Of a DNA stretch of 64,000 nucleotides, positions 1 through 64,000 are shown piece by piece. The notes beneath the pieces are model-generated. The model was not told the DNA's origin, did no database searches, and saw only the letters and a program-made list of their open reading frames with translations. Made by a program: the position numbers and the translations under genes. This stretch comes from Micromonospora sp. MH99 (GTDB taxonomy: Bacteria > Actinomycetota > Actinomycetes > Mycobacteriales > Micromonosporaceae), in assembly GCF_021442385.1 (NCBI RefSeq), contig NZ_MUZA01000031.1, positions 1 through 64,000 on the forward strand, given 5' to 3'. Within the stretch, counting starts at the first letter, position 1; the number at the start of each line of letters is the position of its first letter.

Positions 1-677
1 GCCCGGGGCCGCCGACCGGGTCGCGGTGCTCTCGGCCGGTCTGATGCCCGGTCTGTCCGGGCTGCTGCCCGCCCACCTGGCCGCGCTGACGCCGGGGGCG
101 CGGCGGATGACCGGGTACGTCGGGGGTCGCGACGGGTTCACGCCCGGCGGATGTGCCGGTGCCGTTCTTCGACGAGCCGGTGCTGGTGCAGCCGTACCTG
201 AGCACCGAGACCGAGCGGGTCGCCCGCCGGCTCGGCCTCACCGACGTCGACTGGTGGTCGGCGTTCGCGGGCAGCCGGCTGCCGGCGGCGCTCGCCGCGG
301 GCGCCCGCCGGGCGCGCGACGGCGCGACGGCGGCGCAGCTCGCCGACGCGGCCGCCGAGCTGTGCCGGGCGGCCGAGCTGGACACCTTCGGTCGGCCCCG
401 CTACCAAATGCTGGTCGTCGAGCTGGCCGGCCCGGCGGGCACGCGTGTGCTGGCCTGCCGGGGGACCGGCGCGAACGCGCTCACCGGCGCGGCTGTCGCC
501 CTCGGCGCCCTGGCGGTCGCCGCCGGCGACGTGCCACCGGGCGTGCACCACCTGGCCGAGGCGGTGGACCCGGCCTGGGCGGTGGACGTGCTGCGCACGA
601 GTCCGGCGGTCACGTCGCTGCGCGTCGAGGACGGCCCGCTGGGGTCGTACGACCTGATCGAGGAGGGGGTGGCGTGA
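1..677 (+). pseudogene. saccharopine-dehydrogenase-like oxidoreductase, C-terminal part, apparently frameshifted
   Basis: Right-hand part of a saccharopine-dehydrogenase-like NAD(P)-dependent oxidoreductase whose N-terminus lies left of the window. Such proteins sit beside imine reductases in some NRPS clusters and probably reduce a soluble amino-acid or imine intermediate. The protein is read in frame 2 up to about position 145 (VLSAGLMPGLSGLLP, then GGRDGFTP). It resumes in frame 3 from about 147 (DVPVPFFDEPVL, PYLSTETERVARRLGL) to the stop at 675-677. As I recall the family, some 30-40 residues normally separate these blocks, so a short out-of-frame deletion or an assembly collapse seems to lie near 140-150. 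A GTG at 153 could restart a 174-residue product. The stop overlaps the next start (GTGA), so the gene belongs to the operon running to 5675. Confidence 0.6.
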
Positions 678-1855
678 AACCGAGAGTGCTGGTCGCCGGC
701 ACCAAGTTCGGCCAGGTGTACCTGCAGGCGTTCCGGCAGCCGGACTTCCCGTTCGAGCTGGCCGGGATCCTCGCCGGGGGCAGCGCCCGGTCGGTGGCCT
801 GCGCGCGGCACTACAGGGTGCCGCTGTGGACCGACGTCGCCCAGGTGCCCGAGGACGTGACGCTGGCCTGCGTGGTCATCCGTGGTGGCCTGCTGGGCGG
901 GCCGGGCGGTGAGGTGGCCCGGGCGCTGATGCAGCGGGGCCTGCACGTGTTGCAGGAGCATCCGCTGCACCACGACGAGCTGGTCGAGTGCCTGCGTACC
1001 GCCGGCCGGGCCGGGGTCGTCTACCACCTGAACTCGTTCTACGTGCACACCGCGCCGGTGCGCCGGTTCCTCGCCGCCGCCCGGGCGCTGCTGGCCCGCC
1101 AGCCGGCCCGGTACGTCGACGCGGCCTGCGGCTTCCAGGTCGCGTACGCGCTGCTGGACATCCTCGGTCAGGCCCTCGGCGGCGTCCGACCGTGGGGCCT
1201 GGGCCCGGCGGTCGACCTGCCCGAGCAGGTACGCCGGCTGTCCCGGGTGGACGTGCCGTTCCGCAGCCTCGACGGGGTGCTCGCCGGTGTGCCGCTGACC
1301 CTGCGGGTTCAGAACCAGATGGACCCGGCGGACCCGGACAACTACGCGCACCTGCTGCACCGGGTGACCATCGGCACCGAGGCCGGCAACCTGACCCTGG
1401 TCGGCACGCACGGGCCCACGGTGTGGAGCCCTCGGCCGGACTTCCCGCAGCAGGTGCAGGACCGGGGGGTGGGCCGGCCGCACTTCGCCGACGGCGACGG
1501 CGACGAACCGGACCACCTGGACGTGCCGAGCGCGCAGCCGCTGGCCGACGCGGTGGCGCCCAGCTACCGCAGGGTGTTCGAGGAGGTCTGGCCGGCAGGT
1601 GTCGGGTACGCGTTGGGCAACCTGCACGCCGCGGCGCTGGGCGGGAGGAAGCTGGCCCGCCACGGCCAGTACCACCTGAGCCTGTGCCAGCTGTGGCAGG
1701 ACGTCACCGCCCGGCTGGGGCCGCCCGAGCTGGTGCACTCCGTACCGCCGCGGATGTTCGTGGCGTCCGACGTGGCCGAGCTGGCCGACGCGGCGGCCGG
1801 GGCGGTCGACCCGCCGGTCGGCGCGGCGCCGCAGCGGATCGGCGCGCGCCCGTGA
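674..1855 (+). CDS. thiazolinyl imide reductase (Irp3/PchG/YbtU-like)
   Basis: A 393-residue Gfo/Idh/MocA-type oxidoreductase. Family members use NADPH to reduce a thiazoline tethered to an NRPS to a thiazolidine, as in yersiniabactin and pyochelin assembly. Visible family blocks are an N-terminal Rossmann start (KPRVLVAGTKFGQVYLQAF), the GSARS segment after it, LHVLQEHPLHHDEL in the middle, and NSFYVHTAPVRRF followed by the ALLDILGQALGG helix. The length fits the family. GTG at 674 overlaps the upstream stop and directly precedes the Rossmann strand. The stop overlaps the next GTG, so the genes are translationally coupled. It is the strongest sign that a thiazoline-forming NRPS is encoded just left of the window. 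Reduction of a thiazoline is inferred from the family, not shown. Confidence 0.88.
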   Translation: MKPRVLVAGTKFGQVYLQAFRQPDFPFELAGILAGGSARSVACARHYRVPLWTDVAQVPEDVTLACVVIRGGLLGGPGGEVARALMQRGLHVLQEHPLHHDELVECLRTAGRAGVVYHLNSFYVHTAPVRRFLAAARALLARQPARYVDAACGFQVAYALLDILGQALGGVRPWGLGPAVDLPEQVRRLSRVDVPFRSLDGVLAGVPLTLRVQNQMDPADPDNYAHLLHRVTIGTEAGNLTLVGTHGPTVWSPRPDFPQQVQDRGVGRPHFADGDGDEPDHLDVPSAQPLADAVAPSYRRVFEEVWPAGVGYALGNLHAAALGGRKLARHGQYHLSLCQLWQDVTARLGPPELVHSVPPRMFVASDVAELADAAAGAVDPPVGAAPQRIGARP

Positions 1856-2628
1856 CCCCCGTCGCGCGGACCTGGCTGCGCTGCTTCCGGCCGCTGCGCT
1901 GGCCCGGGCTGCGCCTGGTCTGCTTCCCGCACGCCGGCGGCAACGCCGCGTTCTACAGGTCCTGGTCGGCGCAGGTGCCCGACGACGTCGAGGTGCACGG
2001 CGTGCAGTACCCGGGCCGGATGGACCGGTCGGGCGAGCCGTTCGCGGCCGACCTGCCGAGCCTGGCCGAGGGTGTCGCGCAGGCGGTGCGGTCGCTGCCG
2101 GCCGACGCGCCGGTGGTCCTGTTCGGGCACAGCCTCGGCGCGTCGGTGGCCTACGAGACGGCCCGCCGGTTGGACGGGCCCGGCAGCGTGCTGCGGGCGG
2201 TTGTCGTGTCCGGTCGCCCCGGGCCGGGTCGGCTGCGCACCACAAGCGTGCACCTCGCCGACGACGACACGCTGTGGGCCGAGACCGGCCGCCTGGGCGG
2301 CACCGGCCGCGAGGCTCTCGACCACGAGGGGGTACGCGCCATCGCGCTGCCGGTGCTGCGCGCCGACTACCGGATCGCCGAGACGTACCGCCCGCAGCCA
2401 CCCGTGCCGCTGCGCGCGCCGGTGCTGGCCTGCGTCGGCGCGGACGACCCCGAGGTCACCGCCGACGAGGCCGGCGACTGGGCGGCGCGCACCCGGGGCG
2501 GGTTCACCCTGCACACCTTCCCCGGCGGGCACTTCTACCTGCTGGCACGCCGCAACCAGCTCATCGACACCATCCTGCGCGCCACGCACCGCAGCCCGGT
2601 GCCCACCTGGTCGGCGGCCGGCCCGTGA
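1852..2628 (+). CDS. type II thioesterase
   Basis: A 258-residue alpha/beta-hydrolase of the stand-alone thioesterase family that clears misprimed or stalled acyl groups from NRPS and PKS carrier domains. The first strand is followed by LVCFPHAGGNAAFY, with the oxyanion-hole region FPHAGG. The nucleophile motif GHSLG has Ser at about residue 94, and a late GGHFYL carries the probable catalytic His. VQYPGRMDR is typical of type II thioesterases. GTG at 1852 overlaps the preceding stop and the TGA overlaps the next GTG, so it lies in a tight operon with the imide reductase and molybdenum-hydroxylase genes. Its presence supports assembly-line synthesis upstream of the window. Confidence 0.9.
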   Translation: MTPVARTWLRCFRPLRWPGLRLVCFPHAGGNAAFYRSWSAQVPDDVEVHGVQYPGRMDRSGEPFAADLPSLAEGVAQAVRSLPADAPVVLFGHSLGASVAYETARRLDGPGSVLRAVVVSGRPGPGRLRTTSVHLADDDTLWAETGRLGGTGREALDHEGVRAIALPVLRADYRIAETYRPQPPVPLRAPVLACVGADDPEVTADEAGDWAARTRGGFTLHTFPGGHFYLLARRNQLIDTILRATHRSPVPTWSAAGP

Positions 2629-3451
2629 TCCCGGCGAGCGTGCACTACCACCGCGCCCGGGACCTCACCGAGGCGCTGGAGCTGCGCCAGGCGTACGGCG
2701 ACCAGCTGCGGCCACTGGCCGGCGGGCAGTCGCTGCTGCCGGCGCTCAAGCTGCGCCGCGACCGCGTCGACACCCTGCTGGACCTCGGCCGGGTCACCGA
2801 GCTGTCGTACGTGGCGTACCGCGACGACCACCTGGCCGTCGGCGCGCTGACCCGCTATCACCGGCTGCTGGACGACCCGCTGGTCGACAGGCACGCCCCG
2901 CTGCTGGCGATGGCGGCTGCGGCGGTCGGTGACCGGCAGGTGCGACACCTGGGCACCGTGGGTGGGGCGCTCGCGCAGGCCGACCCGGCCGCGGACGTGC
3001 CGCTGGCCCTGGTCGCGCTGAACGCCGTGGTGGTGCTGCGCAGCGCGACGGGCGTACGGCAGGTGCCCGTCGCCGAGCTGGCCGTCGCGCCGGGTGTGAC
3101 GGTCTGTCGGCCCGACGAACTCGTCACCGAGGTCCGGGTGCCGCTGCCCGGCCCGGCGCGGTGGCGCTACCTGACGTTCGCCCGGCCGGCGTTGGAGTGG
3201 TCGCTGGTGGCCGTCGCCGTCGCCGACTCCCGGGTGGCGCTGGCCGGGATGGGTCCGACCATCCGGCGGGCGTACGGGGTCGAGTCGGCCCTCGCGCAGG
3301 GCGCCGGTGTCGCGGTCGCGGCGGCGCGGGCCGACGAGGGGTGCGACCCGCCCGACGACGCGCGGGCCTCGGTCGCGTACCGGCGGCACCTCAGTCGGGT
3401 GCTGGTGGCCCGTGCCCTGACCGATCCCGGCACGACGGTGGAGGAACCACG

Positions 3452-3455
<4 letters not shown>
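2625..3455 (+). CDS. molybdenum hydroxylase FAD-binding subunit (CoxM/XdhB-like)
   Basis: A 276-residue FAD subunit of a xanthine-dehydrogenase/CO-dehydrogenase-type molybdenum hydroxylase. In the three-subunit enzymes it passes electrons from the iron-sulfur subunit to the final acceptor. The N-terminal FAD-binding block [13 protein letters not shown] (about residues 31-43) and the second block [16 protein letters not shown] match the family. The C-terminal CO-dehydrogenase flavoprotein domain follows. GTG at 2625 overlaps the thioesterase stop. The iron-sulfur subunit is next (4-bp overlap), but the catalytic large subunit is not here: it lies at 17588-19837 on the other strand, behind two P450 genes. 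The substrate is unknown. An N-heterocycle, aldehyde or aromatic ring in the product is possible. Confidence 0.88.
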
Positions 3456-3955
<500 letters not shown>

Positions 3956-3983
3956 CCGCCAGAGATCGGAAGGGAGGCCGACC

Positions 3984-5675
3984 ATGTCGGCGCGTTACGT
4001 ACTCGGGGTGAACATCGGCTTCCACGACTCCAGCGCCGCGCTGGTCCGCGACGGCGCGCTCTGCGCTCTGGTCGAGCAGGAGCGGGTCAGCCGCCGCAAG
4101 CACGCGGTGGGCCAGCCGCCCGCCGAGGCGGTCGCCGCGTGCCTGGCGATGGCGGGTATCAGCCCGCAGGAGGTGGACACCGTCGCCATCGGCTGGGACT
4201 TCCGGGACATCCCGCTGGGCCGCAACCGTCGGTTCACCACCGAGGGGCTGCTGGCCATGCTCTTTCCCCACGACGAGGACCTGACCATGCCGGCGGTCCG
4301 CTGGGTGCCGCACCACGTCGCGCACGCGGCCAGCGCCGCGTACAGCTGCGACTGCGACGAGGCGGCGGTCCTGGTCCTCGACGGCGCCGGCGAGACGCAG
4401 TCGACCTCGATCGGCAGGTACGCCGACGGCGAGATCGAGATCCTGCGCGAGTGGCCCGTCGAGCAGTCGCTGGGCTTCTACTACAACGCCGCCGCCGAGT
4501 GGGCCGGGCTGGGCTACTGGGGCACCGGCAAGCTGATGGGCCTCGCCGCCTACGGCAGGCCCGGTCCCGGTGCGCCGGTGCGCGGAGTTCCCGGCGGGTA
4601 CGAGCTGGTCCGCGGCACACCCACCGCCGAGGTCCCCACCCGACGCGCCGCGACGCTCGGCCCGCTGATGGCCTACTACCCGGCCGTCGCCGAGTCGCTC
4701 AAACCCGAGTTCGGCAAGCTGTTCCCGTACGCGCCGCGCACCGGCGAGGAACCCATCGCGTACGCGGACTTCGCCGCGACGATCCAGCAGGGGCTGGAGG
4801 AGACGGTGCTGTCCCTGGCCGCGGATCTGCGTCGACGGGTGGACACGCCGGTCCTGGCGCTCGCCGGTGGGGTGGCGATGAACTGCACGATGATCGGCGT
4901 GCTGGTGCGCAGTGGACTCTTCGACCGGGTCTACGTCCCGCCGGTGCCCACCGACGCGGGGGTGTCCCTGGGGGCGGCGCTGGTAGCGGCGCGGGAGTGC
5001 GGGGAGTTCACGCCCACCCGCCTCGACCACGCGTACTGGGGTCAGCCGATCACCACGGAGGCCGGCGAGGCGGCCGCCGCGCGCGCCGGCATGGCCCACC
5101 GCCGCCTCGGCGACGACGACCTGGCCCGCTGCGTCGCCGGGGAACTGGCCCGGGGCCGGATCGTGGGCTGGGCGCGCGGCCGGGGTGAGATCGGGCAGCG
5201 GGCGCTGGGCGCGCGCAGCCTGCTGGCCGATCCGCGCTCGCGGCGCAACCTGGAACGGCTCAACGTGCTCAAGGGCCGGGAGATGTGGCGTCCGGTGGCG
5301 CCCAGCATCCTCGCCGAGCACATCTCGGAGCTGATCGAGGGGCCGGTCGGGGAACCGTCGAGGTTCATGCTGGCCGCCGCGTCGCTGCGCCCGGACGCCC
5401 GGCTGCGGGTTCCGGCGGTGGCCCACGTGGACGGCTCCGCCCGCCCGCAGACCGTGCACCGCGACACCAACCCCGGCTACTGGGCGCTGATCGAGCAGTT
5501 CCGGCAGCTCACCGGCGTACCCGCGGTGGTCAACACGTCGTTCAACCTGGCCGGTGACCCGATCGTGAACTCGGCCGCCGACGCGGTCGACACCTTCGTC
5601 CGAGCCAAGGAGATCGACCTGCTGGTGCTCGGGGACGCGGTGGTGGCCCGCAGCGAGGCCGACCTGCCGGCGTGA
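3984..5675 (+). CDS. O-carbamoyltransferase (NodU/CmcH family)
   Basis: A 563-residue carbamoyltransferase. Family enzymes use carbamoyl phosphate and ATP, through a carbamoyl-adenylate, to carbamoylate a hydroxyl group of a natural product. The N-terminal actin-like fold begins with GVNIGFHDSSAALV. Metal- and ATP-site elements follow (HHVAHAASA, LDGAGE, LAGGVAMNC). The C-terminal YrdC-like part contains GRGEIGQRALGARS and VNTSFN. Length is normal. The ATG at 3984 has a strong ribosome site (GGAAGGGAGG at 3968-3977). It is the last gene of the left operon, 28 bp after the iron-sulfur subunit, and is followed by a terminator hairpin. It predicts a carbamate on the final product. Confidence 0.92.
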   Translation: MSARYVLGVNIGFHDSSAALVRDGALCALVEQERVSRRKHAVGQPPAEAVAACLAMAGISPQEVDTVAIGWDFRDIPLGRNRRFTTEGLLAMLFPHDEDLTMPAVRWVPHHVAHAASAAYSCDCDEAAVLVLDGAGETQSTSIGRYADGEIEILREWPVEQSLGFYYNAAAEWAGLGYWGTGKLMGLAAYGRPGPGAPVRGVPGGYELVRGTPTAEVPTRRAATLGPLMAYYPAVAESLKPEFGKLFPYAPRTGEEPIAYADFAATIQQGLEETVLSLAADLRRRVDTPVLALAGGVAMNCTMIGVLVRSGLFDRVYVPPVPTDAGVSLGAALVAARECGEFTPTRLDHAYWGQPITTEAGEAAAARAGMAHRRLGDDDLARCVAGELARGRIVGWARGRGEIGQRALGARSLLADPRSRRNLERLNVLKGREMWRPVAPSILAEHISELIEGPVGEPSRFMLAAASLRPDARLRVPAVAHVDGSARPQTVHRDTNPGYWALIEQFRQLTGVPAVVNTSFNLAGDPIVNSAADAVDTFVRAKEIDLLVLGDAVVARSEADLPA

Positions 5676-5681
5676 CGTGCA

Positions 5682-5705
5682 GGGGCCGCCCGACCGGGCG
5701 GCCCC
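5682..5705 (+). terminator. intrinsic terminator-like hairpin after the left operon
   Basis: Perfect 10-bp GC-only stem (GGGGCCGCCC at 5682-5691 pairs with GGGCGGCCCC at 5696-5705) with a 4-base loop, seven bases after the carbamoyltransferase stop. It lies between convergent genes and could serve both strands. There is no U-run, as is common in actinomycetes. Confidence 0.65.
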
Positions 5706-5710
5706 TCATC

Positions 5711-5802
5711 CTCCACCCCCACGCGATCTTGCAGTTTCTGTCGCGGATGTGCGCGGAGTACCCCGGATGTCGGGACAGCAAGTGCAAGATCGCGGGGTGG
5801 AG
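5711..5802. repeat. imperfect palindrome, REP-like intergenic element
   Basis: The left arm at 5711-5732 (containing GCGATCTTGC) and the right arm at 5784-5802 (GCAAGATCGC with GGGGTGGAG) are complementary apart from a 3-base bulge. They enclose about 50 bases with smaller self-complementary pieces (CGGGACA, TGTCGCG). It occupies the gap between convergent operons, directly after a terminator hairpin. It looks like a dispersed intergenic repeat rather than a gene. Whether it recurs in the genome cannot be judged from this window. Confidence 0.55.
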
Positions 5803-5808
5803 GCAGGG

Positions 5809-6291
5809 TCAGGCGCGGGTCGTTCGGCGGTCGCGCCGCCACACCTGGCGGAGCCGGTCGACGAAGAAGTCCCGGTTCACCCAGTAGAACTCCAGCCAGA
5901 TGTTGTCCGGATCGCGTAGCCAGATCTGCGATCCCGCCTCGTGCTTGGAGGTGGTGATGCCCGAGTGCGCGACGCCGACGGCGTCCAGGTGGGTCACCCA
6001 CTCGTCAAGGTCGGCGCGCTCGGGCACGTGGTAGGCCAGGTGATGCAGTCCCGGACGCCGCTCGTCGAACCGGTCGCCGTCGACGCCACCCTCGGGCGGA
6101 TCCTCGACGCAGCCCAGGACCACCGACGCGAACGACGCGGTGTGCAGCAGGGTGCGGAAGCGGAAGCCGGACTCGGGTGGCGTGACGTCGTTGACCACCA
6201 CCATCTCGAACACCGAGCAGTAGAACGCGGTGCTGCGTTCCAGGTCGACGACTGTGAGGTTGATGTGGTTGCGACCGTCCAGGCGTGGCAT
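5809..6291 (-). CDS. VOC-superfamily (glyoxalase/extradiol dioxygenase fold) protein
   Basis: A 160-residue protein of the vicinal-oxygen-chelate fold. It has the paired beta-alpha-beta-beta-beta signature: an N-terminal HINLTVVDLERSTAFYCSVF with a likely metal-ligand His, a central GLHHLAYHVPE with further His residues, and a C-terminal WLRDPDNIWLEFY carrying the usual Glu ligand. Such proteins include dioxygenases, glyoxalases, epimerases and drug-binding resistance proteins, so the reaction cannot be assigned. ATG at 6291 begins at MPRLDGRNH. It lies 11 bp after the O-methyltransferase stop and is probably cotranscribed with it from the promoter region at 7386-7444. A role in tailoring or self-protection is an inference from position. 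Confidence 0.8.
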   Translation of the reverse strand: MPRLDGRNHINLTVVDLERSTAFYCSVFEMVVVNDVTPPESGFRFRTLLHTASFASVVLGCVEDPPEGGVDGDRFDERRPGLHHLAYHVPERADLDEWVTHLDAVGVAHSGITTSKHEAGSQIWLRDPDNIWLEFYWVNRDFFVDRLRQVWRRDRRTTRA

Positions 6292-6302
6292 CGCCGGTCC
6301 CC

Positions 6303-7385
6303 TCAGGCCGTCCGGCCGGCCGTCGCGACGGCCGGTCTGCCGGTGCCCCGGTCTCCGTCGGGCGCGGGCACCGCAGGCACGGCCTCCAGCACCGACATCG
6401 ACGAGGTCGGCGTGATCCGCGACAGCCGGAACCCGGCGTCGTCGAGCAGCGCGCGGAACTCCGGCTCGGTACGGGTCCGCCCGCCGAACAGCGCGAGCGC
6501 CTTGACGTCCATCACCTTGCCGGTGTCGTCGTGGTTGCCGTAGCGGCTCACCGACTCCACGATGACCAGCCGGCTGTCGGGCCGGGCGGCGGCGCGGACG
6601 TTGCGCAGGATCGCGGCGGCCTGCTCGTCCGGCCAGTCGTGAATGATCGTCTTGAGCAGGTACACGTCGGCGCCCTCGGGCAGCGGGTCGAAGAAGCTGC
6701 CGCCGCGGACCTCGCACCGGTCGGCGACACCCGCGCGGGCCAGCACGGCCGGCGCCTCGGTCACCACGTGCGGCAGGTCGAGCAGGATGGCACGCAGATC
6801 CCGGTGGCGGGCGAGCAGGCCGGCGACGAAGGTGCCGTGCCCGCTGCCCACGTCCACCAGCGTCCGGGCCGTGCCCAGATCCAGCGCCGGTGCCACGGTG
6901 CGCAGCACGAACGGGTTGACGCTCTCGGCCGACCGCTCGAACCGGACGCACTCGTAGGTGTGGTCGGCGAAGTGGTCGTAGTAGCGCGTGCCGCCGTGCA
7001 CGTGCCCGAACGCGGTCTCGCCGGTGCGCAGGCTGTGCGTCAGCCGCGCCCACGAGTAGATGTCCGGCGGCATGAGGGGGAAGCACTCGCGTACCGAGAA
7101 GGGGTGGTCGCTGCGCAGCGGCTCGGCCAGTGGGGTGAGCCCGAAGACCTCGGGCGTGACCTCGGTGAAGATGCCCCGGCCGGCGAGCGCGCGCAGGCCA
7201 CGGGTCAACGCGCCGGGGTCGGCACCGACGCGTCGGGCCAGCACGTCGACAGGCAACGGACCCTCGATGAGCTGGTCGGCGACCGCGAGGTCACACATGA
7301 CCCGGATGGTGAACGGAACGATGTAGTCGGCCAGTTCGGTGAGGCGGGTGACCGACGCGAGGTCGATGCGAGGCGTCACGGGCAT
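6303..7385 (-). CDS. SAM-dependent O-methyltransferase (hydroxyneurosporene/ASMT type)
   Basis: A 360-residue class I O-methyltransferase with an N-terminal dimerisation winged helix (LTELADYIVPFTIRVM) and a C-terminal Rossmann domain. Motif I is DVGSGHGTF, followed by LDLPHVV and the ARPDSRLVIVES strand. The HDWPDEQAAAIL block carries the His-Asp that acts as catalytic base in this family. It is clearly related to the tandem methyltransferases at 15066 and 16113, which share the same first 30 residues in pattern. ATG at 7385 has no ribosome site; TACCGT ends 6 bases upstream, which fits a leaderless transcript. The substrate is probably a phenol or enol of the pathway product. Confidence 0.88.
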   Translation of the reverse strand: MPVTPRIDLASVTRLTELADYIVPFTIRVMCDLAVADQLIEGPLPVDVLARRVGADPGALTRGLRALAGRGIFTEVTPEVFGLTPLAEPLRSDHPFSVRECFPLMPPDIYSWARLTHSLRTGETAFGHVHGGTRYYDHFADHTYECVRFERSAESVNPFVLRTVAPALDLGTARTLVDVGSGHGTFVAGLLARHRDLRAILLDLPHVVTEAPAVLARAGVADRCEVRGGSFFDPLPEGADVYLLKTIIHDWPDEQAAAILRNVRAAARPDSRLVIVESVSRYGNHDDTGKVMDVKALALFGGRTRTEPEFRALLDDAGFRLSRITPTSSMSVLEAVPAVPAPDGDRGTGRPAVATAGRTA

Positions 7386-7444
7386 GTCCGTACGGTATCC
7401 GGTCGAGCGTTGCGATACCAGATAGCATACGAGACACTTGATAC
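7386..7444. promoter_or_regulatory. divergent promoter region A with shared cluster motif
   Basis: The 59-base gap between a methyltransferase (left) and a flavin monooxygenase (right) contains CATACGAGACAC at 7426-7437 and two further GATAC words (7414-7418, 7440-7444). Read on the minus strand this is GTGTCTCGTATG, matching the motif found at 10073-10117, 15023-15053, 22298-22338 and 40690-40740. The motif runs right up to the GTG at 7445. A leaderless-type minus-strand -10 (TACCGT) lies 6 bases before the ATG at 7385. Confidence 0.6.
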
Positions 7445-8842
7445 GTGCATCTGAACCTGTTCACCCAGTGCTCGCCGTCACCGCAGTTCAAGGGGTTCTG
7501 GCGGCACCCCGCCGACCGCAGCGCCACCGGCTACCGCGACCTCGGCTACTGGGTCGAGCTGGGTCGCCGGCTGGAGGCCGCCTGCCTGGACGCGCTCTTC
7601 TTCGCCGACGTGCACGGCACCTACGACGTCTACCAGGGCTCCTGGAAGGCCGCCGTGCGGCACGCGGTGCAGATCCCGTCGATCGACCCGCTGCTGGTGC
7701 TGCCGGCGATCGCGGCCACCACCTCCCGGCTGGGCCTCGCCGTCACCTACTCGACGACGTACCACGCCCCGTACGAGTGCGCCCGGGTGTTCAGCTCGCT
7801 GGACCACCTCACCGGCGGACGGGTCGCCTGGAACATCGTCACCTCGTATCTGCGGTCCGCGTCCGCGAACGGGCTCGGCTCGTACCTGGACCACGACGAG
7901 CGCTACGACCGGGCCGACGAGTACGTCGAGGTGGCCCGGCGGCTGTGGGAGGAGAGCTGGGACGACGACGCGGTCCGGCGCGACGTCGCGGCGAACGTCT
8001 TCACCGACCCGGACCGGGTGCGCGAGATCGGCCACGAGGGACGCTGGTTCTCCGTGCGGGGCCCGCACCAGTGCGAGCCGTCGCCGCAGCGCATCCCGGT
8101 GCTCTACCAGGCCGGGGCGTCCGGGCGGGGCATGACCTTCGCGGCCCGGCACGCCGAGGTGGTCTTCCTGACCATGGCGGACTCGGCCAGCGGAGCCTCG
8201 CAGGTGGCCCGGCTGCGCGCCGAGGTGGCCGCACACGGCCGTGACCCGCGCTCGGTCAAGGCGCTGCAGGGCAGCATGGTGATGGTCGCGCCGACCCGGG
8301 CGGAGGCCCGCCGGCGGGCCGAGGAGTACGTGGCGCTGTGGAGCGGCGAGGGTCAGCTCGCCAAGTGGTGCGGCTGGATGGACGTGGACCTCGCGGCGTA
8401 CCCGGACGAGACGCCGGTGGCGGAGATCGCCGGGCAGGGCAGCCAGAGCTTCGTGGGCTTCCTGCGCCGGCTCGGGCCCGAGCGCACCTGGACGGTAGGC
8501 GACGTGCGCTACCTGGTGGCGACCGCCCGCCGGCCCCGCACCGGGGCGCCGGTGACCCTCTTCGGCACCGTCGAGCAGGTCGCCGACCGGATGGAGGAGT
8601 GGTGCGCGGTGGCCGACGTGGACGGTTTCAACCTGATCCCGTGCCCGACGACCCAGGGCATCGACGACATCTGCGACCTGCTGGTGCCGGAGCTGCAGCG
8701 CCGTGGACTGTTCCGCACCGCGTACGACCCGGCGGAGCGGACCCTGCGGGAGCGCTACTTCGGCGCGGGCGCCTCCGTGCCGGCCCGGGTGCCGGCCCGG
8801 GACCCGCAGGCGCCGGCCGAACCCGCGCCGGCGCGCGGCTGA
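7445..8842 (+). CDS. FMN-dependent monooxygenase, NtaA/SnaA/DszA family
   Basis: A 465-residue luciferase-like monooxygenase of the NtaA/SnaA/DszA group. These two-component enzymes use FMNH2 from a separate reductase for C-S, C-N or Baeyer-Villiger type oxygenation. The N-terminus has the expected LNLF strand and insertion (GFWRHPADRS). FFADVHGTYD, LGLAVTYSTTYHAPYECARVFSSL and GRVAWNIVTS are close to the family blocks. The late segment FNLIPCPTTQGIDD is the usual C-terminal strand. GTG at 7445 abuts the promoter motif, with no room for a ribosome site. An FMN reductase is available at 39495-40079. The likely role is oxidation or cleavage of a sulfur or nitrogen group, as an inference. Confidence 0.88.
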   Translation: MHLNLFTQCSPSPQFKGFWRHPADRSATGYRDLGYWVELGRRLEAACLDALFFADVHGTYDVYQGSWKAAVRHAVQIPSIDPLLVLPAIAATTSRLGLAVTYSTTYHAPYECARVFSSLDHLTGGRVAWNIVTSYLRSASANGLGSYLDHDERYDRADEYVEVARRLWEESWDDDAVRRDVAANVFTDPDRVREIGHEGRWFSVRGPHQCEPSPQRIPVLYQAGASGRGMTFAARHAEVVFLTMADSASGASQVARLRAEVAAHGRDPRSVKALQGSMVMVAPTRAEARRRAEEYVALWSGEGQLAKWCGWMDVDLAAYPDETPVAEIAGQGSQSFVGFLRRLGPERTWTVGDVRYLVATARRPRTGAPVTLFGTVEQVADRMEEWCAVADVDGFNLIPCPTTQGIDDICDLLVPELQRRGLFRTAYDPAERTLRERYFGAGASVPARVPARDPQAPAEPAPARG

Positions 8843-8902
8843 CCCGCCGAGTTAACGGCCAGTTCGGACCCCGCGGAAGGCACGGCCGACGCTGTCGCGC
8901 CG
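8843..8902. other. gap between convergent genes, no clear element
   Basis: Sixty bases between a flavin monooxygenase and an acyl-CoA-dehydrogenase-like gene that converge. No convincing hairpin or motif is visible. Confidence 0.5.
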
Positions 8903-10054
8903 TCAGAACATCGTGGTGTCGACGTCCGCGCCGGCCAGCAGCGCGCCGACCGTGGCGTAGCTGTCGCGGCTGTTGACGAAGTGCTGCGTAGCGGTGTTGA
9001 TGTCGCGCAGCCGCCGTTGCAGCGGCGACGAGTCGAACACCGTCGACGCCCCGGCCAGCGCGTACGCCGTCTGCACGGCCTGGAGCGCGGTGGCCGTGAC
9101 CTGCGTCGCGGTGGCCCGCAGGCAGGCGCGGTCCAGCGCGCTGAGCACCTCGCCGCGCCGCGCGGTCTCCCAGGCGGTGGCGGCCTCGCGGTGCAGCAGC
9201 GCCCGGGCCGCGCGCAGGGCCACGTGGGCCTCGCCCAGCCGGTCGTGGAACACCGGGGAGTCCGCCAGCGAGCGGGTGCTGAACGTCCGACGGCGGCCGG
9301 CGGCGGCGTGTGCCGCCGCGTCGTGCACGGCCCCCTGGGCGATGCCGAGGTCGACGGCGGCGATGAGCAGCCCGGCCTGGGCGATGCGAAAGACCGTGCG
9401 GCGCACGTCGTCGCCGTCGCCGACCAGGCTGAAGCCGCGGTGCTCGGGGCAGATCCGGCCGGCCGCCCGCACGTCCTGGCTGGCCGTGCCGCGCAGGCCC
9501 AGCACCTGCCAGGTGTCGACCTGCTCCAGCTCGGCGGCGGGGAAGAGCACCATCCGGGTCAGCGGAGCCCCGTTGGGCAGGGTGCGGGGGGTCCGGCCGT
9601 CGAGCACGATGCAGTTCAGGTAGATCCAGCTGGCCTGGGGGCTGCCGGTCACGAACGGCCACTGGCCGTTGACCCGCCAGCCGCCCGCGCCGTCCGGGGC
9701 GGCCCGGCCCTTCGGCGCGACCGCGCCGGCGCCCAGCACGTCCGGGCCGTGCGCGTAGATCTCGTCGCGGGCGGCCTCGGGAAAGCAGGCGAACAGCAGG
9801 TGGGCCAGGCCGACCTGGCCGATCAGCCAGCCGGTGGAGGCGTCCGCCGTGGAGAGCTGTTCGATGACGCGCAGCGCCTCACCCAGCGGCAGGTCCGCAC
9901 CGCCGTACGCGGTTGGCACCAGCATCCGCAGGCAGCCCGCAGCGCTCAGCTCGGCGAGAACGTCCTCGGGGACCCGGCCCGCCCGGTCAATCTCGGCCGC
10001 CCGCTCGGCGAGCGCGGGGAGCAGTCCGTCGACGCGGGGAAGCGTACTGGTCAC
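8903..10054 (-). CDS. acyl-CoA-dehydrogenase-fold flavin monooxygenase (group D, DszC/HsaA-like)
   Basis: A 383-residue protein with the acyl-CoA dehydrogenase fold but sequence features of group D flavin monooxygenases, which use FMNH2 or FADH2 from a partner to N-, S- or C-hydroxylate substrates. Visible blocks are PTAYGGADLPLGEALRVIE and the DASTGWLIGQVG helix typical of this group. WPFVTGSPQASWIYLNC and GLRGTASQDV in the middle domain, and the C-terminal NTATQHFVNSRDSY, also fit. The Glu base expected of a true acyl-CoA dehydrogenase is not evident. GTG at 10054 follows TAGAGT by 6 bases, fitting a leaderless start. It is transcribed alone, divergent from the FAAL operon. Confidence 0.82.
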   Translation of the reverse strand: MTSTLPRVDGLLPALAERAAEIDRAGRVPEDVLAELSAAGCLRMLVPTAYGGADLPLGEALRVIEQLSTADASTGWLIGQVGLAHLLFACFPEAARDEIYAHGPDVLGAGAVAPKGRAAPDGAGGWRVNGQWPFVTGSPQASWIYLNCIVLDGRTPRTLPNGAPLTRMVLFPAAELEQVDTWQVLGLRGTASQDVRAAGRICPEHRGFSLVGDGDDVRRTVFRIAQAGLLIAAVDLGIAQGAVHDAAAHAAAGRRRTFSTRSLADSPVFHDRLGEAHVALRAARALLHREAATAWETARRGEVLSALDRACLRATATQVTATALQAVQTAYALAGASTVFDSSPLQRRLRDINTATQHFVNSRDSYATVGALLAGADVDTTMF

Positions 10055-10072
10055 GGTTGGACTCTATCGCCT

Positions 10073-10117
10073 TCCTCGTATCTTGTTTAGCCTTGTATCT
10101 GCTATCAATCTCGGATA
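10073..10117. promoter_or_regulatory. divergent promoter region B with shared cluster motif
   Basis: Between the group D monooxygenase (minus) and the acyl-AMP ligase (plus). TCCTCGTATCTTG lies at 10073-10085, CCTTGTATCTGC at 10091-10102 and a TATCAATCTCGGATA inverted repeat at 10104-10118. The CTCGTATCT core matches the other four promoter regions of the cluster. A strong ribosome site, GGGGAGGAGG, follows at 10126-10135, before ATG 10146. Confidence 0.6.
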
Positions 10118-10145
10118 GACGTACTGGGGAGGAGGTGACGGGCCG

Positions 10146-11873
10146 ATGACCGAACGCGCCGCCGCGGAATCGCCGCTGCTGAGCTGGCTGGAGCATCCCC
10201 GGCAGGACCGGGGCGTGCACTTCGCCGCCGGCGGGGACGACTGGACCTTCCTGTCGTACGCCGAGCTGGCCGACCGGACCCGGGTGATCCTGGCCGGCCT
10301 GCGGGCGGTCGGGGTGGTCCCCGGTGACGTGGTGTCCATCGTCGAGCCCGCCGGCCCCGACTTCGTCGCCACGCTGTTCGCCGCGATGGCCGCCGGGGCG
10401 GCGCCCTCACCGATCGCCCCGCCGCTGAACTTTCAGGACCGCGCGGTCTACGGCGAGCACGTGTCGGGCCTCCTGCGCGCCGCCGCGCCCCGGGTCGTGG
10501 TGTGCGCGTCCACCCTCACCGCCGCGATCGCGCCGCTGGCCGCCGCCGCCGGGGTCCGGCGCGTGCTGAGCGCCGACGAACTGGCCGACGCCGCCGACGG
10601 CTCCCGCGCAGCGGTCGCGGCGCCCGGCCCGCTCGCGCTGCTGCAGTTCACGTCCGGCTCCAGCGGCCGCGCCCGCGGCGTGCAGGTGCCGCACGCCGCG
10701 CTGGCCGCCAACGTCGCGGCGATCCGACGGTGGCTGGCGATGACCCCCGACGACCCGACCGCGTCCTGGCTGCCGGTGCACCACGACATGGGCCTCATCG
10801 GCTGCCTCGTCACCCCGGTGGTCAACACCAGCGACCTGTGGCTGATGCCGCCGGAGGAGTTCGTCCGCAACCCCGGGCGCTATCTGCGCTGCTTCGGGGA
10901 GCGTGGCGCACGGCTGACGTCGATGCCGAACTTCGGGCTGGAGTACCTCGCCCGCCGCGTACGCCCCGAGGCGCTGACCGGGCTGGACTTCTCCGCCTGG
11001 CGCGCCGTCATCGTCGGCGCCGAACGCGTCGACGCCGAGGCGCTGCGCCGCTTCTGCGCGCTGCTCGGCCCGCACGGCTTCGATCCCCGCGCGCTGCTGC
11101 CCGCGTACGGGCTGGCGGAGGCGACCCTGGCCGTCACCGGGCTGCCGCTCGACGAGCTGTACCACGCCGTCGAGCTGCGCCCCGACCGGCTGCGGCTGGG
11201 CGCGCGGGCCGTCCCGGAGCCGGGCGAGGACGTCGACGGGGGCGTCGAGGCGTACCCAGTGGTGGGCTGCGGCCGACCGCTGACCGGGGTGCGGGTGCGG
11301 ATCGTGGACGAGGCCGGCACGCCCCTGCCGGACGGGGTGGTCGGCGAAATCGAGGTGCACGGCCCGTCCGTCGCGCAGGGGTACGTCAACGCCGACGACT
11401 CGGCGTCGCAGACCGCGCTGGGCGGTGGGGTGCTGCGCACCGCCGACGCCGGGTTCCTGCACGACGGGCAGTTGCACGTGCTGGGCCGGCTCGGCGACAG
11501 CATGAAGGTACGCGGTCGGGCGGTCTTCGCCGAGGACCTCGAATGGGCCATCTGCCGCCCCGGCGTGCCGGCGCAGCGAATGGCCGCGTTGCTGGGCCAC
11601 CGGGGCGGCACCGCGACAGTGGTGGCCGTGTTCGAGCAGGCCCAGCCGGAGTGGCTGGCCCAGGCGGAGCGGGAGCTGCGCCGCCGGGCGGAGGGCGCGC
11701 AGGTCGTCATCGTGGACGCGCCACGCGGCACCATCGCCCGCACCTCCAGTGGCAAACCCAAACGACGCCAGCTGTGGCAGGCGTTCGTCGATGACCGGCT
11801 GCCCGGCACCGTGGTCACCACGGGAGCGGCCGGCCAGCGGGACCAGACCGAGCAGACGACGACGGCGTCCTGA
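10146..11873 (+). CDS. fatty acyl-AMP ligase (FAAL-like)
   Basis: A 575-residue adenylate-forming enzyme that activates an acid with ATP and loads it on a carrier protein rather than CoA. The P-loop block is LLQFTSGSSGRARGV. The FAAL hallmark PVHHDMGLIG is present at about residues 216-225, along with WLPVHHD, LPAYGLAEATL and a final TSSGKPKRRQ with the C-terminal catalytic Lys. Length matches the FAAL family. Its ACP partner is encoded 24 bp downstream, and a methyltransferase follows with coupling, so the three form a small loading operon. The substrate is unknown; a fatty or polyenoic acid made by the 22-40 kb type II system is one candidate. Start ATG 10146 has an excellent ribosome site. 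Confidence 0.88.
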   Translation: MTERAAAESPLLSWLEHPRQDRGVHFAAGGDDWTFLSYAELADRTRVILAGLRAVGVVPGDVVSIVEPAGPDFVATLFAAMAAGAAPSPIAPPLNFQDRAVYGEHVSGLLRAAAPRVVVCASTLTAAIAPLAAAAGVRRVLSADELADAADGSRAAVAAPGPLALLQFTSGSSGRARGVQVPHAALAANVAAIRRWLAMTPDDPTASWLPVHHDMGLIGCLVTPVVNTSDLWLMPPEEFVRNPGRYLRCFGERGARLTSMPNFGLEYLARRVRPEALTGLDFSAWRAVIVGAERVDAEALRRFCALLGPHGFDPRALLPAYGLAEATLAVTGLPLDELYHAVELRPDRLRLGARAVPEPGEDVDGGVEAYPVVGCGRPLTGVRVRIVDEAGTPLPDGVVGEIEVHGPSVAQGYVNADDSASQTALGGGVLRTADAGFLHDGQLHVLGRLGDSMKVRGRAVFAEDLEWAICRPGVPAQRMAALLGHRGGTATVVAVFEQAQPEWLAQAERELRRRAEGAQVVIVDAPRGTIARTSSGKPKRRQLWQAFVDDRLPGTVVTTGAAGQRDQTEQTTTAS

Positions 11874-11897
11874 GGGACGTTCGGACAGGAGGCGGGA

Positions 11898-12203
11898 ATG
11901 ACCGACGCGACCAGGTCGACGACAGCCGAGGTGCGGACCGAGGCGGAGGTGCGGGACTCGGTGACGGCCATCGTCACCGAACTGGCGCCCAACCCGGAGC
12001 AGACCGAGGGGGCGGGTGACTCGCGGCTGGTCGAGGACCTCGGCTTCCACTCCCTCGCGCTGCTGGAGTTGGCCTTCACCCTGGAGGACGAGTTCGAGCT
12101 GCCGCCGATCGACGAGACGACGGCCCGCAAGATCGTCACGATCGACGCGGTGGTGGAGCACGTGAAGGACATCCTGCGCTCGCGCGGCGAGCTGGCCAGT
12201 TGA
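11898..12203 (+). CDS. acyl carrier protein (partner of the FAAL)
   Basis: A 101-residue stand-alone acyl carrier protein with a roughly 15-residue N-terminal extension. The phosphopantetheine attachment site is GFHSLALLEL with Ser at about residue 52, in the family's (D/H)SL position. The C-terminal helices include VVEHVKDILRSRG. It sits 24 bp after the acyl-AMP ligase, with AGGAGG just upstream of ATG 11898. It therefore probably receives the acyl group that the ligase activates and presents it to a condensation or ketosynthase step. Its TGA overlaps the TTG start of the next methyltransferase. It is distinct from the second ACP at 27794. Confidence 0.9.
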   Translation: MTDATRSTTAEVRTEAEVRDSVTAIVTELAPNPEQTEGAGDSRLVEDLGFHSLALLELAFTLEDEFELPPIDETTARKIVTIDAVVEHVKDILRSRGELAS

Positions 12204-13336
12204 CCGGCCGCCCGGGGAACGCACCGGGCGCGGCGACACTGCGCCCTCCGACGCCCGGTGAGTCGGACCAGCGGGCCCGGGCGTTGTCGCTGCGGCTGTT
12301 CCTGGCCATGCTGCACACCCAGGAGCTGCTGGCCGGCTACCTCGGCGCCCGCCTGGGGCTGTACGAGGCGCTCGATCGCGGTCCGGCCGACGTGGCCGAG
12401 CTGTGCGCGCGTACCGGGATCGACAGCCGGTACGCGCGCGAGTGGCTGGAACAGCAGGCCGTCGCCGGGTTCATCGAGGTGGACGACGTGACGGCCGCTC
12501 CCGAGCGGCGGGTCTACCGGCTGCCGCCGGGGCACGCCGAGGTGCTGCTCGCCTCGGACAGTCCGCTGTCGCTGGTGTCGCTGACCATGCTGCCGCTGGG
12601 CGGGGTGGCCGGCGCGTTGCCGGCGCTGCTCGACGCGTACCGCACCGGCGCCGGGGTGCCCGACGAGGTGTACGGCGACGACTGGCGGCACGGGCACTCG
12701 GGCGCCAACCGGGCGCTGTTCACGTACTCCCTGCCCGGCTGGCTCTCCTCGGCGCTGCCGCAGGTGCACCAGCGGCTCGGCGCCGCGCCGGGCCGGATCG
12801 CCGACATCGGCTGCGGCGCGGGGTGGGCGGCGATCGCGCTGGCCGGGGCGTACCCCCTGGCCGAGGTCGACGGCTACGACCTGGACGCGCCGACGGTGGC
12901 CGCCGCGCAGGCGAACGCCGCGGCCGCCGGCGTGGCCGACCGGGTGCGGTTCCACCGGCGCGACGCCGTGGACCCGGAGCTGGCCGGCCGGTACGACCTG
13001 GTCTGCGTCTTCGACGCGCTGCACGAGATGAGCCAGCCGGTGTCGGTGCTGCGGGCGTGCCGGCGGCTGCGCGCCGACGGCGGCGCGGTGCTGGTGCTCG
13101 ACGCCAAGGTGGCGCACCGGTTCGTCGCACCCGGCGACGAGGTCGAGCGTTTCCAGTACGCCACAAGCGTGCTGCACTGCCTGCCGGCAGGTCTGGCCGG
13201 GCCCGACTCGACGGCCAGCGGCACGGTCCTGCGCCCCGCGCAGGTCCGCCGGTTCGCCACCGAGGCTGGCTTCGCCGACGTGCAGATCGTGCCGGTGGAC
13301 GACAGGTTCCACCGGCTGTACCACCTGAGCAGCTGA
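12200..13336 (+). CDS. class I SAM-dependent methyltransferase
   Basis: A 378-residue methyltransferase with an N-terminal helical or winged-helix part (LLAGYLGARLGLYEAL, FIEVDD) and a C-terminal SAM fold. Motif I is DIGCGAGWAAIALA, the acidic post-motif is GYDLDAP, and the motif IV region is FDALHEMSQPVSVL. It is not closely related to the three O-methyltransferases at 6303, 15066 and 16113. TTG at 12200 overlaps the ACP stop, which implies translational coupling. The start is not certain because the first 30 residues are Pro/Gly-rich and unconserved. Methylation of an ACP-bound or free intermediate is possible; atom specificity (C, N or O) cannot be told. Confidence 0.8.
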   Translation: MTGRPGNAPGAATLRPPTPGESDQRARALSLRLFLAMLHTQELLAGYLGARLGLYEALDRGPADVAELCARTGIDSRYAREWLEQQAVAGFIEVDDVTAAPERRVYRLPPGHAEVLLASDSPLSLVSLTMLPLGGVAGALPALLDAYRTGAGVPDEVYGDDWRHGHSGANRALFTYSLPGWLSSALPQVHQRLGAAPGRIADIGCGAGWAAIALAGAYPLAEVDGYDLDAPTVAAAQANAAAAGVADRVRFHRRDAVDPELAGRYDLVCVFDALHEMSQPVSVLRACRRLRADGGAVLVLDAKVAHRFVAPGDEVERFQYATSVLHCLPAGLAGPDSTASGTVLRPAQVRRFATEAGFADVQIVPVDDRFHRLYHLSS

Positions 13337-13339
13337 AGC

Positions 13340-13375
13340 GGGGCGGGGGAGGGCGGCGACGCCGTCCCCCGCCCC
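13340..13375. terminator. bidirectional terminator-like hairpin
   Basis: GGGGCGGGGGA at 13340-13350 pairs perfectly with TCCCCCGCCCC at 13365-13375, and the loop holds a smaller GGCG/CGCC stem. It fills the 42-base gap between the convergent methyltransferase and aryl-AMP ligase genes. Confidence 0.65.
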
Positions 13376-13378
13376 GGC

Positions 13379-14971
13379 TCAGCCCGCCAGCTCGGCGCCG
13401 AGCGCCCGCTTGTCCACCTTGCCCACCGGGGTGTGCGGCAGCGCCGTGCGCAGCTCCAACCGGTCCGGCAGCTTGTACGCGGCCAGCCCCCGCCCGGTGA
13501 GGAAGTCCCGCAGCTGACCCAGGGTGGGGGCGTCGGCGCGGGGCACCACCACCGCGCAGGTCTTCTCGCCCAGGACCCGGTCGGGGACGGCGAGCACGGC
13601 GACCTCGCGGACCGCCGGGTGGGCGAGCAGGTGCTCCTCGACCTCGCCGGCCGGCACCTTCTCGCCGCCCCGGTTGACGACCTCCTTGATCCGGCCGACC
13701 ACGACCAGCTCACCCGTCGGGGTCCAGCGGACCAGGTCACCGGTGCGCAGGAAGCCGTCCGGGGTGAAGGTGTGGGCGTTGTACTCCGGCACCCGGTAGT
13801 AGCCGCGCAGGGTGGTCGGGCCGCGCACGATCAACTCACCGACCTCGCCGGCCGCGACCTGCCGGCCGGCGTCGTCGACCACCTGGAACTCGTCCGCGGC
13901 CGACAGGGGCCGCCCCTGGGTGTGCGCGGCCAGCTCCGGCGGGTCGTCCGGGCGGGTGCAGCAGATCGGGCCCTCGGCCATGCCGAAGAAGTGCGCCAGC
14001 CGGATCCCCAGCTCCCGGGTCACCCGCTCGGCCACCGCCGGGCTGAGGTTGGCGCCACCGACCTCGACCACCAGGCCGTTCAGGTCGGCGCCGAGCACCG
14101 GCGCGAGGTCGGCCCACAGCGGCAGAAAGGGCGGCATCAGCGTGGTCAGGGTGACCCGCTCGCGGGCGATCAGTCGGAACGCCTCGTCGGGGCTGGGACT
14201 GCCGGCCAGCACGGCGGTGGCGCCGACCCGCAGCGCGCCGAGGACGCCGGGGCAGCCGAGCGCCGCGTTGTGGGCGACCGGCAGCGCGGCGAGGTACACC
14301 CCGTCCGGCCCGAAACCCATCGCCGCGGCGGTCGCCCGCAGCTGGTACGCGTAGTCGTCGTGGGTGCGGGGGATCAGCTTCGGCAGGCCGGTCGAGCCGC
14401 CGGAGAGCAGGAAGAACGCGACGTCCGACGGGTCCGGGGCGCTCAGCGGCACCGGATCGGCGTCCACGTCGGACAGGGCGGTGAACTCGCCGGGGTCGCC
14501 GGCGACGAACACCTCCCGCAGCGACGGCGTCTCGGCCCGTACGTCGGCGGCGAGCTTGCGCAGGTCGTAGCCCTGGACCTGGTCGACCGTCACGTACGCG
14601 ACCGCCTCGGTGTGGGCGCACAGGTGGCCGATCTCCGCGCGCCGGTGCGCCGGCAGGGCCAGCACGGGCAGCGCGCCCAGGCGGAACAGGGCCAGACACA
14701 GCACCACGAACTCGACGCTGTTGGGCAGTTGGACCACCACCCGGTCGTGCCGGCCGATGCCGTGGGCGCGCAGCCCGGCGACCATCCGGTCGGCCCGGCG
14801 GTCGAGGTCGCCGTAGCTGACCCGCTGCCCGTCGGTGACCAGCGCGGCGCGCTCCGGGTCGGTCCGTGCCCACTCCCGGCCCAGGTCAGCGAGGGATTCG
14901 CCGCGCCAGTAGCCCTGCGCGCGGTAGCGCTCGGCCAGCTCCCGCGGCCAGCTCACACATCCGTCCAGCAT
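13379..14971 (-). CDS. aryl-AMP ligase, salicylate/2,3-dihydroxybenzoate type (DhbE/YbtE-like)
   Basis: A 530-residue stand-alone adenylation enzyme that activates a hydroxybenzoate and loads it on an aryl carrier domain. Core motifs are LLSGGSTGLPKLIPR (A3), FFGMAEGPI (A5), LRTGDLVRW (A7), GRIKEVVNRGGEKV (A8) and GKVDKRALG (A10 Lys). The opening CVSWPRELAERYRAQGYW and the pocket strand VAHNAALGCPGVLG are typical of DhbE/EntE/YbtE. The Cys in GCPG, where dihydroxybenzoate enzymes tend to have Ser, hints at salicylate. ATG at 14971 is preceded by GGGAGG at good spacing, so I prefer it to upstream starts. Its product would feed the thiazoline assembly implied at the left end. No salicylate synthase is in the window. 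Confidence 0.87.
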   Translation of the reverse strand: MLDGCVSWPRELAERYRAQGYWRGESLADLGREWARTDPERAALVTDGQRVSYGDLDRRADRMVAGLRAHGIGRHDRVVVQLPNSVEFVVLCLALFRLGALPVLALPAHRRAEIGHLCAHTEAVAYVTVDQVQGYDLRKLAADVRAETPSLREVFVAGDPGEFTALSDVDADPVPLSAPDPSDVAFFLLSGGSTGLPKLIPRTHDDYAYQLRATAAAMGFGPDGVYLAALPVAHNAALGCPGVLGALRVGATAVLAGSPSPDEAFRLIARERVTLTTLMPPFLPLWADLAPVLGADLNGLVVEVGGANLSPAVAERVTRELGIRLAHFFGMAEGPICCTRPDDPPELAAHTQGRPLSAADEFQVVDDAGRQVAAGEVGELIVRGPTTLRGYYRVPEYNAHTFTPDGFLRTGDLVRWTPTGELVVVGRIKEVVNRGGEKVPAGEVEEHLLAHPAVREVAVLAVPDRVLGEKTCAVVVPRADAPTLGQLRDFLTGRGLAAYKLPDRLELRTALPHTPVGKVDKRALGAELAG

Positions 14972-15022
14972 CTCGTGCCTCCCGTGAACGACGGTGACAG
15001 CGACCCGCTCACAAGCTAGTGT

Positions 15023-15053
15023 GCAGATACACGAGATACAAGACACGTGATAG
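15023..15053. promoter_or_regulatory. divergent promoter region C with shared cluster motif
   Basis: Between the aryl-AMP ligase (minus) and the tandem methyltransferase operon (plus). GAGATACAAGACACGTGATAG at 15033-15053 aligns with CATACGAGACACTTGATAC at 7426-7444 at most positions. A second GCAGATACACGAG starts at 15023. Read on the minus strand it gives GTGTCTTGTATCTCG. GGAGG at 15055-15059 is the ribosome site for ATG 15066. Confidence 0.62.
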
Positions 15054-15065
15054 TGGAGGCGGTTG

Positions 15066-16103
15066 ATGCTGGCGGCGCGGCCCCGTACCGACCTCGGTGC
15101 GCTGACCCGGCTCACCGAACTCGCCGACTACATCGTGCCGTTCACCATCCGGGTGATCGCCCAGCTCGGCGTCGCCGACCAGCTCGTCGACGGGCCGCGC
15201 CCGGTGAGCGAGCTGGCCGAGGCCGCCGGTGCGCACGCCCCGTCGCTGCTGCGCGCCCTGCGGGCACTGGCCGGCAAGGGCATCTTCACCGAGGTCGAGC
15301 CCGAGGTGTTCGGCCTGACCAAACTCGCCGAACCGCTGCGCACCGACCACCCGCTGTCGCTGCGCGACGCGTACCCCCTGATGGCCGCGGACGTGCGCGC
15401 CTGGGCCGGGCTCACCCGGTGCCTGCGCACCGGAGAGGCCGCCTTCCCCCGCGTCCACGGCGCCGACTACTGGTCCTACCTGGCCGGGCATCGGGCCGAC
15501 AGCCTCGCCGTCGACCGCTGGATGTCGAGCCTGACCCGGCTGCACCTGCGCACCGTGCTGCCGGCCTGGCCGTGGGCGCAGGCCGGCCACGTCGTCGACG
15601 TCGGCGGCGGTGACGGCGCGTTCCTGGCCGGCCTGCTCAGCCGCTGCCCGCACCTGCACGGCACCCTGCTCGACCTGCCCCACGTGGTGGCCGCCGCGCC
15701 GGCCCTGCTCGACCGGGCCGGGGTGGCCGACAGGTGCCGGATCGTGGCCGGCAGCTTCTTCGATCCACTGCCGGCCAGCGCCGACCTGTACGTGCTCAAG
15801 ACGATCCTGCCCGGCTGGGAGGACGCCGACGCCACGGCCATCCTGCGCCGGATCGCCGCGGCGATGGGCCCGCAGAGCCGGCTGTTGCTGCTGGAAGCGA
15901 TCATCCCCACCGGCGACGTCTTCGACGTCGCCAAGCTCGTCGACCTGCACACCCTGGTGCTCACCGGCGGTCGGCACCGCACCCGCGACGACCTCGTCGA
16001 CCTGTTGGCCGGCGCCGGCCTGCGGCTGGACCGGGTCGTCGCCACACCCACGCTCACCGTGATCGCCGCCGGTCCCGCCGGGCCGCAGCTGACATCCCCC
16101 TAG
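15066..16103 (+). CDS. SAM-dependent O-methyltransferase 1 of a tandem pair
   Basis: A 345-residue O-methyltransferase of the same family as 6303-7385. The N-terminal winged helix (LTRLTELADYIVPFTIRVI) is followed by motif I DVGGGDGAFLAGL, LLDLPHVVAAAP and GSFFDPLP. At the catalytic-base block it reads LPGWEDADATAIL instead of the HDWPDE form, so the usual His is replaced by Pro-Gly and the enzyme may be altered or inactive as an O-methyltransferase. The ATG at 15066, not the TTG three bases upstream, has GGAGG at proper spacing. Bases 15171-15376 are almost identical to 16218-16423 of the next gene. It heads an operon with that gene and a ferredoxin. Confidence 0.87.
   Translation: MLAARPRTDLGALTRLTELADYIVPFTIRVIAQLGVADQLVDGPRPVSELAEAAGAHAPSLLRALRALAGKGIFTEVEPEVFGLTKLAEPLRTDHPLSLRDAYPLMAADVRAWAGLTRCLRTGEAAFPRVHGADYWSYLAGHRADSLAVDRWMSSLTRLHLRTVLPAWPWAQAGHVVDVGGGDGAFLAGLLSRCPHLHGTLLDLPHVVAAAPALLDRAGVADRCRIVAGSFFDPLPASADLYVLKTILPGWEDADATAILRRIAAAMGPQSRLLLLEAIIPTGDVFDVAKLVDLHTLVLTGGRHRTRDDLVDLLAGAGLRLDRVVATPTLTVIAAGPAGPQLTSP
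15171..15376 (+). repeat. 206-bp tract nearly identical to 16218-16423
   Basis: By eye only two base differences occur over 206 bp (at the GCCGCCGGTGCG versus GCCACCGGCGCG segment), whereas the genes are clearly diverged on both sides. The copies are 1047 bp apart in direct orientation, within neighbouring methyltransferase genes. Confidence 0.85.
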
Positions 16104-16112
16104 GAGGTATCG

Positions 16113-17138
16113 ATGGCCCCGAGCCGACCCCGGATCGACATCGAGTCGGTGTTCCGACTGACCGAGCTGGCCGACTACATCGTGCCGTTCACCGTGCGCG
16201 CGGTCGCCGAGCTGGGCGTCGCCGACCAGCTCGTCGACGGGCCGCGCCCGGTGAGCGAGCTGGCCGAGGCCACCGGCGCGCACGCCCCGTCGCTGCTGCG
16301 CGCCCTGCGGGCACTGGCCGGCAAGGGCATCTTCACCGAGGTCGAGCCCGAGGTGTTCGGCCTGACCAAACTCGCCGAACCGCTGCGCACCGACCACCCG
16401 CTGTCGCTGCGCGACGCGTACCCGCTGCTCGAACCCGACATCGAGGCGTGGGCCCACTTCGACCACAGCATCCGCACCGGTCAGGCGTCGTTCGACCAGG
16501 TCCACCCCGAGGGCTACTGGCCGTACATGGCCGCCCATCCGCACGACAGCGCCCGCTTCGACGCCTCCCAGCAGGCGGCCACAAGGCTGGAGCTGCGGGC
16601 CGCGCTGCCCGCGTACCCGTGGGGTGAGCTGACCACAGTCGTCGACGTCGGCGGCGGCAACGGCGCCTTCCTCGGCGGCATCATGGCCCGTTTCCCGCAG
16701 TTGCAGGGCACCCTGTTCGACCTGCCACACGTGGTCGCCGAGGCCGAACCGGTGCTGCAGAAGCTCGGCGTGGCCCAGCGGTGCACGGTGACCGGCGGCA
16801 GCTTCTTCGAGACCATTCCGGCCGGCGCGAACGCGTACCTGCTCAAGCGGATCCTGTACGGCTGGGACGACGACAACGCCGTACGGCTGCTGAGCGCCGT
16901 GCGCGCGGCGATGCGGCCCGACAGCCGGCTGCTGGTGCTGGAGCCGGTGGTCGAGGCCGGCGACCGCTTCGACGTGGGCCGCCTCTACGACCTGCTCCTG
17001 CTGGCCATGGTCGGCGGCGGCGCGCGCTCGCGCGAGCACATCGAACGGCTGCTGGACGCCGCCGACCTGCGGCTGGCGCGCAGCGTGCCCACCATGATGT
17101 TCCCCATCCTCGAGATCGTCGCGAAGACGGAGGCGTGA
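16113..17138 (+). CDS. SAM-dependent O-methyltransferase 2 of a tandem pair
   Basis: A 341-residue paralogue of the preceding gene. It has the winged helix (LTELADYIVPFTVRAV), motif I DVGGGNGAFLGGI, LFDLPHVVAEAE and GSFFETIP. The catalytic-base region reads LYGWDDDNAVRLL, again lacking the His of the HDW block that is intact in the 6303 gene. AGGAGG at 16101-16106 precedes ATG 16113, nine bases after the previous stop. The near-identical 206-bp tract shared with gene 1 covers part of the N-terminal domain. The C-terminal halves differ, suggesting different substrates or a heterodimer. Its stop is 3 bases before the ferredoxin start. Confidence 0.87.
   Translation: MAPSRPRIDIESVFRLTELADYIVPFTVRAVAELGVADQLVDGPRPVSELAEATGAHAPSLLRALRALAGKGIFTEVEPEVFGLTKLAEPLRTDHPLSLRDAYPLLEPDIEAWAHFDHSIRTGQASFDQVHPEGYWPYMAAHPHDSARFDASQQAATRLELRAALPAYPWGELTTVVDVGGGNGAFLGGIMARFPQLQGTLFDLPHVVAEAEPVLQKLGVAQRCTVTGGSFFETIPAGANAYLLKRILYGWDDDNAVRLLSAVRAAMRPDSRLLVLEPVVEAGDRFDVGRLYDLLLLAMVGGGARSREHIERLLDAADLRLARSVPTMMFPILEIVAKTEA
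16218..16423 (+). repeat. second copy of the 206-bp tract
   Basis: Matches 15171-15376 with about two mismatches. See that entry for the boundary contrast. Confidence 0.85.
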
Positions 17139-17141
17139 GCG

Positions 17142-17336
17142 ATGCGACTGGTCGTGGACTTCTCCCGCTGCGAGAGCAACGCGGTCTGCGTGGGGCAGGC
17201 CCCCGAGGTGTTCGACGTCGGTGAGGACGACCGTCTGCACATCACCGAACAGCCGCTGGAAGGCTCGCTTGCCAACCGGGTACGCGAGGCCGCCCGCCGC
17301 TGCCCGAAGCAGGCGCTGTCCGTCGTGGACGACTGA
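17142..17336 (+). CDS. ferredoxin, [3Fe-4S] type, P450 electron donor
   Basis: A 64-residue ferredoxin. The cluster ligands are Cys in RCESNAVCVG and in RRCPKQAL. That gives three conserved cysteines, the pattern of single [3Fe-4S] ferredoxins that pass electrons to actinomycete cytochromes P450. AL-VVDD is the usual C-terminal end. It follows the second methyltransferase by 3 bp and is the last gene of that operon. Three P450 genes lie within 7 kb (19861, 21066, 22356), and a fourth P450 domain is fused to a ligase at 35550. It probably serves one or more of these; no ferredoxin reductase is present here. Confidence 0.9.
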   Translation: MRLVVDFSRCESNAVCVGQAPEVFDVGEDDRLHITEQPLEGSLANRVREAARRCPKQALSVVDD

Positions 17337-17342
17337 CGACGC

Positions 17343-17391
17343 GCCCGATCCCGGCACGCCCGATCCCGGCACGCCCGGTGCCTGCACCGGG
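17343..17391 (+). terminator. tandem 15-bp repeat and hairpin after the ferredoxin gene
   Basis: GCCCGATCCCGGCAC occurs twice in tandem (17343-17357, 17358-17372). It is followed by a stem CCCGGTGC/GCACCGGG (17374-17381 with 17384-17391), which is likely the operon terminator. Confidence 0.5.
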
Positions 17392-17424
17392 TCGAGGACG
17401 TCGGGGCTACGCCTGCGCATCGGA

Positions 17425-17509
17425 TCCTTTGCTCTGCTTCAACGGAGGCAACACCCGGTGTCCGGATACCGGACGCGTGGTGTTGCGTGGGTTGAAGCAG
17501 AGCAAAGGA
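17425..17509. repeat. 85-base perfect-armed palindrome between convergent operons
   Basis: The 19-base arms are perfect complements (TCCTTTGCTCTGCTTCAAC at 17425-17443, GTTGAAGCAGAGCAAAGGA at 17491-17509). Inside are a second nested stem (GCAACACC at 17448-17455 with GGTGTTGC at 17479-17486) and a TCCGG/CCGGA centre. It can fold into one long cruciform. The arms are less GC-rich than their surroundings. It lies in a non-coding gap between converging operons, like the element at 5711-5802, and resembles a dispersed REP/MITE-type repeat. There is no transposase. Confidence 0.65.
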
Positions 17510-17587
17510 CGGGCCTGAGCATCCCCCGCCGTCCGCCGTCCGCCGTCGCGGACCGCCCGCCGGCCGCGGAGCGCGGTGGCGTCGGAG

Positions 17588-19837
17588 CTAGCGGACGGCG
17601 TACGCCTCCTGGATGGCCGTCCAGACCCGCTCGGCGGTCACCGGCATGTCGATGTGCCGCACGCCCAGGTGGCGGACGGCGTCGACCACGGCGTTCTGCA
17701 CCGCCGGCGGGAACCCGACCGCCCCCGACTCGCCCAGGCCCTTGGCGCCCAGCGCGTTCACCGCGGTGGGGGTCTGCGTCGCCACCGTCTCGAAGGAGGG
17801 CAGCTCGGCCGCGCCGATCATGGCGTAGCGGTGCAGGTCACCGTGCAGGGGTGTGCCGTCGGCGGCGAAGCGGACCTCCTCCACCAGCGCCTGACCGGCG
17901 CCCTGCGCCAGGCCGCCGTGCACCTGCCCCTCGGCCAGCAGCGGGTTGAGCAGCACGCCCGCGTCGTCGACGGCCACCGCCCGGCGCAGGGTCACCTGGC
18001 CGGTCTCGGTGTCGACCAGCACCACCGCCAGGTGCGCGCCGAACGGGCAGGTCGCGGCGGACGGCTGGAAGGTCGCCTCCACGGACAGGTCGTTGGCGGA
18101 GGCCAGCTCGGCCCAGTAGACGACGTGCCCGGCCGTCGAGCGGAAACGTCCCGCGGTGTACTCCACCTCGTCGCGGGCCACGCCCAGGTGGCCGGCCGCC
18201 GCGTCCCGGCCCCGCTCCACCAGGGCCAGGGCCGCCTCGCGGACGGCCATGCCGCCGGTCTGCAACGACCGGGATCCGCCGGTGCCGCCGCCCGCGGGGA
18301 TCGTCGCGGTGTCGGAGTGGCGGACGTCGACGCGGTCCAGCGCCACGGCGAGCACGTCGGCGGCGAGCATCGCCCACGCGGTGACGTGGCCCTGCCCGTG
18401 CGGGCAGGTGCCGGACCCAACCGTGAACCGACCGGTGTCGTCGACGCGGATCGAGGCGTACTCGCTGCGGGTGTCCGCGCCGGTGATCTCCACGAAGGTG
18501 GACAGGCCGATGCCGAGCTGCTGGACGTCGCCGCGCTCGCGGCGGGCCGCCTGCTCGGCGCGCAACGCCTGGTAGTCGGCCTCGGCGAGCACCCGCTCCA
18601 GCGCCGCCGGATAGTCGCCGGTGTCGTAGCGGGCGCGCGTGATCGTCGTGACCGGGAAGCTCTCCGGCGGCAACAGGTTGCGCCGGCGCACCTCGGCCGG
18701 GTCCAGGCCGATCTCCGCCGCGTACACGTCGACCATCCGCTCCAGCGCGGCGACGGCCTCCGGCTGCCCGGCGCCCCGGTACGACACCACGGGGGTGGTC
18801 GTGGTGGTGACGCTGGACGAGCTGAACTTCGCCCGGCTGATCGCGTACGGGCCGGTGAGCATCGTCCGGGTCCAGAACGGCAGGATCGCGCCGATGCGCG
18901 GGTACGCCCCGGCGTCCTGCACGACCTCCAGCGCGTACGACACGATCCGCCCGTCGCGGGTGCCGCCCAGCTCGGCGCTCTGGTGCTGGGCGCGGCCGTG
19001 CCCGGCGGCGGTCATGCTCTCGCTGCGGGTCTCCGCCCAGCGCACCGGGCGGCCGAGTCGACGGCTGGCCCAGGCGACGAGGACGTCCTCCCGGCTGGCG
19101 AACGCCTTGGAGCCGAACGCCCCGCCGACATCGCCGTTGACCACCTGGACCCGGTCCTCCGGCTCACCGAGGGCCGCCGCGAGCTGGCCCCGCCACAGGT
19201 GCACGGCCTGGCTGCCGGCGCGGTAGCGCAGCCCGTCCGGCCCCCACTCGGCCTGCCCGGCGCGGGCCTCCAGCGGGCAGGGGGCGACCCGGGGGTTGCG
19301 CATCCGCTGCCGGACGACCACCTCGGCGCCCTCGTGCAGCTCGGCGCGGCCGGCCGGGCGTCGGAAGCCCAGTTTGAGCACCATGTTCGTGCCGGCCTCG
19401 GGGTGCAGCACCAGCTCGTCGGTGACGGCCTCCTCGGGGTCGACGAGCACCGGCAGGGGCGCGATGTCGGCCGCGACGAGGGCGGCGGCGTCGACCGCCT
19501 CGGCGCGGCTGGTCGCCAGCACCGCGGCGACGGGTTCGCCGACGAAGCGCACCACGTCGTCGGCGAGCACCGGGGTGGTCATCTTCTGGTTCAGCACCCC
19601 GGCCTCGGGCGGCAGCGGCGCCAGGTCCACGTCCGCCGCCGTGAACACCGCGACCACGCCGGGCGCCCGGCGCGCGGCCTCGGTGTCCACGCCCCGCAAC
19701 CGTCCGTGGGCCACCGTCGAGCGGACGACGACCAGCTCCAGCGAGCCGGGCACGAGCACGTCGTCGACGTACGTGCCGCCGGTGGTGAGCAGGGCGCGGT
19801 CCTCGGTACGCCGGACGGGTCGGCCGATCAGTGACAT
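17588..19837 (-). CDS. molybdenum hydroxylase large (molybdopterin-binding) subunit, CoxL/XdhA-like
   Basis: A 749-residue catalytic subunit of a xanthine-dehydrogenase-family hydroxylase. The N-terminal ab hammerhead domain starts [22 protein letters not shown]. Molybdopterin-binding blocks include [34 protein letters not shown] and [12 protein letters not shown]. The late [21 protein letters not shown] carries the active-site Glu (GES) that acts as base. ATG at 19837 has AGGAG upstream; no stop blocks a longer reading frame, but the upstream part lies antisense to a P450 gene and is not real. The FAD and iron-sulfur subunits are 12 kb away at 2625-3955. It probably follows the two P450 genes in one minus-strand operon. 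Confidence 0.9.
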
Positions 19838-19860
19838 CTGCGACTCCTGGTTCCGCCCGC

Positions 19861-21069
19861 TCAGGCGGGGGTGACGGCGAGCGGGATCGACGCGTACGAC
19901 CGGAAGAGGGCGCTGGGCTCGCGCACCGGTTCGGCGGCCAGGTCGATGTCGGTGAGCCGGTGCGCGAGCCGTTCGAAGACGACAGCTCCCTCGATGCGGG
20001 CCAGCGCGGCGCCGAGGCAGCCGCGTACGCCCCCGCCGAAGCCGACGTGTGGGTTGGGGTGCCGGCCGATGTCGATGCGACCGGGGTCCGCGAAGACGTC
20101 CTCGTCGTGGTTGGCGCAGCCGAGCAGGAGGAAGACCGACCGGCCGGGCCGGATCACCCGGTCGCCGACCGGGATCGGCGCCAACGCCAGCCGGGCCGTG
20201 TACTGGATCGGGGCGTCGAACCGGACGAACTCCTCGGCGGCGGTGGCGGCCAGCGACGGGTCGGCGCGCAGCCGACGCCACTCGTCGGGCTGGTCGGCCA
20301 GGGCGATGCTGCCGGTGCAGACCATGTTCATTGTCGTCTCGTAGCCGGTGAAGCAGAGAAAGACGATGTTGTCGACGACCTCTTCGATGCCCTCGGCGGG
20401 GTCGGCCACGGCGAGCATCCGGTCGAGCAGGTCGCCGTTGGGGTCGGCGCGTCGGTCGGCGAGCAGGTCGCGGACGTACCCGCGCAGCCAGGCGAGGGCC
20501 TCGTCGGCCGCCGCGCGGTCGGCCTCGGGCAGGAACGGCGTGAAGGCCCGGCCCAGCGCCGCCGAGCGGGGCCACACCTCGGCGCGGGTGCGCGCCGCCG
20601 GCAGGCCGATCAGTTCGCACACGACTGTCGCGGCGACCGGAAACGCCAGGTCGGCGACGGCGTCCAGGCGGCCGGTGTCCAGCGTCGGGGCGAGCAGCTC
20701 GTCGACGAGGTCGCCGACGCGGCTCGCGGTGCGCCGGGCCACGCCGGGGCTGAACGCGCGGACGATCTGCTGGTGCAGCCGGCTGTGGTCGTCCGGGTCG
20801 CGGGTGGGGATGATGCGGCGGAACACCTCGCGGGAGAGGTCCTGCGCCATCCGGAACTGCGGGTCGTCCTCCGGGAAGGTGTTGCTCAGTCGGCGGTCGC
20901 GCAGCAGCGCGGCCACGTCCCGGTGCCGGGTCACGCCCCAGCTCGCCGGCCCGAAACGGCACAGCGGGCCGGCCGAGCGCATCCGCGCGTACGTCGGGTA
21001 GGGGTCGGCGACGACCTCGGGCGCGAGCGGGTCCATCCGCGCCGGCAGGACGCGGCCGGCGGGGCTCAC
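19861..21069 (-). CDS. cytochrome P450 with atypical heme loop
   Basis: A 402-residue soluble bacterial P450. It has DPYPTYARMRSAGPLCR near the N-terminus, the I-helix TGYETT in place of AG(D/E)TT, the ExxR helix and the Cys ligand in FGGGVRGCLGAALARIE (Cys about 351). The residue two before Cys is Arg rather than the usual His, and Ala of the I-helix AG pair is Thr, so the oxygen-activation region is unusual. GTG at 21069 overlaps the stop of the upstream P450 gene. It is followed 23 bp later by the molybdenum-hydroxylase large subunit. It shares its opening and closing segments (RSYASIPLAV) with the neighbouring P450, which implies tandem duplication. Confidence 0.9.
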   Translation of the reverse strand: MSPAGRVLPARMDPLAPEVVADPYPTYARMRSAGPLCRFGPASWGVTRHRDVAALLRDRRLSNTFPEDDPQFRMAQDLSREVFRRIIPTRDPDDHSRLHQQIVRAFSPGVARRTASRVGDLVDELLAPTLDTGRLDAVADLAFPVAATVVCELIGLPAARTRAEVWPRSAALGRAFTPFLPEADRAAADEALAWLRGYVRDLLADRRADPNGDLLDRMLAVADPAEGIEEVVDNIVFLCFTGYETTMNMVCTGSIALADQPDEWRRLRADPSLAATAAEEFVRFDAPIQYTARLALAPIPVGDRVIRPGRSVFLLLGCANHDEDVFADPGRIDIGRHPNPHVGFGGGVRGCLGAALARIEGAVVFERLAHRLTDIDLAAEPVREPSALFRSYASIPLAVTPA

Positions 21070-22277
21070 GGCCGCACCGCCACGGGCACGCTGGCGTACG
21101 AGCGCAGCGTCCCGTCGGTCTGCCGGCGGGCCGGGCCGGCCGGGGTCAGCGTGCCGAAGGTGTGCAGCAGGGTCTCGAACGCGACCTGTGCCTCCACCCG
21201 GGCCAGGTAGCCGCCGAGGCAGTGGTGGATGCCGCCGCCGAAGGACAGGTGCGAGTTCTCCGCGCGGGTGATGTCGAGGCGGTCCGGCTCGGCGAACTGG
21301 TCGGGGTCGCGGTTGGCGCTGCCCAGCAGCAGGATCAGCACCCGGCCGGCGCGGATGGTGCGGTCGCCGACGTCCAGATCCTCGCGGGCGAGGCGGGCGA
21401 CGCCCTGGATCGGGGCGTCGTAGCGCAGGAACTCCTCGACGGCCCGGGGGGTCAGGGTCGGGTCCGACCGGAGCAGGGCGAGCTGGTCGGGGTGGTCGAG
21501 CAGGGCGGCCACCCCGGTGGCGATCAGGTTGGTGGTGGTCTCGAAGCCGGCGAAGAAGGCGAAGACCGCGTTGTCCACGATCTCGTCGTCGCCGAGCACG
21601 GCGCCGTCGTCGTCGGTCGCGGCCAGCATCCGGGACAGCAGATCCTCGCCGGGTTCGGCGCGACGCCGCTGCAGGATCTCACCGAGGTAGCCGCGCAGCC
21701 ACTCGACCGCCCGGTCGGCGGCCGGCCGGTCGTCGTCGGGCACGATCGCGGCGAACGCCTTGCTCAGGTCCAGTGCGTACGGGCGGATGCGCTCGTGGTC
21801 GGCCGGCGGGATGCCCATCAGGGCGCAGACCACCATCACCGGCAGGGGAAAAGCGAGATCCGAGACGGCGTCGAAACCTCCGGTGCTCCTCGCCGGGGCG
21901 AGCAGCTCGGTGACCATCTGCTCGATGCGGGGGCGTAGCCGGCGCACCAGGGCGGGGCTGAACGCCTTGGCCATCAGGCGCCGCAGTCGACCGTGCTCGG
22001 GCGGGTCGCGGTAGAGGATGATGCTGCCGAAGAAGTCGCCGGCCGCGCCGTCGCCGGCCGACATCCGGTGGTAGGCGGCCGGGAACTCGCTGCCCAGGCG
22101 CGGGTCGCGGACGAGCCGGGCGACGTCGGCGTAGCGGGTGACGCCCCAGCTGCCCGGGCCCATCCGGCACAGCGGGCCGGCCGCTCGCAGCGCCGCGTAG
22201 GTGGGGTAGGGGTCGGCGACCACTGCGGGGTCACGGGCGTCGAATCTCGGCGGCATGCCGGTACGGGCCGAGGTCAT
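21066..22277 (-). CDS. cytochrome P450
   Basis: About 403 residues from ATG 22277 (a TTG at 22295 is an alternative). The protein has DPYPTYAALRAAGPLCR, the I-helix AGFETTTN with the conserved Thr, and the heme loop FGGGIHHCLGGYLARVE (Cys about 353). The N-terminus and the RSYASVPVAV end closely resemble the next P450 in the operon, so the two probably arose by duplication and may act in sequence. A -10-like TATCTT lies inside the shared promoter motif, 21 bases before the ATG, with a weak GGCGGG ribosome site. First gene of the minus-strand P450-P450-hydroxylase operon. Confidence 0.9.
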   Translation of the reverse strand: MTSARTGMPPRFDARDPAVVADPYPTYAALRAAGPLCRMGPGSWGVTRYADVARLVRDPRLGSEFPAAYHRMSAGDGAAGDFFGSIILYRDPPEHGRLRRLMAKAFSPALVRRLRPRIEQMVTELLAPARSTGGFDAVSDLAFPLPVMVVCALMGIPPADHERIRPYALDLSKAFAAIVPDDDRPAADRAVEWLRGYLGEILQRRRAEPGEDLLSRMLAATDDDGAVLGDDEIVDNAVFAFFAGFETTTNLIATGVAALLDHPDQLALLRSDPTLTPRAVEEFLRYDAPIQGVARLAREDLDVGDRTIRAGRVLILLLGSANRDPDQFAEPDRLDITRAENSHLSFGGGIHHCLGGYLARVEAQVAFETLLHTFGTLTPAGPARRQTDGTLRSYASVPVAVRP

Positions 22278-22297
22278 GCCCGCCAGTATGCGCAACC

Positions 22298-22338
22298 AAA
22301 GATACGAGAAACAAGTACTTCCGAGATACGCGAAACAC
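22298..22338. promoter_or_regulatory. divergent promoter region D with two copies of the shared motif
   Basis: Two tandem sites lie between the divergent P450 genes: AAAGATACGAGAAAC at 22298-22312 and CGAGATACGCGAAACAC at 22322-22338. Their minus-strand readings are GTTTCTCGTATCTTT and GTGTTTCGCGTATCTCG. This region must drive the 18-gene plus-strand operon to 40079 as well as the minus-strand operon. TATTAG at 22339-22344 could be the plus-strand -10, 11 bases before ATG 22356. Confidence 0.62.
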
Positions 22339-22355
22339 TATTAGGCTTCCGAGCC

Positions 22356-24811
<2,456 letters not shown>

Positions 24812-24816
24812 CCGCC

Positions 24817-26070
24817 ATGGACACCGAGACGCGCACCGCGCCCGCCCGCGACGCCGCGGCGTTCTACGCCGACGCCCGCCACGACCTGACCGGGCCGCTG
24901 CACGGCGTACGCGTCCTGGACGTCACGAAGGTCTGGTCCGGCCCGATCGCGAGTTGCGTCCTGGCCGACCTCGGCGCGGACGTCCTGCGGGTGGAGATGC
25001 CCGGCAACCGGGAGGGGTTGATGCCCCCGGACATTCCCGGCACCGGCCTGTCCTGGTTCCGCCAGAGCGTGCACCGCAACAAGCGCAGCATCGGGCTCGA
25101 CCTGCGCCGCCCCGGCGCGGCCGAGGTGTTCCTGCGGCTCGTCGCCACCGCCGACGTGGTGGTGGAGAACTACAAGCCCGGCACCCTGGATGCCTGGGGC
25201 GTCGGCTACCAGGAGTGCCGGGCCGTCCGGCCGGACGTGGTGCTGGTCTCCGTCTCCGGCTACGGCCAGTACGGCCCCGACGCGCAGCGACCCGGGTACG
25301 ACCCGACCACCCAGGCCGCCGCCGGCTGGATGGCGCTCAACGGCGAACCCGACGGCGCTCCCTTGAAGGCGCCCACCTTCCTCGCCGACGACCTCGCCGG
25401 GCTGCACGCGGTGATCGGCGCGCTCGCCGCGCTGCGCCACCGCGACCGCACCGGCGAGGGTCAGCACGTCGACGTGAGCATGCTCGACTCGCTGTTGTTC
25501 TCCAGCAACGGCTACCTCACCCTCGGCGCGACCGGGGTGCCACTACGCCGCTGGGGCGACCAGGCCGACTTCGTGGTGCCGGCCGGCTGCTTCCGGTGCG
25601 CCGACGGCCACGTCTACGTGGCGGTCGCACTGGACCGCTCCTGGCGTCGCCTCGCCGAGGTCGTCGGCCGCCCGGAACTGGCCCGCGCACCCGGGTACGC
25701 GACGAACGAGGAACGCCGCGACAACCGCGCCACTGTCAACGCGGTGGTCGCCGACTGGTGCGCCGGGCGGAGGTGCGCCGAGGTGGTCGACACCCTCGAC
25801 GCCAACGGGATCACCGCCGAGCGGGTGCGGACCTTCGCCGAGGCCGCGACCGACCCGCAGGTCCTCGCCCGGGCCATGGTGCAGGAGACGGTGCTGTCCA
25901 ACGGCAGCACCGCGCCGCTGACCGGGCCGGCGGTCAAGTTCTCCCGGACACCGACAGCCGTCCGCTCCGGCGCCCCCGAGCCCGGCGCGGACACCGACCG
26001 GGTCCTCGACGAGGTGGGCGTCGACCCGGCCACGCGGGACCGGCTGCGCGCGCAACGGGCCATCGGATGA
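24817..26070 (+). CDS. class III CoA transferase (CaiB/BaiF family)
   Basis: A 417-residue family III CoA transferase that moves CoA between carboxylic acids. N-terminal blocks are LHGVRVLDVTKVWSGPIAS and LADLGADVLRVEMP. NKRSIGLDLRRPGAAEVF, VVVENYKPGTLDAWGVGY and SVSGYGQYGP are classic family segments. The catalytic Asp is expected in the TFLADDLAG segment. It lies between a thiolase and a FabG-type reductase with 5- and 12-base gaps, so it probably prepares or recycles the CoA ester that enters or leaves the discrete synthase. Such enzymes are more usual in catabolic operons. Confidence 0.9.
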   Translation: MDTETRTAPARDAAAFYADARHDLTGPLHGVRVLDVTKVWSGPIASCVLADLGADVLRVEMPGNREGLMPPDIPGTGLSWFRQSVHRNKRSIGLDLRRPGAAEVFLRLVATADVVVENYKPGTLDAWGVGYQECRAVRPDVVLVSVSGYGQYGPDAQRPGYDPTTQAAAGWMALNGEPDGAPLKAPTFLADDLAGLHAVIGALAALRHRDRTGEGQHVDVSMLDSLLFSSNGYLTLGATGVPLRRWGDQADFVVPAGCFRCADGHVYVAVALDRSWRRLAEVVGRPELARAPGYATNEERRDNRATVNAVVADWCAGRRCAEVVDTLDANGITAERVRTFAEAATDPQVLARAMVQETVLSNGSTAPLTGPAVKFSRTPTAVRSGAPEPGADTDRVLDEVGVDPATRDRLRAQRAIG

Positions 26071-26082
26071 GCAGGGGATGAC

Positions 26083-26835
26083 ATGACAACGGCAGGCGAC
26101 GCGCCGCGCTGCGCGCTGGTGACCGGGGTGTCCCGGGGAATCGGCCGGGCCGTGGCGCTGCGGCTCGCGGCGCAGGGGTACGCGGTGGCGGGCTGCTACA
26201 GCGCGCCGAGCGAGGCCGCCGACAAGACCCGGGCGGAGGTCGAGGCGTACGGGGTCGGGTCGTGGTTCGGGCCGTGCGACGTGACCGATCCGAACGCTGT
26301 CGACGCGTTCGTCACCGCCGCCGAACGGCACCTCGGGCCGCTCACCGCGCTGGTCAACAACGCCGGCATCACCCGGGACCGGCCGCTGGTGCTGATGGCG
26401 CCGGACGAGTGGCACGACGTGATCGGCACCAACCTCACCGGCACCTGGAACACCTGCCGGACCGTCGCGTTCCGCTTCCTCAAGCGACGCCGCGGCGCCA
26501 TCGTCAACCTGTCCTCGGTGGCCGGGGTCACCGGCAACACCGGGCAGACCAACTACGCCGCCAGCAAGGCCGGCATCATCGGGCTCAGCCTGTCGCTGGC
26601 CAAGGAGGTCGCCGGGTACGGCGTCCGGGTCAACGTCGTCGCCCCCGGTTTCATCGAGACCGACATGACCGCCGCGCTGCCGGCGAAGCTGCGCGAGCAG
26701 GCGCTGGGGCAGATCCCGTTGGGCCGCTTCGGCGCCCCCGCCGACGTCGCCGACCTGGTCGAGTTCCTGCTCTCCGAACGCGCCGGCTACGTCACCGGCC
26801 AGGTGATCCGCGTGGACGGGGGGATCGTGCTGTGA
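26083..26835 (+). CDS. 3-oxoacyl-ACP reductase (FabG-like SDR)
   Basis: A 250-residue short-chain dehydrogenase that reduces beta-ketoacyl-ACP with NADPH. It has the cofactor loop TGVSRGIGRAVAL, VNNAGITRD, the catalytic Ser in NLSSVAGVTGN, Tyr158 and Lys162 in NYAASKAG, and the family end GYVTGQVIRVDGGI. All key residues are present, so it is probably the active ketoreductase of the discrete assembly system. The next gene, a hotdog dehydratase, starts with GTG overlapping its TGA. Confidence 0.93.
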   Translation: MTTAGDAPRCALVTGVSRGIGRAVALRLAAQGYAVAGCYSAPSEAADKTRAEVEAYGVGSWFGPCDVTDPNAVDAFVTAAERHLGPLTALVNNAGITRDRPLVLMAPDEWHDVIGTNLTGTWNTCRTVAFRFLKRRRGAIVNLSSVAGVTGNTGQTNYAASKAGIIGLSLSLAKEVAGYGVRVNVVAPGFIETDMTAALPAKLREQALGQIPLGRFGAPADVADLVEFLLSERAGYVTGQVIRVDGGIVL

Positions 26836-27302
26836 CCGCCGCACCCGCGTTCAGTGCCGCGACCCGGCCCGCCGACACGTACGAGGCCGCTGCCGCGCCG
26901 CTGCCGGCAATCGAGTGGGTCGAGGTGTCCGCCGGCCCGCGCGGCGGGATCAGCCTGCGCGCCGGCACCACGGTCGACGCCGCAGACGTCTACCTGGCCG
27001 GGCACTTCCCCGAGCTGACCGTCTATCCGGGCGTGTTCACCCTGGAGACGATCGGGCAGGCCGTGACGTCGGCCGTCGGCTACTGCGCCGGCCGGCTGCC
27101 CCAGCTGCACCGGCTGCGCTCCGCCCGGTTCCTCGCCCCGCTGCTGGCCGGCGACACGCTCACCGTCGAGGCGTCGGTCGGCCCGGTCGGCGACGACCAG
27201 TCCTTCGACGTCGCCGCCCGGTGCGTACGCGGCGACGGGGTCCACGCGGCGACGGTGCGCGCGGTCTACCGCTGGCCGAGCGCGGACGGCGGGACCGCCT
27301 GA
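26832..27302 (+). CDS. FabZ-like hotdog dehydratase with intact His
   Basis: A 156-residue single-hotdog protein. It has the FabZ active-site strand LAGHFPELTVYPGVFTLE with the catalytic His at about residue 58, but the carboxylate helix reads TLETIGQAV. About 30 poorly conserved residues precede the fold. It probably dehydrates 3-hydroxyacyl-ACP, possibly as a heteromer with the next gene product, which keeps a complementary half of the FabZ signature. GTG at 26832 overlaps the reductase stop, and its stop shares one base with the following ATG. Function in making the double bonds of a polyene-like chain is an inference from the operon. Confidence 0.82.
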   Translation: MTAAPAFSAATRPADTYEAAAAPLPAIEWVEVSAGPRGGISLRAGTTVDAADVYLAGHFPELTVYPGVFTLETIGQAVTSAVGYCAGRLPQLHRLRSARFLAPLLAGDTLTVEASVGPVGDDQSFDVAARCVRGDGVHAATVRAVYRWPSADGGTA

Positions 27303-27775
27303 TGCGACTCGAGCACGGTGAGCTGCGGACCCTGCTGCCGCACCGGTATCCGATGCTGCTGCTCGATCGGGTCGACAGCGTCGAGCCGGGGGTGAGCCTG
27401 GAGGCGGTGAAGGCGGTCACCGGCTGCGAGCCCTGCTACTCCGGGATCGCCGAGGGGCAGGCCCCCGACCGGTACGCCTACCCGGCGTCGCTGCTGATCG
27501 AGTCGTTCGGTCAGGGCGCGGCGGTGCTGTGGCTGCTGTCGCGCGGGCCGGGCACGACCGGGCTGCCGATGTTCACCGCGGCCCGGGACTGCGTGCTGCT
27601 GCGCCAGGTGTACCCGGGCGACGTGATCCGGCACCGGGTGCGCCTGGAACAGGTCGTGCACGGGGCCGCGTTCGCCGCCGGATCCAGCTGGGTGGGGACC
27701 GACCAGGTGGCGGAGTTCGGCTCGATGATGGCCGTCGTCCGACCGGCCGACGCCATCGCGGAGCGGAAACGATGA
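27302..27775 (+). CDS. FabZ-like hotdog protein lacking the GHFP His
   Basis: A 157-residue hotdog protein. It opens with LPHRYPMLLLDRV, the classic FabZ start, and keeps the helix with the catalytic carboxylate (LLIESFGQGAAVLWL, Glu about 67). Where FabZ has GHFPG-x-PVMPG it reads RYAYPASLL, so the active-site His is missing. It therefore looks like the non-His half of a two-gene dehydratase whose partner is encoded just upstream. Alternatively it is a carrier-protein binding or thioesterase-like relative. The pairing recalls the heteromeric dehydratases of aryl polyene systems. ATG 27302 overlaps the upstream stop by one base. Confidence 0.78.
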   Translation: MRLEHGELRTLLPHRYPMLLLDRVDSVEPGVSLEAVKAVTGCEPCYSGIAEGQAPDRYAYPASLLIESFGQGAAVLWLLSRGPGTTGLPMFTAARDCVLLRQVYPGDVIRHRVRLEQVVHGAAFAAGSSWVGTDQVAEFGSMMAVVRPADAIAERKR

Positions 27776-27793
27776 GAGGAAGAGGGAACACCG

Positions 27794-28048
27794 ATGAGTG
27801 AACGCGACACGCACATGGCGGAGCTGCGGGAGATCGTGGCGGAGGTGCTCGAGTTGGAACCCGAGGAGGTCGCCGACACCGCAGACTTCGTCGAGGAGTA
27901 CGAGGCGGACTCGTTGCGGGCGATCGAGATCCTGGCCCGGATCGAGAAGAAGTACAAGGTGGAGATCCCGCAGGCCGAGTTGAACGAGATGCGCAGCCTC
28001 AAGGCCGTCCACGAGGTGGTGGCGCGACACGCCGGCTGGCAGGACTGA
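27794..28048 (+). CDS. acyl carrier protein of the discrete synthase
   Basis: An 84-residue ACP with the phosphopantetheine site YEADSLRAIEIL (Ser about 40). It has a highly acidic helix I-II region (LELEPEEVADTADFVEEYEAD) and a basic patch KKYKVEIP. It is typical in length and composition of type II PKS/FAS carriers and carries the growing chain for the reductase, dehydratases and ketosynthases encoded around it. AGAGGAAGAGGG just before ATG 27794 is the ribosome site. The first ketosynthase starts 2 bp after its stop. Confidence 0.93.
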   Translation: MSERDTHMAELREIVAEVLELEPEEVADTADFVEEYEADSLRAIEILARIEKKYKVEIPQAELNEMRSLKAVHEVVARHAGWQD

Positions 28049-28050
28049 CC

Positions 28051-29256
28051 GTGCACCGCGTGGTCGTCACCGGGCTCGGACCGGTGTCCGGCATCGGCAT
28101 CGGCGTGAACGAGTTCACCGACGGGCTGCGCTCCGGCCGCTCGGCCGCCGCGCCCATCACGAGCTTCGACGCGAGCGGGTTCCCGCACCACTTCGCCGGT
28201 GAGGTGCCCGCGTTCCGGCCGGAGGCGCTGCTGCGGCGGCTGCGGGTCGACGAGTGGGGCCGCTCGGCGCTGTTCGCGGCGGCGGCGGCCCGGCTGGCCG
28301 CGATGGACGCGGGTCTGTCGCTGCCGGCCACCGACCCGGCGCGCGTCGGCGCGGTCGTCGGCACCACCAGCGGCGAGTCCACTGTGGTGGAGCAGCTCAC
28401 CGCCGAGCTGGTGGCCGGTGGCTACCCGGCCATGTCCGCCGAGGCGCTGCGCCAGGCGCCGGCCGAGCGGCTGTCCTACGCGGTGAGCGCGGAGCTGGGG
28501 CTGGCCGGGGAGTCGGTCACCCTCACCACCGCCTGCTCGGCCAGCAACTACGCCATCGGGTACGCGTACGACCTGTTGTGCTGGGGTGAGGCGGACGTGA
28601 TGCTGGCCGGCGGCGCCGATTCGGTGTGCCGGTGGGCGCACGCCGGCTTCTACCGGCTCGGCGCGTTGACCGAGCGGGCGTGCCGGCCGTTCGACCGGGA
28701 CCGCTCCGGCATCCTCACCGGTGAGGGCGGCGCGGCGCTGGTGCTGGAGACCCTGGAGCACGCGCAGGACCGGGGCGCCCGGATCTACGCCGAGGTGCTC
28801 GGGTACGGCGTCAACTGCGACGCCCACCACATGGTCGCGCCCAACGAGGAGAGCGTCGCGGCGTGCATGCGGCTGGCGCAGGCGAACGCCGGGGTCAAAC
28901 CGGAGGACATCGACTACATCAGCACGCACGGCACCGGCACGCCCGCCAACGACCTGTGCGAGGCGCGGGCCATCCGGGCGGTGTTCGGCGACCGGGTGCC
29001 GCCGGTCAGCTCGATCAAGTCGATGCTCGGGCACACGATGGGCGCGGCGAGCGGGTTCGGCGCGATCGCCACGACGCTGGGCATCCGGCACGGGTTCCTG
29101 CCTCCGACCATCAACTGGGCCAACCCGGACCCGGAGCTGTCGTGGATCGATCCGGTGCCGAACACGGCCCGCCCGGCCACGGTGCGGGTGGCGCAGAACA
29201 ACGGCTTCGCGTTCGGCGGCAACAACGCCATCACGATCTTCGGGGCGATCCGGTGA
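28051..29256 (+). CDS. beta-ketoacyl-ACP synthase with complete Cys-His-His triad (FabF-like)
   Basis: A 401-residue thiolase-fold ketosynthase. The nucleophile is Cys162 in TTACSASNYAIG. His293 lies in STHGTGTPANDLCE and His328 in MLGHTMGAASG, so the decarboxylative condensing triad is intact. GFAFGGNNAITIFG is the usual C-terminal strand. It probably forms a dimer with one of the degenerate ketosynthase-like proteins encoded downstream, as in KS-alpha/chain-length-factor pairs. GTG at 28051 is 2 bp after the ACP stop, and its TGA overlaps the next GTG. Among the four ketosynthase-like genes it is the most canonical. Confidence 0.93.
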   Translation: MHRVVVTGLGPVSGIGIGVNEFTDGLRSGRSAAAPITSFDASGFPHHFAGEVPAFRPEALLRRLRVDEWGRSALFAAAAARLAAMDAGLSLPATDPARVGAVVGTTSGESTVVEQLTAELVAGGYPAMSAEALRQAPAERLSYAVSAELGLAGESVTLTTACSASNYAIGYAYDLLCWGEADVMLAGGADSVCRWAHAGFYRLGALTERACRPFDRDRSGILTGEGGAALVLETLEHAQDRGARIYAEVLGYGVNCDAHHMVAPNEESVAACMRLAQANAGVKPEDIDYISTHGTGTPANDLCEARAIRAVFGDRVPPVSSIKSMLGHTMGAASGFGAIATTLGIRHGFLPPTINWANPDPELSWIDPVPNTARPATVRVAQNNGFAFGGNNAITIFGAIR

Positions 29257-30287
29257 CCGCCCTGGTGAGCGGCTGGGGAGTGCTCAGCGCGGCCGGGGAG
29301 TCGGTCACCGAGCTGCTGGCCGCCGTCCGCGCCGGCACGGTCGTCGGCGTCGACGTGGGCGACCGCTTCGACGAGCCGCTGCCCACGGCGCAGGCCCCGG
29401 CGATCGCCGACTTCGACGTACGCCGACTGCTGGGCCGCAAGGGCACCAGCTTCCTGGACCGGGCTACCGCGCTGGCGATGGTGGCCTGCGGGCGGGCACT
29501 GGCCGACGGGGGGCTCACCCCCGACGACGACAACCGGCACCGCGTCGGCGTGGTGCTGGGCACCACCACCGGCAGCCTGAAGTCGACGATGGACTTCTCC
29601 CGCGAGACGCTGGTGCAGGACAAGCCGTACCTGGTCAACCCGGTGTTGTTCCCGAACACGGTGATGAACTGCGCCAGCGGGCAGGCCGCGATCCGCTACG
29701 GGCTGCGCGGCGTCAACGCCACAGTGGCCGGCGGCCCGCTCGCCTTCCTGTACGCGCTGCGCTACGCGCTCAACGCCCTGCGCCGGGGATACGTCGACGC
29801 CCTGCTGGTCGGCGGGGTCGAGGAGTACACGCCGAACACGGCGTGGGCGGCGGAGCTGACCGGCGCCGGCCCGGCCGGTGAGGCCGCGGCGGTCTACCTG
29901 CTGCGCCGCCCGACGCCCGGCCTCACCGGGGCTCCGCGCGCCCAGGTGCTCGCGGTGGCCACCGGTTTCCAGCCGGAGCAGGGCGTCGACGGGCTCACCG
30001 GCTGCGTACGCCGGGCGCTGGCCACGGCCAAGGTCCGCCCGCCCGACGTGTGGGCAGTCGCGAGCGGCGATCTCGACGCCGACAGCCTGTCCGAGGTGCT
30101 GCCGGCGGCCGCGCAGCGGTTGTCGGTGCGTCCGGCGCTCGGTGACTGTCAGTCCGCCACCGGCGCGCTGGCGCTGGGCGTGCTGCTGGGCCGCTACGCC
30201 GAGGACCCGGCCGCACGCGGTCGGCCCGCGCTGATCGTCGGACGCTCCCGCGACGGCGCGGTCGCCGCGGCAGTGGTGCGGGGGTAG
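29253..30287 (+). CDS. ketosynthase-like protein with lost His residues (CLF-like)
   Basis: A 344-residue thiolase-fold protein. The Cys position is kept (VMNCASGQAAI, Cys about 140) and the start (SGWGVLSAAGESV) resembles ketosynthases. The HGTGT motif is absent, replaced by VWAVASGDLDAD, and the second His motif reads LGDCQSATGALALG. It cannot catalyse ordinary decarboxylative condensation and most likely serves as a chain-length-factor-type partner of the 28051 or 30291 protein. Classical chain length factors lose the Cys instead, so this arrangement is different. Both ends overlap or nearly touch neighbouring genes. Confidence 0.8.
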   Translation: MTALVSGWGVLSAAGESVTELLAAVRAGTVVGVDVGDRFDEPLPTAQAPAIADFDVRRLLGRKGTSFLDRATALAMVACGRALADGGLTPDDDNRHRVGVVLGTTTGSLKSTMDFSRETLVQDKPYLVNPVLFPNTVMNCASGQAAIRYGLRGVNATVAGGPLAFLYALRYALNALRRGYVDALLVGGVEEYTPNTAWAAELTGAGPAGEAAAVYLLRRPTPGLTGAPRAQVLAVATGFQPEQGVDGLTGCVRRALATAKVRPPDVWAVASGDLDADSLSEVLPAAAQRLSVRPALGDCQSATGALALGVLLGRYAEDPAARGRPALIVGRSRDGAVAAAVVRG

Positions 30288-30290
30288 GAC

Positions 30291-31406
30291 ATGGCCGCCA
30301 CCATCACCGCCACCGCCGTCCGTACCTGCTTCGGCGACGGCCCGGCCACCGTCGCGGCGCTGCTGCGCGGCGCGTGCGGCGCCGCCGGGCTGCGGCGCTC
30401 GGACCCGGCCCGGGTGGGGGTCGGCCACGGCTACCCGATCGATGACGACGCGCCGTTCGGCCCGAGCCGCTGGCTGACCGACTGCGTGGCCGAGGCCGTC
30501 GCCGCCGCCGGCCTCGACGCACGTCGACAGCGGGTGGTGAGCCTCGTCGGCACCGGGCTGCGCGAGTCGGCCGAGGTGGAACGGGCGGCCCTCGCGGGCT
30601 CGGTGGACTTTCCGGCCGAGCGGCTGCACTTCGCCGACGCCGTCGCCAGCGCGGTACCCGGCGTGCAGCGGGTGGTCACCCTGGCCAACGCGTGCAGCGC
30701 CGGCGGTTCCGCCCTCGCCCTGGCACAGGACCTGGTGGAGACCGGCGAGGCGGACGCCGTGCTGGTCGGCGGCACCGATGGCAGCAGCGCCTCCATGCTG
30801 GCGATGATCGGCCGGGTGGCCGCCCGGCCGACCGGCCGGGTGCGGCCCTTCGACGCCGACCGGGCCGGTGTGCTGCTCGGCGACGGCGCGGCGGTGCTGG
30901 TGGTCGAGCCGGAGCGACCCGGCCGTGGGTTGGCCCGGCTGCTCGCCACCGGGTTGTCCTGCGACGCCGGGCACGAGACGGCGCCGGACCCGGCGGGCAT
31001 CCTGCGGGCGGTCCGCGACGCCCACCAGCGCGCCGAGCGCCGGCCCGAGCAGGTCGACCTGGTCCTGGCGCACGGCACCGGCACGACGCTGAACGACGAG
31101 ACCGAGGCGCGTGTCATCGCCGAGGTGTTCGCCGGGTGCGAGCCCGGCCCCCTGGTCACCGCCCTCAAGGGCGCCGTCGGCCACACGTCGGGAGGTTCGG
31201 CGCTGCTCAGCGTCGCCGTCGCCGTCGAGATCCTGCGCACCGGTCGGGTGCCGCCGGTGGTCGGCCTGACCCGGCCGGCGCCCGAGGCGGCCGCGCTGCG
31301 GCTGGTCCGCGAGGCGGCCGCACGGGCGGACGTGCGGGTGGCGCAGGTGGACGCGTTCGGCTTCGGCGGTCTCAATGCCGTCACCCTCCTGGAGGCGCTG
31401 CGATGA
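30291..31406 (+). CDS. second beta-ketoacyl synthase with complete triad
   Basis: A 371-residue ketosynthase, diverged from the 28051 protein. Cys135 lies in LANACSAGGSALAL, His261 in LAHGTGTTLNDETE and His298 in AVGHTSGGSALLSV. All three residues are present although the N-terminal part is shortened (start ITATAVRTCFGDG). The end AFGFGGLNAVTLLE is normal. It probably pairs with the degenerate protein encoded immediately downstream, so the operon seems to hold two ketosynthase heterodimers. One may handle initiation and the other elongation, by analogy with aryl polyene systems. ATG 30291 is 3 bp after the previous stop, and its TGA overlaps the next ATG. Confidence 0.9.
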   Translation: MAATITATAVRTCFGDGPATVAALLRGACGAAGLRRSDPARVGVGHGYPIDDDAPFGPSRWLTDCVAEAVAAAGLDARRQRVVSLVGTGLRESAEVERAALAGSVDFPAERLHFADAVASAVPGVQRVVTLANACSAGGSALALAQDLVETGEADAVLVGGTDGSSASMLAMIGRVAARPTGRVRPFDADRAGVLLGDGAAVLVVEPERPGRGLARLLATGLSCDAGHETAPDPAGILRAVRDAHQRAERRPEQVDLVLAHGTGTTLNDETEARVIAEVFAGCEPGPLVTALKGAVGHTSGGSALLSVAVAVEILRTGRVPPVVGLTRPAPEAAALRLVREAAARADVRVAQVDAFGFGGLNAVTLLEALR

Positions 31407-32392
31407 CGGACCGCGTCCACGCCGGGCACCTCGCGCCGACACCGGATCGCGGCGTGCCGCCGCCCGCGTCCCGCCGCCCGGGCCAGGTGACCCGGCCCGG
31501 TCGGTCCATCACCGACGCGCGCTCCGGAGCCGACCCGGATCGACAGGTGGCCGCCGTTCTCGCGGCGGCGCTGCACCTGCCCGGAGCAGACCTGCCGGCT
31601 GGCGTCGCCGACGAGGAACCCGCCTGCCCACCCGAGCGGGCCGCCGACCTGCTCGGCCGCAAGGGTCTGCTGGCCAAGGAGCCGGCCACCCGACTCGCCC
31701 TCTGCGCCGTGCATCGGGCGCTGGGCCTCGCGCCGAAGGCGCCCCGCCCGAGCGGACCGGCGGATCCGCGTACCGCGGTGGTGGTCAGCTCCAACCTCGG
31801 CAACGTCGCCACCGTCGGCGACATCGCCCGCCGGCTGCGCGAGGGCGGCCCACGCGAGGTCGGCCCGTTGGAGGCGCCGAACGCCTCCAGCAACGTCATC
31901 GCCGGCGCGATCGCGATCTGGTTCCGCTTCGGGGGCCCCAACCTCACCGTCTGCTCCGGCGCGACCGCCGGCCTGGACGCGATCTGGCTGGCCGGGCTGC
32001 TGCTGCGTACCGGCCGCGCCGACCGGGTCGTCGTGGTCGGCACCGAGCCGGACGACCCGCAGGCCCAGGCCCTGCACGCCGCCCGGGACGGCGTCACCGA
32101 CGCCCGACCGCTGCGCGCCGGGGCGGCCTGCCTGCTGCTCGGCCGGGTCGACGCCGCGCCGCACCCGTTGGCCCTGCTGGGGCCCGTGCGGGCGGGCGTT
32201 CCCGTCGACGGCACACCTCGCGGCCTGCTCATCGACGCGGCCGCCGTGGCGGGCGACCACTACGGCGCGGCGGGAGTCGTGCACACGGCGCTGGCCGTAC
32301 GCCTCGCCGCGACCAACGCGACGGTCACGGTCCGCTGCGGCGACCCCGTCGACGGCATGCGCGAACTCGACGTCCGGGCGGCCCGGCGATGA
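31403..32392 (+). CDS. shortened ketosynthase-like protein (KS partner)
   Basis: A 329-residue thiolase-fold remnant. A Pro/Arg-rich N-terminal stretch of about 60 residues is followed by ketosynthase-like segments (AVVVSSNLGNVATVGD, PNASSNVIAGAIAIWF, LTVCSGATAGLDAIWLAGLL). Cys sits at the nucleophile position in VCSGATAG. No HGTGT or GH motif occurs, and the C-terminal condensing half is much reduced (ATNATVTVRCGDPVDG). It is probably a structural partner of the 30291 ketosynthase. The gene is coupled on both sides by ATGA overlaps (31403-31406, 32389-32392). An acyltransferase or specificity role is possible. Confidence 0.75.
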   Translation: MTDRVHAGHLAPTPDRGVPPPASRRPGQVTRPGRSITDARSGADPDRQVAAVLAAALHLPGADLPAGVADEEPACPPERAADLLGRKGLLAKEPATRLALCAVHRALGLAPKAPRPSGPADPRTAVVVSSNLGNVATVGDIARRLREGGPREVGPLEAPNASSNVIAGAIAIWFRFGGPNLTVCSGATAGLDAIWLAGLLLRTGRADRVVVVGTEPDDPQAQALHAARDGVTDARPLRAGAACLLLGRVDAAPHPLALLGPVRAGVPVDGTPRGLLIDAAAVAGDHYGAAGVVHTALAVRLAATNATVTVRCGDPVDGMRELDVRAARR

Positions 32393-33198
32393 GCGGCGCA
32401 CCACCGGCGGTCGCCGTGCACCGGCTCGCCGGCCCGGACACCGGGACGCCCACCGTGCTGCTCGCGCACGGCATGTCCGACGCCTGGCGCAGCTGGCGGC
32501 CCCTGGCGCAGCGGCTGCCCTCCGGCTGGCGGCTGCTCGCGGCCGAGCTGCCGTGGAAGGCCGGCACCGATCACCGCTGGCGGCGTCGGGGCACCCCGGG
32601 CGCCTGGCTCGCCGCCGCCGTCCGGGCCCTGGCCACGCCCCCCGACGTCGTGGTCGGCCACTCGCTCGGCGCGAACGCGGTGCTGGAGATGCTCGCCACC
32701 GAACCGGACGTCGCCCCGCGCGGAGCCATGCTCATCGCGCCGTTCTACTGCCCGCCCGATCTGCCGATCACCTGGGCGGTGCACGAGCGGGCGCAGGCCA
32801 ACTTCGTCCAGATCATCGACGAGGGGCTGCGCCACCGCCTCGGCCCCCGGCTGGCCGACCTGGACGCCGAGACCCTGACCGCCATGCGGGACATCATGGT
32901 GGACCGGATCGGCCCCGTCGGTTTCACCACCCTGTTCGACCACTTCACCGCGACCGCCGGCCTGCCGCTGCACGCGGTGACCGTGCCGACCATGGTGCTC
33001 ACCGGCGGCCGGGACCCCGGCCTCGACGGCCCGCGCGTCGGCGCGCTGCGGGCCGAACTTCCCGACGCGCACGTCGTCGTGGAGCCGGACTTTCACCACT
33101 TCTGTCATCTCGACCGGGCGGCCGAGGTGGCCCGACACGTCGCGGGCTTCGTCGAGAAGGTCTGCCCCGACCCCGCGATCCGAGGAGGTACGCCGTGA
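32389..33198 (+). CDS. alpha/beta-hydrolase
   Basis: A 269-residue alpha/beta-hydrolase fold enzyme. LLAHGMSDAWRSWRPLA holds the oxyanion-hole HG. The nucleophile elbow is VVGHSLGANAVLEM, the acid strand is VLTGGRDPG, and the base His is expected in FHHFCHLDRAAEV. It could release the chain from the ACP or hydrolyse an ester or thioester intermediate. Its position between ketosynthase-like genes and a hotdog thioesterase fits a release or editing role but does not prove it. It overlaps both neighbours by 4 bp. Confidence 0.85.
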   Translation: MSGAPPAVAVHRLAGPDTGTPTVLLAHGMSDAWRSWRPLAQRLPSGWRLLAAELPWKAGTDHRWRRRGTPGAWLAAAVRALATPPDVVVGHSLGANAVLEMLATEPDVAPRGAMLIAPFYCPPDLPITWAVHERAQANFVQIIDEGLRHRLGPRLADLDAETLTAMRDIMVDRIGPVGFTTLFDHFTATAGLPLHAVTVPTMVLTGGRDPGLDGPRVGALRAELPDAHVVVEPDFHHFCHLDRAAEVARHVAGFVEKVCPDPAIRGGTP

Positions 33199-34103
33199 CC
33201 ACGGCGGTTGAGAACGCATCCGTGACGCTGTCGGCCCGGCCCGGGTTCGAGGGCGCGAACATCCGCACCTGGATCGGCTTCAAACACTTCGCGTACCTGG
33301 TGGAGCAGGGTGTGCTGCAGTGGTTCCGGGAGCGGGGGCACGGCCCCGGCCAGCTCTACCACCAGCACGGGGTGGGGTTGTCGATCCGGGACTGTTCGCT
33401 GCTGCTGCCCGCCGTCCTCGACGTCGATGACACCGCGACGGTGGTGGTGACCCCCGCCGCCAACGGCCGGTTCGCGGTGCGGATGGGTGTGCGCCGCGAC
33501 GCCGACGTCACCGTGTGCCGGGCCCGGGTGCGGGTGGCTCTGGTGCGGGAGGCGGACGTACCGCAGGGGGCGCCGCTGCCGGCGGAGCTGGCCGGCCTGG
33601 TCGAGGAGCCGGCCGCTGGCGAGCCGGGCGCCCCCGCCGGCGCGGACCCGGCCGATGAGTTGCGCGCCGCCGGAGCGGGGTTCGTGTGGCAGTGGCGGGT
33701 GCCCTACTTCTACTGCCAGTACTCGCAGCGGATGCAGCACTCCGGGTACGTCCGGCTGCTGGAGGAGGTGGTCGACCGCTACCTCGCCGACCGGGGTGTG
33801 TCGGTGGGCCGGATGCTGCGCGAGCGGGGCTGGATCCCGGTGGTGTCCCGCGCCCGCGTCGAGGTGCTCGGCGACGCCCACCTCGACGAGCCCGTGTGGG
33901 TCACCTTCACCGTCACCGACGTGCTCAAGGACGTCACGTACGACGCGCGGATGGACTGCCACGTCGTGCGCGACGGTCGCCTGGTCCGGGTGGCGACGGC
34001 CAGCATCCTGCACGGGTACGCGGTCAGCCGCGGCCCCGAGGCGGGCCGGCTCGCCACCCTGGACGGGGACACCGTGGCGGCGTTGACCGGCGGGCGGCGG
34101 TGA
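33195..34103 (+). CDS. double-hotdog acyl thioesterase-like protein
   Basis: A 302-residue protein made of two hotdog-like halves joined by a Pro/Ala-rich linker (about residues 136-158). The first half has WIGFKHFAYLVEQGVLQWF and QHGVGLSIRDCSLLLPAVL. The second has YCQYSQRMQHSGYVRLLEE, where a 4HBT-type enzyme would have D-x-x-x-H-V-N. It has the size of acyl-ACP or acyl-CoA thioesterases of the 4HBT/FadM type. GAGGAGG at 33182-33188 serves the GTG start at 33195. A thioesterase, or a dehydratase-like non-hydrolytic hotdog, are both possible. It lies in the long operon between a hydrolase and a DsbA-fold isomerase. Confidence 0.68.
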   Translation: MTTAVENASVTLSARPGFEGANIRTWIGFKHFAYLVEQGVLQWFRERGHGPGQLYHQHGVGLSIRDCSLLLPAVLDVDDTATVVVTPAANGRFAVRMGVRRDADVTVCRARVRVALVREADVPQGAPLPAELAGLVEEPAAGEPGAPAGADPADELRAAGAGFVWQWRVPYFYCQYSQRMQHSGYVRLLEEVVDRYLADRGVSVGRMLRERGWIPVVSRARVEVLGDAHLDEPVWVTFTVTDVLKDVTYDARMDCHVVRDGRLVRVATASILHGYAVSRGPEAGRLATLDGDTVAALTGGRR

Positions 34104-34795
34104 TGGCCGCCAAGCAGCCCCGCCTGTACTTCTCCTTCCGCAGCCCGTACAGCTGGCTGGCCGTGGAGCGGCTGACCCGGGCACTGGGCCGGCCGCAGGA
34201 GGTGCTGGAGTTCATCCCGTACTGGGACCCGGACGCGCGGACCGAGGCGGCGCTGACCGCCCGGGGCGGCGCCTTCCACTACGTGCAGATGAGCAAGCCC
34301 AAGCACCTGTACCTGCTCCAGGACGCCAAGCGGCAGGCCCAACGGCTGGGCCTGCCGATGCGCTGGCCGATCGACATCGACCCGTGGTGGGAGGTCCCGC
34401 ACCTGGGTTGGCTGGCCGCCCGGGAGCAGGGCGCGGGGGAGGCGTTCTACCGGGAGGTGATCGCCGCCCGCTGGCAGCGGGGCGAGGACGTGTGCACCCC
34501 CGAGGTGATCGCCGAGGTCGCCGAGCGGGCCGGGGTGGACCCGGCGGTGGTGCTCGGCGCGGTCGAGGACGAGGGCGTCCGGGCGGCCGGGGCGCACTGC
34601 CTGCTGCGGGCGTACGAGGAGGACATCTTCGGCATCCCCTACCTGCGGCTGGGCCCACACCGGTTCTGGGGCGTGGACCGGGTCGACGACTTCCTCGCCG
34701 CGTACGCCGAGCGGACCGGCACTCCTGTCGCGCCGCCCGCGGTGCCGGCGGGCGTGGGCGGGTACGACACGGACACCGGAGGCGGCTGTGGCTGA
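34103..34795 (+). CDS. DsbA-fold protein, 2-hydroxychromene-2-carboxylate isomerase-like
   Basis: A 230-residue thioredoxin/DsbA-fold protein of the HCCA isomerase-kappa GST group. The start LYFSFRSPYSWLAVERL carries the SPYS motif in place of a redox CxxC. The helical insert is followed by the cis-Pro region FGIPYLRLGPHRFWGVDR. Known relatives isomerise ring-fission products of aromatic catabolism with glutathione, which actinomycetes generally lack, so another thiol or a thiol-independent isomerisation is likely here. It overlaps the hotdog gene by one base and the aldolase gene by 8. A role in cis-trans isomerisation of a double bond in the acyl chain is speculative. Confidence 0.8.
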   Translation: MAAKQPRLYFSFRSPYSWLAVERLTRALGRPQEVLEFIPYWDPDARTEAALTARGGAFHYVQMSKPKHLYLLQDAKRQAQRLGLPMRWPIDIDPWWEVPHLGWLAAREQGAGEAFYREVIAARWQRGEDVCTPEVIAEVAERAGVDPAVVLGAVEDEGVRAAGAHCLLRAYEEDIFGIPYLRLGPHRFWGVDRVDDFLAAYAERTGTPVAPPAVPAGVGGYDTDTGGGCG

Positions 34796-35546
34796 GCGAC
34801 GGGACCCGGAACAGGAACGCGCCCACCGCCGCCGGCAGTTGGTCCTGACGCTGCGCGCGTTCGCCCTGGCGGGGTTCGACGAGGGCGCCGGCGGCCACGT
34901 CACCGCCCGGGACCCGATCGAGCCGGACACCTTCTGGATCAACCCGTTCGCCCGGCACTTCGCCCACGTCCGCGACGACGACCTGCTGCGCGTCGACCAC
35001 ACAGGTGACGTGGTCGACGGCTCCGGCCGGATCAACCCCGCCGGCTACGCCATCCACTCGGCCATCCACAAGGCCCGCCCGGACGTGGTGGCCGCCGCGC
35101 ACACCCACTCGATCCACGGTCGGGCGTTCTCGGCGCTCGGCCGGCCGCTCGCGCCGATCACCCAGGACGCGTGCGCGTTCTTCGAGGACCACGAGGTCCA
35201 CGACGAGTACGGCGGGGTCGTCCTCGACGGCGCGGAGGGGGACCGGATCGCGGCGACGCTGGGCGCCGGCAAGGCCGTCGTGCTGCGCAACCACGGGCTG
35301 CTGACGGTCGGCGGCTCGGTGGCCGAGGCGGCCTGGTGGTTCCTGGCGATGGACCGCTGCTGCCAGGTGCAGCTGCTCGCCCAGGCGGCCGGCGAGCTGG
35401 TGGTGATTCCCGCCGACGCGGCCCGGGCGGCGCGGGCGGACATCGGCACCGCGCAGATCGCCCGACTGAACTTCCGGCCGGTCGCGGAGCACGTCCTGGC
35501 CGTCAGCCCCGACCTCACGCACGGCACCACGCCCAGACAGGAGTGA
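34788..35546 (+). CDS. class II aldolase/adducin-family protein
   Basis: A 252-residue protein of the zinc-dependent class II aldolase fold, related to fuculose-phosphate aldolase. Zinc-site motifs are visible: AAAHTHSIHGRAFS (His-x-His) and VVLRNHGLLTVGGSVAEA. GGHVTARDPIEP near the N-terminus is also typical. Non-sugar members of this family occur in degradation pathways and some biosynthetic clusters, where they catalyse retro-aldol or decarboxylation reactions. GTG 34788 lies inside the end of the upstream gene (8-bp overlap). The fused ligase-P450 gene starts 3 bp downstream. Confidence 0.88.
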   Translation: MAERRDPEQERAHRRRQLVLTLRAFALAGFDEGAGGHVTARDPIEPDTFWINPFARHFAHVRDDDLLRVDHTGDVVDGSGRINPAGYAIHSAIHKARPDVVAAAHTHSIHGRAFSALGRPLAPITQDACAFFEDHEVHDEYGGVVLDGAEGDRIAATLGAGKAVVLRNHGLLTVGGSVAEAAWWFLAMDRCCQVQLLAQAAGELVVIPADAARAARADIGTAQIARLNFRPVAEHVLAVSPDLTHGTTPRQE

Positions 35547-35549
35547 CGA

Positions 35550-38330
35550 GTGGCCGAGCTGCTGAAGACCATGGTCCGGGACCGGGCCGGCGACGTCGCG
35601 CTGACCGACGAGCGGACGACCCGGACGTGGGCGGAGCTGGACCGGTCGGTGGACCGGTGGATCGGCGTGCTGCGCGGGGCCGGCCTGGACGTCGGTGACC
35701 GGGTGGCGTTCGTGCTCGGCAACCGGCACGAGACGTTCGAGGCGCTGCTCGCCTGCGTGCACGCGGGTCTGGTGGCGGTGCCCGTCAACTGGCACCTCAC
35801 CGCGCCGGAGATCGCCCACATCCTGACCGACTGCGGCGCGCGGGCGGTGCTCACCGAGGCGGCGTACGCGCCGACGGTGCGCGACGCGGTGGCGCGTACG
35901 CCGGGCGGCCCCGACCTGCTGGTGACTGTGGACGGCGGGGACGGCTTCACGGCGGTGCACGACCTGCCGGCGGGCCCGGGCGTTCCGGCGCTCTCCGGTG
36001 GCGTGCTGCTCTACACCTCGGGCACCAGCGGACGCCCCAAGGGGGTGGTCAACCCGCTGCTGAAGGTCGGTGCCCCGATCGACCGGGTGGCCGCCACCAC
36101 CGAGGCGCTCGGCGGCGGCCTGGGCATTCCGACGCAGGGGCAGGCGCTGCTGGTCGGCCCCTGGTACCACTCGGCGCAGTTGTTCTTCGCCCAGTTCCCG
36201 CTGCTGCGCGGGTGCGGGCTGGTGCTGCGCCGCGGGTTCGACCCGGTCGAGGTGCTGCGCGTGATCGACGACGAGAAGATCACCATCAGTCATCTGGTGC
36301 CGACCCAGTTCATCCGCCTGCTGCGGGTCGACGCGGCAACCCGGGCGGCGTTTTCCGGCGCCAGCCTCGCCCGGATCTGGCACGGCGGCGGCCCGTGCCC
36401 GCCGGAGACCAAGCGGGCGATGATCGAGTGGTGGGGGCCGGTGTTCGTGGAGTACTACGCCGCGACCGAGGCCGGCATCGTCACCCTCGCCGACTCGCAC
36501 ACCTGGCTGGCCCGGCCGGGCACGGTGGGCCGGCCGGCGCCGCCGACCGAGGTGGTGGTGGTCGACGACGAGGGCCGGCCGGTGCCCGCCGGGCAGGAGG
36601 GCCGGGTGGCCGTACGGCGGCCCCCGGGCCGGGGGTTCCACTACCACAACGCTCCGGAGCAGACCGAAAAGGCGCACGTCGCTCCGCACACCTTCACCGT
36701 CGGCGACCTGGGCCACCTGGACGCCGACGGCTACCTGTTCCTCACCGGCCGCTCGGCGGAGCTGATCGTCACCGGCGGCGTGAACGTCTATCCCGCCGAG
36801 GTGGAGGCGGTGCTGTCGACGCACCCCGCCGTGCGGGACAGCGTGGTCATCGGCGTGCCCGACGAGGAGTTCGGCGAGCAGGTCCGGGCGGTGGTGCAGC
36901 TCGACCCGGCGTGGCCGGCCCGGGGCATCGAGCAGGTCCTGGACGCGCACTGCCGGACCAGCCTGGCCGGCTTCAAGGTGCCGCGTTCGTACGAGGTGAT
37001 CGACCGGATCCCGCGCGAGCCGACCGGCAAGGTGCCCCGCCGGGCGTTGCGGGACCGCTACCGGACCGCCCCGGTGTCGCCGGGCCTGCTCGCGGACCCG
37101 GGGACCTTCCTGGCCGGCGTGCCGTACGACGAGTTCGCCCGTCGCCGACGGGAGGCGCCGGTGGCCTGGGTCGAGGAGGTCGAGCTGACCCGCACCGACC
37201 ACGACCGGTCGGTGCGGTCCCGGGGCCCGGGCTTCTGGGCCGTCACCCGCCACGCGGCGGTGTCCACGGTGTCCCGCGACCCGGCGACGTTCTCGTCGGC
37301 GGCCGGCGGGGCGTTCCTCGCCGACCCCCGGACCCCGGAGGATCTGGACCGCAACCGGCAGCTTCTGATCAACATGGACGCTCCGGAGCACGCCTGGGTG
37401 CGGCGGCTGGTGGCGGGGGCGTTCACACCCCGCGCGGTGGGCCGCCTCGGCGAGCTGGTGACCCGCCATGCCGAGGAGGTCGTCGCCCGGGCGGTGGCCG
37501 CGCGTGACATCGACGTGGTGACGGACCTCGCCGCCGAGCTGCCGCTGCTCGTCCTCACCGATCTGCTCGGTGTGCCCCAGGAGGACCGGCGGCTGCTGTT
37601 CGAGTGGAGCAACAACCTGGTCGGGTTCGACGATCCCCGCTACGGCGGTGCCAGCGTGCAGCGCTACCGGGACACCTTCGCGGCGGCCTTCTCGTACGTG
37701 CGGCAGCTGGCGGCCCAGCGACGGGCCGCGCCCGGCGACGACCTGCTGAGCCTCCTCGTGCACGCCGAGGCCGACGGTCGGGGTCTGACCGACGCGCAGC
37801 TGTGTCAGCTGTGGTTGCTGCTGGTCATCGCCGGCAACGAGACGACCCGGCACCTCATCTCGAACGGGGTGCAGGCGTTGCTGGAGCACCCCGGGCAGCG
37901 GGACCGGCTGATCGCCGAGCCCGACCTGACCGCGAGCGCGGTCGAGGAGCTGCTGCGCTGGGTCACGCCGATCATGCAGTTCCGCCGCACCGCCACCCGC
38001 GACACGGTCCTCGACGGGACCCGCATCGCCGCCGGGGACAAGGTGGTCGTCTACTACGTCTCGGCCAACCGGGACGAGGCCGCGTTCGCCGATGCCGACC
38101 GGCTGGACCTCGCCCGCGATCCCAACCCGCATCTGGCGTTCGGTATCGGTCCGCACTTCTGCCTGGGCGCGCACCTGGCCCGGTTGGAGATGGCGGCCTT
38201 CCTCACCGCGATCCGTCCGCACCTGGCCCGGCTCCGACTGACCGGTCCGGTACGCCGGATGCGGACCAACTTCATGAACGCCGTCACCGCGATGCCCGCG
38301 CGCTTCGACGTCGCGCCGGAAGGGGAGTGA
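35550..38330 (+). CDS. natural fusion: acyl-CoA ligase (N) - cytochrome P450 (C)
   Basis: One uninterrupted 926-residue reading frame. Residues about 1-505 are a complete ANL-family acyl-CoA ligase: LLYTSGTSGRPKGVV, the core YYAATEAGIVT, GDLGHLDADGYLFLTGRSAELIVTGGVNVY, and EPTGKVPRRALRDR with the C-terminal Lys near 493. From about 515 a full P450 follows (GVPYDEFARRRREAPVAW, I-helix IAGNETTRHL near 760, RRTATRDT, and GIGPHFCLGAHLARLEM with heme Cys about 871). No linker longer than about 15 residues separates them. The P450 heme loop resembles the CYP125/142 sterol and fatty-acid oxidases. GTG 35550 has AGGAG upstream. The fusion suggests the acid is activated and the same chain oxidised, or an oxidised terminal carboxyl captured as CoA ester. 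Confidence 0.92.
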   Translation: MAELLKTMVRDRAGDVALTDERTTRTWAELDRSVDRWIGVLRGAGLDVGDRVAFVLGNRHETFEALLACVHAGLVAVPVNWHLTAPEIAHILTDCGARAVLTEAAYAPTVRDAVARTPGGPDLLVTVDGGDGFTAVHDLPAGPGVPALSGGVLLYTSGTSGRPKGVVNPLLKVGAPIDRVAATTEALGGGLGIPTQGQALLVGPWYHSAQLFFAQFPLLRGCGLVLRRGFDPVEVLRVIDDEKITISHLVPTQFIRLLRVDAATRAAFSGASLARIWHGGGPCPPETKRAMIEWWGPVFVEYYAATEAGIVTLADSHTWLARPGTVGRPAPPTEVVVVDDEGRPVPAGQEGRVAVRRPPGRGFHYHNAPEQTEKAHVAPHTFTVGDLGHLDADGYLFLTGRSAELIVTGGVNVYPAEVEAVLSTHPAVRDSVVIGVPDEEFGEQVRAVVQLDPAWPARGIEQVLDAHCRTSLAGFKVPRSYEVIDRIPREPTGKVPRRALRDRYRTAPVSPGLLADPGTFLAGVPYDEFARRRREAPVAWVEEVELTRTDHDRSVRSRGPGFWAVTRHAAVSTVSRDPATFSSAAGGAFLADPRTPEDLDRNRQLLINMDAPEHAWVRRLVAGAFTPRAVGRLGELVTRHAEEVVARAVAARDIDVVTDLAAELPLLVLTDLLGVPQEDRRLLFEWSNNLVGFDDPRYGGASVQRYRDTFAAAFSYVRQLAAQRRAAPGDDLLSLLVHAEADGRGLTDAQLCQLWLLLVIAGNETTRHLISNGVQALLEHPGQRDRLIAEPDLTASAVEELLRWVTPIMQFRRTATRDTVLDGTRIAAGDKVVVYYVSANRDEAAFADADRLDLARDPNPHLAFGIGPHFCLGAHLARLEMAAFLTAIRPHLARLRLTGPVRRMRTNFMNAVTAMPARFDVAPEGE

Positions 38331-38334
38331 CCCC

Positions 38335-39498
38335 ATGCCACTGGACCTGCACTGGTTCCTGCCGACGCACGGAGATGGCCGTGACCTGGCCGAGCCCGCC
38401 CGGGGTGGCGGGAGCCGGCCGGCCCGGATCACCCGCCGGCCGCCGGACATCGGCTATCTGGCGCAGGTGGCGCGCGCCGCAGACCGGCTGGGTTTCGCCA
38501 GTGTGCTCACGCCCGCCGGGCTGTTCTGCGAGGACCCGTGGGTGGTGGCGTCCGCGCTTGCCGCGCAGACGCAGCGGCTGAAGTTCATGATCGCGTTACG
38601 GCCGGGGCTCGCCTCGCCCACGCTCGTCGCCCAGATGGCCGCGTCGCTGCACCGTGTCTCGGCGGGCCGGGTGCTGCTCAACATCGTGGCCGGCAGCGAC
38701 CCGGACGAGCAGCGCCGCTACGGCGACTGGCTGGACCACGACGCCCGTTACGCCCGCGCGGAGGAGTTCCTCACCATCCTTGGTGGACTGTGGTCCGGTC
38801 AGCCGGTCGACCACGACGGCGAGCACTACCGGGTGAAGTCCGCCCTGCTGGCCCGGCCGCCGGCCACCGCTCCGGCCGTGTTCCTGGGCGGGTCGTCGCC
38901 GGCGGCGCAGCGAGCGGCCGCCCGGCACGCGGACGTGTACCTGGCCTGGGGGGAGACGCCGGCCCAGCTCGGCGAGCTGCTGGGTCGGGCACGTGAGCAG
39001 GCGGCGGAGGCCGGTCGCACGCTGCGCACCGGGAGTCGACTCCACGTCATCACCAGGGACACCGCGCGGGAGGCGTGGGCCGAGGCGGACCGTCTCCTCG
39101 CCGGTGTCGACCAGGCGCGGATCGCCGCCGCTCGGCAACGCTTCGCCCGTACCGACTCGGAGGGCCAGCGGCGGGCGGCGGCGCTGCACGCCGACGGCAA
39201 CGCCCGGATGGAGGTGTACCCGAACGTCTGGGCGGGCTACTCCCTGATCCGGCCCGGTGCCGGCGCGGCGCTGGTGGGCAGTCACGAGGAGGTCGCGGAG
39301 CGGATCGCCGAGTACCACGCCGCCGGGGTGGACCATCTGATCCTGTCCGGGCAGCCGCACCTGGAGGAGGCGTACTGGTTCGGCGAGGGCGTGCTGCCGC
39401 TGCTGCGCCACGACGGCCTCCTGGATGGCGGGACCGACGGGGACGGCACGCACGCCGAGGGCGGCCGGCGGACTCCGGAGCTGGCGGTGGGCCGATGA
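38335..39498 (+). CDS. SsuD-like FMNH2-dependent monooxygenase
   Basis: A 387-residue luciferase-family enzyme close to alkanesulfonate monooxygenase. It has LHWFLPTHGDGRDL at the start, RPPDIGYLAQVARAADRLGF, LKFMIALRPGLASPTLVAQMAASL, GRVLLNIVAGSDPDEQRRYGDWLDHDARY and AYWFGEGVLPLL near the end. The SsuD active-site elements appear preserved. SsuD cleaves C-S bonds of sulfonates with FMNH2 from SsuE, and a reductase is encoded directly downstream (4-bp overlap). In this cluster the substrate is more likely a pathway intermediate. A rare TTA leucine codon lies at 38596-38598. Confidence 0.9.
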   Translation: MPLDLHWFLPTHGDGRDLAEPARGGGSRPARITRRPPDIGYLAQVARAADRLGFASVLTPAGLFCEDPWVVASALAAQTQRLKFMIALRPGLASPTLVAQMAASLHRVSAGRVLLNIVAGSDPDEQRRYGDWLDHDARYARAEEFLTILGGLWSGQPVDHDGEHYRVKSALLARPPATAPAVFLGGSSPAAQRAAARHADVYLAWGETPAQLGELLGRAREQAAEAGRTLRTGSRLHVITRDTAREAWAEADRLLAGVDQARIAAARQRFARTDSEGQRRAAALHADGNARMEVYPNVWAGYSLIRPGAGAALVGSHEEVAERIAEYHAAGVDHLILSGQPHLEEAYWFGEGVLPLLRHDGLLDGGTDGDGTHAEGGRRTPELAVGR

Positions 39499-40079
39499 CC
39501 GGGCCCGTCGCGGAGCTGCCGATGACCGCGCTGATCGGCAACCCGAAACCCCATTCCCGTACGCGGACCGTCGCGTTGGCCACGGCGGAGGCACTGCACT
39601 CCCGGCTGACCCACGGCCCGATCACCGTCGCCGCGCCGACGGTGATCGACCTGGCCGAGCTGACGGCCGAGCTGGTCGGTCAGGGCAGCCGGCCGGAGAC
39701 CCTCGACGAGGTGCTGGAGGCGGTACGCCGACCGGGGCTGCTGCTGGTGGCCAGCCCCACGTTCAAGGCGGCGTACAGCGGGCTGCTGAAGCTCTTCGTC
39801 GACGTGCTGCCCCGGGGTGCGCTGACCGGGGTGGTGGCGGTGCCGTTGATGACCGCCGCCCGGTCCGGTCACCGGCACGTCGTCGACACCTACCTGGGTG
39901 CCCTGCTGGCCGAGGTGGGCGCGTGCGTGCCGACGGCCGGCCTGTGCGTGCTGGAGCGCGAGTTCGACACGGCGGAGGTCGGCATCGAGCGCTGGCTGGA
40001 CCGGGCGACGCCGGCGGTGGTGGACGCGCTGGCCGTGCTGACCGGGGTGCCGGCCGAGCCGGGTGTCAGCCGGCGTTGA
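39495..40079 (+). CDS. NAD(P)H-dependent FMN reductase (SsuE-like)
   Basis: A 194-residue flavodoxin-fold reductase. The FMN phosphate loop GNPKPHSRTRTVALA is near the N-terminus and ASPTFKAAYSGLLKLFVDVLP is the conserved helix that follows. It would supply FMNH2 to the SsuD-like enzyme before it, and perhaps to the DszA-like (7445) and group D (8903) oxygenases. It is the last gene of the long operon. Its final 14 bases overlap the tail of the converging HTH gene, leaving no room for a separate terminator. Confidence 0.9.
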   Translation: MTGPVAELPMTALIGNPKPHSRTRTVALATAEALHSRLTHGPITVAAPTVIDLAELTAELVGQGSRPETLDEVLEAVRRPGLLLVASPTFKAAYSGLLKLFVDVLPRGALTGVVAVPLMTAARSGHRHVVDTYLGALLAEVGACVPTAGLCVLEREFDTAEVGIERWLDRATPAVVDALAVLTGVPAEPGVSRR

Positions 40080-40602
40080 CCTCGTCGTGCTTGCGGCGCA
40101 TCCGACTGATCCAGCCCTGTGCCGTGTGCACCGGAACGTCGAAGTGCTCGGCGACGCGGCTGATCGTGCCGACCTGCTCGTAGACCGCCTCCAGGTCCGC
40201 CGGGTCGGGTGCCCGGCGGTACGCGCGACCGGCCTTGAGTCGGCTGAGCCGCTCCGGTTCGCCGGCCCGGCGGGCCGGTCGGGGCGGCTGCGGCCGGGGC
40301 GCGGCGGCGGTGGTGGCGGTGGTCGCGGGGACCGGCCCGACCGTCACGGCCGGACGGGGCGCGGCCTCGGCGCGGCTGCGGTCCCGGTCCTGCGGGGGGA
40401 TGAAGGCGCGCAGCAGGGCATCGAAGTCGACGTACGGCAGCTCGCCGGTCAGACCGGCGCTCTGCGGTGCGCGGACGGTGAGCTCCCGCACGACCGGGTG
40501 GCCGTTGCCGGTCTCCAGACGGACGACGGTCTGGGCCACCGGGCCGGTGATCTCCTCACCGTCGTCCTCCACGGGCACGATGGTGATGATGTATTGACTC
40601 AC
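40066..40602 (-). CDS. cluster-edge DNA-binding protein, HTH at C-terminus
   Basis: A 178-residue protein I cannot place in a named family. Residues 1-70 form a conserved-looking block (SQYIITIVPVEDDGEEITG, VVRLETGNG, YVDFDALLRAFIPPQ). A Pro/Ala/Thr-rich linker of about 50 residues follows. The last 60 residues form a helix-turn-helix (APDPADLEAVYEQVG, ISRVAEHFDVPVHTAQGWISRMRRK) resembling the HTH of small recombinase or repressor tails. GTG 40602 is preceded by GGGAAGG at proper spacing and is preferred over an upstream start. It is the only gene driven by promoter region E, which carries the shared motif, so it is a candidate for the cluster-specific regulator. Confidence 0.75.
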   Translation of the reverse strand: MSQYIITIVPVEDDGEEITGPVAQTVVRLETGNGHPVVRELTVRAPQSAGLTGELPYVDFDALLRAFIPPQDRDRSRAEAAPRPAVTVGPVPATTATTAAAPRPQPPRPARRAGEPERLSRLKAGRAYRRAPDPADLEAVYEQVGTISRVAEHFDVPVHTAQGWISRMRRKHDEVNAG

Positions 40603-40689
40603 GACGATGCCTTCCCTGCGCATCTCCGGGCGAGCCAGTGCGGCTTCCGGCCCCCCGGTCAACCCTGTCGGGTTTGACCGGTGGTGGGA
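40603..40689. other. leader of the HTH regulator gene
   Basis: Untranslated leader between promoter region E and the GTG start at 40602. It contains the ribosome site; no other element is evident. Confidence 0.4.
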
Positions 40690-40740
40690 GACAAGATATC
40701 AGATTCCCGCAGGCAGAAGGCGAGATATCCGACACTCGCC
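40690..40740. promoter_or_regulatory. promoter region E with shared cluster motif
   Basis: GACAAGATATCAGATT at 40690-40705 and CGAGATATCCGACAC at 40721-40735. Read on the minus strand the second is GTGTCGGATATCTCG, matching the motif of regions A-D. GGCGAG (40719-40724) and CTCGCC (40735-40740) also frame it as an inverted repeat. It lies upstream of the HTH gene at 40066-40602 (minus) and just beyond the end of the LAL regulator gene. Confidence 0.55.
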
Positions 40741-40779
40741 ACGGGACGCCTATCCTTCATCTCCGTTTTATTGTGGGCA

Positions 40780-43578
40780 TCAACGGTCAAAACGGGCCCT
40801 GCGGGTCCCAGACCCTCGATCCTCGGTAGCGGATCGCGGGTCGACAGCCCGGGACACCAGCAGCGCGGCCAACCCGGCCCGCGACGACACACCCGTCTTG
40901 CGGAAGATCCGGGTCAGGTGAGCCTCCACCGTCTTGACTGTCACGTACACCTGGTCCGCCGCCTCGGCGTTGCTCGCACCGGCCGCCACCAGCCGGGCGA
41001 TGTCCCACTCCCGCCGCGTCAGGGTCAGCTCCCCACCCGTCGCCCCGGCCGGCAGACGACCCGCCGCCCCGGCCGCGCGGCTCTGCTCGCCGGCCACCGA
41101 GCGGCGCAGCGGCGGCGAGTCCACCAGCTCCGCGATGCGGCGGGTCTCGGCGAGTTCGACCTCCGCCGCCGACCACTCCCGCGCCTCGCACAGAGCCCGC
41201 GCCCGCACCAACCGCGCCGACGCCTCCTCCAGCCTCCACCCCAGACTCGCGAAGGTGTCCGCCGCCGCGGCGGCCAGCTCGGCGGCGCAGCGCGGATCCG
41301 CCTCCAGGGTCAGCCGCGCCCGGGCGATCCGGGTCAACGCGCTCTGCCCCCGCAGCCCCAGCCGCGCGGCGTACCCCTCGGCCACGTCCAACCAGCGCGC
41401 GGCCTCGTCGCACCGACCGGCCTTGTGGGCCATCTCGGCCAGCGCCGAGGCCCAGCAGGCCCGGTTGGTCACCTCGACCCGGTCGAGACCATCCCCACCG
41501 CAGGCGCGCAGCAACGTCGACGTGGAACCGGCCCGGTCCCCGGCGAGGAAACGCAGACGCACCGACACGCGCTGACTCGCCCCGTCGTACCAGTTCTCGC
41601 GGCGGGTGCTGGCGTCCAGCACTGCGGTGTCGGCCAGGTGGCGGGCCGCCTTCGGGCCGCTGCGCCAGGCCACCGCGATGGCCCGGTACGCGCGGGCCAG
41701 CGCCACCAGCGGGTCGATGCCCATGGCGACGGCGACCTCCTCGGCGTCCTCGCCCTCGACCCGGGCCCGCTCCAGGCTGCCCAGTCGGGCGGTCACCGCG
41801 CAACGGCCGACCAGCAGCCAGGGGGTCAGCGCCACGAGACCCGCACGGCAGCAGATGTCCAGCGCACGGTCGAAGTGGTGCAGGGCCGAGCGCTCCCGTT
41901 CGTGGAGGTACTCGGCCCAGCCCAGCAGGGCCAACAGGTCCGGGTGCCGGGCCAGGTCGGTGTCGGCGAACGCGTCCACCTCGGACGACGCCCGGTCCAG
42001 CGTCTCGGGCACCCGGATCCCACAGTCGGTGTACGCGGCCACGAACGACTGCACCACCGCGGCCGTTGTCGCGCAGACCGCCGAGCCGGTCCGCTCCGCC
42101 AGCGGGCTCAGACTCCGGGCGTGCTCGGCCGCGTCGGGCGCTCCACAGAGGGCGCCGGCGATCGCCGCCTCGACGGTCAGCAGGAAGCGACTGCGCGGCT
42201 CCACCCGCCCGTCCCGGTACGGCAGCAGCAGCGCGTACGCGTCGAACGGCCGGCCCAGCAGGCGTTCCACCCGCGCCCGTGCGGCCACCGCCCGCAGCCG
42301 CTGGTCGCAGTCGGCGAGAGGACGGCGGGTGAGTTCCTGCAACAGGGTGCGGGCCTGACGCAGTTGACCCGCGCCGACCAGCGCGTCGGCCATCGCGAAC
42401 TCCAGCCGCGTACGCCGTGGCTCGGTGACCTCGGCGGCGGGCAGCAGCCGCTGGACGTTGGTCAGCCACCGGATCGCGTCGAGCCGGGGCACGAGACCGC
42501 TCTCCGCCGCCTCGATCAGCGCGTCGGCGGTCGCCGGTTCGGCGCACTGCCCGCTGGCCGACAGGTGTTCGGCGTACCGGCCGACGGGATGCCCGAGCTC
42601 GCGCAGGACGCGGGCCGCCGTCGCGTGCAGGCGTCGCCGCCGGCCGGGGGACAACGCGCGGTACACGACTGTGCGGTCCACCTCGTGGCGGAACCGCAGG
42701 GTCGACGCCTCGGTGGGGTCGGTGCGCAGCAGGTCGACGGCCACCAGCGCGTCGAGCAGGTCGCTGGTGACCTCGGGGCCGCGGTCGGCGAGCGCCGCGG
42801 CCAGCGCCGGCTCGAACCCGTCCGGGCACACCGAGACGGCCTCCAGCATCTGCCGCTGCTCGTCGGTGAGCGCGTCGAGGTCGAGTTGAACCGCGCCGGT
42901 GACGTCGACGGGCAGCTCGGCGGGCAGGCCCCGCAGTGCCGCGACCGGGCCGTCCAGGGCGCCCGGGCGGTACGCGAGGACGTAGCGGGGAACGCCGCCG
43001 GAGAGCACGTGCACCCGCTGGGCGGCGCGTCCCTCCACCAGCCCGAGCAGCGCGGCGACGCTGGCCGGATCCAACGGTGTCAGGGTGACCGCCCGGCGGC
43101 TCAGGTGGATGCCGGCGGCGAGCGCGGTGGTCACGCACGACGGCATCTGCCGTGGCCGGTACGCGGTGATCCACAGCAGGCCCGGGGGTGGTGCCTGCGC
43201 GAGCCGACGCAGCAGCGTGGCCGTCGCGGATGACGCGGTGTGCAGGTCGTCCAGGAGCAGCAGCAGCGGCCCACGGGCACGGACCGCCTCGCCCGGCTCA
43301 TCCGTCAGCGCGGCGATGGCCTGCCCGACCTGGTGGCCGTCGCGGCCGGCGGCGGCGAGCACGGGCACTCCGGCCCGTCGGGCTCGCGCGGCGACCTCGC
43401 GCAGCAACCGCGTCTTGCCGGTGCCGGGGTCACCCACGAACTCGATCATGGCGGGCTGGCCGTCGCGGACCCCGACCAGGGCGCGGTCGAACAGGTCGAG
43501 CGCGCAGTTGCGCCCGACCAGGGGGTCGAGAGGGTCGCCGGATGGCGGCGGGGCGAACTCCTCCTCGCTGATGTTCAT
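40780..43578 (-). CDS. LuxR-family large ATP-binding regulator (LAL)
   Basis: A 932-residue transcriptional regulator of the LAL type. The N-terminal AAA ATPase has Walker A VGDPGTGKTRLL, Walker B LLLLLDDLHTA and SGGVPRYVLAY. The long middle is made of tetratricopeptide-like helical repeats, and the C-terminus ends with the LuxR HTH (LTRREWDIARLVAAGASN, VTVKTVEAHLTRIFRKTGVS). Such proteins are usually pathway-specific activators in actinomycete clusters. ATG 43578 (NISEEEFAPPP) is preceded by GGGGGG, and the upstream continuation is Arg/Pro-rich and unlikely. It diverges from the gene at 44037 and is transcribed in line with the HTH gene. Confidence 0.9.
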   Translation of the reverse strand: MNISEEEFAPPPSGDPLDPLVGRNCALDLFDRALVGVRDGQPAMIEFVGDPGTGKTRLLREVAARARRAGVPVLAAAGRDGHQVGQAIAALTDEPGEAVRARGPLLLLLDDLHTASSATATLLRRLAQAPPPGLLWITAYRPRQMPSCVTTALAAGIHLSRRAVTLTPLDPASVAALLGLVEGRAAQRVHVLSGGVPRYVLAYRPGALDGPVAALRGLPAELPVDVTGAVQLDLDALTDEQRQMLEAVSVCPDGFEPALAAALADRGPEVTSDLLDALVAVDLLRTDPTEASTLRFRHEVDRTVVYRALSPGRRRRLHATAARVLRELGHPVGRYAEHLSASGQCAEPATADALIEAAESGLVPRLDAIRWLTNVQRLLPAAEVTEPRRTRLEFAMADALVGAGQLRQARTLLQELTRRPLADCDQRLRAVAARARVERLLGRPFDAYALLLPYRDGRVEPRSRFLLTVEAAIAGALCGAPDAAEHARSLSPLAERTGSAVCATTAAVVQSFVAAYTDCGIRVPETLDRASSEVDAFADTDLARHPDLLALLGWAEYLHERERSALHHFDRALDICCRAGLVALTPWLLVGRCAVTARLGSLERARVEGEDAEEVAVAMGIDPLVALARAYRAIAVAWRSGPKAARHLADTAVLDASTRRENWYDGASQRVSVRLRFLAGDRAGSTSTLLRACGGDGLDRVEVTNRACWASALAEMAHKAGRCDEAARWLDVAEGYAARLGLRGQSALTRIARARLTLEADPRCAAELAAAAADTFASLGWRLEEASARLVRARALCEAREWSAAEVELAETRRIAELVDSPPLRRSVAGEQSRAAGAAGRLPAGATGGELTLTRREWDIARLVAAGASNAEAADQVYVTVKTVEAHLTRIFRKTGVSSRAGLAALLVSRAVDPRSATEDRGSGTRRARFDR

Positions 43579-44036
43579 CGGCGCCCCCCGACGGGCACCG
43601 GGGCGTCCCGGCCCGTCGGCGTACGCCATCGGTCGGTCGCGGTCGGACGCGGCCCGGCGGCGGCCCGACGGCCTGGTCGGACGCGAGCACGCGGCGAGTG
43701 TTGGCCCAGCTTCAACTGCCACCCCCAGGATCTGTCCCGTTCGGGCCTCTCGGCGTGCCCGATGCCGGCGGTGCCAATTGCCGGCGCTCGGGCGAGCGGC
43801 AGATGCAACTCTAGGTCCGCATGACAAGAACTGCGATCGCGGGACCGGTTGGTCCTATTGTCGAAGAGAGCAAATGTTGCTGTCCAAAAACCGAAATAGC
43901 GTACTTGGTTCTTGACACAGCGCACACTGGAGGTTGCGGTGAGTTCACGACAATGTGGGGTTTCCCCTACTGTCGCATCGTTCCCCGTCGCTTAATGTCG
44001 ACCCCGGCGGTGCGACGCCTTCTGGGGGGACTTCGG
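43579..44036. other. 458-base divergent intergenic region with a low-GC stretch
   Basis: Between the LAL regulator and the gene at 44037. The LAL-proximal 200 bases are GC-rich, with an inverted GCCGGC pair near 43762-43785. From about 43810 to 44000 base composition drops clearly. TTGACA at 43912-43917 could be a plus-strand -35, but no good -10 is seen at the right spacing. The reading frame stays open from ATG 43821 into the downstream gene, with a Cys-rich piece (ESKCCCPKTE), so a longer protein start cannot be excluded. The shared cluster motif was not found here. Confidence 0.5.
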
Positions 44037-44831
44037 ATGACCGTTCATTATCGATCCTATCTGGACAATTCGTCAGATGCGGAGGTGATGCTGAGCGAGT
44101 CGGAACGATGGCACGCATTTCAGTGTCTATTGCCGCCGCGGGCCGCGGTGGCCGACGCGTTCCTCACCCAGGGCATCAGTCCACTGCTGCACGGCCTTCA
44201 GGCTGTCGGTGAGCTGTCCGCCTGGTCGTTCACCCGCCAGTCGCCACGGGTGGTCTGTCTGCACCTGCTCGGCAGCACGCCGCGCCTGCTGGCGGCCCGA
44301 CTGGCGGGGCTCTGTGCGGCGGTCGGGGCGGAGGGTCCCGTGCACGTGCCGCACCTCGCCGCTCCGCCAGCGCGCGATCCACGGCTGGTCGACGTGGCTG
44401 TCGACCTGATCGGGATGACCCCGGGGCGGCAGGCCCGCCTCGGCGCCGCCGTGGACCTGGCGATGGTGGCGGCCGTGCACACCTGCCCCGCCCTGCGGGG
44501 CGACAGCGAGCACGTCTCGTCCGACGCCGCGGCCGCCCTGCCGAGCGTCCGCTGGCAGCGGATCGCCACCGCGCTCAAGACCGAACGCCACCCGCTGACC
44601 TGCTGGTCGCACCTGCTGGAGGCGTGCCGCCGCGCACCGGGATACGACGGCAGGATGACGTTCGACCTGGTCCACCTGCTGCACAATCAGCTCGGGCTCA
44701 GCACCCGTGACGAGCAGCGGGTGCACGCCGGCCTGATCCGCTCACTGTCCCGGCGCCGGGCCGGAGCGCGCCGGTCGCCCCGCTCGCACCTGAGCGTCCA
44801 GCATCCCGGGCCGGTCCGCCCGAAGAGGTGA
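44037..44831 (+). CDS. stand-alone thiopeptide-type/lantibiotic dehydratase C-terminal-domain-like protein
   Basis: About 264 residues. The pattern WHAFQCLLPPRAAVADAF, ISPLLHGLQAVGELSAWSFTR and a Leu/Ala-rich helix, ending HNQLGLSTRDEQRVHAGLIRSL, resembles the SpaB-C/thiopep_ocin domain. That domain performs glutamate elimination or cycloaddition-type steps in RiPP pathways. Assignment is by pattern only and moderate. ATG 44037 has GGGGGGA at 44024-44030. The first 15 codons are AT-richer than the rest of the gene. No precursor peptide or other RiPP enzyme is nearby, so it may be a decayed or repurposed relative. A 14-bp-stem terminator follows. Confidence 0.5.
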   Translation: MTVHYRSYLDNSSDAEVMLSESERWHAFQCLLPPRAAVADAFLTQGISPLLHGLQAVGELSAWSFTRQSPRVVCLHLLGSTPRLLAARLAGLCAAVGAEGPVHVPHLAAPPARDPRLVDVAVDLIGMTPGRQARLGAAVDLAMVAAVHTCPALRGDSEHVSSDAAAALPSVRWQRIATALKTERHPLTCWSHLLEACRRAPGYDGRMTFDLVHLLHNQLGLSTRDEQRVHAGLIRSLSRRRAGARRSPRSHLSVQHPGPVRPKR

Positions 44832-44891
44832 ACGGCGGGCGGCAGCCTTCGGCACGAGACGGGGCACAGTGGACACCGCCGCACGAGGGGT

Positions 44892-44930
44892 GCGGTGTTC
44901 CGGCGCGGGGGGCGTACGCCGGAACACCGC
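44892..44930. terminator. strong bidirectional terminator hairpin
   Basis: Perfect 14-bp stem (GCGGTGTTCCGGCG at 44892-44905 with CGCCGGAACACCGC at 44917-44930) and an 11-base loop, between convergent genes at 44831 and 44941. Confidence 0.75.
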
Positions 44931-44940
44931 CTGGGGAAGG

Positions 44941-45675
44941 TCAGCGCGCCAGCCACTCCCGGTAGGACGTCGGCGCGAGTACCGCGCCCTCCTTGGCGAT
45001 CAGCACGTCGCCGGGGGCGGCCGCGAACATGCCGGCGCTGTCGTCGGTGGTGACGGTGCGCTGGTCACCGTGTGCGGCGAGGGTGATCCGGCCCAGTTCG
45101 TCGAGTGCGAACACGTCGGGGCCGGCGACGTTGCGCACGCCGCGCAGGGGGGCGCCCACGCTGACGTCGGCGACGGCCTGGGCCACGTCGGCCGCGGCCA
45201 TCGGCTGCACAGGGGTGCTGGGCAGGCGGACGCCGTTCTCGTCGGAGGTCCAGGAGATGACCGCGTCGACGAACTCGAAGAACTGGGTGGCGCGGACGAT
45301 CGAGTACGGCACCTTGCTGGCCTTGAGGATGTCCTCCTGGAGCACCTTTGCGCGGTAGTAGGCCAGGTCGGGCACCTGGTCGACGCCGACGATGGACAGG
45401 ACCACCGCGTGGCCGACGCCGGCCCGCTCGGCGGCGGTCAGCAGGTTGTCCATTGTCGTCTGGAAGAAGGCGGGGGAGGCGTCGTCGAAGGTCGGCGAGT
45501 TGGTCAGGTTGACGACGACGTCGGCGTCCTTGAGCGCCTCGGGCAGGCCCTGCCCGGTGAGGAGGTCGACTCCGGTCGACTGCGAGTGCGGCACCGCGTC
45601 GTGCCCGGCCGCCCGCAGGATCCGGACGACCTGGGACCCGATGAGGCCCGTCCCGCCCATCACGGCGATCTTCAT
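44941..45675 (-). CDS. NmrA-like NAD(P)-binding SDR protein
   Basis: A 244-residue atypical short-chain dehydrogenase. The start IAVMGGTGLIGSQVVRIL is a Rossmann GxxGxxG loop. There is no YxxxK pair in the normal place (LAYYRAKVLQEDILK is close), and TQFFEFVDAVI follows. Such proteins often act as redox sensors or quinone/flavin-type reductases. It diverges from an Rrf2-family regulator across two perfect operators, an arrangement also known from ywnA-ywnB-like pairs. ATG 45675 is chosen because the upstream continuation lies in the operator region. It is probably repressed by the Rrf2 protein and induced by oxidative or electrophile stress. Confidence 0.85.
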   Translation of the reverse strand: MKIAVMGGTGLIGSQVVRILRAAGHDAVPHSQSTGVDLLTGQGLPEALKDADVVVNLTNSPTFDDASPAFFQTTMDNLLTAAERAGVGHAVVLSIVGVDQVPDLAYYRAKVLQEDILKASKVPYSIVRATQFFEFVDAVISWTSDENGVRLPSTPVQPMAAADVAQAVADVSVGAPLRGVRNVAGPDVFALDELGRITLAAHGDQRTVTTDDSAGMFAAAPGDVLIAKEGAVLAPTSYREWLAR

Positions 45676-45729
45676 GTCCGTTCCACCATCCCTGTCTGTT
45701 TTGTCCGCCGTGCCACTGGCGGCACTTAA

Positions 45730-45778
45730 CTCGGACTTCCTATGTCCGAGAACTATACTCGGACACAACAGGTCCGAG
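45730..45778. promoter_or_regulatory. two identical palindromic operators for the Rrf2 regulator
   Basis: CTCGGAC-N7-GTCCGAG occurs twice without mismatch: 45730-45750 and 45758-45778. The two sites are spaced exactly 28 bp apart, and TATACT (45754-45759) lies between them as a probable -10. The sites fill the divergent promoter of the SDR and Rrf2 genes. Confidence 0.85.
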
Positions 45779-45802
45779 TAACGGGGTGGCTAGGGTGAGG
45801 CG

Positions 45803-46288
45803 ATGAAGATGTCCGGCGGGGTGGAGTGGGCGCTGCACTGCTGCGTCGTGCTCACGGCCAGCAGCAGGCCCGTCCCGGCGGCCCGGCTCGCGGAGCTGCA
45901 CGACGTCTCCGGCAGCTACCTGGCCAAACAGCTCCAGTCGCTGGCCCGCGCCGGGCTCATCCACTCGGTGCAGGGCAAGGCGGGCGGCTACGCGTTGACC
46001 CGCGCTCCGGAGAGCATCAGCCTGCTCGACGTGGTCCACGCCGTCGACGGGCCCGGCCCCGCCTTCGTCTGCACCGAGATCCGCCAGCGCGGCCCGCTGG
46101 CCACCCCACCCGAAGCCTGCACCCGCGCGTGTCCCATCGCCCGCGCCATGGCGACGGCGGAGGAGGCGTGGCGCGAGGCTCTGGCCGGGATCACGATCGC
46201 CGATCTTGCCCGCGACGTGGACGTCGACTCCGGCCCCGAGGCCCTGGCCGGCGTCAGCGCCTGGCTCACCGGCGACAGCACCGGCTGA
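45803..46288 (+). CDS. Rrf2-family transcriptional regulator
   Basis: A 161-residue Rrf2-type repressor. The winged helix covers SGGVEWALHCCVVL, ARLAELHDVSGSYLAKQLQSLARAGLI and SVQGKAGGYALTRAPESISLLDVV. The sensing region has three cysteines in CTEIRQRG, EACTRACPIA, the spacing used for iron-sulfur ligation or thiol sensing in this family. ATG 45803 lies 25 bases after the second operator. It probably represses itself and the divergent NmrA-like gene. Confidence 0.92.
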   Translation: MKMSGGVEWALHCCVVLTASSRPVPAARLAELHDVSGSYLAKQLQSLARAGLIHSVQGKAGGYALTRAPESISLLDVVHAVDGPGPAFVCTEIRQRGPLATPPEACTRACPIARAMATAEEAWREALAGITIADLARDVDVDSGPEALAGVSAWLTGDSTG

Positions 46289-46294
46289 CCGAGC

Positions 46295-47848
46295 TCAGCC
46301 GGTGTGGCGTACCTCGGTGTCCCAGATCTGCGCCCACGGCCGCCGCAGCCCCCGGCACACGAAGATCGGGCCGCCGTTCTCGTCGTTGTCCACCTCGACC
46401 CGCTGATCCACCCGCCCGGCGGGCGTGCACTCCCCGAACCAGGCGTTCAGCGCGTCGGGGCGCTCCCAGCCGACGACGATCGCCACGTCCGCGTCGGCGG
46501 GTGGCCGGCCGAAATCCACCATGCTGTTGTGCCCGGAGTAGGCCCGGGGGAGCCCACGGGCCGGCCCGTACCGGGCGATCGCCCCGGCCTCTCCGTAGTT
46601 GCCGGTGAGGATCACCGCCCGCGAGCGTTCCTGCGGCGGCAGGCCACGGTGGACGGCGGCCACCGAGTCGGCGAACTCCGGCCAGCCGATGGTCTCGCCG
46701 GCGTCGTAGTTGACGTCGACCACGAAGCTGGGCAGCCGATCGGCCGGCAGCACCGGCAGCAACAGCACGACCGTGGGCAGCAGGAACGGCACCGCGCCCA
46801 CCGCGAGCACCCCGCGCCGCAGCCACGCAGCGCCACGCGACGCCCAGGCGGCGGTCACCACCGCACCCGCGGCGGTGAGCACCAGCAGCAGAGGCGCGTC
46901 GTAGTAACCCTTGCCGCCGGCGACCAGGACGATGCCGACAACTACCACCCAGGCCCAACCCACCGGGCGGTACGCCCGCCACGCCGGCCGGCGCAGCAGC
47001 GCGACGAGGCCGGCGATCCAGATCGGCACGGCGTACGGGCTGATGATGACGAACTGGAGGGTGAGCGCGTCGAGGCGACTGCTGTAGGAGCTGTCGCCGC
47101 CGGCGATGGAGGCCGCCACACCGAGCTGCGGGAAGCCGTGCGCGGCCTGCCAGATGAGGTTCGGCGCGGCCAGCAGCGCGGCGATCCCGGCGGCGGCGAG
47201 CACCCACCTGTCGCGCAGCAGCCGACGTGGCCCCGCGATCACCACCCCGGCGACCAGGCCCACGGCCAGCAACGCGGGCAGCAGCTTGTTGAGCATGCCC
47301 ACGCCGAGCACCAGCCCGAGCGGGAGCGCCCACCTGCTGTCCCCGGTGCGCAGCAGCCGCACCGCGCACCACACCACGGCGAGCCAGACCAGCAGGTCGA
47401 CGGTGGTGGTGCTGAGCAGGTGGGCGCCGGCGAGCACGATGCCGGACAGCGCGGCCAGCACCGCGGCGAAGCTCTGCCCGCCCCGGCCACCGCCCAGCTC
47501 GCGGGCGATGGCGGCGACCAGCAGGACGGCGACGCCGGCCAGCAGCGCCGACGGCGTACGCAGCACCACCAGGTTGCCCGGCGCGATCGTGTCCAGCAGC
47601 CGGGCCAGCGCCGGGACGAGTGGGCCCTGGTCGACGTAGCCCCAGGCCAGGTGCCGGCCGCAGAGCAGGAAGTACAGCTCGTCGCGGTGATAGCCGTAGC
47701 GGCCGGCGAGCAGCAGCAGCGTCACGCTGGTGGCGGCGGCGACCAGCCACGGGCCGAGCGAACGGGGACCGGGCTGCGGCAGCTCGGCCGGCGCGGACGA
47801 CCGTGCCGGCCGGTGTGGTCGATCGGTGTCGATGGCGGGCTCGCTCAC
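46295..47848 (-). CDS. GT39/ArnT-like membrane glycosyltransferase
   Basis: A 517-residue polytopic membrane protein of the dolichyl-phosphate-mannose-protein mannosyltransferase (PMT_2/ArnT) group. An N-terminal cytoplasmic stretch is followed by about ten hydrophobic helices. The first loop carries YGYHRDELYFLLCGRHLAWGYVDQGPL with the acidic catalytic Asp-Glu pair expected in this fold. The C-terminal 130 residues are a soluble extracytoplasmic domain (ILTGNYGEAGAIARYG). It probably transfers a sugar from a polyprenyl carrier to a cell-wall component at the outer face of the membrane. Its end lies 7 bp from the converging Rrf2 gene. Confidence 0.82.
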   Translation of the reverse strand: MSEPAIDTDRPHRPARSSAPAELPQPGPRSLGPWLVAAATSVTLLLLAGRYGYHRDELYFLLCGRHLAWGYVDQGPLVPALARLLDTIAPGNLVVLRTPSALLAGVAVLLVAAIARELGGGRGGQSFAAVLAALSGIVLAGAHLLSTTTVDLLVWLAVVWCAVRLLRTGDSRWALPLGLVLGVGMLNKLLPALLAVGLVAGVVIAGPRRLLRDRWVLAAAGIAALLAAPNLIWQAAHGFPQLGVAASIAGGDSSYSSRLDALTLQFVIISPYAVPIWIAGLVALLRRPAWRAYRPVGWAWVVVVGIVLVAGGKGYYDAPLLLVLTAAGAVVTAAWASRGAAWLRRGVLAVGAVPFLLPTVVLLLPVLPADRLPSFVVDVNYDAGETIGWPEFADSVAAVHRGLPPQERSRAVILTGNYGEAGAIARYGPARGLPRAYSGHNSMVDFGRPPADADVAIVVGWERPDALNAWFGECTPAGRVDQRVEVDNDENGGPIFVCRGLRRPWAQIWDTEVRHTG

Positions 47849-47958
47849 CGACTCATCATCGCCCGCGAAGCCGCCGCGTGGGTGCCCCCGCGCCTGCGGG
47901 TGCAGGTGTTCTGACCAGGTGCGAAGATCAGCTTCGTAACTCGGACCGAGAGGACGAC

Positions 47959-48990
47959 ATGCGATACCGCACTCTGGGCGCCACCGGCACGGTGGTGTCG
48001 ACCCTGTGTCTGGGCACGATGACCTTCGGCGCGGAGACCGACGAGGAGGGCAGCTTCGCCCAGCTCGACCGGTTCGTCGAGGCCGGCGGCACCTTCCTCG
48101 ACACCGCCGACGTCTACTCCACGGGCGTCTCCGAGGAGATCGTCGGTCGGTGGCTGCGTTCCCGCCCCGACCTGCGCGACCGCCTTGTCATCGCCACGAA
48201 GGGCCGGTTCCCGATGGGCCCCGGGGCGAACGACGCCGGCCTGTCCCGCGTGCACCTCACCCGCGCCCTGGACGCCAGCCTCCGGCGGCTCGGGGTGGAG
48301 GCCGTCGACCTCTACCAGGCGCACGCGTGGGATCCGCTGACCCCGCTGCCGGAGACGCTGCGCTTCTTCGACGACGCGGTCCGCGCCGGCAAGATCCGCT
48401 ACGCGGGGGTCAGCAACTTCACCGGTTGGCAGTTGCAGAAGGCCGCCCTGCTCACCCAGCACCTCAACCTCACCCCGATCGTGACCCTCCAGCCGCAGTA
48501 CAACCTGCTGGCCCGGGAGATCGAGTTCGAGTTGGTGCCGGTCTGCGAGAACGAGGGCATCGGCATCCTGCCGTGGTCGCCGCTGGGCGGGGGTTGGCTG
48601 ACCGGCAAGTACCAGCGCGACACCGCGCCCACCGGCGCGACGCGGCTCGGTGAGAACCCGCAGCGCGGCGTCGAGGCGTACGCGGGTCGCAACGCGCAGG
48701 AGCGCACCTGGCGGGTGCTCGACGCGGTCCGCCAGGTCGCCGGGGAACACGGCGCCTCCATGTCGGCGGTGTCGCTGGCCTGGCTGGCGGCCCGATCGGC
48801 GGTCACCTCGGTGATCCTCGGCGCGCGGACCACCGAGCAGCTCGACGACAACCTGACCGCCGCCGACCTGGTCCTGGACGCGGAGCAGATGCGGCTGCTG
48901 GACGAGGCGAGCGCACCGCTGGTGGGCGACTACCCGTACGGCGGCGCGGGTGTGCGTCAGCGTGGCCGCGACCTGCCGACCGGGCCGTGA
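47959..48990 (+). CDS. aldo/keto reductase
   Basis: A 343-residue NADPH-dependent (beta/alpha)8 oxidoreductase. The catalytic tetrad can be followed: FLDTADVYSTG (Asp and Tyr), KGRFPMG (Lys) and LYQAHAWDPLTPL (His). C-terminal SVILGARTTEQLDDNL is the cofactor-phosphate region. Its sequence resembles the YajO/general stress AKR group, and the substrate cannot be told. The GAGAGGAC ribosome site precedes ATG 47959. Its TGA overlaps the GTG of the DUF664 gene, so the two are coupled. Confidence 0.92.
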   Translation: MRYRTLGATGTVVSTLCLGTMTFGAETDEEGSFAQLDRFVEAGGTFLDTADVYSTGVSEEIVGRWLRSRPDLRDRLVIATKGRFPMGPGANDAGLSRVHLTRALDASLRRLGVEAVDLYQAHAWDPLTPLPETLRFFDDAVRAGKIRYAGVSNFTGWQLQKAALLTQHLNLTPIVTLQPQYNLLAREIEFELVPVCENEGIGILPWSPLGGGWLTGKYQRDTAPTGATRLGENPQRGVEAYAGRNAQERTWRVLDAVRQVAGEHGASMSAVSLAWLAARSAVTSVILGARTTEQLDDNLTAADLVLDAEQMRLLDEASAPLVGDYPYGGAGVRQRGRDLPTGP

Positions 48991-49493
48991 TCCCCTTCCC
49001 CGAGCCCACCGGCGCCGCCGGCAGCCGCACTGAGGTCTTCCTGCGCTACCTGGACTATTTCCGGGAGTCAGTGGTGGCCAAGGTGTCGGCGCTGGCGGCG
49101 CCGGAGCTGCGGCACAGCCGTCTGCCGTCCGGGTGGACCCCGTTGGAGCTGCTCACGCACCTGCGTCACGTCGAGCTGCGCTGGATCGAGTGGGGCTTCG
49201 AGGGCCGGGCGGTCGCCGAGCCGTGGGGTGACCGTCGGGACGACAGGTGGTACGTCGCCCCCGACGAGACCCTCGCCGACCTGGTGGCGGCGCTGCGTGC
49301 CCAGGGCGCGCACACCAGCGCGGTGGTCTCGGCGCACGACCTCGCGGAGATCGGCGCACCGGGCCCGCGCTGGAGCGGCGCCGACCCGGCGTCCCTGGAA
49401 CGGGTGCTGTTGCACCTGGTGCAGGAGTACGCCCGCCACCTGGGGCACCTCGACGTGGTGGCCGAGCTGGCGGGTGGCCCGACCGGAGAATGA
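48987..49493 (+). CDS. DinB-fold protein, DUF664 (possible thiol-dependent transferase)
   Basis: A 168-residue four-helix protein of the DinB/YfiT-like superfamily. Metal-ligand histidines are visible in LLTHLRHVELRWIEWGF and LVQEYARHLGHLD. Relatives in actinobacteria include mycothiol- and bacillithiol-dependent transferases and maleylpyruvate isomerases, so a detoxification role is plausible. The GTG at 48987 overlaps the aldo/keto reductase stop. Confidence 0.82.
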   Translation: MIPFPEPTGAAGSRTEVFLRYLDYFRESVVAKVSALAAPELRHSRLPSGWTPLELLTHLRHVELRWIEWGFEGRAVAEPWGDRRDDRWYVAPDETLADLVAALRAQGAHTSAVVSAHDLAEIGAPGPRWSGADPASLERVLLHLVQEYARHLGHLDVVAELAGGPTGE

Positions 49494-49517
49494 GGCCGTC
49501 CGCTCGATAATGGACCG

Positions 49518-50117
49518 ATGCCGCTGCTCGTCACGCCCGCCGTGCCCGCCGGTCGCCTCGCCGCCCAGGAGCAACCCCACCTTCCGGTACGCCCCGGGCT
49601 GGCGCTGCGGCCGTGGCGCGACGATGACGCCCCTGCCGTGCGCGCCGCCTTCGACTGTCCGGTGATCCAGCGGTGGCACGCTCGTCGTCTCGACAGCGAC
49701 GACGAGGCGCGGGCGTGGACGGCGCAGTGGGCGGCCCGCTGGAGCGCCGAGACCGCCGTGAGCTGGGCGATCGTGGGGGACGACGACCGGCCGGTCGGTC
49801 AGACGGGGTTGCGGGACGTGCTGCTGACCGAGGGGTCGGCGCAGGTGTCGTACTGGCTGCTGCCCGCCGCCCGTGGTCGTGGGATCGCGACCGAGGCGCT
49901 CGGGGCGCTGACCCGGTGGAGCTTCACCCGGGCGGGATTGCACCGGCTGGCCCTGCACCACTCGACGGCCAACGGGGCGTCGTGCCGGGTCGCCACGCGT
50001 GCCGGCTTCCCCGTGGAGGGTGTGGCGCGCGGGTCGGTGCGGCACGCCGACGGCTGGCACGACATGCATCAGCACGCGCGACTGCGCACCGACGGGCCTC
50101 CTGCGATCAATGCGTGA
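49518..50117 (+). CDS. GNAT-family N-acetyltransferase (RimJ/RimL type)
   Basis: A 199-residue acetyltransferase. The acetyl-CoA loop is LLPAARGRGIATEALGALTRW, followed by AGLHRLALHHSTANGASCRVATRAGF, which is characteristic of ribosomal-protein-alanine-type GNATs. The first 30 residues are a non-conserved extension before LALRPWRDDDAPAVRAAF. The acceptor (protein N-terminus or small amine) is unknown. Confidence 0.9.
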   Translation: MPLLVTPAVPAGRLAAQEQPHLPVRPGLALRPWRDDDAPAVRAAFDCPVIQRWHARRLDSDDEARAWTAQWAARWSAETAVSWAIVGDDDRPVGQTGLRDVLLTEGSAQVSYWLLPAARGRGIATEALGALTRWSFTRAGLHRLALHHSTANGASCRVATRAGFPVEGVARGSVRHADGWHDMHQHARLRTDGPPAINA

Positions 50118-50189
50118 GTGTCGGCATCGAGGCCGGGACCACGCGAACAATTCTCTGCGCCGGACGTCGGCGTCGTCGATCATGAGCGG

Positions 50190-50825
50190 GTGACAGACGC
50201 CGAGAGCCACGTACTGGCCGGGTTCGTCGCGGGCTTCCGGTGGGCGCCCGGCAGAGAGGGCTGGACCGCCGACCTACCGAGCGCAGTGCCCACTGTCAGC
50301 GACTGCCTCGCCGACTTTCTCCCCGCCGACCAGGACATCGAGCCGTGGCAACAGCCTCTGTTCGAGCCCTGGCACCGGACCCTGCGCCAGGCCGCCAACG
50401 CCGTTCGGCACGCGCCGCCGGACCCCCGCTCCGCCCACGTGCTGAGCATGAGCGTGCCGACGACAGCGGTCGCCGACCTGCTGACCGTCATCGAGGAGTG
50501 GATCGGCGATCTCCCGCATCCGATCCGGATGAACCTCACGCAACCCACGGCCGCCCCAACCGGCACGGCGCACGGATTCGAGGTGCTCGGCTTCATCCAC
50601 GGCCGCTTCCACAGTTGGCTCTGCTACCGCCTGGACACTCAGGCCCTCGCCAAGCTCGGCATCCGGCCGGGAAGCGCTGCGCTGCTGACCACCCTCGACG
50701 ACGCGCAGCGGGTCGCCGACATGGCCAACGACAACCGCGGCAACCACGACGGCACCCCCCTGGACGTCATCTGGCTTCCCGCACTCATCACCGAGCACGA
50801 CGTCGACGAGGTCGTCAGTGGTTGA
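50190..50825 (+). CDS. uncharacterised soluble protein
   Basis: About 211 residues from GTG 50190; a GTG at 50118 abutting the upstream stop would add 24 residues. I do not recognise the family. It is acidic, has no membrane segment, and shows a central helix (VADLLTVIEEWIGDLP) and a beta-rich HGFEVLGFIHGRFHSWLCYRL stretch. Codon use is normal for the genome. It lies between an acetyltransferase gene and the converging zinc-ribbon gene. Confidence 0.6.
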   Translation: MTDAESHVLAGFVAGFRWAPGREGWTADLPSAVPTVSDCLADFLPADQDIEPWQQPLFEPWHRTLRQAANAVRHAPPDPRSAHVLSMSVPTTAVADLLTVIEEWIGDLPHPIRMNLTQPTAAPTGTAHGFEVLGFIHGRFHSWLCYRLDTQALAKLGIRPGSAALLTTLDDAQRVADMANDNRGNHDGTPLDVIWLPALITEHDVDEVVSG

Positions 50826-50842
50826 GGCCGCCCTGTAGCCGC

Positions 50843-51106
50843 TCAGCGGGCCTGCGCCCAGCCGACGAAACGCGGCGTCAGGTCGGGTAGCGCCACGCCG
50901 GGGTTGAGCACGCTCAGGTCGGCCTCGGCCTCCTGCTGCACCGTCGCCAGGTGAGTCAACAGACCCGGACGATCCTCGCGGTATTCGCCGAGCAGGCGCA
51001 GCTTCGCTGTCGAACACGGCCAGAGGATGCCGCAGACCGGGCAGCGCCACGACGGCCGCAACGGGGAGTGCGTCGACTTCCTGGTCTTTCCTTTGGTGGG
51101 TGGCAC
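50843..51106 (-). CDS. small zinc-ribbon-like protein next to an XRE regulator
   Basis: An 87-residue protein. THSPLRPSWRCPVCGILWPCSTAKLRLL has a CxxC plus a further Cys, suggesting a zinc ribbon, followed by a helical tail (YREDRPGLLTHLATVQQEAEADL). Similar small proteins accompany XRE/DUF397 pairs in actinomycetes, and their function is unknown. GTG 51106 is chosen because AGGAGG lies just upstream at correct spacing; a longer start is unlikely. It diverges from the XRE gene. Confidence 0.72.
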   Translation of the reverse strand: MPPTKGKTRKSTHSPLRPSWRCPVCGILWPCSTAKLRLLGEYREDRPGLLTHLATVQQEAEADLSVLNPGVALPDLTPRFVGWAQAR

Positions 51107-51304
51107 GGGTCCTCCTCCTGGGTCGACTGCTGGAAGCGGGGCCGCTTGCGGTCGGGCGAGCGGCCCCGCCACGAACGCGTCCGCCGGGTTCGGGTCCCTG
51201 CCGGCCGCGCCGTCGATACCCCACTTTGCCGGGAGTCTCTGGACAACCACACAGCGTTACGTAATCTCCTTGGCGCAGCCCATTTGCCCCAGGGAAGGGA
51301 CGGC

Positions 51305-52075
51305 ATGAACCACGCCTTTGTCGCAGCGCTCGCCGAAGCGGGTCACACCGCCGAGAGCCTTGCCGATCGGATCGGTGTGCATCCGAAAACCGTCGCCCGG
51401 TGGGCGAACCCGGGCCACGTTCCCCAGAGCCGGCACCGGGCGACAGTCGCGGAGCTGCTGGCCCGCGACGCCGACGCGCTGTGGCCGGATGCCCTGCGGC
51501 GCCGCGAGCCGGTGTGGTTCCGACCCTGGGTCGACCTCGAACGCGAGGCGCTGACGCTGCGGTCGTTCGAGTTGACGTGGGTGCCGGGTCTACTGCAGAC
51601 CGAGGCGTACGCCCGGGCGACCCTGGCCGGCGGGGTCCTGACGCCGGAGGCGGTCGACGAGTTCACCGGGGCGCGGATCAGCCGGCAGTCGATTCTCGAC
51701 CGCGACGGCGACGGGCCGCTGCTCATCGCCGTGCTGGACGAGGGGGTGCTGCGGCGTCGCGTCGGCGACGACCGGGCGTTGATGGCAGCGCAGCTCACGC
51801 ACCTGCTCGGGTACGTCGAGACCGACACCGTCCAGCTCCAGATCGTCCCGGCGGACGCACCCAGCTATCCCGGGCTCGACGGGCCGTTCACCATCGCCGA
51901 CCTGCCGGACGGCTCGCGGGTCGCGCACGTCGACAGCGCCGCGCAGGCGCAGATCCTCGACCAGACATCGGAGCTTGTTAGCCTGGAGCGGCGGTGGGAG
52001 CGCATTCGCGGCGAGGCGCTGCCCCGGGGGCGTTCCCTGGACCTTCTCAGAGAAGCGGCGGCATCATGGACCTGA
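51305..52075 (+). CDS. XRE-family regulator with DUF5753 domain
   Basis: A 256-residue regulator. The N-terminal HTH is LAEAGHTAESLADRIGVHPKTVARWANPG. The large C-terminal DUF5753 part includes LTWVPGLLQTEAYARATL, RISRQSIL, LIAVLDEGVLRR, LLGYVETDTVQLQIVP and FTIADLP. Such proteins control development or antibiotic production in streptomycetes together with a small DUF397 protein, which is encoded here with a 10-bp overlap. AGGGAAGGGA before ATG 51305 is the ribosome site. Confidence 0.92.
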   Translation: MNHAFVAALAEAGHTAESLADRIGVHPKTVARWANPGHVPQSRHRATVAELLARDADALWPDALRRREPVWFRPWVDLEREALTLRSFELTWVPGLLQTEAYARATLAGGVLTPEAVDEFTGARISRQSILDRDGDGPLLIAVLDEGVLRRRVGDDRALMAAQLTHLLGYVETDTVQLQIVPADAPSYPGLDGPFTIADLPDGSRVAHVDSAAQAQILDQTSELVSLERRWERIRGEALPRGRSLDLLREAAASWT

Positions 52076-52257
52076 CCGGCGCGCGGTGGCGCACGAGCAC
52101 GAAGAGCGGCGGCAACGGCGGCAATTGCGTCGAGGTCGCCGACAACCTCCCGGGCGTGGTCCTCGTGCGGGACTCGAAGGATCGCGACGGCGCGACGCTC
52201 ACGTTCAACCCGCAGTCGTGGCGCAGCTTCCTCGCCCTGGCCCGCGACGCCCGCTGA
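52066..52257 (+). CDS. DUF397 protein, partner of the XRE regulator
   Basis: A 63-residue DUF397 protein with the signature WRTSTKSGGNGGNCVEVAD, VLVRDSKDRDGATLTF and SWRSFLALAR. Members form antagonist or co-factor pairs with the neighbouring XRE/DUF5753 regulators. The start lies within the end of the regulator gene, implying coupling. Confidence 0.93.
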   Translation: MDLTGARWRTSTKSGGNGGNCVEVADNLPGVVLVRDSKDRDGATLTFNPQSWRSFLALARDAR

Positions 52258-52279
52258 CCGTCCACATCGCCCGACCTGG

Positions 52280-53512
52280 TCAGCGCACGCCGGCCGGTTC
52301 GGCCGGTTGCGGTTGCGGGGCGGTCGGCCAGGTGAGCCGGCGTACGCCGGGCACGAGCGCGGTGCCGGCGCAGGAGGCCAGGACCAGCAGACCGGCGACC
52401 GCGAGGGGTACGGGAGCGCCGAACGCGTCGGCGGCCAACGGCGCCAGCGCGTAGCCCAGCGGCATCGCGGCCAGCGACACCAGCCAGTCGTACGAGGTGA
52501 CCCGGGCCAGGACCTCCGGTGCGAAGTGGTGCTGCACGACTGTCTCCCAGACCGGGTTGAGGTAGCCCAGGGCGGTCAGCGCCACGGCGTACGTGACGAT
52601 CACGGCGGGGGCGGGCGCGGCGACGGCGAGCAGGAACAGCGGCACGGCGTAGGTGGCGAGCCCGAGGTTGGCCAGCAGCACCGGCCGGCGGAGCCGGACC
52701 CGCCCGGCCAGCAGTGAGCCGGTGAGCATGCCGATCGCGCCAGCCTGCAACAGCAGCACCCACGTCGCCTCCCCGCCCAGGCGGTGAATGGCGACGGCCG
52801 GGCCGAGGGTCATCAGCACGGCGGCGGCGCCGTTCCACACGCCGTGCCCGAGCAGGCTCGTCCAGAACCAGTCACGGGCGCGCACCTCGCCGAAGCCGTG
52901 CCGCAGGTCGACGAGGACGCTGCGGCGGGGCACCGGCACGTGCCGGACCCGGACCAGCGCGAGCAGGGCGGCGCTGAGCGCGAAGGACGCGCTGTCGATC
53001 ACGAACGCCCAGCCGGGGCCGGCGGCCCAGATCAGCGCGCCGGCCAACGCCGGGCCGAGCAGTCGACTGGCGTTGGCGGTGACTCCCATCAGGGCGTTGG
53101 CCCGTTGCCGGTCGGCCGGCGCGACGGTGCCGGCGACCAGGGGAGACGCGGTGGGGATGGCGAACGCCGACGCGGTGCCGCCGAGCGCGGAGGCCACCAC
53201 GACGGTGCTCAGCGCCGGGTCGCCGCCGAGCAGTTCGACGCCGACGGCGAGTTGGGTCGCGCAGCGGACCAGGTCGGCCAGCAGGGCGACGCGGCGGGCG
53301 GCGAACCGGTCGGCGACCACGCCTCCCAGCGGCAGCAGAAGCAACCGGGGCACCATCGCCGCGGCGAGGACGACTGCCAACGCTGCGGTCGAGCCGGTGG
53401 CCCGCAGCACGGCCAGGGCCAGGGCGGCGGGCACCACCGCGTCCCCGACGGCCGAGACGGTGCGGCCGAGGAACAGCAGCCGGAAGGGGCGGGTGCGCAG
53501 GGGATGAGCCAT
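52280..53512 (-). CDS. MFS transporter (enterobactin/macrolide exporter-like group)
   Basis: A 410-residue major-facilitator permease with about 12 hydrophobic segments. It starts RPFRLLFLGRTVSAVGDAVVP, typical of the MFS_3 exporter group, and has the loop 2-3 motif LGGVVADRFAARRVAL. It diverges from a MarR-type gene across a probable operator, so it is likely a drug or metabolite efflux pump derepressed by ligand. Start ATG 53512 is preferred over upstream codons in the promoter. It is 9 kb from the biosynthetic cluster, and a role in exporting its product is possible but unsupported. Confidence 0.88.
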   Translation of the reverse strand: MAHPLRTRPFRLLFLGRTVSAVGDAVVPAALALAVLRATGSTAALAVVLAAAMVPRLLLLPLGGVVADRFAARRVALLADLVRCATQLAVGVELLGGDPALSTVVVASALGGTASAFAIPTASPLVAGTVAPADRQRANALMGVTANASRLLGPALAGALIWAAGPGWAFVIDSASFALSAALLALVRVRHVPVPRRSVLVDLRHGFGEVRARDWFWTSLLGHGVWNGAAAVLMTLGPAVAIHRLGGEATWVLLLQAGAIGMLTGSLLAGRVRLRRPVLLANLGLATYAVPLFLLAVAAPAPAVIVTYAVALTALGYLNPVWETVVQHHFAPEVLARVTSYDWLVSLAAMPLGYALAPLAADAFGAPVPLAVAGLLVLASCAGTALVPGVRRLTWPTAPQPQPAEPAGVR

Positions 53513-53525
53513 ACCCGCAATGTAC

Positions 53526-53567
53526 TTAGACACCGAACCTTTCGGCAATGAATATTTCGGTGCTGAG
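53526..53567. promoter_or_regulatory. probable MarR operator between MFS and MarR genes
   Basis: CTTAGACACCGAA (53525-53537) and TTCGGTGCTGAG (53556-53567) form an interrupted inverted repeat with half-site CACCGAA. The 18-base AT-rich spacer contains AATGAATATT. It overlaps both divergent promoters. Confidence 0.65.
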
Positions 53568-53580
53568 CTAGGCTGGCGTC

Positions 53581-54087
53581 GTGACCGCCACCGAAGATGT
53601 CGTCGACCAGCACATCGAGCGCTGGCTCCCTGTGGTGCCCGACCTCGACAGGGACATCGAGGGCACGGTGGTGCGGATGATCCGCCTGACCCGGCACCTG
53701 CGCGCGGTCAAGGAACGGGTCCTCGCCGACTTCGACCTGCCCCGGCACGAGTACGAGACCCTGCACGCCCTCGCCGGCCGGCGCGGTCGCGCGGCGCCCT
53801 CCGACCTGGCCGCGGACCTGACGGTGGCCCCGGCCTCGATCACCGCGCGCGTCGATACCCTGCTGCGGCGGGGCTTCGTGCGCCGCATCCCGTCCACGGT
53901 CGACCGTCGTCGCGTGGACGTGGAACTCACCGACGAGGGCATGGACGCGTGGCGCGCGGCGATGGAGAGCCAGGGCGCCGAGGAGCAGCGACTGCTCGGC
54001 GCGTTGACGCCGAAGGAGCGGCGGCTGCTGTCGGACCTGCTGCGCCGGGTGCTGCTCGTCGCCGAACAGCCGGCCGACGCACCGTAG
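53581..54087 (+). CDS. MarR-family transcriptional regulator
   Basis: A 168-residue winged-helix regulator. Dimerisation helix MIRLTRHLRAVKERVLADF is followed by EYETLHALAGR, the recognition segment SDLAADLTVAPASITARVDTLLRRGFVRR, and wing IPSTVDRRRVDVELTDEG. It probably represses the divergent MFS exporter and itself. GTG 53581 is 13 bases after the operator half-site. Confidence 0.92.
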   Translation: MTATEDVVDQHIERWLPVVPDLDRDIEGTVVRMIRLTRHLRAVKERVLADFDLPRHEYETLHALAGRRGRAAPSDLAADLTVAPASITARVDTLLRRGFVRRIPSTVDRRRVDVELTDEGMDAWRAAMESQGAEEQRLLGALTPKERRLLSDLLRRVLLVAEQPADAP

Positions 54088-54643
54088 CCGGCTGGCGGTA
54101 CGTCGCCGAGCAACCGGTGGCGGTACGTCGCGCCCCCGACGGCGGGGCCACCCGGAAATCCGTTGCCCGCCAGTCCGGGGTCGACCATGCTGGCGCGCAT
54201 GGATCAGTGACCAGTGGCGCACGTGCGCGATGAGGACGGGTTCGAGTCACCTCCCCGTCTGCCCTCCGCGCCGAGACGCCGGCTATCCGTCACTGGATCC
54301 GGGAGGCCCCCCCGTGCCTCCTGCCGAGAGCTTGGAATCGCCGGAACCATGAATAATTCCCGCCATATCCGTGTGCCGGTCTTCGTCCGCACGGACACTC
54401 CTGCCGTCGAATTCGACGCTTCAGTCGTCTTCTCGCCTCCACCGCTGCCACGCACCCCGTGCGGCGCCTGCGGGGTTCACGTCGTCGCGGTGGACCTCTC
54501 GCCAGGATCATTTCCACAGCTGACCGCCGCCCCGGTCTTGGTCAACTTCGGGGTGCGGACCAGCAGGCCGGCGACGGCGGGCCTGGGCGCGTACTCCGAA
54601 AATCGCCTGGCGGCCCTCGTACGCCGATGGGAGGGTGACCGGC
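54088..54643. other. 556-base stretch without a confident gene
   Basis: After the MarR gene. It holds a 14-base direct repeat (TGGCGGTACGTCGC at 54093-54106 and 54118-54131) and a small GGAGGC/GCCTCC hairpin near 54300-54326. From 54350 a lower-GC open frame (MNNSRHIRVPVFVRTD) runs into the next gene out of frame. Codon composition there is not persuasive. It may be the remnant of a lost gene. Confidence 0.5.
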
Positions 54644-55186
54644 ATGACTGCGCACGCTCTGGCCGGGGCCCTGGCCGACGACGGACGGCGACGGGTCTTC
54701 GCGGCGGTCGCGTTGGGATCGGCAAGCGTGGCCGAGGTCGTGCAGCGCTCCGGCTTGGCGGCGCGGGTCGTGCTCACCGGGCTCCGGCGGCTCGCCGACG
54801 CGGGTCTCGTCACCGGCGCTGACGGCACGCTCGCGGTCGACGAGGCGTCGCTGCGGGCGGCGGCGCGCGACAGCCGCCCGGCCGACGACGACGCGCCGTC
54901 CGACGATCCGGTGCTGCGCACGTTCCTGCGCGGCGGCGTCCTGACGGGCATGCCGGCCCAGCTCGGGCGGCGGCGGGTGCTGCTGGCACACGTCGCGCGG
55001 CAGTCGTTCGAGCCGGGCACGCGCTATCCGGAGCGGGCCGTCGACGATGCGCTCAAACCGTGGTGCGCCGCCGGCGCCTCGGACCACGCCACCCTGCGCC
55101 GCTACCTCGTGGACGAGCGGTTGCTCACTCGTGAGCAGGGCGTCTACCAGCTGACGGAGGCCGAAAATCCGTTGACCGGGCAGTGA
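54644..55186 (+). CDS. DUF2087-domain protein with N-terminal winged helix
   Basis: A 180-residue protein. The first 70 residues look like an ArsR-type winged helix (RRRVFAAVALGSASVAEVVQRSGL, RLADAGLVTGADG). The last 75 form a DUF2087 domain (RRVLLAHVARQSFEPGTRYPERAVDDALKPW, LRRYLVDERLLTREQGVYQL). It is probably a transcriptional regulator. ATG 54644 has GGGAGG at good spacing, so it is preferred over GTG 54635. The following acetyltransferase gene starts 10 bp downstream. Confidence 0.85.
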   Translation: MTAHALAGALADDGRRRVFAAVALGSASVAEVVQRSGLAARVVLTGLRRLADAGLVTGADGTLAVDEASLRAAARDSRPADDDAPSDDPVLRTFLRGGVLTGMPAQLGRRRVLLAHVARQSFEPGTRYPERAVDDALKPWCAAGASDHATLRRYLVDERLLTREQGVYQLTEAENPLTGQ

Positions 55187-55196
55187 CGATCGACGG

Positions 55197-55712
55197 GTGA
55201 CCACGACCCTGCGGCCCGCCTGGGTGACCTCCACCGTCCGTCCCGACCATCCGGACGCGACAGTCCTGCTGCGCGAGTACATGACCGAGATGGTGGTGCG
55301 CTACCACCGCCGCCCGGCCCGACCCGGCGAGGTCGACGCGGCGCTGGCCGAGATGCCCAGCGACGACCTGGCGTACCCCGGTGGTCTGCTGTTGCTCGCG
55401 CACCGCGACGCGGACCTGGCCGGTTGTGCCGGGCTGCGGTGGCGTCCGGACTGGGCCGAGCTGACCCGCGTGTTCCTGCGGCCCGCGCACCGGGGCGCCG
55501 GTGGAGGCGCCGCGCTGCTGGCCGCCGCCGAGCAGCGGGCGCGGGCGGTCGGGGCGGACCGGATCCGGCTCGACACCCGCTCCGACCTGGTCGAGGCCCG
55601 CGCCCTGTACGCCCGGCACGGCTACGCCGAGATCCCCGCCTACTCGCACGGCAGGTACGCCGAGCACTGGTTCGAGAAGCAGTTGACGTCCGTCGCGGAA
55701 GGCGCTAAATAA
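55197..55712 (+). CDS. GNAT-family N-acetyltransferase
   Basis: A 171-residue acetyltransferase. The central strand LAGCAGLRWRPDWAELTRVFLRPAHRGAGGGAALLAAAEQRA contains the acetyl-CoA loop, and RIRLDTRSDLVEARALYARHGYAEIPAY is the usual C-terminal half. It is likely cotranscribed with the DUF2087 regulator. The substrate is unknown. Confidence 0.9.
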   Translation: MTTTLRPAWVTSTVRPDHPDATVLLREYMTEMVVRYHRRPARPGEVDAALAEMPSDDLAYPGGLLLLAHRDADLAGCAGLRWRPDWAELTRVFLRPAHRGAGGGAALLAAAEQRARAVGADRIRLDTRSDLVEARALYARHGYAEIPAYSHGRYAEHWFEKQLTSVAEGAK

Positions 55713-55720
55713 GAAGAGGA

Positions 55721-55743
55721 AGTTGAGTCACCACGGCTCAACT
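55721..55743. promoter_or_regulatory. HAIR-like operator upstream of hsp20
   Basis: AGTTGAGT-N7-GCTCAACT (55721-55728 and 55736-55743) closely resembles the HspR-associated inverted repeat CTTGAGT-N7-ACTCAAG. It lies 38 bases before the Hsp20 start. Confidence 0.7.
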
Positions 55744-55780
55744 CATCACCTTCGGCCAGGAGAACCGAGGAGGCACAGCG

Positions 55781-56206
55781 ATGTTGATGCGTACCGACCC
55801 GTTCCGCGAGATCGACCGGCTCGCCGAGCAGTTCTTCGGTACGGCAGCCCGTCCCGCGATGATGCACCTGGACGCCTACCGCGACGGGGACCACTTCTAC
55901 GCGGCGTTCGACCTGCCGGGCGTCGACCCGGACACCATCGACTGCACCGTGGAGCGCAACGTGCTCACCGTGCGGGCCGAGCGGCGCCGGCCCACCGGCG
56001 ACGGTGTCGAGCTGGTCGCCGCCGAACGCCCGATGGGTACCTTCACCCGGCGGCTGTTCCTGGGCGACACCCTGGACACCGACAAGCTGGAGGCCGGCTA
56101 CGAGAACGGGGTGCTGACGCTGCGCATCCCCGTCGCCGAGCGCGCCAAGCCCCGCCGGGTGACCATCACCGCCAACGGCGACGCACGCCGACAGATCAAC
56201 GCCTGA
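55781..56206 (+). CDS. Hsp20/alpha-crystallin small heat-shock protein
   Basis: A 141-residue small heat-shock protein, close in pattern to Hsp18-type proteins of actinomycetes. It starts LMRTDPFREIDRLAEQFFG. The alpha-crystallin domain contains FDLPGVDPDTIDCTVERNVLTVRAER, GTFTRRLFLGDTLD and the terminal signature GYENGVLTLRIPVAE. It acts as a cytoplasmic ATP-independent holdase. GAGGAGG precedes ATG 55781. The HAIR-like site upstream suggests HspR control. Confidence 0.94.
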   Translation: MLMRTDPFREIDRLAEQFFGTAARPAMMHLDAYRDGDHFYAAFDLPGVDPDTIDCTVERNVLTVRAERRRPTGDGVELVAAERPMGTFTRRLFLGDTLDTDKLEAGYENGVLTLRIPVAERAKPRRVTITANGDARRQINA

Positions 56207-56218
56207 CCGCGACGGTCT

Positions 56219-56249
56219 CGACGGCCGGCACCTGCGGTGCCGGCCGTCG
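56219..56249 (+). terminator. intrinsic terminator after hsp20
   Basis: Stem CGACGGCCGGCACC at 56219-56232 paired with GGTGCCGGCCGTCG at 56236-56249, 3-base loop, followed by a short T run (GCGTTT). Confidence 0.8.
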
Positions 56250-56381
56250 GCGTTTCCGGTGCCACGACGCCCGGCTGCGGCTGCCCCGATGGCGGCGCGG
56301 CGCCGGCTCGTAACCGCCCACGACCACTTGCCAGGTCGGAATTCTGCCGCGCATGTGGGGCTGTCCCACGCTCAGGCGGGA

Positions 56382-56786
56382 TCACCGCAGGTCATGCCCA
56401 GTCGTGGCGTCGACGTGGTCGGGAACGGGGTCGTGGTGGTCGCCGATGCTGAGGGTGCCGGTGGGTTCGAACATCAGGATCGCCGCGCCGTCCGGGGAGA
56501 AGGGTTTGTGGTCGGTGCCGCGCGGTACGACGAACACCGACCCCTGCGGCAGCGCCACGGTGCGCTCCTGCTCGCCCGGCAGGCGCAGGGCGATGCTCAG
56601 CTGCCCGGACAGCACGAGGAAGAACTCGTCGGTGTTGTCGTGGCGGTGCCACACGTGCTCGCCAGCAACCTTGGCGATGCGGACGTCATAGTCGTTGACC
56701 TGCGTCACGATGCGCGGGCTCCACAGCGCCTCGAAGGTGGCCAGGGCGGTGGACAGCTCGACCGGTTCACTGATCATGGCTGTCAT
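56382..56786 (-). CDS. cupin-domain protein
   Basis: A 134-residue single cupin. Motif 1 is EHVWHRHDNTDEFFLVLSG (His-x-His-x4-Glu-like metal ligands) and motif 2 is LPQGSVFVVPRGTDHKPF. It could be a small dioxygenase, isomerase or sugar-binding protein. It diverges from a GlxA-type regulator across 44 bases and is probably its target. The start may be ATG 56786 or 56777. Confidence 0.88.
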   Translation of the reverse strand: MTAMISEPVELSTALATFEALWSPRIVTQVNDYDVRIAKVAGEHVWHRHDNTDEFFLVLSGQLSIALRLPGEQERTVALPQGSVFVVPRGTDHKPFSPDGAAILMFEPTGTLSIGDHHDPVPDHVDATTGHDLR

Positions 56787-56830
56787 CGTGGCTGATGCCG
56801 TCAGCGCAGCGTGAGTGCTAGAAATCGCGT

Positions 56831-57808
56831 ATGCCGCAACAATCCTCGCAGCCTGGTGACGGCGCGCACCGGGTGGTGATGCTCGTCGACGATGGGTCGA
56901 ACCCGTTCGAGTTGGGCGTGGCCACTGAGCTGTTCGGCCTGCGCCGCCCGGAGATAGACCGCCGTTGGTACGACTTCACGCTGTGCGCCGCCGCCCCGGA
57001 CACCGTGATGCACGCCGGGCTGTTCCGCCTCACCGGAGTACCCGGCCTGGACGCCGCCGAGGACGCTGACACCTTCATCGTGCCGAACCGACCCGACCCG
57101 CACATCCCGCCCGCGCCCGCCGTGGTCGACGCCGTACGACGTGCTGGCGCTCGCGGTGCCCGGCTGGTCAGTTTCTGCACCGGCACGTTCACCCTCGCCG
57201 CCGCCGGCGTGCTCGATGGCCGCCGCGCCACCACACACTGGCGCTGGAGCGAACTGTTCGCCGCCCGCCACCCTCGGGTGCTGCTGCAACCCGACGTGCT
57301 GTTCGTCGACGACGGCGACGTACTCACCGCCGCCGGCAGCGCCGCGGCCCTCGACCTCGGCCTACACCTGATCCGCCGCGACCACGGCGCCGAGATCGCC
57401 AACACGGTCAGCCGCCGGCTCGTGTTCGCCGCGCACCGCGACGGCGGGCAACGCCAGTTCATCCCCCAGCCACTGCCGGCCGTACTCGACACGTCTCTGG
57501 CACCGCTGCTCGACTGGGCCCGAGGACGGCTGCACCAACCCCTGAGCGTGACGGACCTGGCCGCCCACGCCGCCGTCAGCCCGGCTACTCTGCACCGCCG
57601 CTTCCACAGCGAACTGGGCACCACCCCGCTGGCCTGGCTGACCAGCCAACGCGTCAACCTGGCCTGCCGTCTGCTCGAAGCGGGCGAACCACGCCTGGAC
57701 ACCGTCGCCCGCGCCAGCGGCCTGGGCACCAGCGCCAACCTGCGCACCCAGTTCCGCCGCCACACCGGGCTGACCCCCAGCGCCTATCGCGGTCGCTTCG
57801 CCGGCTGA
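56831..57808 (+). CDS. GlxA/FtrA-type regulator: DJ-1/PfpI domain plus AraC HTH
   Basis: A 325-residue regulator. The N-terminal DJ-1/PfpI-like domain has RVVMLVDDGSNPFELGVATELFG and the elbow VSFCTGTFTLAAAGVLDG with the conserved Cys. The C-terminal AraC double HTH includes SVTDLAAHAAVSPATLHRRFHSELGTTPLAWL and VARASGLGTSANLRTQFRRHTGLTPSAY. It probably controls the divergent cupin gene. Its last 25 bases overlap the end of the converging WYL gene. Confidence 0.92.
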   Translation: MPQQSSQPGDGAHRVVMLVDDGSNPFELGVATELFGLRRPEIDRRWYDFTLCAAAPDTVMHAGLFRLTGVPGLDAAEDADTFIVPNRPDPHIPPAPAVVDAVRRAGARGARLVSFCTGTFTLAAAGVLDGRRATTHWRWSELFAARHPRVLLQPDVLFVDDGDVLTAAGSAAALDLGLHLIRRDHGAEIANTVSRRLVFAAHRDGGQRQFIPQPLPAVLDTSLAPLLDWARGRLHQPLSVTDLAAHAAVSPATLHRRFHSELGTTPLAWLTSQRVNLACRLLEAGEPRLDTVARASGLGTSANLRTQFRRHTGLTPSAYRGRFAG

Positions 57809-58887
57809 ACGCACCCACCCTGCTCAGCTGTATCCGTCGATGTCTTGGCTCGTACTGCCGGGCCCCAGTCCCGATGGCCCGGTTGCGGCTCTCCCGACGG
57901 CGGCCCGTCGCCGGGTGGTGGGTAGAGGGCGGCGAGCGCGTGGGCGGTGCCGGCGAGCAGTTCCCGCAAATCGGGCGGGGCGAGCACCTCCACCTGCGCG
58001 CCGAGCTTGAGCATTTCGACGCGGCCGTGTCGGACCGACTCGATCGGCACTGTCGTCGTGACCCAGCCGTCCGCGTCCGGGGCACCGGCGTGGTCCTGCG
58101 CCGCGCGGCTCATCGCCGGTGGGAACAGGTGCGTCGTCTGCGCCAGCGCCGCCACGGTCATCCGCACCCGGGCCTCGGCGCGATAGACGCCCCGCTCGTA
58201 GCGTTCGGCGTGCTCCTGCCAGCAGGCCGCCAGGTCGAAGCCGGCCGGCCGCTCGGCGGGCTCGTCCAGCACGGTCAGCTCCAGGATCGCGCCCACCCGG
58301 TAGGTGCGCACCTGCCCGGACGCGGCGGCGACCAGATACCAGCGGCCAGCCTTGAGCACCACGCCGAGCGGGTCGAGGGTCCGGGTCACCTCCCGCGGCG
58401 CCTGCCACCGCCGGTACCGCACCCGGACCCGACGGTCCTCCCACACCGACGTGGCCAGCGCGGCCAGGTGCGGTGTGGGCTCGGGCTCGCGGAACCAGCT
58501 CGGCGCGTCCAGGTGGAACCGCTGCCGGATCCTGCCGCCGGGGTCGGCGAGGTCCGCCGGCAGGGCGGCACGCAGCTTGAGCTCCGCAGTGGCCAGCACC
58601 GAGCCCAGGCCCAACTCGGCGGCCGGGCCGGGCACTCCGACCAGGAACAACGCCTCGGCCTCACCGGCGGTCAGGCCGGTGAGTCGGGTGCGGTAGCCGT
58701 CGAGCAGGCGGTAGCCGCCGGCCGGGCCGCGCTCGGCGTACACCGGCACACCGGCGGCCCCCAACGACTCCACGTCGCGATACACGGTGCGAACCGACAC
58801 CTCCAGGGCGTCGGCCAGTTCGGCGGCGGTCATCCGCCCCCGGGCCTGCAGGAGCAGCAGCAGGGAGACCAGCCGGCTGGCACGCAC
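57784..58887 (-). CDS. YafY-type regulator with HTH and WYL domain
   Basis: About 367 residues from GTG 58887 (ATG 58959 would add 24). The N-terminal HTH_11 is RASRLVSLLLLLQARGRMTAAELADALEVSVRTVYRDVESL. The central WYL domain has RVRVRYRRWQ, TLDPLGVVLKAGRWYLVAAAS and YRVGAILELTVLDEPAERP. A C-terminal extension is followed by a Pro-rich tail. Such proteins are ligand- or nucleic-acid-responsive repressors. It overlaps the AraC-type gene at its end and may overlap the recombinase promoter at its start. Confidence 0.9.
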   Translation of the reverse strand: MRASRLVSLLLLLQARGRMTAAELADALEVSVRTVYRDVESLGAAGVPVYAERGPAGGYRLLDGYRTRLTGLTAGEAEALFLVGVPGPAAELGLGSVLATAELKLRAALPADLADPGGRIRQRFHLDAPSWFREPEPTPHLAALATSVWEDRRVRVRYRRWQAPREVTRTLDPLGVVLKAGRWYLVAAASGQVRTYRVGAILELTVLDEPAERPAGFDLAACWQEHAERYERGVYRAEARVRMTVAALAQTTHLFPPAMSRAAQDHAGAPDADGWVTTTVPIESVRHGRVEMLKLGAQVEVLAPPDLRELLAGTAHALAALYPPPGDGPPSGEPQPGHRDWGPAVRAKTSTDTAEQGGCVQPAKRPR

Positions 58888-58982
58888 CGTGCGACCGTAG
58901 CCGACACCGTCCGCGCCGCCGCGCCGGCCGTCGTCGGCGTGCCTGCGTGGCAATCCCATCCGCCTCTGAGAACCTTTTTCAC

Positions 58983-59981
58983 ATGGTGTCCTCCGACGCT
59001 CCCGTGCTCGCCCGCCCCACCGCCCGACCGGCCCTGCCGACCGGGCCGGTCGACGTCACCGAGGCGTGGCTGCGCAACCGCCGGCTGTCCGAGCACACCC
59101 GCGACGCCTACCGACGTGACGTCACCGCGTGGCTCGGCTGGTGCGCCGGGCACGACCTGGATCCGCTGCGGGCCACCTTCCTGCACATCAACGAGTACGC
59201 CCGCATGCTGGAGTCCACTCTCGTGGCCCGCAGCGGCCGACCGTTGACCCCGGCGACCGTGGCACGCCGGCTGTCGGCGCTGTCCAGCTGGTATGACTTC
59301 CTCGTCAAGCTCGGCGGCGTACCGGCCAACCCGGTCTCCGGCGCGGACCGGCCCCGCGTCGACCGGGACCACTCCGCCACCGTCGGGCTCACCCCGGAGG
59401 AGGTCGACGCGCTGCTCACCGCCGCCGACGCGGAGACCGGCCCGACGGCGGCCCGCAACCGGGCGGCGATCGCGCTGCTTGCCGATCTGGGCCTGCGGGT
59501 CGGGGAGCTGGTCTCGCTGGACCTGACCGACCTCGGCACCGAACGCGGGCACCGCAGCGTGCGCTTCATCGGCAAGGGCGGCAAGCAGCGCCGCCGCGCC
59601 CTCACACCAGGCACCGCGTACGCGGTGGACGCGTACCTGACGCAGCGGGCCGCCACCACCGGCGTGCCGGTGACACACCTGACCGGACCCCTGCTGGTCA
59701 CCGCCAGCGGAGCGCGGCTCGACCGGCACTCGGTGTTCCGGATGGTCCGCCGACTCGCCCGCGCCGCCGGCATCCCCGCCTGGGCGCGGCTGTCCCCGCA
59801 CTCGCTGCGACACGCGTTCGCCACCACCGCCCGCTCCGAGGGCGTCCCCCTCGAAGACGTGCAGGACGCGATGGGCCACGCCGACCCGCGCACCACCCGC
59901 CGCTACGACCGGGACCGGCACAACCTCGACCGCGACCCGGCGTACGCGGTGTGGGCCGCCCGGTCCCGCCGCCGCGGCTGA
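58983..59981 (+). CDS. tyrosine recombinase/integrase
   Basis: About 332 residues from ATG 58983 (GTG 58947 is possible). The N-terminal SAM-like core-binding domain is EAWLRNRRLSEHTRDAYRRDVTAWLGW. Catalytic residues are visible: Arg in DLGLRVGELVSLDL, Lys in KGGKQRR, His-x-x-Arg in LSPHSLRHAFATTA and the nucleophile Tyr in MGHADPRTTRRYDR. It is complete and resembles chromosomal XerC/D-like or stand-alone integrases. No attachment repeats, excisionase or other phage genes are nearby, so there is no evidence for an integrated element here. Confidence 0.9.
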   Translation: MVSSDAPVLARPTARPALPTGPVDVTEAWLRNRRLSEHTRDAYRRDVTAWLGWCAGHDLDPLRATFLHINEYARMLESTLVARSGRPLTPATVARRLSALSSWYDFLVKLGGVPANPVSGADRPRVDRDHSATVGLTPEEVDALLTAADAETGPTAARNRAAIALLADLGLRVGELVSLDLTDLGTERGHRSVRFIGKGGKQRRRALTPGTAYAVDAYLTQRAATTGVPVTHLTGPLLVTASGARLDRHSVFRMVRRLARAAGIPAWARLSPHSLRHAFATTARSEGVPLEDVQDAMGHADPRTTRRYDRDRHNLDRDPAYAVWAARSRRRG

Positions 59982-60011
59982 ACTGTCCCACCCGCGGCCT
60001 AGCCTCGGCGC

Positions 60012-60857
60012 ATGAGACACGGTCTGGAGATCCCCTGCGGTGGCGGCGACGTCTCGGTGACCACCCTGGTCGAGCTGGGTGAGCTGGCCGAGAACGCCGG
60101 ATGGGACGGGGTGTTCCTGGAGGATTACCTGATCCACTACTCCGGCGACGACCCGTTCACCTACGACCCGTGGATGGTGCTCGGCGCGATCGCCGGGCGC
60201 ACCGAGCGGGTGCGCCTGGGCACCACGGTCACCGCGCTGCCCCGGCGCCGTCCGGCGAAGCTCGCCCGCGAGGTGCTGACGCTCGACCACCTGAGCGCGG
60301 GCCGCGCCACAGTGGCGGTTGGCGTCGGCGACCCCGGCGACCGGGGCCTGGTCGCGTTCGGCGAGCCGACCGAGACGGCCGTGCGCGCCGCGATGCTCGA
60401 CGAGGGCCTCGACCTGCTGACCGGCCTGCTCGGCGGTGAGCGTGTCGACCATCGGGGCGCCCACTACCGCGCCGAGAACGTGGCGCTGCGGCCACCGCCC
60501 GTGCAGTCGCCCCGGGTGCCGGTCTGGGTCGGCGGCAGCACCCAGGCCGGGGCGGTGCGACGCCGCGCGGCCCGCGCCGACGGCATCGTTCCGTACAAGC
60601 TCACCGACACCGACGGCTGGGCCGACTTCACGCCCGACGAGGTCCGGGAGCTGGTCGCGGCCATGCCGCCGACCCGGGCCGACGGTCAGCCGTTCGACGT
60701 GGCGATCGGCGGGCGACGCCGCCGCCCCGACGAGCGCGCCGAACGCGCCCATCTGCGCGAGGTGGCCGCCGCCGGGGCCACCTGGTGGCTGGAGTACGTC
60801 CCGGTCGGCGACCCCGCGGCGATGCGCGCGGCGGTGGCCCGAGGCCCGCTGCGCTGA
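60012..60857 (+). CDS. luciferase-like (LLM) flavin- or F420-dependent oxidoreductase
   Basis: A 281-residue LLM enzyme. LVELGELAENAGWDGVFLEDYL, RTERVRLGTTVTALPRRRPAKLAREVLTLDHLSAGR and VPVWVGGSTQ are family blocks. Its GVGVGDPGDRGL stretch is common in F420-utilising relatives. It is unrelated in detail to the two cluster monooxygenases. The substrate is unknown. Confidence 0.87.
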   Translation: MRHGLEIPCGGGDVSVTTLVELGELAENAGWDGVFLEDYLIHYSGDDPFTYDPWMVLGAIAGRTERVRLGTTVTALPRRRPAKLAREVLTLDHLSAGRATVAVGVGDPGDRGLVAFGEPTETAVRAAMLDEGLDLLTGLLGGERVDHRGAHYRAENVALRPPPVQSPRVPVWVGGSTQAGAVRRRAARADGIVPYKLTDTDGWADFTPDEVRELVAAMPPTRADGQPFDVAIGGRRRRPDERAERAHLREVAAAGATWWLEYVPVGDPAAMRAAVARGPLR

Positions 60858-60873
60858 GGGCCGCGCCCGCGGC

Positions 60874-61245
60874 TCAGCTCTGCGGGCGGGGGCAGATGCA
60901 GAACGGCTGCCCGATGGGGTCCAGGAGCACCACCCACTTGTCGTCGCCGGGTTGGAACTCCGGCTTCGACGCGCCGGCGGCGACGAACTCCTTCTCGGCC
61001 ACGGCGAGGTCGTCGACGTAGAGGTCCAGGTGGTAGCGCTTCTGCCCGGTCGGGTCCGGCCAGGACGGCGGCTGGTAGCCCTCGACCAGGCCGAAGCCGA
61101 TGGAGGCGCCACCGCCGCTGATCATGGCGTACTCGGCTTGGCTGTGGGTGATCTCCCAGCCCAACGCCCGGTGGTAGAAGGCGGCGTGCGCGGCCGGGTC
61201 GGAGCTGTCCAGGTTGACCATCGCGAGGTCGGCGGTTGTTGTCAT
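60874..61245 (-). CDS. VOC-family protein
   Basis: A 123-residue single glyoxalase-fold protein (ADLAMVNLDSSDPAAHAAFYHRALGW, YHLDLYVDDLAVAEKEFVAAGA, LLDPIGQPFCICP). Similar small proteins are common in actinomycete genomes, and the function cannot be told. ATG 61245 directly precedes the conserved start. Confidence 0.85.
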   Translation of the reverse strand: MTTTADLAMVNLDSSDPAAHAAFYHRALGWEITHSQAEYAMISGGGASIGFGLVEGYQPPSWPDPTGQKRYHLDLYVDDLAVAEKEFVAAGASKPEFQPGDDKWVVLLDPIGQPFCICPRPQS

Positions 61246-61258
61246 GCCGGCAGTCTGC

Positions 61259-61295
61259 GCCGACGTACCTGCCAACCAGTGTCAGGTACGTCGGC
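61259..61295. promoter_or_regulatory. 13-bp inverted repeat between two minus-strand genes
   Basis: GCCGACGTACCTG (61259-61271) and CAGGTACGTCGGC (61283-61295) are perfect complements with an 11-base spacer. It lies 13 bases upstream of the VOC start and 27 bases past the end of the AidB-like gene, so it may be an operator for the former or a terminator for the latter. Confidence 0.6.
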
Positions 61296-61322
61296 GGTTC
61301 CTCGATTTCGGCCTGGCGACGC

Positions 61323-63026
<1,704 letters not shown>

Positions 63027-63161
63027 CGATCGACTCCTGGCGCTGCTGGGGGTGTGCGCCGACGGTAGACGATGCGTCGCCGCCGCGAACAGTGCCTCGG
63101 GCGCACCCAGTTTTCCGCTTGTCCTGCCTCACCGCGACGGTGTTCTCTACGGTCGGTAGTC

Positions 63162-63620
63162 GTGGGTGCCGGCCAGTCGTGGAGCCGACCGGCCCGGCGG
63201 CACCGCCCGATGCGCACCGGGCTGGCGTTCGCCGGGTTCGGCATGGCGCTGTGCTGCGTCGGGGTGGCCGGGCTGGGGGCGTGGAACCTGCAGACGGTGC
63301 GGCAGGCCGCCGGCCCGATCCGGGAGACCGCCGACGGTTTCCTGAGCGAGGTGACTCTCGGCGACAGCGACCAGGCGTACGAGAAGCTCTGCTCGGACGC
63401 GCGTACCCGGTGGAGCGCCATCGGGTTCACCAGCTGGGTGCGGACGCCACCGATGGTGACCGACTACGAGATCACCGACGTGTCGGTGGCCACCAGGGGC
63501 GGGCGACCGCGCGGCACGGTGACGGTGCGGTTGACCCGCGACGGCGGCATCACTGAGGAGCGGCGTCTGCCGGTGGTCCGTGAGAACGGCGACTGGCGGG
63601 TGTGCGGTGACCCCTTCTGA
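63162..63620 (+). CDS. small membrane-anchored extracytoplasmic protein
   Basis: About 152 residues from GTG 63162 (ATG 63210 possible). A basic N-terminus is followed by one hydrophobic segment (TGLAFAGFGMALCCVGVAGLGAW) and a soluble NTF2-like/DUF4878-type domain (EVTLGDSDQAYEKLCSDARTRW, VRENGDWRVCGDPF) with two Cys that could form a disulfide. It overlaps the LtrA gene by 14 bp. The function is unknown. Confidence 0.7.
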   Translation: MGAGQSWSRPARRHRPMRTGLAFAGFGMALCCVGVAGLGAWNLQTVRQAAGPIRETADGFLSEVTLGDSDQAYEKLCSDARTRWSAIGFTSWVRTPPMVTDYEITDVSVATRGGRPRGTVTVRLTRDGGITEERRLPVVRENGDWRVCGDPF

Positions 63621-64000
63621 GTCGCCGATCGCCGATCTGGCGCATCCCCGGTTGCTGCGCGGGCGGCAGGGGGTCGAGCCGACGACCTCGACCGAGCTGT
63701 TCTTCGACCTGGTCTTCATCTTCACGATCACGCAGGTGTCGCACTACCTGATCGAGCACCCGGACTGGCGTGGCGCCGCCCGTACCGCGCTGCTGCTGGC
63801 GCTGGTCTGGTTCGTCTGGGTCTACACCACCTGGGTGACCAACTGGCTGCAACCGGACCAGGGCCCGGTGCGGGCGATGCTGATCGGCGTGACGCTGGGC
63901 AGCCTGCTGTTGTCGGCGGCGATCCCGCAGGCGTTCGCCGGGACCGGCCTGCTCTTCGCGGTGGTCTACGTGAGCGTGCAGGTGGGCCGGACCATGTTCG
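63607..64000 (+). CDS. low temperature requirement protein A (LtrA) family, 5' part
   Basis: The first 131 codons of an LtrA-family membrane protein. TSTELFFDLVFIFTITQVSHYLIEHPDW is the family signature and is followed by three hydrophobic helices (ALLLALVWFVWVYTTWVTNWL, AMLIGVTLGSLLLSAAIP, LLFAVVYVSVQVG). GTG 63607 lies within the end of the preceding gene. The gene runs off the window. Confidence 0.88.
   Translation, partial: MTPSESPIADLAHPRLLRGRQGVEPTTSTELFFDLVFIFTITQVSHYLIEHPDWRGAARTALLLALVWFVWVYTTWVTNWLQPDQGPVRAMLIGVTLGSLLLSAAIPQAFAGTGLLFAVVYVSVQVGRTMF

Follow-up and report, generated by a model that had tools for sequence, protein, structure and literature searches.

One reading frame for an acyl-CoA ligase and a cytochrome P450

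The window, the whole stretch of 64,000 nucleotides from Micromonospora sp. MH99 that was analysed, carries on its forward strand at 35550-38330 a single frame of 926 codons without an internal stop in the ORF translation. The putative GTG start of this gene lies 3 bases past the upstream stop codon, and the GC content by codon position (0.76/0.50/0.95) indicates that the codon composition of the frame is gene-like. A 1412-codon ORF runs antisense to the gene and is taken as the usual high-GC shadow. In the encoded protein, Pfam identified AMP-binding at residues 10-358 (8.4e-64), AMP-binding_C at 417-494 (9.9e-16), and p450 at 726-888 (1.2e-21); phmmer aligned residues 21-504 to ligases (feruloyl-CoA synthetase, FadD5, FadD13) and residues 514-922 to P450 chains, with CYP125MRCA at 8.6e-126. 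The translation shows by eye, and alignment places likewise, the ligase A3 loop (YTSGTSGRPKG, 155-165) and A10 Lys (494) that together with the two Pfam domains characterize acyl-CoA ligases of the ANL type. The I-helix (AGxxT, here AGNETT, 761-766), ExxR (800-803), and heme-loop Cys (871) of cytochromes P450 are likewise all present by eye across the second domain. The gene thus encodes an adenylate-forming acyl-CoA ligase followed by a CYP125-like P450, both of them complete, as an earlier note made from the letters had claimed on the basis of 926 open codons, the motifs of both enzymes, and a heme Cys at about residue 871. A structure model of the fused protein built on a shallow, 35-row alignment reached a mean pLDDT of 79.6 and a pTM of 0.56; the junction was modeled poorly (pLDDT <50 at 506-514), and no confident domain arrangement or contact was obtained that would bear on the possible channelling of an oxidized chain end to a CoA ester raised in that note. 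All of the best 50 Foldseek rows obtained with this model were ANL enzymes, and the assignment of the P450 half of the protein thus rests on sequence.

Conservation argues that the two domains are made as one chain. The seven closest orthologues (95, 95, 91, 86, 86, 86, and 86% identity) are each encoded in one frame and do not differ in length when measured from the aligned start, such that all eight Micromonospora orthologues, window included, comprise 926 codons; the closest relative bearing a species name is M. lupini Lupac 08 (95%), which also has the fused gene. A stop or frameshift near 37080-37110, which would have separated the two parts, was looked for and found in none of these eight separately assembled genomes, and the fusion proposed in the earlier note is genuine. 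Across five pairs of the Micromonospora orthologues, dN/dS was 0.14-0.29 for the ligase and 0.16-0.21 for the P450, and purifying selection is acting on both domains. For 35 codons at the junction it was 0.42-0.86, as expected of a loosely constrained linker. Between residues 480 and 560, the sole ATG, GTG, or TTG codon common to all eight genes is a GTG at residue 524, which is preceded by at most 3 Shine-Dalgarno bases; an internal start yielding a separate P450 was rejected on this account. Equal length, selection, and the weak internal start together favor translation into one polypeptide.

Table 1. Fused gene, its parts, and the surrounding cassette genes in the window (starts of cassette genes are inferred)
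Feature	Coordinates	Strand	Basis
Small ferredoxin, candidate P450 electron donor	17142..17336	+	Homologue directly before the thiolase in 6/10 genomes
Thiolase, first cassette gene	23672..24811	+	Passes steroid 3-ketoacyl-CoA thiolase cut-off
Class III CoA-transferase	24763..26070	+	Pfam CoA_transf_3 5e-113
FabG-like ketoreductase	26083..26835	+	TIGR01830 302.5 bits, cut-off 297.75
First FabA/FabZ-like dehydratase	26832..27302	+	Pfam FabA 4.2e-6
Second FabA/FabZ-like dehydratase	27314..27775	+	Pfam FabA 9.7e-8; FabZ 2.3e-21, below cut-off
Acyl carrier protein	27794..28048	+	Pfam PP-binding 2.3e-15
Ketosynthase with Cys (TTACSA)	28051..29256	+	Sequence by eye
Ketosynthase-like partner without Cys, chain-length-factor type	29253..30287	+	Sequence by eye
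Second ketosynthase, Cys present (NACSAGG)	30291..31406	+	By eye; AmcF-like below cut-off
Second ketosynthase-like partner	31403..32392	+	Pfam ketoacyl-synt 1.1e-12; AmcG-like below cut-off
Alpha/beta hydrolase	32404..33198	+	Homology
Thioesterase-like protein (4HBT_2)	33195..34103	+	Homology
DsbA-like protein, candidate polyene isomerase	34106..34795	+	Pfam DSBA 1.8e-21; isomerase role inferred
Class II aldolase/adducin family protein	34788..35546	+	NF004855 367 bits, cut-off 255
Fused acyl-CoA ligase-P450, 926 aa	35550..38330	+	One open frame; Pfam; equal-length orthologues in eight Micromonospora (window included)
Ligase domain, about residues 1-496	35550..37037	+	Pfam; phmmer; Foldseek
Junction/linker, about residues 497-525	37038..37124	+	pLDDT <50 at 506-514; equal length in eight Micromonospora
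CYP125-like P450 domain	37125..38330	+	phmmer 514-922 to CYP125MRCA; 50.1% identity

A conserved type II polyketide synthase-like cassette

The fused gene is the last of a conserved type II polyketide synthase (PKS)-like cassette (Table 1). A total of 15 functions in the order thiolase, CoA-transferase, ketoreductase, dehydratase, acyl carrier protein (ACP), four ketosynthase (KS)-like proteins, alpha/beta hydrolase, thioesterase, DsbA-like protein, class II aldolase, ligase, and P450 were collinear in all ten genomes taken, five with the ligase and P450 fused and five with them separate. These ten were picked for a fused or adjacent ligase and P450; three belong to the Amycolatopsis group and one (G252) to another family. 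Across 14 cassette loci, among which L029 repeats the G280 locus, the gene order agrees wherever genes match, with the exception of L031, where the pair and most flanking genes are present and no match to an ACP, KS, or hydrolase was found (E 1e-3; sequence without N). The genes of the cassette include those that mark polyene/cinnamoyl type II PKS sets, namely a KS with its partner, a ketoreductase, a dehydratase, and an ACP. The KS-like genes also score against AmcF and AmcG of cispentacin biosynthesis, below cut-off, and the fourth of them has a Cys, as judged by eye, in a protein that is short. An ORF at 26915-27775 was considered as one gene and rejected, as it begins in the wrong frame and the region holds two dehydratases.

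Distribution and origin of the fusion

Matches to the fused protein were found in 29 of 160 Micromonospora genomes (E 1e-125), 9 of which encode it in one frame: the window, G187, G432, G461, G545, G478, G096, G082, and the more distant G453. Separate neighbouring genes occur in 18 of the 29, as judged from coordinates and confirmed in the loci fetched, indicating that the fusion is not needed. In one genome of the separate type (G549, L119), the P450 is interrupted and occupies two frames, and the neighbour is visible only in its locus; in the remaining two of the 29 (G467, G550), the ligase lies behind the aldolase and the P450 is 76-77 kb away next to an SsuD-like gene. Of 80 genomes from the Amycolatopsis group, 11 matched: 8 are fused, G778 has an adjacent pair, and in G796 and G786 the P450 comes next after the aldolase, with the ligase about 86 kb distant in G796 and absent from the 7 kb stretch read in G786. 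Saccharothrix obliqua (L032) also encodes a fused protein, with a long junction rich in Ala, Ser, and Pro. Four wider samples, which overlap one another, were screened as well. The family sample yielded 46 of 200 matching genomes (E 1e-90), with four full-length matches in one frame, all from the genus of the window, and the order sample 16 of 298 (E 1e-125), eight of them full-length. The class and phylum samples were scored under strict limits, with at most 4 candidates per genome. Matches in the former numbered 2 of 197 (E 1e-125), the window and one separate pair, and in the latter 31 of 198 (E 1e-90), full-length only in the window, such that none of the other 196 and 197 genomes, respectively, gave a full-length match in one frame at these thresholds. 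Among plasmids, a single location accounted for 80% of the query in 40 records; of the 20 among the matches listed, four were inspected, and all four have separate genes and no fusion. Three of the plasmid pairs (L021, L022, L023) resemble the fused pair in placing an acyl-CoA synthetase and a P450 side by side; however, they are separate genes, are 29-39% identical, and have other neighbours.

How the two genes came to be joined is suggested by their arrangement where they are separate. Of the 21 distinct cassette pairs with separate genes, 18 (all but L005, L031, and L119) have a four-base overlap (ATGA/GTGA) between the ligase stop and an ATG or GTG in the P450 frame, so a small shift at this point would fuse both genes. 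The fused L116 has an in-frame Met in the junction at the place where a separate P450 would start, and junctions vary among clades.

One tree was built per domain from 43 rows, 17 of them fused, with long branches flagged in both. These rows were drawn from 62 loci, from which 12 loci taken as copies, 4 loci identical at the compared ends, and 3 loci with one part (L132, L133, L135) were left out. The 12 comprise L003, L006, L009, L104, L105, and L126, which match retained rows exactly across the compared ligase-frame translation; L110, L111, L112, L125, and L134, which overlap retained loci of the same genomes; and the fused L127 (G812), which is distinct, sharing 865 of its 922 residues with L027, and was dropped in error. 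Each best tree requires four changes between the fused and split states (bootstrap range 4-5 for the ligase and 3-4 for the P450), of which well supported branches alone force three (ligase) or two (P450); the direction of each change is presumptive. Both trees recover a Micromonospora clade of eight that is fused throughout. Placing all fused rows in a single clade costs 90.9 (ligase) and 66.5 (P450) log-likelihood units and is rejected (AU p 4e-5 and 0.0035, respectively). Given this rejection and the four state changes, the simplest reading of the trees is that the fusion has probably recurred, starting from an overlapping gene pair. Alternatively, a single origin may have been followed by several fissions, for example at L131.

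Proposed function and relation to known systems

The predicted product is a bifunctional chain of about 100 kDa, in which an ATP-dependent acyl-CoA ligase is joined to a CYP125-like P450 that would be fed by a separate ferredoxin. By family, the P450 is expected to oxidize an unactivated chain end and the ligase to form a CoA ester. Known members of the CYP125, CYP124, and CYP142 families oxidize a terminal methyl group. As the last pair of steps of the cassette, the fused protein would act on a reduced, polyene-derived, and possibly aryl acid that the cassette probably builds and that the thioesterase or hydrolase would set free. The P450 would oxidize the far methyl end of the freed acid, perhaps as far as a carboxylic acid, and the ligase would convert a carboxyl group to a CoA (or AMP) ester for the CoA-transferase and thiolase of the cassette. 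Because these two enzymes need CoA esters, omega-oxidation plus CoA activation of a PKS acid, in either order, is favored, and the combination of a CYP125-like P450 with a steroid-type thiolase keeps oxidation of a chain end together with CoA ester formation plausible. The fusion, having probably arisen several times from an overlapping gene pair, would hold both steps together. Taken as a whole, this account of a recurrently fused protein stands at about an even chance of being correct. The P450 could also act on an ACP- or CoA-bound chain in place of the free acid, and any benefit of the fusion may be slight given that 20 of the 29 matching Micromonospora are unfused, though 8 of 11 in the Amycolatopsis group are fused.

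A serious alternative, if a somewhat improbable one, is that the fusion is neutral, with overlapping stop and start codons easily giving one chain that brings no functional gain. The frequent four-base overlap, where a small change is enough, the preponderance of unfused Micromonospora, the loosely constrained junction, and the four genomes where the two genes lie at a distance from each other or no ligase is present are all consistent with neutrality. However, a Micromonospora clade of eight that is fused throughout, the predominance of fused genes in the Amycolatopsis group, and the recurrence of the fused state in separate clades speak against it. The steps might also run in the opposite order, with the ligase first loading the freed PKS acid onto CoA and the P450 then hydroxylating the CoA-bound chain on the same protein. 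This is less likely than not, even though the ligase is N-terminal, its gene comes first in both fused and adjacent pairs, and the thiolase and CoA-transferase imply CoA esters in the pathway; CYP125-type enzymes act on the free sterol prior to CoA ligation.

The earlier note had linked the protein to sterol catabolism through a heme loop resembling that of CYP125/142. The resemblance holds, in that the P450 domain is 50.1% identical to CYP125MRCA, by name a reconstructed ancestor, and 37.9% identical to the steroid C26-monooxygenase 7qke. The thiolase also scores 591 bits against the NCBIfam steroid 3-ketoacyl-CoA thiolase (cut-off 515). Nevertheless, a role in the catabolism of sterol or terpenoid side chains is very unlikely: this thiolase, the only one in the genome above the steroid cut-off, sits in a PKS cassette that has KS, ACP, ketoreductase, and dehydratase genes in all ten of the genomes taken, and none of nine matches in the genome to the ring-degradation protein HsaA exceeds the cut-off (the best at 200 against 450 bits, a result that is without positive control because none of 14 control genomes passes either). 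An artefact of sequencing or assembly, or a frameshift joining two genes, might be suspected because other relatives have two genes but is effectively ruled out by 18 fused genomes, nine from Micromonospora (window included), eight from the Amycolatopsis group, and one from Saccharothrix.

No ligase-P450 fusion was recognized among the listed papers on P450 fusions in the open PMC literature, outside of which most subscription journals lie; direct names for such a fusion retrieved no paper, and no name for the cassette product was found in the open PMC literature. The cispentacin paper (PMC10698177) contains no occurrence of P450, Micromonospora, or Amycolatopsis, and the CYP125 family paper (PMC12429392) contains none of six terms sought.

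Comparison with polyene/cinnamoyl type II PKS sets (epoxinnamide, kitacinnamycin, youssoufene) reveals the same two KS/partner pairs, ketoreductase, dehydratases, ACP, and possible isomerase, to which the window cassette adds the thiolase, CoA-transferase, class II aldolase, and ligase-P450. The epoxinnamide set is proposed to comprise two KS/CLF pairs, a ketoreductase, two dehydratases, and an isomerase (PMC9321520). Polyene sets used as probes, which the cassette resembles, and the kitacinnamycin P450 Kcn27, which oxidizes a terminal methyl three times, are described in a second source (PMC6510318). Cinnamoyl-containing nonribosomal peptide clusters have an adjacent NRPS, whereas the ORFs scanned in the window gave no condensation domain. 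A similar set occurs together with NRPS genes in a cluster on a Streptomyces plasmid. Isomerases of the Sky27 type are DsbA-like, and the DsbA-like gene present in the cassette is a candidate for such an isomerase.

Over some 400 residues, the P450 domain can be aligned with CYP125, CYP124, and CYP142 (8vxi CYP125MRCA, 7qke, 2wm4), with a similar AGNETT helix and heme loop; P450s are assigned to a CYP family at about 40% identity or more to its members. The solved CYP125-type chains are single-domain, whereas the P450 here is fused to a ligase and lies within a PKS cassette. Feruloyl-CoA synthetase (8wev), FadD5 (8r2q), and FadD13 (3r44) have both ANL domains with the A3 and A10 motifs, as here, but are single enzymes. 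The ligase falls below cut-off in the best 25 of 112 NCBIfam families, including the best, PRK12406 (403 against 701 bits), and misses that of FadD4 (357 against 850 bits).

Two normally separate enzymes, one activating acids and one oxidizing carbon chains, are thus found in one protein in several soil bacteria. The recurrent joining of these two neighbours provides good genetic evidence for a CYP125-like P450 and an acyl-CoA ligase acting on one substrate. The fusion is a candidate for a natural one-chain catalyst that oxidizes and activates, and points to a conserved PKS cassette of actinobacteria whose product can be sought in M. lupini, A. azurea, and S. obliqua. More tentatively, and with doubt outweighing confidence, the ligase-P450 may be a new bifunctional class that emerged repeatedly in a single family of actinobacterial type II PKSs and keeps its substrate on one protein between activation and oxidation, yielding an omega-oxidized, CoA-activated polyketide building block. 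Natural P450 fusions are known with reductases, dioxygenases, and acyl-CoA dehydrogenases. Like these, the protein described here unites a P450 and a functional partner in one chain; the partner differs in being an adenylate-forming ligase.

Genes upstream of the cassette

Directly upstream of the cassette, the collinear type II PKS-like gene set that runs from the thiolase to the ligase-P450 fusion, lie three further P450 genes (19861-23630), two on the reverse strand and one on the forward strand. A separate group at 10146-15115 holds fatty acyl-AMP ligase-like, ACP-like, methyltransferase and DHB-AMP ligase-like genes, the last of which has a match with at least 43% identity in nine of the ten genome stretches chosen for a fused or adjacent ligase and P450.

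Features flanking the cassette
Feature	Position	Strand	Remark
Acyl-CoA dehydrogenase-fold protein	8903-10054	-	Top score, HsaA-like flavin monooxygenase, is below cut-off
Ferredoxin	17142-17336	+	Accompanies the three upstream P450 genes
Alkanesulfonate monooxygenase-like gene, FMN reductase	38335-40079		Directly after the fusion
Large regulator of the LuxR family that carries an AAA domain (GerE, AAA_16)	40780-43827	-	Adjoins the cassette

The monooxygenase downstream of the fusion

Among the ten genome stretches, monooxygenases 60-64% identical to that of the window were found in G280, G808, G453, G252 and G431, where they lie upstream and on the opposite strand. A monooxygenase of the same kind adjoins the displaced P450 in the Micromonospora genomes G467 and G550.

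Ligase-P450 pairs in other genomes

In L031, a locus from a Streptosporangiaceae MAG, the cassette flanks are retained, and a search of the stretch 4252-7609 for ACP, KS and hydrolase matches found none. One genome, G171, carries two different ligase-P450 pairs of the fusion's family (L006 and L109) on separate contigs. On a Mycobacterium avium plasmid (L021, 7547-13171), the genes for SCP2, acyl-CoA synthetase, P450, ferredoxin and more than one dehydrogenase form a row, in which the synthetase and P450 genes overlap and constitute an unfused relative of the ligase-P450 pair.
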